From Ianthella basta (Eukaryota; Porifera; Demospongiae; Verongiida; Ianthellidae): a DNA stretch of 64,000 bases. The notes under the pieces are model-generated. The model did no database searches, was not told where the DNA came from, and saw only the letters and a list, made by a program, of their open reading frames with translations. Below, one piece after another: positions 1 through 64,000 of this stretch. A program made the position numbers and the translations under genes. The DNA lies in assembly GCA_964019415.1 (NCBI GenBank), contig OZ025889.1:4780870-4844869 (forward strand), written 5' to 3'. Positions within the stretch are counted from its first letter, which is position 1. Each line of letters starts with the position of its first letter.

Positions 1-131
1 GATTTCATAGGAACATGCAATTAACATTATTTAACGAAATTTGTTGGTAAAGTAGTAGTTAATGTACATACTGTATGTGAGGCAGCTTCTCCTGCAGTGC
101 TTGACTTCACCTTGACTCTTTGCTCCACCAG

Positions 132-6417
<6,286 letters not shown>

Positions 6418-7024
6418 CAATTGTACATCAAAGTTAACATTTATATTTTAACACTGTGATAAATTAAGCTGTCATGTATTCTGTTAATGTGAATTGGCTT
6501 GTACTGTACGCACCTCATTACCACACACAATCTCAGTTATAGGGTAAACATATGATGGAGTTGATTGAAATGATGTCTGTTAGCACTGAACCACTGAACT
6601 GTGTGTGTGTGTGTATGTGCATGCATGTGTGTGTATGTGCATGCATGTGTGTGTGCATCAGTAGCTACACTGCTGGTATATACGTAACTACTTGGTACCT
6701 GCAGCAGTATTCAATTTGGACACTGCATGTTGGGTTGTTACATATTCAGCTACCCTGTGGCTACAGTTGGTGGCATTTCTTGTCTTTATATATGTAGTAC
6801 TTGCATGTGCAGTTTGGGGCCTCCTGGGCTTCTAATTAGTAATACAATATAGCCTGCATCTCATGTTACACTAGCTTTTACACAGACTACGGGCTACGTA
6901 CATGCATTCTTCTAATGCTTCACTTTCTCTAACAGTTTGGCTTCAGGGTGTTGTGCATATTATGTACTCCAGGCTGTAAACAGGTGTACTTAATTGCTCT
7001 AGTCTCTGGACTCTGTAATTATGG

Positions 7025-7195
7025 CACTGTGGAACCTGCATATCTAAGATGGTCACCGTGCTAGGCAGCCATCTCTCTGAAACAGCAGCCTCTCTGACCC
7101 AGCCACATATAGATAGCATTAAAACATTGCAATCTACCTCTGTAATGCAGCCACCTCTCTATAAAGGTAAATTAGAACTGCTCCAAAGGTCTTAG
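7025..7195. mobile_element. MITE-like element (family A, copy 2)
   Basis: Begins CACTGTGGAACCTGCATATC and shares with the copies at 4159, 25166 and 51354 the internal AAGATGGTCA, GCAATCTACCTCTGTAAT and CTCTCTATAAAGGT words. The right terminal repeat is decayed. Confidence 0.55.
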
Positions 7196-7715
7196 GTTGC
7201 ATGCACAGACTACGGGTTTAACTAGTTGAATTTTCCTAATGCTTCACATTCTAGCAGTACAGGTGCAGGATGTGCGCCACATGGTTGCTTAGTAGTCCAT
7301 TGATTAGTGTTCACCTGCAGCCAATTACACTGCACCTCCACCATTTGTGGCTGTAAACAGGTGCACCTAATTGCTCTAGTCTCTGGACCCTCAATTGCTA
7401 GGTGCATGGATGCGTGTTACATACCTTGTATGTACGTATGTGATTAGTGAGTTATAGCATGTGTTGGACACATGAACACACATCTGTGCTATCTGCTACA
7501 AACATGCATGTAGGTGGGGCATGTATAATTTATGTGAATGAATCATGAACAAAATCGCAGCAGGGAACTAGGCTACTAACAGATGGGGCTCTAGCTAATG
7601 TGGTCCATCAACTGCTCTCAAAGCTGTCCTTATACAATATGCACACCTCATCCACACATAGGCTGCTAGTAAAATGGACGAATTTGTATTTCTACATCTC
7701 CTTCCTTATATGCAG

Positions 7716-7905
7716 CTCCTTGTAATGTGTAGGAGTGAGTGTTGCACTAGTGCACAAGTGGGCTACTAGTAAGAGCCCCTCTCTGAGTCAGCACATCTTT
7801 GCTATCATTGCCAGACTTGGGAATGGAAGCACACACGAGCTCACTGCATGGGAGATGGCTATGCCTCTCTGACAGGGGAAGACTCATTGGACCTTCATAC
7901 CATTT
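7716..7905 (+). pseudogene. decayed copy of the last INTS4 exon
   Basis: Clear nucleotide similarity to the terminal INTS4 exon at 6176-6417, including the preceding acceptor context (CTTCCTTATATGCAGCTCC), the TGTTGCACTAGTGCACA word and the GAGAAGACTCATTGGACC-like end. It contains indels that break the frame and has no equivalent of the INTS4 stop context. It sits about 350 bp upstream of gene 1. A counterpart lies at 27857-28035, upstream of gene 2, so it predates the split of genes 1 and 2. Confidence 0.8.
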
Positions 7906-8020
7906 CTGTTAAACATGCAGTGAGCAGGATGTCCAATAATCATTTGTGTGTATATGCTAGTACTGTAATGTATTGGTATTCATCATAGAGATATACATAG
8001 CAATATACTTAAATGATAGT

Positions 8021-8256
8021 GTTGACCATATGGTGCTGGCCTAGAATAGGCACGACAGTACGTCTAGCCATGTGACCTGTTACACAAAATGATGTCTCAG
8101 CAATAATGAGTACTATTATAATGAAATTACTGGAATGTGCCAGCTACATCTTCTTTAGTACAGTTTTGATGTGAGACGTTTACACATATGCAAATGCTGT
8201 TTCCCGCAACTACTGAGGGAAGCACAGAATTTGTGATTCATTCCTCTAGGGGAAGA
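8021..8256 (+). promoter_or_regulatory. conserved upstream block of gene 1
   Basis: About 235 bp immediately before the start codon is recognisably conserved upstream of all three genes (8021-8256, 28109-28353, 52290-52550) although the surrounding spacer differs. Shared words include GTTGACCATAT, GGCCTAGA, ACTGGAATGTGCCAGCT and GAGGGAAGC. An octamer-like ATGCAAAT lies at 8188-8195 and also at 28284-28291, but not in gene 3. This probably spans core promoter and 5' UTR; no TATA box is convincing. Confidence 0.5.
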
Positions 8257-10104
8257 ATGGTGTCCCCTTTTGCCATAGTCCTTGTCCTACTGGGTTTGTT
8301 TGCAGATGCCAGTGTGGCTCAGGTGGACGTGTGCTCTGCTACCATCAGCAACTTCTATGTCACCTCACGAGAGAGAATCTTTAACCAGACCACACGGCTC
8401 CTTCTCTCTGCCTTTTCAGACAACCCACTTGGCAGTGAGGCTGACCTGTACCAACAGCTACTGATGGACCTCGGTCTTCCTGACACACCAGACAGAGCGC
8501 AAACCTTTGGCAGGGCATTCAGCCAAATTATTGCTGCAAATACCCGTGCGTGTACAGAGCTTCAAGGACTAACCATCACCAGTGCAAACACCACCCAAGT
8601 GATTGCTGAATTGCGCAATGCCCTTGATTCAGGCCATGATTTGAATTTAGTCAGGGACATTTTTGGTAGAGCATTGTGCCTGGAAAGCCTAGTGGAGACT
8701 GAGAATGTGAGCTTTGTAACAGGGCTATCTGGAGAAGATCGAGGGAAGATATTCGGACTTGCACAGCGTCCATACTCCCTTGGGTTTGTAGTAGATGACA
8801 CTGGAAGCATGTCTGATGAGATAGCAAGAGTGCGTCAGCTTATCACTGAGTTTGTCAATGATGATGTCGGAGCACCAACGCATTACATCCTCACCTCGTT
8901 CAATGATCCAAGTAAGTCACTGGGAAACAATAATCTTAAGTTACACAAGCATTGTGTATATTCTGCTATCAAACTGTATAGATACATATTAATGCTATAT
9001 GGGCAATGGTTCATGATGCAGTATTTTACTGTATTATAGTTGGGTTCAGTGTATTTAATTATTCATGCACAAGTTCACTCTTCTATTGTTGCCTTACAGC
9101 TGTTGGTACGGCAGTGAGGTATGATGCCCAGAACACTGCAGACAGACAGCAGCTCCTTACTGCTGTGACTGCTTTGTTTGCTCATGATGGAGGAGACTGC
9201 CCTGAGCTGGGAATGACAGGGATCATCAATGCTCTGGGTCTCTCCTTCCCTGAAGGCCAACTCATTGTACTCACTGATGCATCAGCGAAAGATTACAATC
9301 GCACAGATGAAGCCATTCAGGCTGCCTTCCAGCTAGGAGTGAGAGTACACTTTGCTTTCAGCCACACAACTGGTTGTGGTGTTTCAGGTTACCCCTTCTA
9401 TGACCAGGTTGCAAATGAAACAGGTGGCTTTAGTGTTTACAGTCTCGATGATCTTAGCACTCTCTCCAATACCATTCAGAATACAAGGGTTAATTTTCAA
9501 GCAGCAGATGACCCTACGGGTGCTGACACAACATCAGCAGGTGACTGCAGGGCAATACACGTGTCAATGCTCACAGAGAACCTCTACATTGCCATCAACC
9601 CTGGAGCAGGGACTGCAGAGGTGTCCCTTCAAATGCCAGATGGAACCAATGTCTTTGGAAGAATGAGCATCAGTTCTCTTCTTGTTCGTAACTTCAACTC
9701 CCCTGCTACAGGAGAATGGCTGGTATGCATCTTTAGTGGATCAGTGGAAGTCAGGCAGTCTCAGGACGTTCGTTTTGACATCACGGCTGAGTTTCTTGTT
9801 CAAGACGACAACACTGGATTGTACTTCTCTAGCAGTACGCCACCCTTCACTCGCTCTGAAGTCATCGCTCTTCTCTTCACTATGAGGCTTGATGATCTGT
9901 CTACTTCTCTCACTCATACACTAAAGATTGTAGACGTGAGCGGAAGAGATCTCAGCAATGTACCACTGCTCCAGTGTGACCGCTTTCTGGAGGGACGTTT
10001 CACTCTCCCTACTGTCCAGTACAGAATGTTTTTCTCAGGATTTGACTCTAGTAACAACTCAGTAGTTGTTGACTTGGGAATTTTTCCAGCAGGGCCCCAA
10101 CCAG
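8257..10104 (+). CDS. Gene 1 exons 1-2: signal peptide, hemicentin-type VWA domain, beta-rich domain
   Basis: Residues 1-22 form a signal peptide (hydrophobic IVLVLLGLFA, cleavage near ASVAQ). A predicted helical N-domain follows, then a VWA domain from about residue 172 to 370. FVVDDTGSM carries a D-x-T-x-S MIDAS (residues 180-184). The segments FNDPTVGTAVRYDA, GGDCPELGMTGI and LIVLTDASAKD are the signature of hemicentin-type VWA domains, which bind partners in a metal-dependent way. The rest of exon 2 (to residue 553) is beta-rich and ends in the motif VVVDLG. The intron splits the VWA domain at phase 1. Confidence 0.85.
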
Positions 10105-10181
10105 GTTAGCTGGTCATCATTATCTTTTTCTACTTTGAATATGCACATGTACACACATGTGCATGCACACACATGCACACC

Positions 10182-10238
<57 letters not shown>

Positions 10239-10754
10239 ACACGCATACAGACCATTTCAACACTGTGCAGGTGTCTGTCCTGTGAATATCAACAAATACA
10301 TTTGCCTTAATTGTCACCTATATACATGTATAAGAACCATTGATTATTTCTCCTCATTGTGCAGTGACTTGTTCTCCTTCGTGTGAGAATGGTGGAATGT
10401 GCAGTGAGAGCAACACATGTCTCTGTACATCTGGTTTTATTGGTAATGCATGCAGTGAACAAGGCTAGTTAGTACTATAGTCTACACCTACAAAGAATAT
10501 GGAAGGGATCTGCTGAGCAAGAAACCCTTGCAGAATTGCAATCTTTAGTTTCCTTGTTCTTATTACATGTAGCTACATGCGAACCTCCGTGTGAAAATTC
10601 TGGAACATGTGTCAACCACAACGAATGTACATGCACATTTGGCTACACTGGCCCAACATGTAATATGACTGGTGAGCACTGACACTTGCATGTACACACA
10701 CGTATATACACACAACACACACATATACAGAGAGAGCAAAAAAGCGAGCGAGCG

Positions 10755-10808
<54 letters not shown>

Positions 10809-13800
10809 ACATGTTGCTATTCCCTTCTATCCTTCTTGTGTCTTATAGCTTTCATAGATTGCATCACAGCAGCAGATACCGCTACATGTCAGAATAATGC
10901 TACTTGCAGGATAAACCTCCTCACTGACTCTCTCAACTGTGTGTGCCCTACAGCGTATATTGGAGATACATGTGAACAAAGTATGTTAAAGCAGCTGATT
11001 TAATTAATTCTGATTCAGTCATTTAGCTCATTATCATGTTCTGATTCATATGCACTTAGTCTTATGTACTGTAGAAGTAGCATGCATATCCCAAGGTTAA
11101 ATATGCTGGGGATGTGTGTGGGGGAGGGGGGCTTGAGCTCCCCCATCATTTCAACTGCTGTCTCTCCAAATCCCTGGCCAACACCTGCAAATTAATGGCA
11201 GCAAAGAGATTATTATTTCTCAAATTGCATTATAATAATCAATATCAGTGGGACATAAAGCATGATCCTAGAACTCCTCTTCAGAGGTGTGCTTTTGGGG
11301 ACTGCTAATTCCTTCCAAATATGCATTCTAGATAGAATCGGTTTCTTATAATCATTATAAGCTTGTACTGTAAGATATATGCATGCTCTCAAGTGCCATG
11401 TAGTCAAGCATGTTTATGCCCACTGCAGAGGTGTGTTCAGCAGTCAGTGCCAGTCCACTGTTTGGGTCTTTTCAAGGTGGTGCAACCATCTCTGTTGAGG
11501 TCTCCTCCACCTGCAACCTCACTGCAATTGAGCTAATCTCACCGTCATGTAGCTTTGGCAGCAAAACTGTGTCTGCTGCTTTGGTGGACTCTATGCATGT
11601 GGAATGTGTGATGCCACCTTTGATGATGACTGGAGATGTGCCTTTTGAGTTTCAGGCAGAGACAGTTGATTACGGAAAGTTGGAGTACAAGGATACCTTC
11701 ACTGCTTGTGAGTTGTATGGATCATGCTGATGGCATTTTGTAATTGTGAGTACAGGACTATGTAGGTAGATCGAGAGCTATGGCCAGGTGTTTGGAATGT
11801 TATTTCAACTGGGAAACCATCACCAAAGGATACTTTCTGAGGTAGTTAGATAAGGTATAGAGTACTTGTTCTGAATACCAGATCGACTTCGTATTGAGGT
11901 AGTGCACACGTGATAATGGGATCATGTGTCACAGTGGTAGTCAATGTCTCATTCATTTTCAAGTGTCCTGCTGTCACTTTCTTTGCTCACACAGTGCAAT
12001 GCCAGGTTGTTGTCAGTGCACCAAAGCCCTTTGCAGGATATGTTGTTGGTGGCACTACTGTATCATTGGCAGTATCTGATCCTTGCTCCCTGGCTTCTGA
12101 TGACATATTGAGCTGTGCTTTTGGTCAAGTTGTGGTTCCTGCTACACAGAAAGATGTAAATTCTGCTACTTGTGTGGTGCCTTCACTGAATGCTTCAGGA
12201 ACTGTTGATTTTGAATTCAGATCTGTATCAAAGACTAAAGGAAATTATACAATCAGAAAACATTTTGAAGCATGTAAGTCTAATTTCTAAGATTCTATAA
12301 AGCAAACACCCTGTGACCAATTATAAATAGCTACTCTTGAAATGAGTTAGTGGCTCTTGTATCCTGCAAATGTTCATAACTATTTCCCTTTATGCATTTG
12401 TAGTGGCCTGCGAAGTGGTGAGTGTGTGGCCTACTAGTGGACACATGGCTGGTGGCAGCACTATCACTGTCACTATCTCAGATCCTTGCACTTTACAACC
12501 AACTGATGTCTTACAATGCACTTTCAATGGCATTCCAGTGCAAGCCTCTTATGAAAGTGCCAGTACTGCTAAATGTGTGATGCCTCTGGTAGACAGCACG
12601 GGTACCATTCCATTTATGTTCACTGCGGACACTGGAGGGAACAGGGATGTTACAGCATCCATGGACTTTGAATCCTGTAAGAGAATTACGTAGAGTATTA
12701 ATTAACCAGTTACCCTAACACCATATACATAAATCTTGCAACTTAGCAATGCACCTCTGAAACTAATTCTTTCTTTCTTTCCCATTCACTGCTGCAGTAC
12801 CTTGCAGGTTGTCATCCACTCCATTCATATCACCTATCTTTGGCAACATGCTAGGAGGCACTGCAGTCACCATCACCATTGCCAGCCGCTGCTTGGAGGA
12901 GATAAGTGGTACCCCAATGTGTGTCTTTGATGGAAATCAGATGGTACCAGCTGTTGATGACTCTGGCTTGGCAACAAGTGGCCAGAATTACTTTTGTACT
13001 GTGCCAATGCTTGAAAAAGCAGGAAGGATCAGATTTGAATTCAGGACCCAAGTAGAAGTTGGTGGAACACTGTCTTTGTTTGATAACTTCTACCTATGTG
13101 AGTATACCCTTACAGTGCTTCCACTGCACTACACTGCACACATATTAGACATGACATTGCTACCAGTTGTCGATTACATGTAGTCAGGCCTGTTACGTGA
13201 GTTAACTACATATACACACACTGTCTGTGTTAATATATACGCATGAGTATATACTGTAGGTATAACCACATTTTGTGTACACTTATTTCCATCCTATTGC
13301 AGTGCCTCCATATCAATCCCATGATGTGAGTGTCATGTTTGACGACTCTCTACTCATCAACAGTGAGATTAACTTGGTTTGGAGTAATGTCTTCTCCAGA
13401 TCAATAGAATCTTTTGCTAAAGAAAGTGCTCTAACATTTCAGTCAAATGTTCTTCTCCATGTTCTACCTGTAAAAGGAAATGACAAATTGGCTAAATATA
13501 CCATTCCTAAGAGTATTGATACTACAAGGAGCAGTGGTGCATTTGTATCATATGAACACATAATGAACACATTACGGGCAGGTATTCAAGTACTTCCTGG
13601 AATCTTTCAGGTGGTTACTACAGTGACTGGAGTATCAACCACTGACAGCTTCAGCTTTAGTAGGTGGTCTGGTGTGTACCTTATAGCATCTCAGCCACTC
13701 TCAAATGATATCCGGATAGAACTGAGCTACAAGTGCAATGTCCCAGATCAGCTTGACACTACTGGGTTGCCAGCCTGCCCTACAACAGAGTTTCATGCTC

Positions 13801-16800
13801 TGCTTTTCAACAGTGGGTTTGATGAAGAAGTGGTGGCCTCTGCTGAGGATCCATTATACACAGAGCAATATTACAGCTACCTGCATCCAAAGAGCAGTGT
13901 CTGCTTTGTGCAACGTCAGCCTCGAGGCCCAAAGTGAGATGAGTCTTGCTTAATTACAGGTCTAGGATATCTGTACTTCTTCATTTACCGATATACATTT
14001 GTACATAAGGTAGACAGGTCGGTTGTAACTATAATAACAATTCTTAGACTAATGGAAATGGCAACTTGACAGAAAGATAGGCAAGGAAGGGGCTACCAGG
14101 TTTGATACTGGATGGTGTCAATTTTCTCTTCCCTGCCTACCTTTCTTTTGAGTCGTAACTTCCATTAAAATTGTTGCAATACTAAATCAATTATACTGTG
14201 CAAGTTGCATTGCATTCTGTCATGTGTCTTCATTCAATTTGCTTCTGTTTCAACTTTGCATTTGTTTGACAACAGTTACTTACTTATGTTTTAGTAAATA
14301 TTGCTCAGTGTACTATTGTGTATACATCTCATATGTAGCCTTCTGACTCAACAATGTTGCTATGACAACAATGGAATGCTGCTGGCTGACCCTGGAGAAG
14401 CCCGACCCAGCATTGGAACTCCTCTATACCAAACCTTCTCCACTATGGTGACATACTACAGAGAGACAGTGCTGCCATTTGTCTACTGCTGTAAGGAGGG
14501 TCTACTAGGAAAGAAGAGAATGGCACAGTGCGATGCCTTCCAGTCCATGCTGCCTACTGACAATGGAAATGGTTATAGTCCTCCTGTACCAGGTATGGGA
14601 CTGCCATGTCTGTATTATATAAACCTTCTTTGGAATGTCATAGCAGCAAGTATATACTTAAGTTTGGATATCAAAACTTTTCCTCCCTGCAGCCTTGCTG
14701 TTTGGTGATCCACACATTGTCACCTTGGATGGATCCCGCTATACTTTCAATGGAAAAGGAGAGTACACTCTTCTGGAGGCAACTGATGGTAGTTTTGCAT
14801 TTCAGGGTCGCCTTGAGCAGGCTATTGATGCAAATGGATCCATGATACAGGCAACTGTATTCACTGCCATTGTGGCCAAAACAAACACTTCAGATGTGGT
14901 GCAGATGGAGGTCACTAATGGTAGTGTGATTGAAGTGCGCTTGAACAGGGAGGTAATTGATCTTTCTATATCAAGTCAGCAGTTTGCAGGAGTGGCAGTA
15001 TCTCAGCAAGCCAATGGCACCTACCTGGCAGTGTTTGAGGGAGGTTACGTTGTTGAGGTGAGAGGAGAGAATGACATTCTGTCACTCATCAAGGTGACCC
15101 TTCCTGAGGAGGCAAGGGGAAGGACACGTGGCCTCTTAGGCAACTTCAATGGTAATCCTTCAGATGACTTCATTCCCAGAAATGCATCAGAACCACTTTC
15201 TGTCAATTCCACCATGGAGGAGGTCCACAATTTATTTGGAGTTACATGTGAGTTTTCTTGATAGATGCATGAGAGGAAGACAAAGAGCATCTTTTCTGTC
15301 AAGCTGAAACTCAACTGCACTAGCAGATACTGTTAATTCTGTATTTTTGCTCCTTAACAATGCATCAAGATATCTATTGCAGTGCATTTCCTGTTCTATT
15401 TGCACAGGGACTCTCACATCTGATGAGGACAGCTTGTTCTATTACAGGGGTAATATGAGCTGGATGGATTTCCATGACCCAGACTTCAGTCCTACCTTCG
15501 CTCCAAACTTCACTGACCCTGACTTGGAGGCTGAAGCGATGGCACTATGTGATGGTGATCCAGCATGTCTGTTTGATGTGGCTGCCACCAGTCGGTTGGA
15601 TATAGGGCTATCCACTCTAACTGGGCAGGAAGAAATAAACATCATTCAAACCTTAGAGACTCCTAGTGAGTATTGTTATTCCTGTTTGAAGTGTGTGTGC
15701 ATGTGCATATGCATGTGAGTGTTTGCAGGAATGTGTACAATTATGATAAATGTTTGTGCATTTGCATTCATACAGCATGCTGCCTGTGGGTACATGTACA
15801 TGTGTGTCCTATGCTTCCTCCCCCCTTTCAGTACTGTGTGATCCTGCGTGCACAAATGGAGCTTGTGTTGCTAACAACACCTGCCTGTGTACTAGTGCAT
15901 TCAGTGGACCCACATGCAACATTCAAGGTTTTCACAATAATACATTTTACCAAGCATTAATTCCACCACTTCATTTGCACGACAATCTTATTTAGTTTCT
16001 ATATATATACAACCTGTGTATGGTAAACCTACATAGTATGTACTATGCAAGATTACACATGACCTGCATTATGCAAAAGGCACCCACAGTATATATGTAT
16101 TGCTCTGTATGTTGGTTCTTACCTTCTGTCTCCTATATGTAGTGTTTTCTTCATGTGACCGAAATGTATGTGAAAATGGAGGAAACTGTACCCAACATGT
16201 CTTTGAGTACTTTTGTGAATGTCCTTCTTCCTACACTGGGACATTCTGTGAGATCGGTGAGGAAGCACATGCCATTATATAATGCTGCACATAAAGGCAA
16301 ATACACTGCACTAAGACTGCCGATCTTTACTAGCTATTACAGGCCTCTATAGCTACAATTCTCACACCATAACAAGCACCAAAACACTGCTACATAAATA
16401 CCATTGGGAAGCCTCCTCCAAACTCTCCAGTTACCCCCAAAATATTTACCAATTGCAGTAATATTGTCAGAAATGTGATTTACTATTCATAGTGAAGTAG
16501 CACCAATCTTACAGTATATGGAAGGCCTGGAATCAAAGATACTCCGGACTCTATAATTTCAATGTATAGCTTCAAATTCACCATAGTACATACAACTTGC
16601 AGTGTAATATATACAGTACAAGTTGCGTATCACAACTACCATGCTACGTATGTACACTGCATGACAACTGCAACGTACATACCACACATTACAGTCATAA
16701 GCACCACTGATTTGAACAAGCCATCATTGCCATCCAAATATTTAGTCCTGCCCTACTGCTCAGAACCTCCCAATACACCTGATGGTCTGTCAATTCACAT

Positions 16801-19800
16801 TAAACCAGATGACACAACACCGGTGACAGCTGACATCTCCTGGATGGCATTGATGGAAAATGCTACTGGAATCCCCGCTGGGCAAAACGCAACCTTGACA
16901 TACTTTGTGGTTGTGAGTGACACTACTTTAGAATTGTTGTTCAGTGCTACAGTGAAGCACCCGGATGCTACCTTGAAGACAACCAACCTGCCAGCATGTG
17001 ACAATCTAACTGTGTCAGTGACAGCAGAGAACCTGTTCTTCAATGGAACCTCTGCCAGTGAATATTTCATGACTGTGGAGCCAGGTTGGTACCTGAGTGT
17101 CATAACCAAAATGCACAAGTTAAACTTTACCGCTGAGATTGAAGTTGGGTTTAAGTTGTGTAATTGACATGTTCTAATAGGACATTCAGTGATTGACATT
17201 TAGAGTGTAAGATTTTCTGGTCATTAGATTCTACAACTGTTCATTGATTCATTTTGCTTTGCCTTCATTCACCATGCAGTCCAGCCAACAGTCACAGTGT
17301 CAACTGTGGAGCCCACTTCAGACTATCCTGCTGGCAGCAACATCTCCCTCCAGTGCACATGGAACACTTCAGTGTACTATGTTGCATGGTACAAAAATGG
17401 TGTACTGATCTATGAAGAAGACCTGGCTGCACCCTCCATCCTGATGGCACCCAAACAGGGGTTCAGTGTTGTCAGTGACTTTGCAATGATGACATCAAGT
17501 CTGACCGCTGACAATGTTGAACTGGAGGACAGTGGCAACTACACCTGTGCTGTGACCTGTGTGGCCAGAGGAGTGGAGTTTGGTACCATTGCTGGGAATC
17601 TTCAGGACACAGCTGCGGTGTTTGTCTATGGTGAGGAGTTGCTCATCTATGGAGCATTAACGAAGTATTGCTGTCAATAAAGAGCAGGTCTAATTTATAA
17701 TTCACTGATGTGATCCTCCACACTGTGCAGTATTCTTGATGTTTGCTATTGCCTTCCTCGTACCAGATGTGCCACGTGAAGTGACTGACTTTGATGCCAG
17801 TGTGGGCTACCTCAGTGTCACCTTCTCCTGGACTCCCACCTCCTTCCTGGGAGTGCCCCCCACTGTGGACCCTGCTGGTATCATCTACTACATTGTAGAT
17901 ATCAGAAATGACACAGACTCAGTGGGTGGGGCTACAGTGCCCCACCCCACCACCACTATTGTGGTCAACCTGACCTACCCGTGTGAGGAGTACAACGCCA
18001 CCATCTTTGCAAGGAACATCCAAGCAGGCGATGGACCAACATCAAGGCACACTTTCACACTGAATGAAATAGGTAATTTGTATTCAACTGCAGAGCATCT
18101 ACATAAACAAGCTTTCAATCAGCTATTCTACTGCACAATGTGCTCCATAGATCTGCTATCTGCACATGTAGCTTCTGTGAAATCATACAGTACAACTAAG
18201 ATATGATGGCAGTTTTTGTTGCAGCTGTACTTCATGCTTGCATGATCATGGTTTTACTCTCCAAAGGATACCTGTAATGTTCTTTGTTTCCATTCTTGTC
18301 TATATGGTTACACTCCTTCCCTCAGATGCCGTCAACGTCAGTCTTTCTCAAAAGGACCCTGTTACTTACCTCTTCCGAGCAGCAACCAGTGCCAACAACA
18401 CCATCTTGCTGAACTGCTCTTGGGATGCTGATACTTACTATGTGGCTTGGCTGAAGGACGACATCTCCTTCTATGGAGAAGACCGGGTCAGGGGGGTGGA
18501 GAGACAGGAGTATGGGACCTTCAGTGGTACTGCAAGTATTGCTGCTGATTTTTCTTTGCGTTGGAGTACTCTACAAGTCACAGATGCCTTTATCACTGAT
18601 TCAGCAAACTACACATGTGCAGTGACATGTGGTGCTCGGCAGGTGGTTAGAGGTGAAGTGCAGCAACTGTCTGAAGAGTTCAGTGCCACCAGAGAGGTGC
18701 TTGTGCTGGGTATGTAAGAATATTTTGCTTTTGTTGAACTGAGCGGTAACCTTCATTGTGCAATCTTCTCCATGCATGCAGCTGCCACAGATGGCCTGAT
18801 GGCTACTCTGCGACGTCCAACATACTTGGTTGTGGAGTGGACAGCACTACCCAATCCATTCAGTGGGAACTACCTACTGACATATGGCCCACTTGATGGG
18901 ATGACAACTTCCATCACAGTCCCTGTTAACTCCTACAACATCACTGGACTACAGCCCTTCACATACTACACGGTGACTGTCCAAGCAAGCAATGCCCCAG
19001 TAGTGGAGTTTGGTCCTCCCTTGAGTGGAGTGTTTGCAACCTTGCCAGATGCTGCTGTTTCAGCACCATTTCCAGAAGATGAAGTTCTCTCTCTCACTGT
19101 GCCTCAAATTAGGGCTGGGTCAAGTGCAATAGTGGAGATTGTAATCCCTCCACCTGCATTTGCCCGTCAAGACTTTTTGAGGTAAAACAGAGCTCAATCT
19201 CACATACGTACATGTGCATGCACACTTAGTATGCTACAGCTATGTAGATATACATACTTATGTAATAAGCTATCTAGTAATAGTAGCTTATGCTTTTGTT
19301 CTATGTATCACATTGTATGCACATTTGGGTACCTCACTTCTCCTTGTTCCATGTTTTATTCTTGCCCAACCTCTTGCAGTCATGTGTGGGTGGTATGCAT
19401 CAGAAACATTCTCCCAACCACTAGAAGCACAGCTCCAGACACAGCCTTCCCAGACAGCAGCACATTTGGTACATATGACAGTGCAGAGGACAATGTGCCA
19501 TATATTGCATCCGAGTTTGATCCAGCTGCAGAAAGGATCACCTTCCCTTACCAGTTTGGCGTGGGTGATGAATCTGAGCCAAATGACTTTCCTAGTCAGT
19601 ACAGGAATGGCCCTGTCATGGCAGGGAAGACCTTAGACTGCTTTGTCAGATATTTTGTCAGCACTGAGGTGAGGAAGAGAGCAAGCACCACATGCAGCTA
19701 CAGCAGCACTGCATTCACTCCTTGTGTTTGTCTGCTCCTAGCTCACACCAGACAGGAGGAGGAGGGATGCACTTCTTAACAGACAGTACGATGTCTTCCA

Positions 19801-21262
19801 ATCCACTGGCTATGCAACTGTGAACATAAGTGAGTGCTGAATGTGGCAATAGTGGTATATTGAACATGTGTATATGTGTAACATAGAGTAGTGCACAGCA
19901 CGATCTAACTCTTGAATCCCCATATGTAGGTGGGTCAAGTGGAAGCAGCTGCTAGCTTTTGAAATGATCTGTTCTCTCTGTACAGTTCCTCCACACTCCA
20001 TTGTTGAGGATGGTCTCATTGCAGGTCTTGTTGTATGCGCAGCCATTATAGCAGTCACAGTTCCAACAGCAATACTCATGCACATCTATATGAGGTGTGT
20101 GAGAGTTACTGTACAATGCATACATCTTCACATTGTGTACTGAATAATGCTAAACTTATATGCTGGTAGTAATTCATAACATTACCGTAACAACCAATGG
20201 TATGCAGTGGCACGATGTGAATATTAATGTGGTGTTTAAGTCTGTTATTTTCTTGCGCAATGGACTCTGTATACTGTGTATACATACTTGGCCTGTGTGT
20301 TAGTATCCATGTACACCCAGATGACATCCACTGTGCATACACAGGGGCTGGTACAATGTTATACTTTCGTGGAAGTTATTAGGCATGCTGGGTAGGTAAT
20401 AGCTTGATTCTTCTCTGGACAATCGAGCACACCATGAACACTTGTCAATTCAATGCAACGTGAATGAATTGACAAGTGTTCATGGTGTGCTCGATTGTCC
20501 AGAGAAGAATCAAGCTATTACATTGTTATACTGTTCACATGCTTGTAAAGTCCTCAGTGTTTAGACATGCTCAACTTCACACTATAGTCAGCGTTCATTG
20601 GTAGTTCTCTTGGAAGTCTCTAGTGACTTCTATGAGAATTACGTACATGTGATGCAACTTAATCGGACAAGCTTCTTAGTCAATCCTACTGCATGTCCTC
20701 ATCATGCAGTGAATGAAGGTAGCTGGATGCGACTGATACATATATGTCTGGCATAATTGTATTTGTGTATGGGGAAGAAGATTGTCAATGAATGGCAGTT
20801 TAATTTTCATGAGGTTTTGCAGGAATTATTTTACAGCCTGCATATTATTTGGGTGCATGTGTGAATTGTACTGCATGAATATTTTACAGCAACATTCTGT
20901 TGTGCATCGAATATCTTTGAGAGTAATGCTACTGTAATACGTAGATGATGTATATATGCATTGTATGGGTACAATGTGATACTTGTACATTGACATCCGT
21001 GCAGGAAACATGGCAAAGCCAAGAACAGGAAGGAGAGTAAAATGGTATGTGCATATTGTAATATGCATGTTCACCAACACACCTGTTCATCTTAGCCTCT
21101 AAATCCCCAGAGCATTGATGCATACGTATTTGGTACCGGTGTTATTGAAACTTGCACTGTATTTGATACCATGCAATCCAATCTTTTGTCTACACATCTA
21201 TACAGGACTCTGTGATCATTGGCAACCACAACATTGAACAGCAAGAAAAGGCTAATGTATAG
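8257..21262 (+). CDS. Gene 1: VWA-EGF-IPT-AMOP-VWD-EGF-FN3/Ig transmembrane receptor, 25 exons, ~2457 aa
   Basis: Exons: 8257-8911, 9100-10104, 10365-10463, 10573-10671, 10849-10980, 11429-11707, 11995-12273, 12404-12676, 12798-13097, 13303-13933, 14339-14592, 14693-15247, 15408-15665, 15832-15927, 16143-16256, 16764-17084, 17280-17630, 17767-18072, 18326-18709, 18782-19181, 19380-19668, 19742-19829, 19986-20094, 21005-21044, 21206-21262. Lengths total 7374 nt with closing phases. The start is the ATG at 8257 because the signal peptide begins there in all three paralogues; the in-frame ATG at 8188 is not conserved. The product should be a type I surface glycoprotein with a very large ectodomain and a ~33-aa tail lacking any catalytic domain. 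Ligand and function are unknown. The exon-3 donor appears to be GC rather than GT. Confidence 0.85.
10192..10245. repeat. (CA)n microsatellite in gene 1 intron 2
   Basis: About 50 bp of CA repeat between the VWA exon and the first EGF exon. The same intron in gene 2 has a shorter C-rich/CA version (31135-31215). In gene 3 it has two CA tracts flanking an insertion. Confidence 0.9.
10365..10980 (+). CDS. Gene 1 exons 3-5: three EGF-like domains
   Basis: Each exon is 1-1 phase (99, 99 and 132 nt) and encodes one EGF-like domain with six cysteines. The first has CSPSCENGGMC and CLCTSGFIGNAC, the second CEPPCENSGTC and CTCTFGYTGPTC, and the third CQNNATC and CVCPTAYIGDTC. The first two are short EGF2-type domains. 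They probably act as a spacer between VWA and the IPT-like region. The first exon is followed by GGCTAG, where genes 2 and 3 have GGTTAG, implying a GC-AG intron. Confidence 0.85.
10748..10806. repeat. (GA)n microsatellite in gene 1 intron 4
   Basis: GAGC/GA tract of about 58 bp upstream of the third EGF exon. The orthologous tract is kept in gene 2 at 31958-32011 and absent in gene 3. Confidence 0.9.
11429..13097 (+). CDS. Gene 1 exons 6-9: four IPT/TIG-like domains
   Basis: Four consecutive 1-1 phase exons of 279, 279, 273 and 300 nt encode related domains of about 91-100 aa. Each opens with a P-x-x-G-x-x-x-G-G-x-x-I/V-x-V pattern (for example PLFGSFQGGATISVEV and PTSGHMAGGSTITVTI). It continues with a C-x-F-G/D-x-x-x-V-P-A core and a C-V-M/V-P word, and ends near F-x-x-C. 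This is the IPT/TIG immunoglobulin-like fold pattern. Equal spacing and similarity suggest internal duplication. The four exons recur in genes 2 and 3. Confidence 0.7.
13303..14592 (+). CDS. Gene 1 exons 10-11: E-set-like domain plus AMOP cysteine module
   Basis: Exon 10 (631 nt) encodes a ~210-aa segment starting PPYQSHDVSVMF with SFSFSRWSGVYLIASQP near its C-terminus. This matches the part that precedes AMOP in SUSD2, Mesh and MUC4 proteins, probably an E-set/AMOP N-terminal half. Exon 11 (254 nt) carries the AMOP C-terminal half: QQCCYDNNGMLL, VLPFVYCCKEG and NGYSPP. The intron between them is phase 2, unlike the 1-1 modules. It contains a small fold-back near 14075-14150 that is also present in gene 2 but not in gene 3. 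Confidence 0.75.
14693..15665 (+). CDS. Gene 1 exons 12-13: VWD domain and post-VWD helical region
   Basis: Exon 12 (555 nt) is a VWD domain. It begins LFGDPHIVTLDG and YTFNGKGEYTLLE, includes TRGLLGNFNGNPSDDF, and ends at LFGVTW, the usual end of the domain. This spacing and the AMOP-VWD order are typical of SUSD2/Mesh/MUC4. Exon 13 encodes the acidic, partly helical segment seen after VWD in those proteins, with a conserved CDGDPACLFDVAAT motif. These proteins work at epithelial cell surfaces and junctions; a similar adhesive role here is an inference. Confidence 0.85.
15832..16256 (+). CDS. Gene 1 exons 14-15: two EGF-like domains
   Basis: Two 1-1 phase exons of 96 and 114 nt. The first has CDPACTNGAC and CLCTSAFSGPTC. 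The second has CDRNVCENGGNC and CECPSSYTGTFCEI, a canonical EGF domain without the calcium-binding N-terminal signature. They are the last units shared by all three genes. Confidence 0.85.
16764..19181 (+). CDS. Gene 1 exons 16-20: FN3, Ig, FN3, Ig, FN3
   Basis: Exon 16 (321 nt) is FN3-like, from PPNTPDGLS to FMTVEP. Exon 17 (351 nt) is an Ig domain with B-strand Cys (SLQCTW), C-strand VAWYKNG and F-strand LEDSGNYTCAVTC. Exon 18 (306 nt) is FN3 (DVPREVTDF to FTLNEI). Exon 19 (384 nt) is a second Ig domain (LLNCSW, YYVAWLKD, DSANYTCAVTC). Exon 20 (400 nt) contains an FN3 (VEWTALPNPFSGNY, SYNITGLQPFTYYTVTV) and ends phase 2. Several N-glycosylation sequons occur per module. The intron after exon 17 keeps a scar of a lost Ig exon. 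Confidence 0.85.
19380..21262 (+). CDS. Gene 1 exons 21-25: RPTP-like juxtamembrane domain, transmembrane helix, short tail
   Basis: Exons 21-22 encode about 126 aa with VWVVCIRNI, NVPYIASEF, NGPVMAGKTLDCFVRYF and STE. This order resembles the membrane-proximal ectodomain of receptor tyrosine phosphatases, but no phosphatase domain follows. Exon 23 holds the transmembrane helix (about residues 2400-2421, LIAGLVVCAAIIAVTV) with a basic stop-transfer segment. Exons 24-25 encode a ~33-aa lysine-rich tail ending EQQEKANV. No tyrosine, ITAM-like or kinase motif is seen in the tail. The TAG stop is at 21260-21262. Confidence 0.8.
20396..20521. repeat. perfect 57-bp inverted repeat with 12-bp loop in gene 1 intron 23
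   Basis: The arms 20396-20452 and 20465-20521 are exact reverse complements by eye, beginning GTAATAGCTTGATTC and ending in the mirror image. The matching intron of gene 2 (around 48830) lacks the hairpin and about 40 flanking bases. It is therefore an insertion of roughly 165 bp specific to gene 1, with similar ATGTTATACT / TTGTTATACT words on its two sides. It could be a foldback transposon or a template-switch product. Confidence 0.85.
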
Positions 21263-21473
21263 TGCCTCAGGCTCACACATGGTTACTGCATACAGTGAAC
21301 ATTAGCTGTGTAGTGTCTATACTTCAGTAGGTGAAATAGCCATATTAGGTCCATGCACAAAACAGTAGTGGAGGCACAATGCCAACCATGTATTAGAGTA
21401 ACAGAGATACATACATAGTGCATAGCTGCTTGATCAGATTGCTGTGTTTGTAAACTATAATGATGCATTGATT
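21263..21473. other. 3' flank of gene 1 up to the duplication junction
   Basis: Near-identical to the 3' flank of gene 2 (49445-49652). Similarity stops at GATGCATTG, after which gene 1 continues into 28-bp minisatellite units. No separate gene is seen. The 3' UTR of gene 1 is likely here. Confidence 0.75.
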
Positions 21474-21624
21474 GGTGTGTGCTGTGTGTGGGTATGCATT
21501 GGGTGTGTGCTGTGTGTGGGTGTGCATTGGGTGTGTGCTGTGTGTGGGTGTGCATTGAGTGTGTGCTGTGTGTGGGTGTGCATTGGGTGTGTGCTGTGTG
21601 TGGATGTGCATTGGGTGTGTGCTG
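21474..21624. repeat. five units of the 28-bp INTS4-intron minisatellite
   Basis: Same unit as the array at 1989-3130, in the same orientation. It is joined on the left to the 3' flank of gene 1 and on the right, after a deletion, to sequence that precedes the INTS4 exon at 3460. Confidence 0.95.
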
Positions 21625-21639
21625 TTGGTTGCTTGTTTT

Positions 21640-22428
<789 letters not shown>

Positions 22429-24059
22429 CACTTTTAAGTCACAGTATTATTTTAAGTTTTAAACACTATAATATTTAAGCTGTCATGTGCTCTGTTAATG
22501 CCAATTGACTTGTATCTCATTACAGCACACTGTCATGGTTACTGGGTGTAATGTGTGGTAATATTCCAATGTGCATACAGTTATATACAGTAGTTGATAG
22601 AATGCCTGTTAGCCATCAATCTAGCTCTCTCTCTCTCTGTGTGTGTGTGTCAATAGCTACACAACTAGTATACCAGCTGGTATGTAACTAATCATTTCAT
22701 GTGACACTGTTCATGCAGGAGTTGGTTGTTATGATGGTGCTACACTTCAGTTACTGTACAGCTGGTGGTATATATATATGCGTTGAATGTATGTATAATA
22801 CAGTACACACACTATACCATGCCTTTCAATAGTAACACTATTACAGTACATAATAATAATATTATGCTTTCAATTAGCCCGTATGCCACATGTACTGCAC
22901 CAGTTTGGGAAGCACCCCTCCTGTAACAGTACACTAGTTTACGCAGACTACAGGCTCACGTACACATTTTTCTAGCGTGCTTCACATTCTAACCTTAAGG
23001 GCTTCAGGATATCGCATGGCTGTCCTTTGGCTAAGCTTAAGGTTTCAGTATATTACCACCACATGCACTTTTGCCATTCCTTGTGCAACTTCAGCTGTGA
23101 ACAAGTGCACTTGCTCTAGTCTTTGGGCTCTCTGATATAACAGTATCATGCTAGTCATTTCACAGTACGTACATGTCCCTATGGACGCATGGTATATAAA
23201 CTGCTTTGAGGGTAGTTTGTAGCACACAAACACCAATGGTAGACTGTGAGTGATCACAACCTACTTCATGGTACCGTTACAAACTACAGAAATGGTATTG
23301 CTTAATTTGAAGGCATGCCTGGTGGAGCTGCAGATGCAGTATAATGCATATATACTGCAAAATGGTTCGCTTTGGTCTGACCACAATTATATAAGCTAGT
23401 GCTTCCTCCTGGTGGAGATAGCTAGCTATATCCACACTATTATCATAGTACATACGTATGTAGCTACTGCTTCATGTGCACCGCATATAAGCTGTGTCCT
23501 GAGGGTAGATATATGTATATAGAGACTAATGTAGATCTTGAGGAATTCATAGTAAACTCTACTCTTAATTTGTGTTCAATGATTTCTGGATCAAACAATG
23601 ATGTGCATCAGGAGCGCAAACATAAGTGACCATTTAAATGGTTACAGATCCCATTGCCATGGTAACCAAAGTATCACCTACAGTTTCACATAGTAAAATG
23701 CTTTTAATGAAGTAGAATTTATAATACTCAGACCACACCTAATTCACTTCTGGCAACTGCCCCCTTTATTATTCTGGGCTCTTAAATGATAATTATAATG
23801 ACATTTCACTACCTATACTGGGGTTACCATAGTAATGGGTTGTGTATATCTATAAGTGATGACATGTTTGCACTGAACATACCAGCACCGGTATACAAGG
23901 GCTTCTGGTAATAGTAATGCTGCTACTCTCTGTTAGCACATGTGTATGTGCATCTGCATGCATGACCAGTTTGAACCAGTTCAGTCTAGCCCAGTTGACC
24001 AAGAGTGACCATGCTACGTGCACACTAATTCAAACACTGCATTAATTGCATGCTGTACG

Positions 24060-25815
24060 TGCCCTATTCCAGGGCTTCCAGTAAAAATACTATTCTGCTT
24101 TCAACTATCCCAAAAGCATGTTATGTGTACACCTGACCGGCTTTGGGGAACAACCATGTACTCATTTTACACTACTGTAGCTGACAGACTACAGGCTACA
24201 CACTGCGTTCTTCTAACACTTTACATTCTAACATTAGGGGCTTCAGGATGCTCTGCATAGCTGTCCCTTGCTACTGTTGCACTTGTAAGTAGGTCCGTGC
24301 ACTTAATTGCACTAGTCTCAAGGCCTTTAAATTTCTGTTCATGGATGTATAATTATATGTATCTACATATACCTTGTATATATGCATGCAGTGAGTCATA
24401 TTATTATAGCATGTGTTGGACACATGAATACACATGTGTTATCTCATTATACATTTTAGAAGGAAGATGCAGAACTTGTTTAGTGCCATGAAACAGGTGA
24501 ATTATTTGCTATCAGCTGTAGGAAGATTGGCTATAGTATTAAGTAGTAGCTACATATGTAGTGTGTTTGAGTGAACCAACTTCAACTTTGTATATATGAC
24601 ACACCTAGAAGCTACTGTGTTTGTGTTAATGTGTCAGTCCCTGCCCATTGTGTACAGTATGTATTTCTGTTCTGTCTGTATTGCATTTTAGACTGCATAA
24701 TAACATGCATGGAGTGTGTCTGGACTGTGTAATAAGTTCATGAAAGAGTTCCTCTATGTCTATGCCCCAGCCAGCACATGCATCCTATTATTGATCCCAG
24801 ACATGAGCATATGAAAGATGACATATGATATACAAGCACATTAGAGCATGGTGTATTTCCCCGTTACATTCTGTGCTTGTGCAGAGTATGGGTGCAGTCA
24901 TGCATGTCATGAACATTGCAGTCACTAATATAAGTTTTACAAAGTGACGCATAACCAGTTTGGGGAAGCACCATTCCCTCGTACACCAGCCACACAGACT
25001 ACAGGCTACATGCATTCTTCTAATGTTGGACATTCTTTAACACTAGGGCTTCCGGATGTAGTGCATAGCTGTCCTTTGGTTCGTGTTTCCCTACCACCAC
25101 ACCTCCACCATTTCTTTTAAGAGGCACATTCAAAATACTCTAGTCTCTGGACTCTGTAATTACAGCACTGTAGAACCTATGTATCTAAGATGGTCACTGT
25201 GCTAGGCAGCCATATCTCTAAACAGACAGCCTCCCCTGGCCTCACATAGCTACATATAGCTAGCATTGCAATCTACCTCTATAATACACCCACCTCTCTG
25301 TAAAGGTCAATTATGACTGGCCCAACAGTCTTAGACAGGTTTCACTGTAAATATATATGCGAAACAGGCTTAGTATTGTGAAGGTACCAATACTAGTACA
25401 GCATACAACAATATACACCACTATCCTAAGCTGTGTCCTCAGGGTGACTATGGACTTACAGTATGTATGTATACACAGATCTTGAGCAATTCACAGTCAC
25501 ACAAATTACCCTTTCATGCAGGGCTTCCAGGAAAACACTATTCTGTTTTCCATCGGCCCATGCCATGTGTGCACGGACACTTTGCCAGTTTGGGAAAGCA
25601 CCACTCATGTTACACCCGGCTTACACAGACTACGGGCTACATCCGTTCTTCTAATGCTTGACATTCTCTAACAACAGGGCTTCAGGATATAGTGCATAGC
25701 TGTCCTTTGGCTAGTGTTTCACCTGCAGCCAAGTACCACCACACCTCCACCATTCTTTAACTCAACTGTAAACAGGTGCACTTAATTGCTCTAGCCTCTG
25801 CATGGGCTCTGTAAT
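24060..25815. repeat. three successive copies of a ~270-bp dispersed repeat (family B)
   Basis: Copies at about 24060-24325, 24940-25165 and 25515-25815. Each runs from GGGCTTCCAG-like sequence through CAGACTACGGGCTACAT, TTCTTCTAATGCTT, GGGCTTCAGGAT and GCATAGCTGTCC. Each ends in GTAAACAGGTGCACTTAATT and CTCTAGTCTCTGGACTC. Other members lie at 6810-7022, 7205-7395, 22890-23130, 27295-27555 and, partially, 51030-51200. No coding capacity or clear inverted ends were found; classification is open. Confidence 0.65.
25166..25349. mobile_element. MITE-like element (family A, copy 3)
   Basis: Terminal words CACTGTAGAACC and TTAGACAGGTTTCACTG are imperfect inverted repeats. The interior matches the copies at 4159, 7025 and 51354. 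It directly follows a family B repeat, as at 7025. Confidence 0.65.
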
Positions 25816-26369
25816 AATGATTATCTGTAAAACATGCTATAGCTAATTGCTTTATAGTACAGACATGGCAAACTGTAATACATACTTTGAGGGTTAGTGT
25901 ATACAATATAGTGTAATTTTACATATAGTACCAGTTATAGTCCAGTGTACGTGAGTGACCTATGTATAATGTTTCATGTTATAGAAAATATATGTATACG
26001 AATTTAGGTTTAGGAATGTACCAGCACTAGTATATAACATACACAGCATATACCACTAGGCTAAGCTGTATACTAAGGGTAGCTGTGCACTTATATACAT
26101 GGGTCTTGAGGAATTCACAGTCACACAAAATACCCCTTCAACTGCTTCTTTCTTCAAGTAATTTATCACCTGCGTGTGTGGAATACAGGGCATGGTAATG
26201 ATCACAATATCTTTATAGTACACTCTACTTCTGCGTGTAATCATAAATGACATAATGATTATATTATCAGATCAAATAATGATGTGCACACGAACAAAAT
26301 TTTATGTGAGTAACCATTTAAATAGTATATAACTACTATATATACCCCGTTGCCATGGCAACCGCGCGA

Positions 26370-27155
26370 AAATATATCGCGTAAACAAGCCAGCCGGGAT
26401 ATAACAGGAGCTAAGAAGCATATATATGCACAGGGGCGCTTAAATCCTGTTATATCCCAGCCCAAATATGGAAGGTGTGAAAGATAACCAGGAATTGTTA
26501 TTGATAACAACAAAGGTGTCAAATCACACCAAAGCACACACACAAATGCAGCAACTTGCAGTCAGTTTTTCAACTTTGCGTTGCTTCGGGAGAGTCCGCA
26601 AAGCATTGAAAAGGAGAATGCCTCACTCAACCACGCTGCAACCAATGCACGCAAGCCAACAACGTAGAGCGCTTCGTAGCCGAGCTAGATAAACCATGTA
26701 CGCGACCCGCACAGTGCACAAACGAGAAACAGCAAGCTCGTGCGCTAACTCGTACGCAAGGGTACTCAAACTCACTGCAGCAGTGGGAACGCACTGTTTC
26801 ACGGAGAACAGAAAGTCGAGCAGCGAGCGCAAAGACCCCTCGAAGGCCGAGAACGTCGCAGATGCCTCAATCACTTCAGTGGCTTCTTAGAGTGTTGCTC
26901 CAGTGGCTTAAGAAAAGGCAAAAACTTCACAGCACTTACGAATTCAGCAAAACTTGACAGCCGCTCTTCAGAGCTGCCGTCCTGGAAGAAGCCCGCCTTT
27001 CGAATAAGAGCCTAGACGCGCTAGGCGGGGTATATATCACTTATACTACGGCGCTGAGGTGTATATGGATTTTAGACGCACTCGCCCTCGGGCGCTTCGC
27101 GCCCTCGGGCATCGTGCGCCTAAAATCCATATACACCTCAGCGCCGTGGTATAAC
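26370..27155. other. GC-rich block with coding-like sequence and a terminal hairpin
   Basis: The base and dinucleotide composition change sharply (many CpG) against AT-rich flanks. An inverted pair GGGATATAACAGGA / TCCTGTTATATCCC bounds the left side (about 26397-26459). A GC-rich hairpin lies on the right: arms about 27041-27083 and 27113-27153, with CGGCGCTGAGGTGTATATGG and its complement. Between them, plus-strand stretches read as basic, Gln/Glu-rich, possibly coiled-coil peptide in more than one frame, with an open run from about 26662 to 26957. No family is recognised. It may be a non-autonomous transposon with captured sequence or a decayed retrocopy. Confidence 0.45.
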
Positions 27156-27856
27156 TAATACATACACTGTACATGTAACACTGTTCAGGAGGTGGGTTGT
27201 TCAATAGTGATGGTGTTGCTATACACTGCAACTACAGCAGGCGGCGTGCATTGAATGTACATTATAATTATACGTATATATGCATTACAAAATACATGGG
27301 CTCCCAGTTAAATGCTATTTTGTTTTCAATTAACACATGCCATGTGCACACAAGACAAGTTTGGGAAATCACCACAGTGACTCCCTTGTACACCAGACTA
27401 TGGGGTATACGTGTTCTTCTAATGCTTGACATTCCCTAACACTAGGGCTTCAGGATGTGCATAGCTGTCACCACCACACCTCCACCATTCTTTAACTTCA
27501 ACTGTAAACAGGTGCACTTAATTGCTCTAGTCTCTGGACTCTTAATTGTTAGGTGCATGGATCTGCCTTGTACATTTGTGTGTGTAGTGAGCTCTAGCAT
27601 GTGTTGGACACATCAATACACATTTGTGTTATCGGCTACAAACACGCATGTAGGTGGAGCGTGTATAATTTATCTGGAATGAATCATAAACAAGATTGCA
27701 GCAGGGAACTAGGCTACTAACCGATGGGACTCTAGTTTATGTGGTCCACCAACTGTGCTCAAAGCTGTCCTTATACAATATGCACACCTCATCCACACAT
27801 AGGCTGCTAGTAAAATGGACAAATTTGTATTTCTGCATCTCCTTCCTTATATGCAG

Positions 27857-28035
27857 CTCCTTGTAGGAGTGGGTGCTGTACTAGTGCATATGTGGGCTAC
27901 TATTAAGAGCCCCTCTGTGTGCCAGCACATCCAACAGTCATTGCCAGACTTGGGAATGGAAGCAGACATGAGCTCACTGGGAGATGACTTTGCCTCTCTA
28001 ACAGGAGAAGACTTAATGGATTTTCACACCATTTC
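27857..28035 (+). pseudogene. second decayed copy of the last INTS4 exon
   Basis: Shares with 7716-7905 the TATATGCAGCTCC acceptor context and the changed end (TTAAACATGCAGTGAGCAGG). Much of it remains open, with CQHIQQSLPDLGMEADMSS readable, but the INTS4 C-terminus is lost. Position and sequence show it is the gene 2 counterpart of the fragment upstream of gene 1. Confidence 0.8.
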
Positions 28036-28108
28036 TGTTAAACATGCAGTGAGCAGGATGTAGGGGAATTTTGTGTTATAATTATATATTTGTCTGGATG
28101 CTTAAAAT

Positions 28109-28353
28109 AGTGTTGACCATATAAGGTGCTGGCCTAGAGTAGGCATGACAACATGTCTAGCCATATAATCCATTACACAAAATGATGTCTCAGCAAAATC
28201 AGCACTATTGACATTACTGGAATGTGCCAGCTACATCCTCTTTAGTACTGTATTTAATAGCTTGATGTGAGATGTGTACACACATGCAAATTGGTGTTTC
28301 CCGCAACTACAGAGGGAAGCACAGATTTTGCAATTCATTCCGCTAGAGGAAGA
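28109..28353 (+). promoter_or_regulatory. conserved upstream block of gene 2
   Basis: Aligns by eye with the blocks before genes 1 and 3 (GTTGACCATATAAGG, ACTGGAATGTGCCAGCT, GAGGGAAGC). It includes ATGCAAAT at 28284-28291. Likely promoter and 5' UTR. Confidence 0.5.
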
Positions 28354-31069
28354 ATGATGTCCCCTTTGGCCACAGTCCTTGTCCTGCTGGGTTTGTTTGC
28401 AGATGCCAGTGTGGCTCAGGTGGACGTGTGCTCTGCTACCATCAGCAACTTCTATGTCACCTCACGAGAGAGAATCTTTAACCAGACCACACGGCTCCTT
28501 CTCTCTGCCTTTTCAGACAACCCACTTGGCAGTGAGGCTGACCTGTACCAACAGCTACTGATGGATCTCGGTCTGCTTGACACACCAGACAGAGCGCAAA
28601 CCTTTGGCAGGGCATTCAGCCAAATTATTGCAGCAAATACTCAAGCGTGTACAGAGGTTCAAGGACTAACCATCACCAGTGCAAACACCACCCAAGTGAT
28701 TGCTGAATTGCAAAATGCCCTTGATTCAGGCCGCGATTTGAATTCAGTCAGGGACATTTTTGGTAGAGCGCTGTGCCTGGAAAGCCTAGTGCAGACTGAG
28801 AATGTGAGCTTTGTAACAGGGCTATCTGGAGAAGACCGAGGGAAGATATTTGGACTTGCACAGCGTCCCTACTCCCTTGGGTTTGTAGTAGATGACACTG
28901 GAAGCATGTCTGAAGAGATAGCAAGAGTAAGACAGATTATCACTGAGTTTGTCAATGATGATGTCGGAGCACCGACACACTATATCCTCACCACATTCAA
29001 TGATCCATGTGAGTCACTAGGTAACAATATATATTCTTATTTGCCGTTGCTAGGTGGTTGCTATGTTTATTGAGTGACTATAAAAGTGCTACTTGCAGTG
29101 AGAGGTGACAATCTGTTATCAGACAGCGATAATATCCTATTGGAGAGCAAGAATATCTAATCGGGTTCACAAAAATATCTAATCGGGTTCAGTGTGATTC
29201 AATCAATAGCAACAACACTTCACATGCAAGTGCTTGCATTCAGATCAAAACACAAGAACAGTTCAATGAAGCATACAGTAAATCTACACTACCCAACCAT
29301 ATTAATGGTTTTGAATATCTATGGTGCCACTGTAGTTTCAGTCATGGAAAAGGGTGCAAAAAGCTTAAGCTTCATCATATTGGAAGCACTGAGCAAACTG
29401 ATTACTGCCGTACCGTACTACAGCTGTCGAAATTTGTGCGTCGATGGTGGCCGATTCTTCCGCACGAGAGGACCGGGTCGGAAAGACTTCTCAAGTACGT
29501 AGCTAGCTAGCTAGCTACCGAACGAACATAGAGACTCAGATGACGGTCAGTTTCGACGCAGCTGATCACCGATCCATCGTGCTGTCCCACCGCCCATCGG
29601 GCGGACCTTCCGCCGACCCACGATTCACCAGCCAAGTCTTGTTGGCGCCTTCGATCGCGTTGCAGGAGCGGATCAAGACGTCTCCTCAGTAGAGGAAGAG
29701 GTTTCCGGAGGTGTAGCGTACGGACGTTTCTGCCTGACTCGCTTGGCTCCTCGCTAGCTAGCTATCGTAAAGAATGAAAATGCATTGGATTCGCCCGCGC
29801 TCCCCTAATGCTTTCCTTATTTGGCAACATTCGCCCACGCTTCCCTTTGTTCGGCAAATAAATCACTTGTAACACTTCCTTTTCGGGATGTCGCTGATTT
29901 ATAAGCACTCCACAAGCATTGTGTATATACTGCTATCAAACTGTATGCATACGTATTGATGCTATGGGCAATGGTTCATGATGCAGTATATACTGTATTA
30001 TAGTTGGGTTCAGTGTATCTAATTATTCATGCACAAAATCACTAGCTCTTCCATTGTTGCCTTACAGCTGTTGGGACGGCAGTGAGGTACGATGCCCAGA
30101 ACACTGCAGACAGACAGCAGCTCCTTACTGCTGTGAATGCATTGCGTGCTAATGGTGGAGGAGACTGCCCTGAGCTGGGGATGACAGGGATCATCAATGC
30201 TCTGGATCTCTCCTTCCCTGAAGGCCAACTCATTGTACTCACTGATGCATCAGCGAAAGACTCAACTCGCACAGATGAATCAATCATGGCAGCCTTCCAG
30301 CTAGGAGTGAGAGTACACTTTGCTTTCAGCCACACATCTGGTTGTGCTTCAGGTTACCCCTTCTATGACAGAGTTGCAAGTGAAACAGGTGGCCTTAGTG
30401 TTTACAGTCTCAATGATCTTAGCACTCTCTCCAATACCATCCAGAATGCAAGGGTTAATTTTCAAGAGGCAGATGACCCTACGGGTGCTGACACAACATC
30501 AACAGGTGACTGCAGGGCAATACACGTGTCAATGCTCACAGAGAACCTCTACATTGCCATCAACCCTGGGGCAGGGACTGCAGAAGTGTCCCTCCAAATG
30601 CCAGATGGAACCAACGTCTTTGGAAGAATGAGCATCAGTTCTCTCCTAATTCGAAACTTCAACTCCCCCGCTACAGGAGAATGGCTGGTATGCATCTTTA
30701 GTGGATCAGTGGAAGTCAGGCAGTCTCAGGATGTTCGATTTGACATCACCGCTGAGTTTCTCGTACAGGACGACAACACTGGACTGTACTTCTCTAGCAG
30801 CATGCCACCCTTCACTCGCTCTGAAGTCATCGCTCTTCTCTTCACTATGAGGCTTGACGATCTGTCTACTTCTCTCACTCATACACTAAAGATTGTAGAT
30901 GTGAGCGGAAGAGATCTCAGCAATGTACCACTGCTCCAGTGTGACCGCTTCCTGGAGGGACGTTTCACTCTCCCTACTGTCCAGTACAGAATGTTTTTCT
31001 CAGGATTTGACTCTAGTAACAACTCAGTAGTTGTTGACTTGGGGATTTTTCCAGCAGGGCCCCAACCAG
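28354..31069 (+). CDS. Gene 2 exons 1-2: signal peptide and VWA region
   Basis: Same layout as gene 1, with MIDAS-like VVDDTGSMSEEI and GGDCPELGMTGI. Exon 2 is one codon shorter (SGCASGYPF against TGCGVSGYPF). LTDASAKDSTRTDESI replaces the Tyr-Asn of genes 1 and 3 in the loop after the DASAKD motif. The intron between them carries an ~880-bp insertion that gene 1 lacks. Confidence 0.85.
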
Positions 31070-31957
31070 GTTAGTTAGTCATCATCATCTTTTTCTACTT
31101 TGAATATGCACATGTACACACGTGTGCATGCACACACACACGCACCCCCCCACCCCCCCCCCCCACACACACACACACACGCACGCACGCACACACACGC
31201 ACACACACACACACACAAACATTTCAACACTGTGCAGGCGTCTGTCCTGTGAATATCAACAAATACATTTGCCTTAATTGTCACCTATATACATGTGTAA
31301 GAACCATTGATTATTTTTCTTCATTGTGCAGTGACATGTTCTCCTTCGTGTGAGAATGGTGGAACATGCAGTGAGAGCAACACATGTCTCTGTCCACCTG
31401 GTTATATTGGCAGTGCATGCAGTGAACGAGGTTAGTTAGTACTATAGTCTACACCTACAAAGAATATGATGGAAGGGATCTGCTGAGCAAGAACCTCTTG
31501 CAGAGTTGCAATCTTCAGCTTCCTTGTAATTATTACATGTAGCTATATGCGAACCTCCATGTGAAAATTCTGGAACATGTGTCAATGTTGCAATCTTCAG
31601 TTTCCTTGTTCCCTGACAGCAAACAGCCCCACTGAACGAATAACAAACTGATCCTACTGTATGTGTGTCGATGTTGTTTGTATTATGTATGTGTTGTGGG
31701 TGCCTGGAAGAGTAGCCTTCTGGCTAAAGGTTCCCCACATTAAATAAGATCAATTATTATTATTATTGTTGTTCTTATTACATGTAGCTATATGCGAACC
31801 TCCGTGTGAAAATTCTGGAACATGTGTCAACCACAACGAATGTACATGCACATTTGGCTACACTGGCTCAACATGTAATATGACTGGTGAGCACTGACAC
31901 TCGCATGTACACACACGTACATACACACAACACACACACATACAGAGGGAGCGAAAG

Positions 31958-32013
<56 letters not shown>

Positions 32014-35000
32014 ACATGTTGCTATTCCCATCTATCCTTCTTGTGTCTTAGCTTTCATGGATTGCATTGCAGCAACAGATACCGCTAAGTGTCAGAATAA
32101 TGCTACTTGCAGGATAAACCTCCTCACTGACTCTCTCAACTGTGTGTGCCCTACAGCGTATATCGGAGATACATGTGAACAAAGTATGTTAAAGCAGCTG
32201 ATTTAATTCTGATTCAGTCATTTAGCTCATTATCATGTTCTGATTCATATGCACTTAGTCTTATGTACTGTAGAAATAGCATGCATTTCCCAAGGTCTGC
32301 TGAGAATGTGTGTGGGAGCTCGAGCTCCCCCATCACTCCAACTGCCGTCTCCCAAAATCCCTGGCCAACACCTACAAATTAATGGCAACAAAGAGATTAT
32401 TATTCCTCAAATTGCATTATACAAATCAATCTCAGCGGGACATAAAGCCCAAATTTTTTCTGTATAGGGGCATGATCCTAGAACCCCTCTCCAGAGGTGT
32501 GCTTTTGGGGAATGCTAATTCCCTCCAAATATACATTCTAGATAGAATCGGTTTCTTATAATTATTATAAGCTTGTACTGTAAGATATATGCATGCTCTC
32601 AAGTGCCATGTAGTCAAGCATGTTTATGCCCACTGCAGGGGTGTGTTCAGCAGTCAGTGCCAGTCCACTGTTTGGGTCTTTTGAAGGTGGTGCAACCATC
32701 TCTGTTGAGGTCTCCGCCACCTGCAACCTCACTGCAATTGAGCTAATCTCACCATTGTGTAGCTTTGGCAGCAAAACTGTGTCTGCTGCCGTGGTGGACT
32801 CTATGCATGTGGAATGTGTGATGCCACCTTTGATGATGACTGGAGATGTGCCTTTTGAGTTTCAGGCAGAGACAGTTGATTACGGAAAGTTGGAGTACAA
32901 GGATATCTTCACTGCTTGTGAGTTGTATGGATCATGCTCATGGCATTTGTAATTGTGAGTACAGGATTATATATAGATAGAGAGTTATGGGTGACTGGAA
33001 TGTTATTTCAACTGGGAAAGCCTTACCAAGAATATTTTCTGAGGTAGTTAAAATGAATAAGGTACAGAGTACCTGCTCTGAATACCAGATCGACTATTGA
33101 GGTTGTGCACAAGTGATAATGGGATCATGTGTGGTAGTCAATTTCTCATTCATTTTCAAGTGTCCTGCTGTCACTTTCTTTGCTCACACAGTGCAATGCC
33201 AGGTTGCTGTCAGTGCACCAAAGCCCTTTGCAGGATATGTTGTTGGTGGCACTACTGTATCATTGGCAGTATCTGATCCTTGCTCCCTGGCTTCTGATGA
33301 CATTTTGAGCTGTGCTTTTGGGCAAGTTGTGGTTCCTGCTACACAGAAAGATGTAAATTCTGCTACTTGTGTGGTGCCTTCACTGAATGCTTCAGGAACT
33401 GTTGATTTTGAATTCAGATCTGTATCAAAGACTAAAGGAAATTATACAATCAGAAAACATTTTGAAGCATGTAAGTCTAATTTCTAAGATTCTATAAAGC
33501 AAACACCCAGTGACCAATTATAAATAGCTACTCTTGAAATGAGTTAGTGGCTCTTGTATCCTGCAAATGTTCATAACTATTTCCCTTTATGCATTTGTAG
33601 TGGCCTGCGAAGTGGTGAGTGTGTGGCCTACTAGTGGACACATGGCTGGTGGCAGCACTATCACTGTCACTATCTCAGATCCTTGCACTTTACAACCAAC
33701 TGATGTCTTACAATGCACTTTCAATGGCATTCCAGTGCAAGCCTCTTATGAAAGTGCCAGTACTGCTAAATGTGTGATGCCTCTGGTAGACAGCACGGGT
33801 ACCATTCCATTTATGTTCACTGCGAACACTGGAGGGAACAGGGATGTTACAGCATCCATGGACTTTGAGTCCTGTAAGAGAATTACATAGAGTATTAACC
33901 AGTGACCCTAACACCATATACATAAATCTTGCAACTTAGCAATGCAACTCTAAAACTAATTGTTTCTTTCTCTCCCATTCACTGCTGCAGTACCTTGCAG
34001 GTTGTCATCCACTCCATTCATATCACCAACCTTTGGCAACATGCTAGGAGGCACTGCAGTCACCATCACCATTGCCAGCAACTGCTCGGAGGCAATAAGT
34101 GGCACCCCAATGTGTGTCTTTGATGGAAATCGGATAGTATCAGCTGTTGATGACTCTGGCTTATCACAAAGAGACCAGAATTATTACTTTTGTTCTGTAC
34201 CAATGTTTAAACGAACAGGACGGATCGTATTTGAATTCAGGGCCCAAGTTAAAGTTGCTGGAACACTGTCTTTGTTCGATAACTTCTACCTATGTGAGTG
34301 CCCTTACAGTGCTTCCACTGCACTACACTGCACACATGTTAGACAAGGCATTGCTACCAGTTGTCGATTACATGTAGTCAGGCCTGTTACATGAGTTAAG
34401 TACAATTTGTATACGCACACTTTCTGTGTTAATATGCATGAGTATATACTGTAGGTATAACCACATTTTGTATGTTTTTCACAATACATGTACACTTATT
34501 TACATCCTATTGCAGTGCCTCCATATCAGTCCCATGATGTGAGTGTCATGTTTAATGACTCTCTACTCATCGACAGTGAGATTAACTTGGTTTGGAGTAA
34601 TGTCTTCTCCAGATCAATAGAATCTTTTGGTGAAATAAGTGCTCTAAAATTTCAGTCGAATGTTCTACTCCATGTTCTACCTGTAAAAGGAAATGACAAA
34701 TTGGCTAAACATACCATTCTTAAGGATATTGATACTACAAGGAGCAGTGGTCCATTAATATCATATGAACGCATAATGAACACATTAAGGACAGGTATTC
34801 AACTACTTCCAGCTGGAATCTTTCAGGTGGTTACTACAGTGACTGGAGTATCAACCACTGACAGCTTCAGCTTTAGTAGGTGGTCTGGTGTGTACCTTAT
34901 AGCATCGCAGCCACTCTCAAATGATATTCGGATGGAACTAAGCTACATGTGCAATGTCCCAGATCAGCTTGACACTACTGGGTTGCCAGCTTGCCCTACC

Positions 35001-38000
35001 ACAGAGTTTCAAGCTCTGCTTTTCAATAGTGGTTTTGATGAAGAAGTGGTGGCCTCTGCTGAGGAAGAAATGTACATGGAGCAATATTACAGCTACCTGC
35101 ATCCAAAGAGCAGTGTCTGCTTTGTGCAACGTCAGCCTCAAGGCCCAAAGTGAGAGGAGTCTTGCTGAATTACAGGTCTAGGATATCTGTACTTCTTCAT
35201 TAATTTTACCGATATGGATTTGTACATAAGATAGACAGGTCGGTTGTAACTGTATATAGGCAAGGAAGGGACCACCAGGTTTGATACTGGCTGGTGCCAA
35301 TTTTCTCTTCCCTGCCTATCTTTCTTTCGAGTCGTAACATCCATTAAAATTGCTGCAATACTAAATCAATTATACTGTGCAAGTTGCATTGCATTCTGTC
35401 ATGTATCTTCACTCAATTTGTTTCTGTTTTCAACTTTGCATTTTTTTGACGAGAGTTACTTACGTATGTTTTAGTAAATATTGCTCAGTGTACTATTGTA
35501 TATGCATCTCATATGTAGCCTTCTGACTCAACAATGTTGCTATGACAACAATGGAATGCTGCTGGCTGACCCTGGAGAAGCCCGACCCAGCATTGGAACT
35601 CCTCTATACCAAACCTTCTCCACTATGGTGACATACTACAGAGAGACAGTGCTGCCATTTGTCTACTGCTGTAAGGAGGGTCTACCAGGAGAGGATAGAA
35701 TGGCACAGTGTAGTGCCTTCCAGTCCATGCTGCCTACTGACAATGGAAATGGTTATAGTCCTCCTGTACCAGGTATGGGACTGCCATGTCTGTATTATAT
35801 AAACCTTCTTTAGAATGTCATAGCAGCAAGTACTTAAGTTTGGATATCAAAACTTTCCCACTCCACAGCCTTGCTATTTGGTGATCCACACATTGTCACC
35901 TTGGATGGATCCCGCTACACTTTCAATGGGAAAGGAGAGTACACTCTTCTGGAGACAACTGATGGTAGTTTTGCATTTCAGGGCCGTCTTGAACAGGCTG
36001 TGGATGTGAATGGATCCATGATACAGGCAACTGTGTTCACCGCTATTGTGGCCAAAACAAACACTTCAGATGTGGTGCAGATGGAGGTCACTAATGGTAG
36101 TGCGATTGAAGTGCGCTTGAACAGGGAGGTAATTGATTTTTCTATATCAAGTCAGCAGTTTGCAGGAGTGGCAGCATCTCAGCAAGCCAATGGTACCTAC
36201 CTGGCAGTGTTTGAGGGAGGCTACGTTGTTGAGGTGAGAGGAGAGAATGACATTCTGTCTCTCATCAAGGTGACCCTTCCTGAGGAGGCAAGGGGAAGGA
36301 CACGTGGCCTCTTAGGCAACTTCAATGGTAATGCTTCAGATGACTTCATTCCCAGAAATGCATCAGAACCACTTTCTGTCAATTCCACAATGGAGGAGGT
36401 CCACAATTTATTTGGAGTTACATGTGAGTTTTCTTGATAGATGCATGACAGGAAGACAAGGAGCATCGATCATTTCTGTCAAGCTGAAACTCAGTTGCAC
36501 TAGCAGATGCTGCTAATTCTGCATTTTTGCTCCTTAGCAATGCATCAAGATATCTGTTGCAATGCATTTCCTGTTCTATTTGCACAGGGACTCTCACATC
36601 TGATGAGGACAGCTTGTTCTATTACAGGGGTAATATGAGCTGGATGGATTTCTATGACCCAGACTTCAGTCCTGCCTTTGCTCCAAACTTCACTGACCCT
36701 GACCTGGAGGCTGAAGCCATGACACTATGTGATGGTGACCCAGCATGTCTGTTTGATGTGGCTGCCACTGGTCGGTTGGATATAGGGCTATCATCTCTAA
36801 TTGGGCAGGAAGAAATAAACATCATTCAAACCTTAGAGACACCTAGTGAGTATTGTTATTCCTGTTTAAAGTGTGTGTGCATGTGCACGTGAGTGTTTGC
36901 AGGAATGTGTAATTGTATAATTATGATAAACGTGTGCACATTTGCATTCATAAGCTTGCTGCCTGTGGGTACATAGGCAGGTATACAGATACTTGTACAT
37001 GTGTGTCCTGTGCTTCCTCCCCCCCCCTTTCAGTACTGTGTGATCCTGTGTGCACAAATGGAGCTTGTGTTGCTAACAACACCTGTCTGTGTACTACTGC
37101 ATTCAGTGGGCCCACATGCAGCATTCAAGGTTTCCACAATAATGCATTTTATCAAGCATTAATATCAATACTTATCAATACTCATAATTATAATCAATAC
37201 CACTTCATTTACATGACAATCTTAGTTTACTTAGTTTCTATGCAACCTGTGCATGGTAAACCTACATAGTATGTACTGTGCAAGATTACACATGACCTGC
37301 ATTATGCAAAAGGCACCCACAGTATATATGCATTGCTTTGTATGTTGGTTCTTACCTTCTGTCTCCTATATGTAGTGTTTTCTTCATGTGACCGAAATGT
37401 ATGTGAAAATGGAGGAAACTGTACCCAACATGTCTTTGAGTACTTCTGTGAATGTCCTTCTTCCTACACTGGGACATTCTGTGAGATTGGTGAGGGAGCA
37501 CATGCCATTACATAATGTTGCACATGAAGGCACATACACTGCACAAAGACAGCCGATCTATACTAGCTATTACAGGCCTCTATAGCTACAATTCTCACAC
37601 CATAACAAGCACCAAAACACTGCTATGTGAATCCCATTGGGAAGCCTCCACCAAACTCTCCAGTTACCCCCTAAATATTTACCAATTGCAGTAATATTAT
37701 CAGAAATGCGATTTACTATTCATAGTGAAGTAGAATCAATCTTACAGTTACTGTATATGGAAGGCCTGGAATCAAAGATATTCCGGACTCTATATTTTCA
37801 TTGTATAGCTTCAAATTCACCATAGTACATACAACAGTGTAATATACGTATACAGTACAAGTTGCGTATCACAACTACCATGCTACGTACGTACACTGCA
37901 TGACAACTGCAACCTACATACCACACATTACAGTCATAAGCACCACTGATTTGAACAAGGCATCATTGCCATCCAAATATTTTGTCCTGTCCTTCTGCTT

Positions 38001-41000
38001 AGGACCTCCCAATACACCTGATGGTCTGTCAATTCACATCAAACCAGATGACACAACACCGGTGACAGCTGACATCTCCTGGATGGCATTGATGGAAAAT
38101 GCTACTGGGATCCCCACTGGGCGAAACAAAACTTTGACATACTTTGTGGTTGTGAGCGACACTACTTTAGCAGTGTTGTTCAGTGCTACTGTGAACCACC
38201 CGAATGATACCTTGGAGGCACCCAACCTGCCAGCATGTGACAATCTGACTTTGTCTGTAACAGCAGAGAACCTGTTCTTCAATGGAACCTCTGTCAGTGA
38301 AACTTTCATGACCGTGGAGTCAGGTTGGTAGTAGAGAGTTAGGCTGTCCATTGTCCCAATTTACAGCTTAGCTGAGAAGCTGAACTTAAATTTCTAGTTT
38401 AGTTGTATAATTTTATGAAGTTGCCATGCTTTGGCAAATGAAGAGATCTGGAATTCATATTATAATTGACAATTGACATTGATTGACATTGTGGTTCTAG
38501 GATACATCTGAGTGCTCATCAATTCTTTCCTGCTTTGCTATCATTCACCATGCAGTCCCACCAACAGTCACAGTGTCAACTGTGGAGCCCACTTCACACT
38601 ATCCTGCTGGCAGCAACATCTCCCTCCACTGCACATGGAACACTTCAGTGTACTATGTTGCATGGTACAAAAATGGTACACTGATCTATGAGGAAGACCT
38701 GGCTGCACCCTCCATCCTGATGGCACCCAAACAAAGGTTCAGTGTTATCAGTGACTTTGCAATGATGACGTCCAACCTGACCGTTAACAATGTTGAACTG
38801 GAGGACAGTGGCAACTACACCTGTGCTGTGACCTGTGTGGCCAGAGGAGTGGATTTTGGTACCATTGCTGGGAATCTTCAGGACACAGCTGTGGTGTTTG
38901 TCTATGGTGAGTGTCTCTTCTATATTAATGAAGTGGCCAACAGTGATGTGTCATGTGCCTGACCTTACCCATACATTAGAACGTCCCAATGCACCTGATG
39001 GATTGTCAGTAGTCATCAAACCAGATGACACAACACCAGTGACTGCTAATATTCCCTGGATGGCATTGATGGGTCGCTATAGAGGAATTTTCCCTGGAGG
39101 AAACCAAGATTTGAGGTATTTTGTGGTTGTGGCTGACATCAATTCAGCAGTGTTGTTCAGAGCTACAGTGGAGTACCCAGTGACCACAGTGGATGCACCA
39201 AACCTGCCTGCATGTGACAACCTGACTGTGTCAGTGACAGCAGAGAACCTGTTCTTCAATGGAACTTCTGTCAGTGAATATTTCATGACTGTGGAGCCAG
39301 GTTGGTACCTGACTGTTATAACCAATTGCAAAATGCACAAGTTAAACTTTACCGCTGAGATTGAAGTTGGGTTTAGTGGTGTAATTGACATGTTCTAGTA
39401 GGACATTCAGTGATTAACAATTAGAATAGTGTATAAAAATTCCTTTAGATTTAAAAGGTCTTAGGAATGGTCAGCAGAAAAAGCATAGAAACAAGCAACA
39501 GTAACTCTGAGTCAACACCGTGATAAGCCACATTTCTATGGAGTTCACCCTGCATTCCTAATTCCCTTGTAGCTACATGCATGCATGTGACAAACTAGCT
39601 AGCTACAAATTTGTGTCCATGCAGCTGTACAAGGAAATTAGGAATGCAGGGTGAACTCCATGGAAATGTAGTTTATCATGGTGTTGAGGTACTATTGCTT
39701 GTTTCTATGCCTTTTCTGCTGGCCATTCCTAAATCCCTTTTAATTCTAAGGGTATTTTATACATTAGTTTGCACGCTTCTTGCATATCCAAAGGACTATG
39801 TCTACATCAGATTAATACTTGCTCTGACTAAAACCCCTTCGTTAAATTAGATGAAATTTGTGCATAACATCGAGCACAGTTATGCCATTCCTGATGGAAT
39901 GGCTGCTGGGGACATTCCTAAATTGACGTCACAAGCGTGACATCTGATATATGACGTTGTGGTTATTGGGTTCTACAATTGTTCCTCAATTCTTTCCTGC
40001 TTTGCTTTCATTCACCATGCAGTCCAGCCAACAGTCACAGTGTCAATTGTGGAGTCCACTTCACACTATCCTGCTGGCAGCAACATCTCCCTTCAGTGCA
40101 CATGGAACACTTCAGTGTACTATGTTGCATGGTACAAAAATGGTACACTGATCTATGAGGAAGACCTGGCTGCACCCTCCATCCTGATGGCACCCAAACA
40201 GGGGTTCAATGTTGTCAGTGACTTTGCAATGATGACGTCCAACCTGACCATTGACAATGTTGAACTGGAGGACAGTGGCAACTACACCTGTGCTGTGACC
40301 TGTGTGGCCAGAGGAGTGGAGTTTGGTACCATTGCTGGGTATCTTCAGGACACAGCTGTGGTGTTTGTCTATGGTGAGTGTCTCTTCTACATTCACGAAG
40401 TAGCCAACAGAGATGTGTATCATGTGCTTAATCATACCCTTACATTAGAACATCCCAATGCACCCAATGGATTGTCAGTCATCATCAAACCAGATGACAC
40501 AACACCAGTGACTGCTAATATACCCTGGATGGCACTGATGGGTCGTGATGCAGGAATATCTCCAGGAGGAAACCAAGACTTGAGGTATTTTGTGGTTGTG
40601 ACTGACATCACTTCAGCAGTGTTGCTCAGAGCTACAGTGGAGTACCCAGTGACCACAGTGGATGCACCCAACCTGCCCGCATGTGACAACCTGACTGTGT
40701 CAGTGACAGCAGAGAACCTGTTCTTCAATAGAACCTCTGTCAGTGAATATTTCATGACTGTGGAGCCAGGTTGGTAGCGCATTGAGATGACTCTCATACC
40801 CCAGTTAAATTTAATGCCTAAGTAGAAAATGGGTGAAGTTGTGTAACATTGGTGTGTTTGAAGTCTAAATCAGAAATGAAGAATTTAATCTGAAGAACAG
40901 CGGTGCTTCCAATAATTGATATTAGAAAATGTATTGGAGTTATTGAATTTTCTGACTCCATATCATCTCATTCTTTCGTACTTTGCATTCATTCATCAGT

Positions 41001-44000
41001 CCTACCAACAGTCACAGTGTCAACTGTGGAGCCCACTTCAGACTATCCTGCTGGCAGCAACATCTCCCTCCACTGCACTTGGAACACTTCAGTGTACTAT
41101 GTTGCATGGTACAAAAATGGTACACTGATCTATGAGGAAGACCTGGCTGCACCCTCCATCCTGACGACACCCAAACAAGGCTTCAGTGTTGTCAGTGACT
41201 TTGCAATGATGACGTCCAACCTGACCATTAACAATGTTGAACTGGAGGACAGTGGCAACTACACCTGTGCTGTGACCTGTGTCGCCAGAGGAGTGGATTT
41301 TGGTACCATTGCTGGGAATCTTCAGGACACAGCTGTGGTGTTTGTCTATGGTGAGTGTCTCTTCTATATTAATGAAGTGGCCAACAGTGATGTGTCATGT
41401 GCCTGACCTTACCCATACATTAGAACGTCCCAATGCATCTGATGATCTGACAGTAGTCATCAAACCAGATGACACAACACCAGTGACTGCTAATATACCC
41501 TGGATGGCACTGATGGGTCGTGATGCAGGAATATCTCCAGGAGGAAACCATGACTTAAGGTATTTTGTGGTTGTGACTGACATCACTTCAGCAGTGTTGT
41601 TCAGAGCTACAGTGGAGTACCCAGTGACCACAGTGGATGCACCCAACCTGCCCGCATGTGACAACCTGACTGTGTCAGTGACAGCAGAGAACCTGTTCTT
41701 CAATGGAACTTCTGTCAGTGAATATTTCAAGACTGTGGAGCCAGGTTGGTACCAGACTTTGAAAACCTACATATTAATTGAAATTTACTCCTGGGTTTAC
41801 AAATTGATTTGCCGTGCCATTGCTGTGATCTGACAGAATGAAGAAATATGGAATTCATATTTAGTAGTACATTCAGTAGCTGACATTAGAATGACTATTG
41901 TATGACATATGACATAAGTGGCTTGGATTTCCAACTCTGCATCAACTCATTCTTGCTTTGCATCTATTTTTAGTCCCACCAACAGTCACAGTGTCCTCTG
42001 TGGAGCTCACTTCACACTATCCTGCTGGCAGCAACATCTCCCTCCAGTGCACATGGAACACTTCAGTGTACTATGTTGCATGGTACAAAAATGGTACACT
42101 GATCTATGAGGAAGACCTGGCTGCACCCTCCATCCTGATGGCACCCAAACAGGGGTTCAATGTTGTCAGTGACTTTGCAATGATGACGTCCAACCTGACC
42201 GTTAACAATGTTGAACTGGTTGACAGTGGCAACTACACCTGTGCTGTGACCTGTGTCGCCAGAGGAGTGGAGTTTGGTACCATTGCTGGGAATCTTCAGG
42301 GCACAGCTGTGGTGTTTGTCTATGGTGAGTGTCTCTTCTACATTCACGAAGTAGCCAACAGAGATGTGTATCATGTGCTTAATCATACCCTTACATTAGA
42401 ACATCCCAATGCACCCAATGGATTGTCAGTCATCATCAAACCAGATGATACAACACCAGTGACTGCTAATATACCCTGGATGGCATTGATGGGTCGTGAT
42501 GCAGGAATATCTCCAGGAGGAAACCAAGACTTGAGGTATTTTGTGGTTGTGACTGACATCACTTCAGCAGTGTTGCTCAGAGCTACAGTGGAGTACCCAG
42601 TGACCACAGTGGATGCACCCAACCTGCCCGCATGTGATAACCTGACTGTGTCAGTGACAGCAGAGAACCTGTTCTTCAATGGAACCTCTGTCAGTGAATA
42701 TTTCATGACTGTGGAGCCAGGTTGGTACCTGTTTGTTATAACCAAAAACACGTCAAAATTTAGTGCTGGGATTGAAGTTGCATTTAGTTGTGTAATTGGC
42801 ATGTTCTAGTAGGACATTCAGTGATTGACAGTAAGAATGTAAGACAGTGTGGTAATTGGATTGTACAACTGTTCATCAATTCTTTCCTGCTTTGCTTTCA
42901 TTCGCCATGCAGTCCCACCAACAGTCACAGTGTCAACTGTGGAGCCCACTTCACACTATCCTGCTGGCAGCAACATCTCCCTTCAGTGCACATGGAACAC
43001 TTCAGTGTACTATGTTGCATGGTACAAAAATGGTACACTGATCTATGAGGAAGACCTGGCTGCACCCTCCATCCTGATGGCACCCAAACAAAGGTTCAAT
43101 GTTGTCAGTGACTTTGCAATGATGACATCCAACCTGACCATTGACAATGTTGAACTGGAGGACAGTGGCAACTACACCTGTGCTGTGACCTGTGTGGCCA
43201 GAGGAGTGGAGTTTGGTACCATTGCTGGGAATCTTCAGGACACAGCTGTGCTGTTTGTCTATGGTGAGTGTCTCTTCTACATTCACGAAGTAGCCAACAG
43301 AGATGTGTATCATGTGCTTAATCATACCCTTACATTAGAACATCCCAATGCACCCAATGGATTGTCAGTCATCATCAAACCAGATGACACAACACCAGTG
43401 ACTGCTAATATACCCTGGATGGCACTGATCGGCCGTGATGCAGGAATATCTCCAGGAGGAAACCAAGACTTGAGGTATTTTGTGGTTGTGACTGACATCA
43501 CTTCAGCAGTGTTGCTCAGAGCTACAGTGGAGTACCCAGTGACCACAGTGGATGCACCCAACCTGCCCGCATGTGACAACCTGACTGTGTCAGTGACAGC
43601 AGAGAACCTGTTCTTCAATGGAACTTCTGTCAGTGAATTTTTCATGACTGTGGAGCCAGGTTGGTAGCGCATTGAGATGACTCTCATACTCTAGTTAAAT
43701 TTAATGCCTAAGTAGAAAATGGGTGAAGTTGTGTAACATTGGTGTGTTTGAAGTCTAAATCAGAAATGAAGAATTTAATCTGAAGAACAGCGGTGCTTCC
43801 AATAATTGATATTAGAAAATGTATTGGAGTTATTGAATTTTCTGACTCCATATCATCTCATTCTTTCGTACTTTGCATTCATTCATCAGTCCTACCAACA
43901 GTCACAGTGTCAACTGTGGAGCCCACTTCAGACTATCCTGCTGGCAGCAACATCTCCCTCCACTGCACATGGAACACTTCAGTGTACTATGTTGCATGGT

Positions 44001-47000
44001 ACAAAAATGGTACACTGATCTATGAGGAAGACCTGGCTGCACCCTCCATCCTGACGACACCCAAACAAGGGGTCAATGTTGTCAGTGACTTTGAAATGAT
44101 GACATCAAGTCTGACCATTGACAATGTTGAACTGGAGGACAGTGGCAACTACACCTGTGCTGTGACCTGTGTGGCCAGAGGAGTGGATTTTGGTACAATT
44201 GCTGGGAATCTTCAGGACACAGCTGTGGTGTTTGTCTATGGTGAGTGTCTCTTCTATATTGATGAAGTGGCCAACAGTGATGTGTCATGTGCCTGACCTT
44301 ACCCATACATTAGAACGTCCCAATGCACCTGATGGATTGTCAGTAGTCATCAAACCAGATGATACAACACCAGTGACTGCTAATATACCCTGGATGGCAT
44401 TGATGGGCCATGATGCAGGAATTTTCCCAGGAGGAAACCAAGACTTGAGGTATTTTGTGGTTGTGACTGACATCACTTCAGCTGTGTTGTTCAGATCTAC
44501 AGTGGAGTACCCAGTGACCACAGTGGATGCACCCAACCTGCCCGCATGTGATAACCTGACTGTGTCAGTGACAGCAGAGAACCTGTTCTTCAATGGAACC
44601 TCTGCCAGTGAATATTTCATGACCGTGGAGCCAGGTTGGTACCTGACTGTTATAACCAATTGCAAAATGCACAAGTTAAACTTTACCGCTGAGATTGAAG
44701 TTGGGTTTAGTTGTGTAATTGGCATGTTCTAATAAAACATTCAGTGATTGACATTTAGAATGTATGACTTTGTGGTTATTGGATTCTACAACTGTTCATT
44801 GATTCATTTTGCTTTGCTTTCATTTGCCATGCAGTCCAGCCAACAGTCACAGTGTCAACTGTGAAGCCCACTTCCGACTATCCTGCTGGCAGCAACATTT
44901 CCCTCCAGTGCACATGGAACACTTCAGTGTACTATGTTGCATGGTACAAAAATGGTACACTGATCTATGAGGAAGACCTGGCTGCACCCTCCATCCTGAC
45001 GACACCCAAACAAGGCTTCAGTGTTGTCAGTAACTTTGCAATGATGACATCAAGTCTGACCATTGACAATGTTGAACTGGAGGACAGTGGCAACTACACC
45101 TGTGCTGTGACCTGTGTGGCCAGAGGAGTGGATTTTGGTACCATTGCTGGGAATCTTCAGGACACAGCTGTGGTGTTTGTCTATGGTGAGTGTCACTTCT
45201 AATTTTATCGCAAGTTTCAAAACTTCAATACATGTCATGTGTCTGACCTTTCTTGTTTTGTAGAACATCCCAGTGCTCCTGATCATCTGTCAGTAGTCAT
45301 CAAACCAGACGACACAACACCAGTGACAGCCAACATATCCTGGATGCCCTTGATTGGCAGTGCTGATGGGATTCCCCCTGGAGGGAACCAAACCTTGAGG
45401 TACTTTGTGGAAGTGAGTAACAGTAGTTCAGCAGTGTTGTTTTGTGCTACAGTGGAACACCCAGATGATGCCTTGAAGGCACCCAACCTGCCAGCATGTG
45501 AGAACCTGACTGCGTCAGTGACAGCAGAAAATCTGTTCTTCACTGAATCCTCTACCAATGAAGAGTTCATGACAGTGGAGCCAGGTTGGTAGCCATGCAG
45601 GTTTGGAGCTGATTAACTTGACATTGACCACAACGTCACTCTGACGTTTTTAATTTTGCTATTTATCTGTGACTATAGGAGCTGTACATGCATATGTCAA
45701 GTTAAGTTAAGTTAACCAGCTTATGTCATTGCAAACTGCTCTGTGGTGTTGTATCTGTTCTCCAATGTTCCAGATGACCCTGTTGTGACCCTGATTCCTA
45801 CTGTGGATCTCCTAAGGCTTGAAGGGAATGTTGCTGACACTCTCACACTCATCTGTTCCTGGAGCTCACCAGTGTACTACATAATTTGGTTCGAAAACAA
45901 GGTTCCCTTGTATACAAAAGATCTTGTCAGTGGAGTCGTAATGGACAGATCTGGCTCTTCTTTGGAAGTGGACGTGGGGGGACAGAACAGTATGCTCACC
46001 TTCAGTCAAGTGAATGACAGTGGGAACTACACCTGTGCAGTGACCTGCAGAGCAAAGGGCAGTGCTGAGGGAGACATTCCAGTGGAATTCAAGGCCACCA
46101 AGGAGGTGCTCATCTATGGTGCGTTAACAAAGTATTGCTGTCAATAAAGAGCAGGTCTCATTTAATTCACTGATGTGATCCTCCACACTGTGCAGTATTT
46201 TGATGTTTGCTATTGCCTTCCTCGTACCAGATGTGCCACGTGAGGTGACTGACTTTGATGCTAGTGTGGGCTACCTCAGTGTCACCTTCTCCTGGACTCC
46301 CCCCTCCTTCCTGGGAGTGCCCCCCACTCTGGACCCTGTGGGTATCATTTACTACATTGTAGATATCAGAAATGACACAGACTCAGTACGTAGGGCTATA
46401 GTGCCCCACCCCACCACCACTGTTGTGGTCAACCTGACCTACCCGTGTGAGGAGTACAATGCCACCATCTTTGCAAGGAACATCCAAGCAGGCGATGGAC
46501 CAACATCAAGGCACACTTTCACACTGAATGAAATAGGTAATTTGTATTCAACTGCAGAGCATCTACATAAACAAGCTTACAATCAGCTATTCTACTGTAC
46601 AGTGTGCTCCATAGATCTGCTATCTGCACATGTAGCTTCTGTGAAATCATAAAGTACAACTAAGATAGGATGGCAGTTTTTGTTGCAGCTGTACTTCATG
46701 CTTGCATAATCATGGTTTTACTCTCCAAAAGATGCCTGTAATTGTTTCCATCCTTGCCTATATGGTTACACTCCTTCCCTCAGATGCCATCAACGTCAGT
46801 CTTTCTCAAAAGGACCTTGTTACTTACCTCTTCCGAGCAACAACCAGTGCCAACAACACCATCTTGCTGAACTGCTCTTGGGATGCTGATACTTACTATG
46901 TGGCTTGGTTGAAGGACGGCATCTCTTTCTATGAAGAAGACTGGGTCAGGGGGGTAGAGAGACAGGAGTACGGAACCTTCAGTGGTACTGCAAGCATTGC

Positions 47001-49444
47001 TGCTGATTTTTCTTTGCATTGGAGTACTCTACAAGTCACAGATGCCTTTATCACTGATTCAGCAAACTACACATGTGCAGTGACATGTGGTGCTCGGCAG
47101 GTGGTTAGAGGTGAAGTGCAGCAGCTGTCTGAAGAGTTCAGTGCCACCAGGGAGGTGCTTGTGCTGGGTATGTAAGAATAACCTGCTTCTGTTTAACTGA
47201 GCGGTAACATTCATTGTGCAATCTTCTCCATGCATGCAGCTGCCACAGATGGCCTGATGGCTACTCTGCGACGTTCAACATACTTGGTTGTGGAGTGGAC
47301 AGCACTACCCAATCCATTCAGTGGGAACTACCTACTTACATATGGTCCAATTGATGGGATGACAACTTCCATCACAGTCCCTGTTAACTCCTACAACATC
47401 ACTGGACTACAGCCCTTCACATACTACACGGTGACTGTCCAAGCAAGCAATGCCCCAGTAGTGGAGTTTGGTCCTCCCTTGAGTGGAGTGTTTGCAACCT
47501 TGCCAGATGCTGCTGTTTCAGCACCACTTCCAGAAGATGAAGTTCTTTCTCTCACTGTGCCTCAAATTAGGGCTGGGTCAAGTGCAATAGTGGAGATTGT
47601 AATCCCTCCACCTGCATTTGCCCGTCAAGACTTTTTGAGGTAAAACAGAGTTCAATCTCATAATAATTCATGTGCATCCACACTTTGTGTGCTACAATTG
47701 TAGCTATGTAGCTATATGTACGTGATAGTAATTGTCACTTATGTTTTGTTCTATGTATTGAAATGATGCACATTCGGGTACCTCACTTATCATTGTTCCA
47801 TATTTTATTCTTGCCTTACCTCTTGCAGTCACCTGTGGGTGGTATGCATCAGAAACATTCTCCCAACAACTAGAAGCACAACTCCAGACACAGCCTTCCC
47901 AGGCAACAGCACATTTGGTACATATGACAGTGCAGAGGACAATGTGCCATATATTGCATCAGAGTTTGATCCAGCTGCAGAAAGGATCACCTTCCCTTAC
48001 CAGTTTGGCGTGGGTGATGAATCTGAGCCAAATGACTTTCCTAGTCAGTACAGGAATGGCCCTGTCATGGCAGGGAAGACCTTAGACTGCTTTGTCAGAT
48101 ATTTTGTCAGCACTGAGGTGAGGAAGAGAGCAAGCACCACATGCAGCTACAGCGGCACTGCATTCACTCCTTGTGTTTGTCTGCTCCTAGCTCTCACCAG
48201 ACAGGAGGAGGAGGGACGCACTTCCTAACAGACAGTACGATGTCTTCCAATCCACTGGCTATGCAACTGTGAACATAAGTGAGTGCTGAATGTGGCAATA
48301 GTAGTATATTGAACATGTGTATATGTGTAACATAGAGTAGTGCACAGCACGATCTATGTAACACTTGCATCCCCATATGTAGGTGGGTCAAGTGGAAGCA
48401 GCTGCTAGCTTTTGACTTGATCTCTTCTCTCTGTGCAGTTCCTCCACACTCCATTATTGAGGATGGTCTCATAGCAGGTCTTGCTGTATGCGCAGCCATT
48501 GTAGCAGTCACAGTTCCAATGGCAATACTCATGCTCATCTATATGAGGTGTGTGAGAGTTACTGTACAATGCATGCATCATCACATTGTGTACTGAATAA
48601 TGCTAACTTTGCTAAGCTTATATGCTGGTAGTAATAGATAACATAATTACCATGACAACCAATGGTACGCAGTGACACGATATGAATATTAATGTGGCTT
48701 TAAACCTGTTATTTTCTTGTGGCAATGGACTCTGTATAATATGAATATTGTACATATTCGGCCTGTGTGTTAGTATCCTTGTACACCCAGATGACATCCA
48801 CCGTGCATACACAGGGGCTGGTACATTGTTATACTGTTCACATGCTTGTAAAGTCCTCAGTGTCATGCAGCAAGTAAAGGTAGCTGGATGCCACTGATAT
48901 GTCTGGGATAATTGTGTTCACACACTCACTTTTGTCATTTGTATATGGAAAGAAGATTGAATGGCAGTTTGATTTTCATGAGGCTTTGCAGAAATGATTT
49001 TACAGCCTGCATTTTTTGGGTGCATGTGTGGAGTGTACTACATGAACATTTACAGCAACAGTCTATTGTACATTAAATATCTTTGAGAGTAACGCTAATG
49101 TGTCATGTAGATGATGTATGGGTACAATGTGAGCATGCTAACTTGTCTTGTACATTGACATCCGTGCAGGAAACATGGCAAAGGCAAGAATGGGAAAGAG
49201 AGTAAAATGGTATGTACATATTATAATATGCATGTTTTCCAACACACCTGTTCATCTTGGCCTCCAAATCCCCAGAGCATTGCTGCATATTTGGTATTGG
49301 TGTATTACTATACTGAAACTTGCACTGTATACTTTTTGCCCTTGCAATCCAATCTTTATTGTCTACGCATATATTATATACATACAGGACTCTGTGATCA
49401 TTGGCAACCACAACTTTGAACAGCAAGAAAAGGCTAATGTTTAG
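28354..49444 (+). CDS. Gene 2: expanded VWA-AMOP-VWD-(FN3-Ig)x8 transmembrane receptor, 40 exons, ~4024 aa
   Basis: Exons 1-15: 28354-29008, 30068-31069, 31332-31430, 31788-31886, 32052-32183, 32639-32917, 33192-33470, 33601-33873, 33991-34293, 34516-35149, 35519-35772, 35869-36423, 36588-36845, 37034-37129, 37376-37489. Sixteen FN3/Ig exons follow at 38003-46118, then 46231-46536, 46784-47167, 47240-47639, 47829-48117, 48191-48278, 48439-48547, 49170-49209 and 49388-49444. Summed length is 12075 nt and every phase closes. The domain order matches gene 1 except that the first FN3-Ig pair is repeated eight times. Start MMSPLATVLVLLGLF gives the signal peptide. Introns are longer than in gene 1 because of insertions at about 29030-29910, 31612-31769 and 39430-39764. 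Confidence 0.85.
29030..29910. other. ~880-bp insertion in gene 2 intron 1 with a CpG-rich core
   Basis: Gene 1 has 188 bp in this intron; gene 2 has about 1060 bp. Sequence matching gene 1 stops just after the donor and resumes near CACAAGCATTGTG at about 29913. The core (29400-29770) is rich in CpG and contains GCTAGCTAGCTAGC-like repeats at about 29503 and 29752. A 102-aa open frame at 29194-29502 resembles nothing known to me. No clear terminal repeats were found. It may be a transposon or a captured promoter-like CpG segment. Confidence 0.5.
31332..37489 (+). CDS. Gene 2 exons 3-15: EGF x3, IPT-like x4, AMOP, VWD, EGF x2
   Basis: Each exon matches its gene 1 counterpart in length and phase. 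Exons 9 and 10 are each one codon longer (QRDQNYYFC; LLPAGIFQ). The IPT-like exons at 33192 and 33601 are almost identical to those of gene 1, while the exon at 33991 has diverged (SNCSEAISGT, SQRDQNYYF). The first EGF donor is a normal GT here. The VWD exon keeps LFGDPHIVTLDG and the LLGNFNG word. Confidence 0.85.
31543..31585 (+). pseudogene. truncated duplicate of the second EGF exon of gene 2
   Basis: An acceptor and the first 43 bp of the exon at 31788 (CTATATGCGAACCTCC and on) are duplicated here. They break off into a second copy of the upstream intron sequence. There is no donor, and reading on meets a stop. If this acceptor were used the message would be truncated; the intact exon downstream retains its own acceptor. 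Confidence 0.75.
31612..31769 (+). mobile_element. 3' end of a non-LTR retrotransposon (LINE-like) with ATT-repeat tail
   Basis: A segment ending in GGAAGAGTAGCCTTCTGGCT, then AAAGGTTCCCCAC and a (TTA)n tail, matches the form of 3' ends of L2/CR1-type LINEs. It is 5'-truncated to about 160 bp and inserted into the intron before the second EGF exon of gene 2, inside a short tandem duplication. Genes 1 and 3 lack it. Confidence 0.6.
38003..46118 (+). CDS. Gene 2 tandem array of eight FN3-Ig module pairs
   Basis: FN3 exons (321 nt each): 38003-38323, 38980-39300, 40449-40769, 41424-41744, 42400-42720, 43339-43659, 44314-44634, 45264-45584. Ig exons (351 nt): 38556-38906, 40023-40373, 41000-41350, 41974-42324, 42913-43263, 43890-44240, 44835-45185. 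A divergent last Ig of 345 nt lies at 45774-46118. All are 1-1 phase, so modules can be gained or lost without frame damage. The first seven Ig copies differ by few bases (TWNTSVYYVAWYKNG and NYTCAVTCVARGV constant). Variation concentrates in short positions such as LMAPKQ/LTTPKQ. Module period is 939-977 bp except where a transposon enlarges one intron. Gene 1 has a single such pair. Confidence 0.9.
39430..39764. mobile_element. ~335-bp foldback element with ~135-bp terminal inverted repeats
   Basis: Left arm (39430 to about 39572) and right arm (about 39628-39764) are imperfect reverse complements: TGTATAAAA...TTAGGAATGG on the left, CCATTCCT...TTTTATACA on the right. A GGAGTTCACCCTGCATTCCT / AGGAATGCAGGGTGAACTCC stretch matches exactly. 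It sits in the intron between the second FN3 exon and the second Ig exon of the array, only in this module. Non-autonomous DNA transposon; target duplication not clear. Confidence 0.75.
46231..49444 (+). CDS. Gene 2 C-terminal part: FN3, Ig, FN3, RPTP-like juxtamembrane domain, TM, tail
   Basis: Eight exons equal in length and phase to the last eight of gene 1. Nucleotide similarity is very high even in introns, with differences such as SVRRAIVPHP against SVGGATVPHP in the FN3. The transmembrane helix lies in the exon at 48439 (GLAVCAAIVAVTVPMAILM). The tail is RKHGKGKNGKESKM plus DSVIIGNHNFEQQEKANV, ending with TAG at 49442-49444. Confidence 0.85.
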
Positions 49445-50518
49445 TGCCTCAGGCTCACACATAGTTACTGCATACAGTGAACATTAGCTGTGTAGTGTCT
49501 GTACTTCAGTAGGTGAAATAGCCATAATAGGTCCATGCACAAAACAGTAGTGGAGGCACAATGCCAACCATGTATTAGAGTAACAGAGATATATACATAG
49601 TGCATAGCTGCTTGATCAGATTGCTGTGTTTGTAAACTATAATGATGCATTGGTAAGATCATTATTGCATGAGTACGTGTATGCAGATACAATATCAATA
49701 CCATACATTGCATCTAGTGCTACATCTATGAAGGAACACACTGTACAGCACCAATGTGAGGATTCTACAAAGTCACTAGAGACGCTGGTAGTTAGTTAGT
49801 TAGCTAGTTATAACAACTATTTTGTTGTAATTCGCTAACTGGTAGCTCGAAGATGGCTCACCCTATCTCTAACTTGTCTCTTTAGCTAGCTGATTGAACA
49901 CCACTGCAGCTCCCATGCAAACTCCTGCGAAGGATGATTTTTGGCTCACTCTGTATAATAAACCTTTTGAGTATGTCACAATGCAATTGTATGCAATGAT
50001 TATGTTAGCATTGCTTCACATGGCATGCTCATGATCATTGCCTATTACGAGATGTAGCAACCACATTTTAAAATTAACACACTCATGCTTTTATCATGCA
50101 TGGTAGATTTTGGGGTTAACTTTGTTTATCCTGCTTTACTCCTTGCTATGTATATAGACTTAAAACAGTAGGCCCATGACAGCTTACAAACTATATATAA
50201 TTATACATGCCATGGTGCCCACGTGTAGATATATAGGTGCCATGTCCTGTTTCATTCCTATATAGAGTAATATGTGTGGGTGGATCAAAGGAATTTTGAG
50301 TACTTTATATTGCATAATCCTACAGCATGCTTTATGACCGTTCTTTAACTTCCAAAAAGAACGCTAGCAAGAAACACAAGCACCCTTGATGCCTTGCTTA
50401 CACTTTGAAATGTGGTTCCCATCCAGTAACATTTAGTGCACCAAGTGCAGTTCCTGAGAGCAAATGCTCATGCATACCTATATATAGTATGTTTGGGGAG
50501 CTACATATGCTGAGTTGT

Positions 50519-50545
50519 ACCAGGAGCGCATTATGCGCTCCTGGT
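50519..50545. repeat. 27-bp perfect palindrome
   Basis: ACCAGGAGCGCA and its exact reverse complement TGCGCTCCTGGT are separated by 3 bp. It may be the remnant of a small inverted-repeat element; no function is assigned. Confidence 0.7.
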
Positions 50546-50574
50546 TGTACTAATTACCATTCCCAATTCCCACC

Positions 50575-50577
<3 letters not shown>

Positions 50578-50655
<78 letters not shown>

Positions 50656-50770
50656 GTGGTACTAACTCACAGAATGGAGCACACATTTTGTGGAGTAAAC
50701 TGTGTTGTTCAAGGACAGCTACTATTGCTGAGGCTGTGTGCAGAAGCTGCAGCTCTTCTCCTCTCAGCTG
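50578..50770 (+). pseudogene. INTS4 exon fragment with its preceding CA tract
   Basis: A (CA)n tract (50578-50650) and then GTGGTGGTACTAACTCACAG and on match the INTS4 intron end and the exon at 1763-1905. Similarity stops after about 119 bp at CTCTCAGCTGACC, where the end of a family A MITE begins. The frame is still open across the fragment, but no donor or partner exon follows. Confidence 0.85.
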
Positions 50771-51353
50771 ACCATCGTAGACAGGTTCCACTGTATTACA
50801 CTTTTAATTAGCACATCCCACGTGCACCTGACCACTTTGAGAAGCAGTGACCTACATAGTTACAGTAACACAGGTGGCTGCATGGTGGCACATATACTGT
50901 ATACTGCAAACTGACCTGGGCTTTCTTGTGGTATAAAATTGCTATGCTTTCAATTAGCCCATGTGTACATAATATAAATGTACAGTACCTCATTATGCAG
51001 CATGTTGCTGTACTATGCACATATCTATAGCTGGGCCAGACTATATGACTACCAGCTAATTCTCATCTAAGGCTTCACATTCTTGCACTGGGCGTGTTGA
51101 GGTGTGCTGTATAGCTGTCCTTTGGGTACATAGATAGTGTCTCATGTGCATTCACCACCCCCACCACCATTCCTTCACTTCAATCAGCTGAAACTTGTCT
51201 GCCACTGTGAGCATGCCTGTTTTCTAGGTGATGTTCACTCCAACCATGCAGTACAAAAGACTGAATGGATGTATCAGCATATCATCTAGTGAAATAGTTT
51301 GTAAGAGACATGCCCTAAACTTATAACAGTACATTTCACATTATGGTACTATG

Positions 51354-51515
51354 CAGTGGAACCTGTCTAAGACAACCACCTGTAGGCCAGTTATGACAGA
51401 CCTTCGTATATAGAGAGGTGGCTGCTCTACAGAGATAGATTGCAATACTTTAGTGCTACTTGGGGCCAGGTAGGCTGGCTGTTTACAGTGACCATCTTAG
51501 ACAGGTTCCACTGTA
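51354..51515. mobile_element. MITE-like element (family A, copy 4, inverted)
   Basis: Best-preserved ends of the family: CAGTGGAACCTGTCTAAGA on the left and TCTTAGACAGGTTCCACTG on the right, exact reverse complements over 19 bp. It is about 162 bp long and in the opposite orientation to the copies at 4159, 7025 and 25166. Confidence 0.8.
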
Positions 51516-52289
51516 GCACACGTTATGGTTCATTACACTTCAGACATGGTACACTTAGTTTGAGGAGGTGCTTCCACTGAACACAACATGCCATTTGACT
51601 AGCTGTGCCCAAACAAGTTGATCACTCTGGTAGCCAGGTCAGTTTGCACTTTACAAGCTGCACCTCTCTAAAGTAGTCTAGATCTACTGGTACATATTGA
51701 TTGTACTGTATGTGATTGATGTGTATGACACATCAATGGATAATTACATACAATCTAAAGAAATCATTAATACGCAAAATGAGTACTGAGTAGTATATGA
51801 ATTCTTTAATATCTAAAACATCTTATAACATCTAAATCCTTATACCCCAGAGACCACTTACCTAGTACTGGTAACAAACTGTGTGGGCAGTAGAGAATGA
51901 CATTATCAAGTAATGACATTATCAATTAATAACCTTACATACATCTGTAGCCTGCATCAGTACCCACACACACATGCAGCTGTATATACAGTGAGCTGGT
52001 ACGTTCATTGTATTGTAGACTGCATATTACAGCGTGACTGAACAATGTGAGTGCAGAAGAGTCCCTGCTATCTGTCCCTGTGCATCCTGCTATTGATTCC
52101 AGACATGAGTGAATTCCCAATCGACCACATTGCATTCATTGATTTATTGTATGTTACAGTATGTACCTGTGCAAATATTGTGGGTAGGTAGGGGAATGTT
52201 GTATAATCATATCATATAATCATTGTGTATTATACTAGTGCTGTAATGTATTGATAGCCACCATAGAGTAGAGGTTGTACTGCTTAAAA

Positions 52290-52550
52290 TAGAGTTGACC
52301 ATATAAGGTGGTGGCCTAGATTCGGCATGCCAGTAACTATGTCTAACTGTGCAATTGATTACACAAAGTTGGTATCTTAACTTAATGAGGCTGCACCGTC
52401 ATATGCTAAACAGTGTAATTACTGGAATGTGCCAGCTGCACCCTCATTGGTGTGTACTTAAGGACTAGATGAGATACATTCATGCACATGCTTTCCCACA
52501 AAGACTGAGGGAAGCTCTATAGATTTGCAGTTAATTCTTCTAGAGGAAGA
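52290..52550 (+). promoter_or_regulatory. conserved upstream block of gene 3
   Basis: Shares GTTGACCATATAAGG, ACTGGAATGTGCCAGCT, GAGGGAAGC and TCTAGAGGAAGAATGGTGTC with genes 1 and 2. It is more diverged and lacks the ATGCAAAT octamer, having ATGCACAT instead. Confidence 0.45.
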
Positions 52551-54430
52551 ATGGTGTCCTCTTTTGCCGTAGTCCTTGTCCTGCTGGGTTTGTTTGCAAA
52601 TGCCAGTGTGGCTCAGGTGGACGTGTGCTCTGCTACCATCAGCAACTTCTATGTCACCTCACGAGAAAGAATCTTCAACCAGACCACACGGCTCCTTCTT
52701 TCTGCCTTTTCTGACAACCCACTTGGCAGTGAGGCTGACCTGTACCAACAGCTACTGATGGACTTAGGTCTTCCTGACACACCAGACAGAGCGCAAGCCT
52801 TTGGCAGGGCATTCAGCCAAATTATTGCAGCAAATACTCAAACATGTACAGAGCTTCAAGGCCAAAGCATCACCAGTGCAAACATAACTCAAGTGACTGC
52901 TGAACTGAGGATTTCCCTTAATTTAGGGAGTGATTTGAATGAAGCTAGGGGCCTTTTCGGAAGAGCATTGTGCCTGGAAAGCCTAGTGGAGACTGAGAAT
53001 GTAAGCTTTGTAACAGGGCTATCTGGTGAAGATCGAGGGAAGATATTTGGACTTGCACAGCGTCCCTACTCCCTTGGGTTTGTAGTGGATGACACTGGAA
53101 GCATGGCAGAGGAGATAGTAAGAGTACGGCAGATTATCACCCAGTTTGTCAATGATGATGTCGGAGCACCAACACATTACATCCTCACGTCATTCAATGA
53201 TCCAAGTGAGTCAGCACTGGGTAGCAGAATACATCAGATACATAACTACTACATGTACACAGTGTTATCTATCTAGCTACTGTAGATTAATGCTATGGGG
53301 CACAGGGTCATGATACAGTGATTTGATTAGTTTAATTCAGTGTGCAAATACTACAAAGTCACTTGTTTATTGTTGCCTTGTGCATAATACTGTAGATGGT
53401 TCACTCTTTTATTGTTGTCTTACAGCTGTTGGGACAGCGGTGAGGTATGACGCCCAGAACACTACAGACAGACAGCAGCTCCTTGCTGACGTGAACACTC
53501 TATCTGCTAATGGTGGAGGAGACTGCCCTGAGTTGGGGATGACAGGGATCATCAATGCTCTGAATCTCTCTTTCCCTGAAGGCCAACTCATTGTACTCAC
53601 TGATGCATCAGCAAAAGATTACAATCGCACAGATGAAGCCATTCAGGCTGCCTTCCAGCTAGGAGTGAGAGTACACTTTGCTTTCAGTGGCACATCTGGT
53701 TGTAGTGGTGCAGGTTACCCCTTCTATGACAGAGTTGCAAATGAAACTGGTGGATTCAGCATTTACAGCCTCACTGCTCTTGACACTCTATCCAGCACCA
53801 TCCAGAATGCAAGGGTTAATTTTCAAGCAGCAGATGACCCCACTGGTGCTGACACAACATCAACAGGTGACTGCAGGGGAATACACGTGTCAATGCTCAC
53901 AGAGAACCTCTACATTGCCATCAACCCTGGGGCAGGGACTGCAGAGGTGTCCCTTCAAATGCCTAATGGAACCAACGTCTTTGAAAGAATGACAATCAGT
54001 TCTCTTCTCGTTCGTAACTTCAACTCCCCTGCTACAGGAGAATGGCTGGTATGCATCTTTAGTGGATCAGTTGAAGTTAGGCAGTCTCAGGATGTTCGTT
54101 TTGACATTACCGCCGAGTTTCTTGTTCAAGATGACAACACTGGACTGTACTTCTCTAGCAGCATGCCACCCTTCACTCGCTCTGAAGTGACAATCCTTCT
54201 CTTTACTATGAGACTTGACGATCTATCTACTTCTCTCACTCATATGATACAGATTGTAGATGTGAGCGGAAGACATCTCAGTAATGTACCTCTGCTTCGG
54301 TGTGATCGTTTCCTGGAGGGACGTTTCAGTCTCCCTTCTGTCCAGTACAGATTGTTTTTCTTTGGATTTGACTCTAGTAACAACTCAGTAGTTGTTGACT
54401 TGGGTAATTTTCCAGCAGGTCCCGAACCAG
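52551..54430 (+). CDS. Gene 3 exons 1-2: signal peptide and hemicentin-type VWA domain
   Basis: 655 and 1005 nt, as in gene 1. The MIDAS segment VVDDTGSMAEEI, GGDCPELGMTGI and LTDASAKDYNRTDEAI are conserved. Differences cluster just before the MIDAS (QSITSANITQVTAELRIS) and at the end of VWA (SLTALDTLSSTIQ). Confidence 0.85.
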
Positions 54431-54506
54431 GTTAGTTGGTTACATCAGTGTCATCATTTTATACTTATGTAGAACATGCACATGTACATGTACTGTACAC
54501 ACACAC

Positions 54507-54596
<90 letters not shown>

Positions 54597-55193
54597 TCTT
54601 CTTCCTTACTCTAAGTGCACAAGGCAAACTACCCCGAGAGGTGTGCAAACGTCTTCAGGTGAACAGCCAAGGGGTAACCTACAGTAGGTGGTGCCATCAG
54701 TCGACACCTTGTATTTAAAGTCAGCTTGATCCTTGCTGTTATGATGCTACTGCTAATGACAACAGTGGCTTGGTGGTATGGAATGATGATGGGGTGTGGG
54801 GATAGCTTAGGCAACTGTTTCACAGCAAAAAGCAATCTCCTTAATTAATCCACGGCAGTTCCTCCTTCAGCGACTGTCTGTTAGGGTCCAAAGGGGAAAT
54901 GCAGCAGCAGTTCTCAGAAGCATGGGGGGCAGACAGGACTGCTGGGAGTGACTTGCACCCTTGCATGTTGATTACATCATTTACTTTTTGACAATCAAAA
55001 CTTACATTTACACTACTTATAGCCAGGACAAGGAAAGAAAATGAACTCACTCTTCCCTGTCTGGTTATAATGGTACACTTGTTGTTATAGAATTAGGTTT
55101 GTTCCTCTGAAAAAGATGGGCAGGAAATGGGCTACAAGTACAGCCCTCTCTCCAGGAGTCACGCCTTGACCTCTTTAACTGTCAGCCATTTCA

Positions 55194-55282
<89 letters not shown>

Positions 55283-58200
55283 TAAGCTGTGTCATCACAC
55301 CTGCATGTGCCACAAATCCCACTTATTATTTCTCCTCATTATGCAGTGACTTGTTCTCCTTCTTGTGAGAATGGTGGAACATGCAGTGAGAGCAACTCAT
55401 GTCTCTGTCCACCTGGTTACCTGGGCAGTGTATGCAGTGAACAAGGTTAGTTAGGACTGTGGATGCACAAAGTATCACAGAGGAAATCGGTTAGACAAGG
55501 TAGAATCACTTCACAAAGTTGCAATCTTCAGTTTCCTTGTTATTATTACATGTAGCTATTTGCGAACCTCAGTGTGAAAATTCTGGAACATGTGTCAACC
55601 CCAATGACTGTGCATGCACATTTGGCTACACTGGCCCAACATGTAATATGACTGGTGAGTGAACATGGATGCAAGCATACATGTGCGCTCACAGACAGTG
55701 ACCTCATGCAAGAGGGATGAGGAGAATGGAACATGTACAGTATTATTATAGCCATTGTTACATAATTGTACTGTAGTTCTGTTCTTCTTGTGTCTTAGCT
55801 TTCATGGACTGCATTGTGCCAGCAGATATTGCTCACTGTCAGAATGATGGTACTTGCAGAATAAACCTCCTCACTGACTCTCTCAGCTGTGTGTGCCCTA
55901 CAGCGTATAGTGGAGATACTTGCGAGCAAAGTATGTTTATAGCAGTTGTTTTCAGCCATTTTCCTCATCATCATGTGTTGATTTGTACATATTTAGTCAT
56001 ACACAGAACTAACATACGTAGTCTCATGTAACAAGATCGCCATTTTTGCAGACTTTACCACCTACCAACATACATTTCTCGGGGCTCAATCTGTTGGTGG
56101 AGGGGACAGATTCTGGGGTCATTCCCTCAGGATCATTTTGGGTTTAGCCTCTAGCTGTGGGATTACATACATTTCATATGCAAACTGAGAAGGAATAATC
56201 ACATTTATTCATGCCATTATTTACCAAATTAAGTTCTTAACATTTTGGAGTCTGACTGTTGGGGAAGCTTCCCCAAGTCCATCTCCCCCCGCCCCCTCCT
56301 CCATATGGTGACATGCTTTTGAGCACTGTAACCTCCCTCTAAATCTACAACATCCTAAATTGAACCCAGTATTCATATATAAGAATGTGAATACTCTCAA
56401 GTACAGGTATAATTTTCTACATAGAATACGTTTATGCCCACTGCAGAGGTGTGTTCAGCAGTCAGTGCCAGTCCACTGTTTGGGTCTTTTGAAGGTGGTG
56501 CAATCATCTCAGTTGAGGTCTCCTCCACCTGCAACCTCACTGCAATTGAGCTAATCTCACCGTCATGTAGCTTTGGCACCATTAGTGTACCTGCTATTGT
56601 GATGGACTCTATGCATGTGGAATGTGTGATGCCACCTCTGAGGATTGGAGATGTGCACTTTGAGTTTCAAGCAAAGACCATTGATTATGGAGTTTTGGAC
56701 TACATGAATACTTTCTCTGCTTGTGAGTAGTATATAAGGAACCGATCATTTATTGTGTGTGTACTGGTTATCATTATGAGTAATGGGTGATGGGAATGTT
56801 ATTCAAACTGCATGGGAAACCAAGAGCACCTTACCAGACTATTAAGGTAGTATGATAATGTAACGGTAGTCAAATTCTGACTCATTTTGCCTTGTTGACG
56901 CTTTCTCTGTTCAGTGCAATGCCCAGTTGCTGTCAGTGCACCAATGCCCTTTTCAGGATATGTTGTTGGTGGCACTACCATCTCCTTGATGGTATCAGAT
57001 CCTTGCTCTCTGGCTGCTGGTGATGTGTTGCGCTGTGCTTTTGGTCAAGTTGTGGTTCCTGCTACACTGAAAGATGCAAACTCTGCTACTTGTGTGGTGC
57101 CTTCACTGAATGCCCCAGGAACTATCGAGTTTAGATTCAGTTCTGCATCAAAAAGTAGAGGAAAGTATGCAATCAGAAAAAGTTTTGAAGCATGTAAGTC
57201 CATCTTCTAAGATCCTAAAGCAAAAGTCAGAGATCAGGTTTTGTCTGCCTCCTGAAAGGATTCATAAAATGCCTCATGCATGCTGCAAATGTTGTAACCT
57301 AAATACTTAGGTATTTATGTTACAACAAAAATACATAAGTTATCTACTTACAATATGAATTAAATTTTATAGTGGCCTGTGAAGTGGTGAGTGTGAGCCC
57401 CATCAGAGGATACGAGGCTGGAGGCAGCACCATCACTGTCACCGTTTCAGATCCATGCACATTGCAACCAACTGATAACTTACAATGCACTTTCGATGGC
57501 ATTCCAGTGCAAGCCTCTTATGAAAGTGCCAGTACTGCTAAATGTGTGATGCCTCTGGTAGACAGCACGGGTACCATTCCATTTATGTTCACTGCGGATA
57601 CAGGAAGTAACAGGGATGTTACAGTTTCCATGGACTTTGAGTCCTGTAAGTGAGTCACAGTACATATCAACCCTAACACATCGCATTAACTTTGCAACTT
57701 AGCAATGCACTGCTGAAAATTGTTCTGTATTTCTATCTCATTCACTGTAGTACCCTGCAGATTGTCCCCTACTCCATTCATATCACCCATCTTTGGTAAT
57801 ATGCTCGGAGGCACTGCAATCACCATTACCCTTGCCAGTCAATGCTTGCAGCAAATAAGTACTGGCACCCCAATGTGTATCTTTGATGGAAATCGGATGG
57901 TACCAGCTGTGGATGACTCTGGCTTGGCAACAAGTGGCCAGAATTACTTTTGCACTGTGCCAATGTTCGAAAGAGCAGAAAGGATCACATTCGAATTCCG
58001 AGCACAAGTTAATACTAATGAAATACTGTCTATATTCGATAACTTCTATCTACGTGAGTACGCTTCTTTATCTTGTACGTTTGGATTCCACTGCACTACA
58101 TGTACAACATTATTACATTATTACATTTATTACAGTGTTACTAAACCATAGTATAACTACCAGTTGGCGGCTCTATGTATCCTAATGCATGAGTTGCTAT

Positions 58201-61200
58201 ATGTAGGTATTCCTATTATAAGAATCATATTATTTATATATGCCTGTATATTGCAGCTGTATATTAGTACATGGTAGCTAGCGCTGCATAAGCCTGCACT
58301 ATATTATGTATGTCATTTACAATTCAATACATTCTGTTTCTTTTTATAATTTTTGCAGTGCCTCCGTATCAGTCCCATGAAGTGAGTGTCACTTTTGCTA
58401 ACTCTCTACTCATTGACCGTGACATTAGCTTGACTTGGAGTAATGAATTCTCCACATCAGTAAAGTCAATTAGTGATACAACTGCTCTAGGATATCAATC
58501 AGATGTTCTTCTCCATGTGCTGCCTGTAAGTGGAGGAAATGACAACTTGGCTACTTACACTGTTCTCAGTGGTACTGCAAAAAACACTGGTGCATCTGTA
58601 TCCCATGGAGATCAAATTGCAAAATTTGTGACAGGTACACAAGTGGTTCCTGGAGTCTTTCAAGTAGTCACTACAGTGACTGGAGTATCAACCACTGACA
58701 GTTTCATCTTTAGCAGGTGGTCTGGTGTGTACCTTATAGCATCTCAACCACTCACAAACACTATCCGATTTGGACTTGGCTCCTTGTGTGATGTCCAGGG
58801 TCAACTGGACACCACCCAGCTGCCAGCCTGCCCTACCACAGAGTTTCAGGTGCTACTCTTCAACAGTGGGTATGATGAAGAAAGTGTCTCTAATGCGAAA
58901 GGATACAGGAAGCAATATTACAGCTACCTGCACCCAAAGAGCAGTGTCTGCTTTGTGCAACGTCAGCCACAAGGTCCAAAGTGAGATGAGTCTTGTTTTT
59001 AAGAATTCTATATTAACCACTACTATAATATAAATATAATAATAAGCTTAAGATTTTCTGTTTTACAGAATGGGTTGTGTATTATTGCCCAGAAGTTGTT
59101 TATACATGTACATTAATGTATATGTTATATCAGAGTAAAATTATTGTATACATTCTCACATGTAGTGTTCTGACTCAGCAGTGTTGCTATGACAACAATG
59201 GAATGCTGCTGGCTGACCCTGGAGAAGCCCGACCCAGCATTGGAACTCCTCTATACCAAACCTTCTCCACTATGGTGACATACTACAGAGAGACAGTGCT
59301 GCCATTTGTCTACTGCTGTAAGGAGGGACAGTCCAGAGATAACATGCCAACACAGTGCAGAGACTTTCAGTCCAAGTTGCCTACCGATAATGGAAATGGT
59401 TATAGTCCTCCTGTGCCAGGTATGGAACTGCTATGTATGCATGTATGTACAGCGTAAGTAACAATATAATTATATGCAAAATAATGGTTATACTATACAA
59501 ATAAAATCCTTTTCTGTTGAAATGCACATGTCAAATGTTTAAGTGTGGGCACCAAAAAACTTTGTATCTGTCTTTAGCCTTGCTATTTGGCGATCCACAC
59601 ATTGTCACCTTGGATGGATCCCGCTATACTTTCAATGGGAAAGGAGAGTACACTCTTCTGGAGACAACTGATGGTAGTTTTGCATTTCAGGGTCGCCTTG
59701 AGCAGGCTATTGATGTAAATGGAACCATGATACAGGCAACTGTGTTCACTGCCATTGTGGCTAAAACGAACACTTCAGATGTGGTGCAGATGGAGGTCAC
59801 TAATGGTAGTGCGATTGAAGTGCGCTTGAACAGGGAGGTAGTAGATGTTTCCATCTTAACAAGTCAGCAGTTTGCAGGAGTGGCAGTATCTCAGCATGCC
59901 AATGGCACGTACCTGGCAGTGTTTGAGGGAGGCTACTTTGTTGAGGTGAGAGGAGAGAATGACATTCTGTCTCTCATCAAGGTGACCCTTCCCGAGGAGG
60001 CAAGGGGAAGGACACGTGGGCTCTTGGGCAACTTCAATGGTAATCCTTCAGATGACTTTATCCCCAGGAATGTATCAGAGCCTCTTTCTGACAATTCCAC
60101 CATGGAGGAGGTCCACAATCTATTTGGAGTTACTTGTGAGTTTTTTAATAGATGAGAGGAAGACAAAGACATAACTTTATGTCAAACAATCCCAAGCTCA
60201 AATGCACTTCTATGCATAGCTCTGCATTATTGCTCTTTAGTCATAATGTGCCAAGACATCTATTGTATACATTAATGCAATGCATTTCCTGTTCTATTTG
60301 TACAGGGATTCTCACATCTGGTGAGGACAGCTTGTTCTATTACAGGGGTAACATGAGCTGGATGGACTTCCATGACCCAGACTTCAGTCCTACCTTCACT
60401 CCAAACTTCACTGACCCTGACCTGGAGGCTGAAGCCATGGCACTATGTGATGGTGATCCAACATGTCTGTTTGATGTGGCTGCCACCAGTCGATTGGATA
60501 TAGGGCTATCCACTCTAACTGGGAGAGAAGAAATAAACATCATCAAAACCTTGGAGATACCTGGTGAGTAGTTCTACACATTACAGTGCCTACAGGGGTG
60601 CATAATGCACGCATGCATGCATGCCTTCTTGTGTGCATTTTTATGCATGAATGCATGCATGCATAATTACATATACGATGAGTGTGTATAATTATACAAT
60701 CATGTGTGCTCCTATGCATATTGTCTGTGGTTGCATGGGTAGGTATACTGACAAATGCATACATTTGTCCTATGCTTCCTCCCCCCTTTCAGTGCTGTGT
60801 GATCCTGTGTGTACAAATGGAGCTTGTGTTGCTAACAACACCTGCCTGTGTACTAGTGGATTCAGTGGACCCACATGCAACATTCAAGGTTTCTGAATTT
60901 GTTTCACACAACATGTATATAGATACCGAAATTACCATGCATTCATCCTAATACCAGTTTATTCCCATGACATGGTAAACCTACATAGGTGATATATGCA
61001 TGGTTAGGATACACCTATGCACTGCTTTTTGGTCCTTCTGCCTCTTAATGCAGTGTTTTCACTGTGTGACCAAAATGTATGTGAAAATGGAGGAAATTGC
61101 ACCCAACATGTCTTTGAGTACTTCTGTGAATGTCCTTCTTCCTACACTGGGACATTCTGTGAGATCGGTAAGAAAGCACTTGCAGTTAGTGCTGAATATG

Positions 61201-62485
61201 AATACCTGTACATTGGCATGCACCAAGACTATACAGATCTACATAGCTCCAACAACCCACTACAATCCCAAGAGCACCATAACCAATGCCTAAACACTGC
61301 TACATATCCCCATTGTATACCAGCACCAGTGCTCATAACCATTTGCATGCCATATATTATCAATCCCAAGATGACCACCATACACACCCAGTATGGTGCG
61401 AGAATTTCAGTGTGTGGATGCCACCCCTTGCCAAGACTGTTTTTAGGGCCACTATACTGTCAGTAGCAGAGATTGAAGTTGTGTTGATCCATTAATGTGT
61501 ATTGCATGGCATTTCTAATTTTAGCAGGCTTGCTGCTATATATAGTAGTAAACATATGTCTGAGCATTGTCACACATGCATGATTATTGACAGGACTATA
61601 AAAATATAAATGCAAGTGTGAAGAAACACAAATGCAAGGAATGTTTGAAAGTGTAAATTTATGGGACCCTAGGTGGTTTCATTTAGAAATTACTGCTTAC
61701 AAATCATGGCTTCCCAGAGTACCATCCATAAACTTACATATATGCATACAGTAGTAGTACAATTTATAGCCTTTAAATTGCATATAAATTTCTTTTAATT
61801 TCTTTGCAGCCATGCTAGTTAATTACATACTTATGGCTGTAACCACCTCTCCCAACCTCCATCACAGCCCCTTCCAGCTCCAGTCCCCTCAAGCCTGTTG
61901 ACACCTATGTCATCATTGGTTGTGTGCTGGGTACTATGGTGGTTCTCACTGCCATCGTAGTGGCACTACACATGGCATTCCTATGCTACAAGATTGCAGC
62001 AGAAAAATGGTAAAATTCCCTCAGCCATATCTCAGCATGGTATCCATTACCATTGTATAGACAAAGCTGTACACCTTGCTCTATGTATACATGTGTCACA
62101 AATATATGATGCACAGAGGGTGCATGTGTGCACGCATATGCATGTGTGCCTGATCTCCAACTGGCCTACCTGTTCTGTGTATTGTAGTTGTGTAGTTACT
62201 GTAAAGTCTCGGTAGTCACATAATAGTTAAAGCTAGCTAGGGTAGTAGCGCATACTCCATGCATCACTCCCACTCCTTCACCTAAAAGCTCTTGCAAGGA
62301 CACCAGAGCCAACACACTCAGTTTCACTGCCAAAGAAGAATTGTCTGCACAAGGTACATGCAATCTACATCTTAAGAAGTAACATACTTATGATTGTGTC
62401 ATTTAGTTGTTACTGTAAAATTAATGCTGTCTGTTCTTCATCATATTTAGATGACTCCACTAAAGAAAGCCTCTCAGCTGTGTAA
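52551..62485 (+). CDS. Gene 3: VWA-EGF-IPT-AMOP-VWD-EGF receptor without Ig/FN3, 18 exons, ~1754 aa
   Basis: Exons: 52551-53205, 53426-54430, 55347-55445, 55556-55654, 55799-55930, 56447-56722, 56915-57193, 57373-57645, 57751-58053, 58359-58980, 59166-59419, 59578-60135, 60306-60563, 60793-60888, 61054-61167, 61868-62009, 62289-62353, 62451-62485. Lengths total 5265 nt with consistent phases. The first 15 exons are paralogous to those of genes 1 and 2. After the second EGF of the last pair it goes straight to a Ser/Pro stalk, a transmembrane helix and a ~40-aa tail. It is the most diverged copy overall, yet parts of exons 1, 11 and 12 are nearly identical to genes 1 and 2. The signal peptide is MVSSFAVVLVLLGLFANA. 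Confidence 0.85.
54498..55278. other. two CA microsatellites flanking a ~600-bp insertion in gene 3 intron 2
   Basis: CA tracts at about 54498-54595 and 55195-55278 bracket 600 bp of unrelated sequence that is absent from the same intron of genes 1 and 2. The insert contains CCGAGAGGTGTGCAAACGTC and AGGTGGTGCCATCAGTCGAC words and looks like a fragment of an interspersed element, family undetermined. Such an arrangement may come from insertion into a CA tract. No gene is supported in it. Confidence 0.55.
55347..61167 (+). CDS. Gene 3 exons 3-15: EGF x3, IPT-like x4, AMOP, VWD, EGF x2
   Basis: Exon lengths match genes 1 and 2 apart from whole-codon changes: exon 6 is one codon shorter and the VWD exon one codon longer (SILTSQQF). 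Exon 10 (58359-58980) is the most divergent piece (EVSVTFANSLLIDRDISLTW; VSGGNDNLATYTVLSG). In contrast, in exon 11 the stretch 59181-59327 is identical to gene 1 14353-14499. The last EGF (CDQNVCENGGNC) is the final unit shared with the paralogues. Confidence 0.85.
61868..62485 (+). CDS. Gene 3 exons 16-18: unique stalk, transmembrane helix and cytoplasmic tail
   Basis: Exon 16 encodes APSSSSPLKPVDT then the membrane helix YVIIGCVLGTMVVLTAIVVA (about residues 1688-1713) and CYKIAAEK. Exon 17 uses the acceptor at 62287-62288, which gives phase 1 at its end and reads CKDTRANTLSFTAKEELSAQ. Exon 18 adds DSTKESLSAV and TAA. The other acceptor 13 bp downstream would lead into a basic frame with no early stop and is less likely. 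The C-terminal S-A-V fits a class I PDZ-ligand pattern, which is an inference. Nothing here resembles the C-terminal exons of genes 1 and 2. Confidence 0.75.
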
Positions 62486-62760
62486 ACCAAGCTCAAATCT
62501 TAAGAGTATACCTACACACATCTGTAGTAGAGTAGAATTAAGCTGCAAAAGTAGAATGGACTATATAGCTTGCAGCAAGAGTGACTCCATCAATAGGCTC
62601 CATGCATATAATTATAGAAATGGCTGTTTACACTAGATATAGAGAACTGAAGTGCCTGGGATCAGCTGTTCTGTTGTACAACTGAAATATTATGCTATCA
62701 ATTCACCACAGTGATCTACAGTGTGCAAATAATATGCTATTAAAACACACACAAGAACAC
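62486..62760. other. 3' flank of gene 3
   Basis: AT-rich sequence following the TAA stop; probably 3' UTR and spacer. No ORF of interest; an in-frame alternative continuing from 62451 is explained by the other reading frame of the last exon. Confidence 0.5.
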
Positions 62761-62768
62761 CCTGCAGA

Positions 62769-62953
62769 GTTTTAGCACCATCCATCTGAAAGGAGAAGAC
62801 AAAACACACTTTGTTGAAACTATAGTGGAACTCATTGAGCCAACATCCCAAGCACAAGGAGCACCACTCAAGTTTGTGGCTACCTTAGCTTTGTCTTGAA
62901 CATTTAGGCAAAGGCGAAAAATGCAAGAAATGTCAGCCAACTGGTAGCTCAAG
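62769..62953 (+). pseudogene. copy of an INTS4 exon (counterpart of 3754-3939)
   Basis: Starts after CCTGCAG with AGTTTTAGCACCATCCATCT and continues through GTGGAACTCATTGAGCCAAC and GCCAACTGGTAGCTCA. It has a rearranged patch at ACAAAACACACTTTG and a 1-bp loss in the TTTGTCTTGAAC region that breaks the frame. The donor GG is now AG (CTCAAGTCAG). Decayed and isolated from other exons in the same orientation. Confidence 0.85.
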
Positions 62954-62973
62954 TCAGTCTGGTAGCAAGCCCA

Positions 62974-63101
62974 GCAAATTTCTTACAGATAGATGGGGGG
63001 CCAGGTCGGGTAACATGTCTCTGAGGTACAGTAAGTGTAGTGGCAGTGAATGTGGGAGGGGAGCAGGGCGGGAATGCATGATGGGGGAGTTGACACAGGC
63101 G
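62974..63101 (-). pseudogene. inverted copy of the first INTS4 exon in the window
   Basis: The reverse complement of this stretch matches 152-277: CGCCTGTGTCAACTCCCCCA, CCCACATTCACTGCCACTAC, GAGACATGTTACCCGA and CATCTATCTGTAAGAA, with a few small indels. It abuts the direct-orientation fragment at 62769-62953, so two INTS4 exons far apart in the gene are joined here in opposite directions. Confidence 0.85.
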
Positions 63102-63740
63102 TATGTGGGCAGCAAAGAACATCTGAAACCCATAGATAGTCTTCTCTACACGTATACTGACCTGCATGCAAGGACCTGCACATGCAGTACAACTATGGCT
63201 GCATATATAGTTGAGTAACAATATAGCTACATTAAAGCCATTCCAAAGTAATTGGGCTCCATCCGCTGTCATGCCTCTTCACTATCAGCTTACTGTACAC
63301 AAAGTGCCCTCCATTCTGTTCTCATGCCTGTAAATGGCTTAATTGCATGCCTCGCATACACCATAGCTAGAACAGTACTTGTTAGATGAGAAAGTCATAC
63401 ATCAAAGCAAGCTGCAGCGTGCTAATTGGGCATCTTTAAAACACGGAATATGGAATAGCGGAATAACTGAATACAAAATAGGAAATGACAGAATATTATG
63501 TTTTGTAGCCTGGTTAGGCTTAAGATCAAAGGGTCTATCTAGTTGAGATATCCTGTATCCAACCATTGAGTCCAAGTCATTGAACAACTGTCACCCCACT
63601 AATTGAAACAACATTCTCTATTATATGCTTGTGTGTGTGTGTGTGTGTGTGTGTGCACGTCGATATGTTACTGTTTACAGTGGCATGTAGCCTGCCGTTT
63701 CCATGTGAATGCTGACTACACGGTACAATATGTATGTCAG
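63102..63740. other. spacer with a short (TG)n tract
   Basis: AT-rich, with a (TG)n tract at about 63630-63653. No supported gene. Minus-strand frames across the inverted INTS4 fragment are shadows. Confidence 0.5.
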
Positions 63741-63749
63741 TTAGATAGT

Positions 63750-64000
63750 GATATCGACTTCCAGGGCTCCTCTCAGTTCTTTGAACGCAGGGGTTTTCCG
63801 GTCCGTAAAGTTGGGCAATGTCGATCGCAATTCTTGGTGAACCGATAAAGCCCAGACAACAAGCTGGCGATTGTGGTAGGCGGATACGGATCTCCGCGTC
63901 TGCTCGCCTAGCTTCCACGACAAAACGAGCAAGCCAAAGATTCAGCAGCAGGGCGCTCACGGAGATCTGAGGGGCACCTTTCGCTGCAGCGCTTGTTACG
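63750..64000. promoter_or_regulatory. CpG-rich right edge, possible promoter or first exon of a neighbouring gene
   Basis: CpG density and GC content rise abruptly from about 63750 to the edge. On the minus strand two overlapping frames stay open for 60-90 codons and are not low-complexity (for example LSVHQELRSTLPNFTDRK). This could be a 5' exon or a CpG-rich promoter of a gene beyond the window. No family is recognised, and no splice site is convincing. Confidence 0.3.

Follow-up and report, generated by a model that had tools for sequence, protein, structure and literature searches.

The window analyzed here, a 64,000-nucleotide stretch of the Ianthella basta genome, contains 16 alternating FN3-like and immunoglobulin (Ig) exons on the + strand at 38003-46118, within what we call gene 2, and raises the question of how such an array arises and whether the number of its FN3-Ig pairs changes. 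The exons measure 321 nt (8), 351 nt (7) and 345 nt (1), and all 16 are preceded by AG, followed by GT, divisible by 3 in length, open without stops and bounded by phase 1 at both ends. The sizes, coordinates and 1-1 phases listed for these exons in an earlier note, made from the letters alone, were all verified on the sequence; the entries for F2-F5, F7 and I2-I7 below derive from this exon check.

38003..38323, + strand: F1, FN3-like exon, 321 nt, phase 1-1, divergent outer copy, about 78% identical to F2-F7
38556..38906, + strand: I1, Ig exon (V-set-like), 351 nt, phase 1-1, with a Pfam match
38980..39300, + strand: F2, FN3-like exon
40023..40373, + strand: I2, Ig exon
40449..40769, + strand: F3, FN3-like exon
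41000..41350, + strand: I3, Ig exon
41424..41744, + strand: F4, FN3-like exon
41974..42324, + strand: I4, Ig exon
42400..42720, + strand: F5, FN3-like exon
42913..43263, + strand: I5, Ig exon
43339..43659, + strand: F6, FN3-like exon, 98.4% identical to F3
43890..44240, + strand: I6, Ig exon
44314..44634, + strand: F7, FN3-like exon
44835..45185, + strand: I7, Ig exon
45264..45584, + strand: F8, FN3-like exon, divergent outer copy
45774..46118, + strand: I8, Ig exon of 345 nt and of a different Ig type

The near-identical core consists of seven Ig exons (Ig 1-7, 92.6-97.4% mutual identity) and six FN3-like exons (FN3 2-7, 92.5-98.8%), and for these the description of near-identical pairs stands. 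Its extension to all eight pairs is rejected: the identity of FN3-1 and FN3-8 to the rest of the FN3-like exons is only 77.6-79.4%, and Ig-8, of another type, shares about 27% DNA identity (ungapped) with the other array Ig exons and 34% protein identity once aligned. F1 is 91.6% identical to the lone FN3-like exon of gene 1, a tandem paralogue upstream, and Ig exons of the I8 type are also present at the membrane-side end of several arrays on another contig, C19.

The Ig exons are predicted by profile match to encode immunoglobulin domains: I1 matches Ig_3 (3.8e-11) and V-set (1.8e-9), both above the cut-off, and I8 reaches 28.7 bits with Ig_3, just below the cut-off of 30. The FN3 fold of their partners is weakly suggested by sequence matches; the original label FN3 is less secure than it was put, and the exons are called FN3-like here. 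The fn3 family is indeed the commonest Pfam match of the FN3-like exon family (15/55 members at E <= 1, best E 5.2e-4), but none of the three array exons scanned (F1, F2 and F8) matches any Pfam family at E <= 0.05, and F5 has zero matches at E <= 1. Ig_RIMBP2 matches 8/55 family members, its best E (3.2e-4) being slightly lower than that of fn3, and the best match of an FN3-like exon to a solved structure, tenascin FN3, is weak (E 0.31).

The array lies in a gene with two tandem paralogues in the window, the relevant parts of which are as follows.

16764..17084, + strand: lone FN3-like exon of gene 1, from sequence comparison
17280..17630, + strand: lone array-type Ig exon of gene 1, from sequence comparison
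28261..37488, + strand: upstream part of gene 2, from the first open frame to the last EGF exon
46179..48593, + strand: membrane-side part of gene 2 (open-frame limits), with fn3-like, Ig and fn3 domains, a conserved juxtamembrane region and a transmembrane segment
52509..62010, + strand: gene 3, the third tandem paralogue (open-frame limits), with upstream domains as in gene 2

Judged from its predicted domains, gene 2 encodes a type I, single-pass membrane protein, a receptor or adhesion protein, in which VWA, EGF-like, TIG-like, AMOP, VWD and C8 domains precede the array and the transmembrane segment. The upstream part comprises a signal-peptide-like start, VWA_4, EGF-like, two weak TIG matches, AMOP (25 bits, exactly at the cut-off), VWD (74 bits), C8-3_MUC4 (50.1 bits) and EGF-like exons, the last of which ends in phase 1. 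SUSD2, Mesh and MUC4 are AMOP-VWD membrane proteins (the MUC4 label comes also from Pfam), and like gene 2, proteins of this kind combine AMOP, VWD and C8-3_MUC4 domains with a membrane anchor; gene 2 differs from them in the VWA domain at its front and in the FN3-Ig array that follows the phase-1-ending EGF exon. A NIDO domain before AMOP is a feature of MUC4-like proteins of this group; the open frame at the corresponding position, 34461-35150, just upstream of the AMOP exon, matched zero Pfam families. Gene 3 has a transmembrane-like segment of its own and zero FN3-Ig matches. Phosphatase (PTP) pieces of a C19 paralogue gave zero matches in the window at E <= 0.01, and contig C22 is absent among those of the 175 Y_phosphatase matches that were listed (150 of 689 candidates scored); the cytoplasmic PTP domain of receptor-type tyrosine phosphatases was not recognized in the genes of the window.

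Three introns of the array and one repeated block are given here.

39301..40022, + strand: intron F2-I2, 722 nt, enlarged by a foldback (MITE-like) insert
40770..40999, + strand: intron F3-I3, 230 nt, 99.1% identical to F6-I6
43660..43889, + strand: intron F6-I6, the near-identical partner of 40770-40999
39951..41744, + strand: block I2-F3-I3-F4, matching I5-F6-I6-F7 without gaps at an offset of 2,890 bp

The near-identity noted earlier for the two introns that follow F3 (end at 40769) and F6 (end at 43659) thus amounts to 99.1% over 230 nt. Likewise, two intron types do follow the Ig exons in mixed order: types of 73 and 75 nt, 98.6-100% identical within and 86% between types, are arranged a-b-a-b-b-a after Ig exons 1-6, and the intron after Ig-7 is of a third kind, of 78 nt. 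The foldback insert in F2-I2 occupies about 39434-39780, with borders judged by eye, and the remaining introns between FN3-like and Ig exons measure 189-232 nt. Open frames at 39941-40774, 41913-42806 and 42843-43664 read through the 75-nt introns in frame; a coding role of these introns was considered and rejected, since the frame is interrupted in the 73-nt sister type and the splice borders of both types are standard.

The offset of 2,890 bp is a three-pair period that spans about 1.8 kb including introns; 100-base windows along it, from 39951 up to the one that begins at 41651, have 88-100 identities each. Among units U1-U6, compatibility between neighbouring sites is higher than after permutation (PHI-type permutation p = 0.002, 38 sites), that is, the units are mosaic. 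Identities, at 92-99%, are not extreme throughout, and therefore only the copies F3/F6 and F3-I3/F6-I6 look very recent. Could the array then be an artefact of haplotype merging or other misassembly? Two 230-nt introns with only about two differing sites might reflect allelic divergence assembled in tandem, but the divergence among core units is 1.9-6.4%, the two intron types alternate, the foldback insert is present in only one intron, the contigs reach 6-7 Mb, and three other arrays behave alike with other unit sizes. With unit divergence, intron types, the single insert and the other arrays all against it, we consider this explanation highly improbable.

Gene 1, about 21 kb upstream, has one pair against the eight of gene 2. 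The two genes align from 10554-17635 with 31769-38911 and then directly from 17634-20365 with 46101-48835; a few bases beyond the donor of the gene 1 Ig exon the sequence enters the tail of an I8-type exon, and gene 1 is therefore seven pairs short of gene 2. The FN3-Ig cassette family is found mostly on contigs C19 and C8, and at least two C19 members bear tandem tyrosine-phosphatase exons. Pair number differs between paralogues: the 11 C19 arrays inspected hold 0-14 array-type Ig exons each, and three of them contain block repeats of one or two pairs, namely a2 (2,278 bp, two pairs, 94.5%), a11 (2,316 and 2,415 bp, two pairs each, 96.2% and 92.0%) and a6 (1,580 bp, one pair, 94.8%). Elsewhere in the genome, a silicatein-like probe gave 9 matches, and the two loci read among them have ordinary cathepsin-L motifs; innexin produced two weak matches, and a Cys-loop receptor search gave zero matches here as well as in 14 control genomes. 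No description of this family of FN3-Ig cassettes appeared among the results listed by text searches of the literature.

The earlier proposal that unequal exchange has added or removed one or more pairs at a time is well supported by the 2,890-bp period, the mosaic sites, the one-pair gene 1 and the C19 block repeats of other sizes. Old copies kept alike mainly by gene conversion, with a pair number fixed in the species, would be an alternative: mosaic sites are equally expected from gene conversion, which could account for part of the mosaic without length change, and differences of up to 7.5% among F2-F7 fit old copies. That the 2,890-bp period is exact over about 1.8 kb, introns included, shows block duplication, however, and the single pair of gene 1 and the 0-14 Ig exons of the sister arrays show that the number shifts over longer time, so that we regard this alternative as unlikely, albeit worth considering. 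In trees, the nearest neighbour comes from the same array for 28 of 50 array-type Ig exons (1000 label shuffles: mean 7.8, maximum 18) and for 29 of 60 FN3-like exons (shuffles: mean 7.6, maximum 20; one of 61 exons dropped as too short), including 7/7 array-type Ig and 6/8 FN3-like exons of the gene 2 array. For the other 22 of 50 and 31 of 60, about half, it comes from another array, and shared descent or exchange between arrays must therefore also be present.

Strong positive selection as the driver is unsupported: pooled between-copy pN/pS is 0.59 (Ig) and 0.32 (FN3), with no overall sign of positive selection among the array copies, and dN/dS exceeds 1 in 2/21 Ig pairs (1.13 and 1.09) and 0/15 FN3 pairs. 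An ectodomain under positive selection or with high polymorphism would be the mark of a hypervariable allorecognition or immune receptor. Another explanation holds that the exons serve alternative splicing, by choice or skipping of pairs, as a diversity device rather than reflecting evolution of array length. Phases are 1-1 throughout and any subset of whole exons is therefore in frame, from which it follows that frame-safe skipping would be possible; however, isoforms built from near-identical copies would differ mainly in length, and shuffled extracellular domains are usually bounded by phase 1 on both sides. We find this explanation improbable.

The LPA kringle IV type 2 array, with its phase-1 exon pairs, near-identical introns and allele length variation, resembles the gene 2 array in the first two features and differs in involving a kringle domain, a plasma protein and one gene rather than a receptor family. 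LAR-like receptor-type tyrosine phosphatases share with the FN3-Ig family, C19 members of which bear phosphatase exons, an ectodomain of Ig and FN3 or FN3-like domains, which stand in separate blocks in the former and strictly alternate in gene 2. The single sponge receptor phosphatase treated in passages of PMC5336234 is of the R3 type, with FN3 only. The mechanism of array growth is known in kind from DMBT1 (salivary agglutinin), in which, according to the passages of PMC4851238 on this gene, the SRCR number changed by units of one and four domains and allelic variation is such that molecules may hold 7-20 domains. Tandem, near-identical, in-frame domain-coding units, changed in number by units in a recognition protein, are the feature that the gene 2 array shares with DMBT1; the latter consists of SRCR units in a secreted protein, with measured allelic variation, whereas gene 2 has FN3-Ig pairs in a membrane protein and its copy number was compared between paralogues of one assembly.

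We therefore favor, with fair confidence, the reading of the array as an ectodomain repeat of a single-pass receptor or adhesion protein, in which unequal homologous exchange between near-identical exons and introns would add or remove phase-1-bounded pairs of FN3-like and Ig exons, one to several at a time, with each gain or loss of whole pairs keeping the reading frame. The pairs may act as a stalk or a multivalent binding rod, which would hold the VWA-AMOP-VWD-EGF head off the membrane, such that pair number would set reach or avidity. Sister genes have different pair numbers, and receptor length therefore probably changes often; variation between alleles is plausible, and a search of the assembly with the VWD exon found this locus once, as an identical copy, and gave no second haplotype. 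More speculatively, and in our view doubtfully, phosphatase receptors and phosphatase-less chimeras with EGF or VWA/AMOP/VWD heads, having in common one rapidly re-sized ectodomain array, might form a recognition system in which the length or composition of the array serves as an individual- or cell-specific cue.

The locus clearly exemplifies a receptor ectodomain able to lengthen or shorten by whole frame-safe exon pairs, and steps of one, two and three pairs in its paralogous arrays provide replicates within one genome. The FN3-Ig receptor clusters, some with tyrosine-phosphatase exons, are a candidate cell-recognition repertoire, and if pair number varies between alleles, they would be a natural setting in which to ask whether information in recognition lies in receptor length or avidity.

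The array lies in the second of three tandem genes of the window (genome G000, contig C22, positions 4780870-4844869; assembly of 209 Mb in 96 contigs). Sixteen alternating FN3-like (F1-F8) and Ig (I1-I8) exons were found at 38003-46118 as the earlier note had claimed, with AG/GT borders, open frames, phase 1 at both ends and the lengths given there (eight of 321 nt, seven of 351 nt and one of 345 nt); from its sequence, the 321-nt exon type is probably FN3. The description of these exons as eight near-identical pairs holds for F2-F7, which show 92.5-98.8% mutual DNA identity, and for I1-I7 (92.6-97.4%), but not for F1 and F8, which are 77.6-79.4% identical to the remaining FN3-like exons, nor for I8, a different Ig type at the membrane-side end (about 27% ungapped DNA identity to the other Ig exons; 34% as aligned protein). 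The near-identical core thus consists of seven Ig and six FN3-like exons. What had been noticed of the introns was borne out: F3-I3 and F6-I6 are 99.1% identical, and the introns following Ig exons fall into two types in mixed order, of 73 nt (after I1, I3 and I6) and 75 nt (after I2, I4 and I5), with 98.6-100% identity inside a type and 86% across types. The 75-nt introns (40374-40448, 42325-42399 and 43264-43338) are open and in frame, such that their retention would preserve the frame, whereas that of the 73-nt type would not.

The three tandem genes are about 76-93% alike across long stretches, and two further copies of the VWD exon, one per strand, lie downstream on the same contig:

8170-20140, + strand: gene 1, carries an FN3-Ig part
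28261-48593, + strand: gene 2, carries an FN3-Ig part (the array)
52509-62010, + strand: gene 3, upstream part common with genes 1 and 2

Upstream of the array, gene 2 matches the Pfam domains VWA_4, TIG (in two exons, one over the cut-off), AMOP (25 bits, exactly the cut-off), VWD and C8-3_MUC4; downstream, there are fn3 matches in two exons, one over the cut-off, and an Ig match below the cut-off in exon 46669-47172. The translations, when read, further show EGF-like exons, a start resembling a signal peptide and, near 48430-48560, a transmembrane segment. The gene 2 sequence behind this segment retains short pieces similar to gene 1 and to the paralogues on contig C19, but yielded no definite tail exon. 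Comparison of gene 3 with the array sequences yielded no FN3-Ig match, and this gene seems to close with a transmembrane segment of its own. Genes 2 and 3 are homologous until just beyond the second EGF exon, at 37505 and 61183, respectively, and in gene 2 this exon, by reading, ends in phase 1. We infer that a phase-1 intron was the point where the FN3-Ig-transmembrane half became attached to a gene-3-like head, this direction of change being unproven. Near gene 1 there are long minisatellites built of 28- and 23-base units (1993-3130, 5325-5851 and 21474-21625), the 28-base unit recurring at 21474.

Gene 1, about 21 kb upstream, aligns with gene 2 as far as the end of exon I1 and from there passes straight to the I8 tail, which in gene 1 starts a few bases beyond the Ig donor, so that gene 1 contains one pair against eight in gene 2. 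Its sole FN3-like exon is 91.6% identical to F1 and 78.8-80.1% to the other FN3-like exons of the array; the best core-pair alignment of its FN3-Ig stretch, intron included, is with F7-I7 (88.6% over 880 positions). Within the array, at an offset of 2,890 bases, or three pairs, windows starting at 39951-41651 match at 88-100 of 100 bases, the repeated block being I2-F3-I3-F4 versus I5-F6-I6-F7. In a four-gamete test of the six core units, 274 of 630 pairs of biallelic informative sites were incompatible, and incompatibility is lower for sites within 100 columns (0.263 versus 0.414 permuted; p = 0.002, 2000 permutations, 38 sites), as expected under block exchange. The F2-I2 intron, at 722 nt, is enlarged by a foldback, MITE-like insert (about 39434-39780); given that the remaining F-I introns measure 189-232 nt, the insert arrived after the separation of those copies. 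Across the genome, this insert has at least 80 matches at a minimum of 40 places, on both strands at each (40 of 1,131 first-look candidates scored).

Scoring of all 127 candidates gave 122 genomic matches to the array Ig exon at E <= 0.001, mainly on C19 (0.63-1.90 Mb) and contig C8 (3.16-3.24 Mb). Counts of paralogous arrays cover 219 kb of C19, apart from a cut-off fragment at 849.6-850 kb; the eleven arrays contain 0, 0, 1, 1, 1, 1, 3, 3, 8, 10 and 14 array-type Ig exons, compared with 1 in gene 1 and 7 in gene 2, and some counts may be low, array a5 showing its membrane-side exons only and a11 starting near the edge of its stretch. Of the 121 array-type exons with testable borders, a set that includes the I8 type and the exons of the window itself, 107 have AG and GT borders and measure 321-354 nt, and 14 lack such borders. 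Three C19 arrays show block repeats, of 2,278 bp, 2,316-2,415 bp and 1,580 bp. An exon's nearest neighbor comes from its own array in 28 of 50 Ig and 29 of 60 FN3-like cases, more than in any of 1000 label shuffles; for about half of the exons it lies in another array, so that the arrays are also linked by exchange of older date or by shared ancestry. Seven C19 genes share the window's transmembrane type at 50-62% identity and an eighth, near phosphatase hits, at 35%; EGF-like frames precede the arrays in two C19 stretches inspected.

In at least two C19 genes there are tyrosine-phosphatase exons, two sets per gene; partial hits lie at 682-683 and 721 kb, and all five pieces chosen from one gene match Pfam Y_phosphatase, four over the cut-off. 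At C19:621441-627415 (- strand; 1441-7415 of the inspected stretch L017), tandem phosphatase exons follow an FN3-Ig ectodomain, and the second domain, with VHD at an exon edge in place of the expected catalytic VHC, may accordingly be a pseudophosphatase. Scoring of 150 of 689 candidates genome-wide gave a minimum of 175 Y_phosphatase matches, many on contigs C6 and C12, with large clusters at about 4.2-7.6 Mb and 4.4-6.1 Mb, respectively, and internal stops in some matches, which suggests a large repertoire of phosphatases in which introns or pseudogenes occur.

A text search for this or a similar FN3-Ig array family, with subscription papers mostly outside its reach, found no description of it. 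Published reports mention a sponge receptor phosphatase of the FN3-only R3 type (PMC5336234), sponge Ig and FN3 domains alongside SRCR (PMC6208332; PMC4772301), and receptor phosphatases in tunicate allorecognition tissue (PMC12065747). Domain repeats are described as often growing by several domains at once (PMC1553488). Of measured parallels, DMBT1 comes closest; its units are SRCR domains that vary in one- and four-domain steps, with 7-20 domains possible per molecule (PMC4851238).

When comparisons between copies are pooled, pN/pS is 0.59 in I1-I7 and 0.32 in F2-F7, giving no overall sign of positive selection in these exons; single pairs, which are not independent, range over 0.22-1.13 for Ig (2 of 21 above 1) and 0.11-0.69 for FN3. 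The gene 2 product is inferred to be anchored in the membrane and to act in adhesion or recognition, with the array as a putative stalk or multivalent rod; because whole-pair changes are all frame-preserving, the array is free to change in length.
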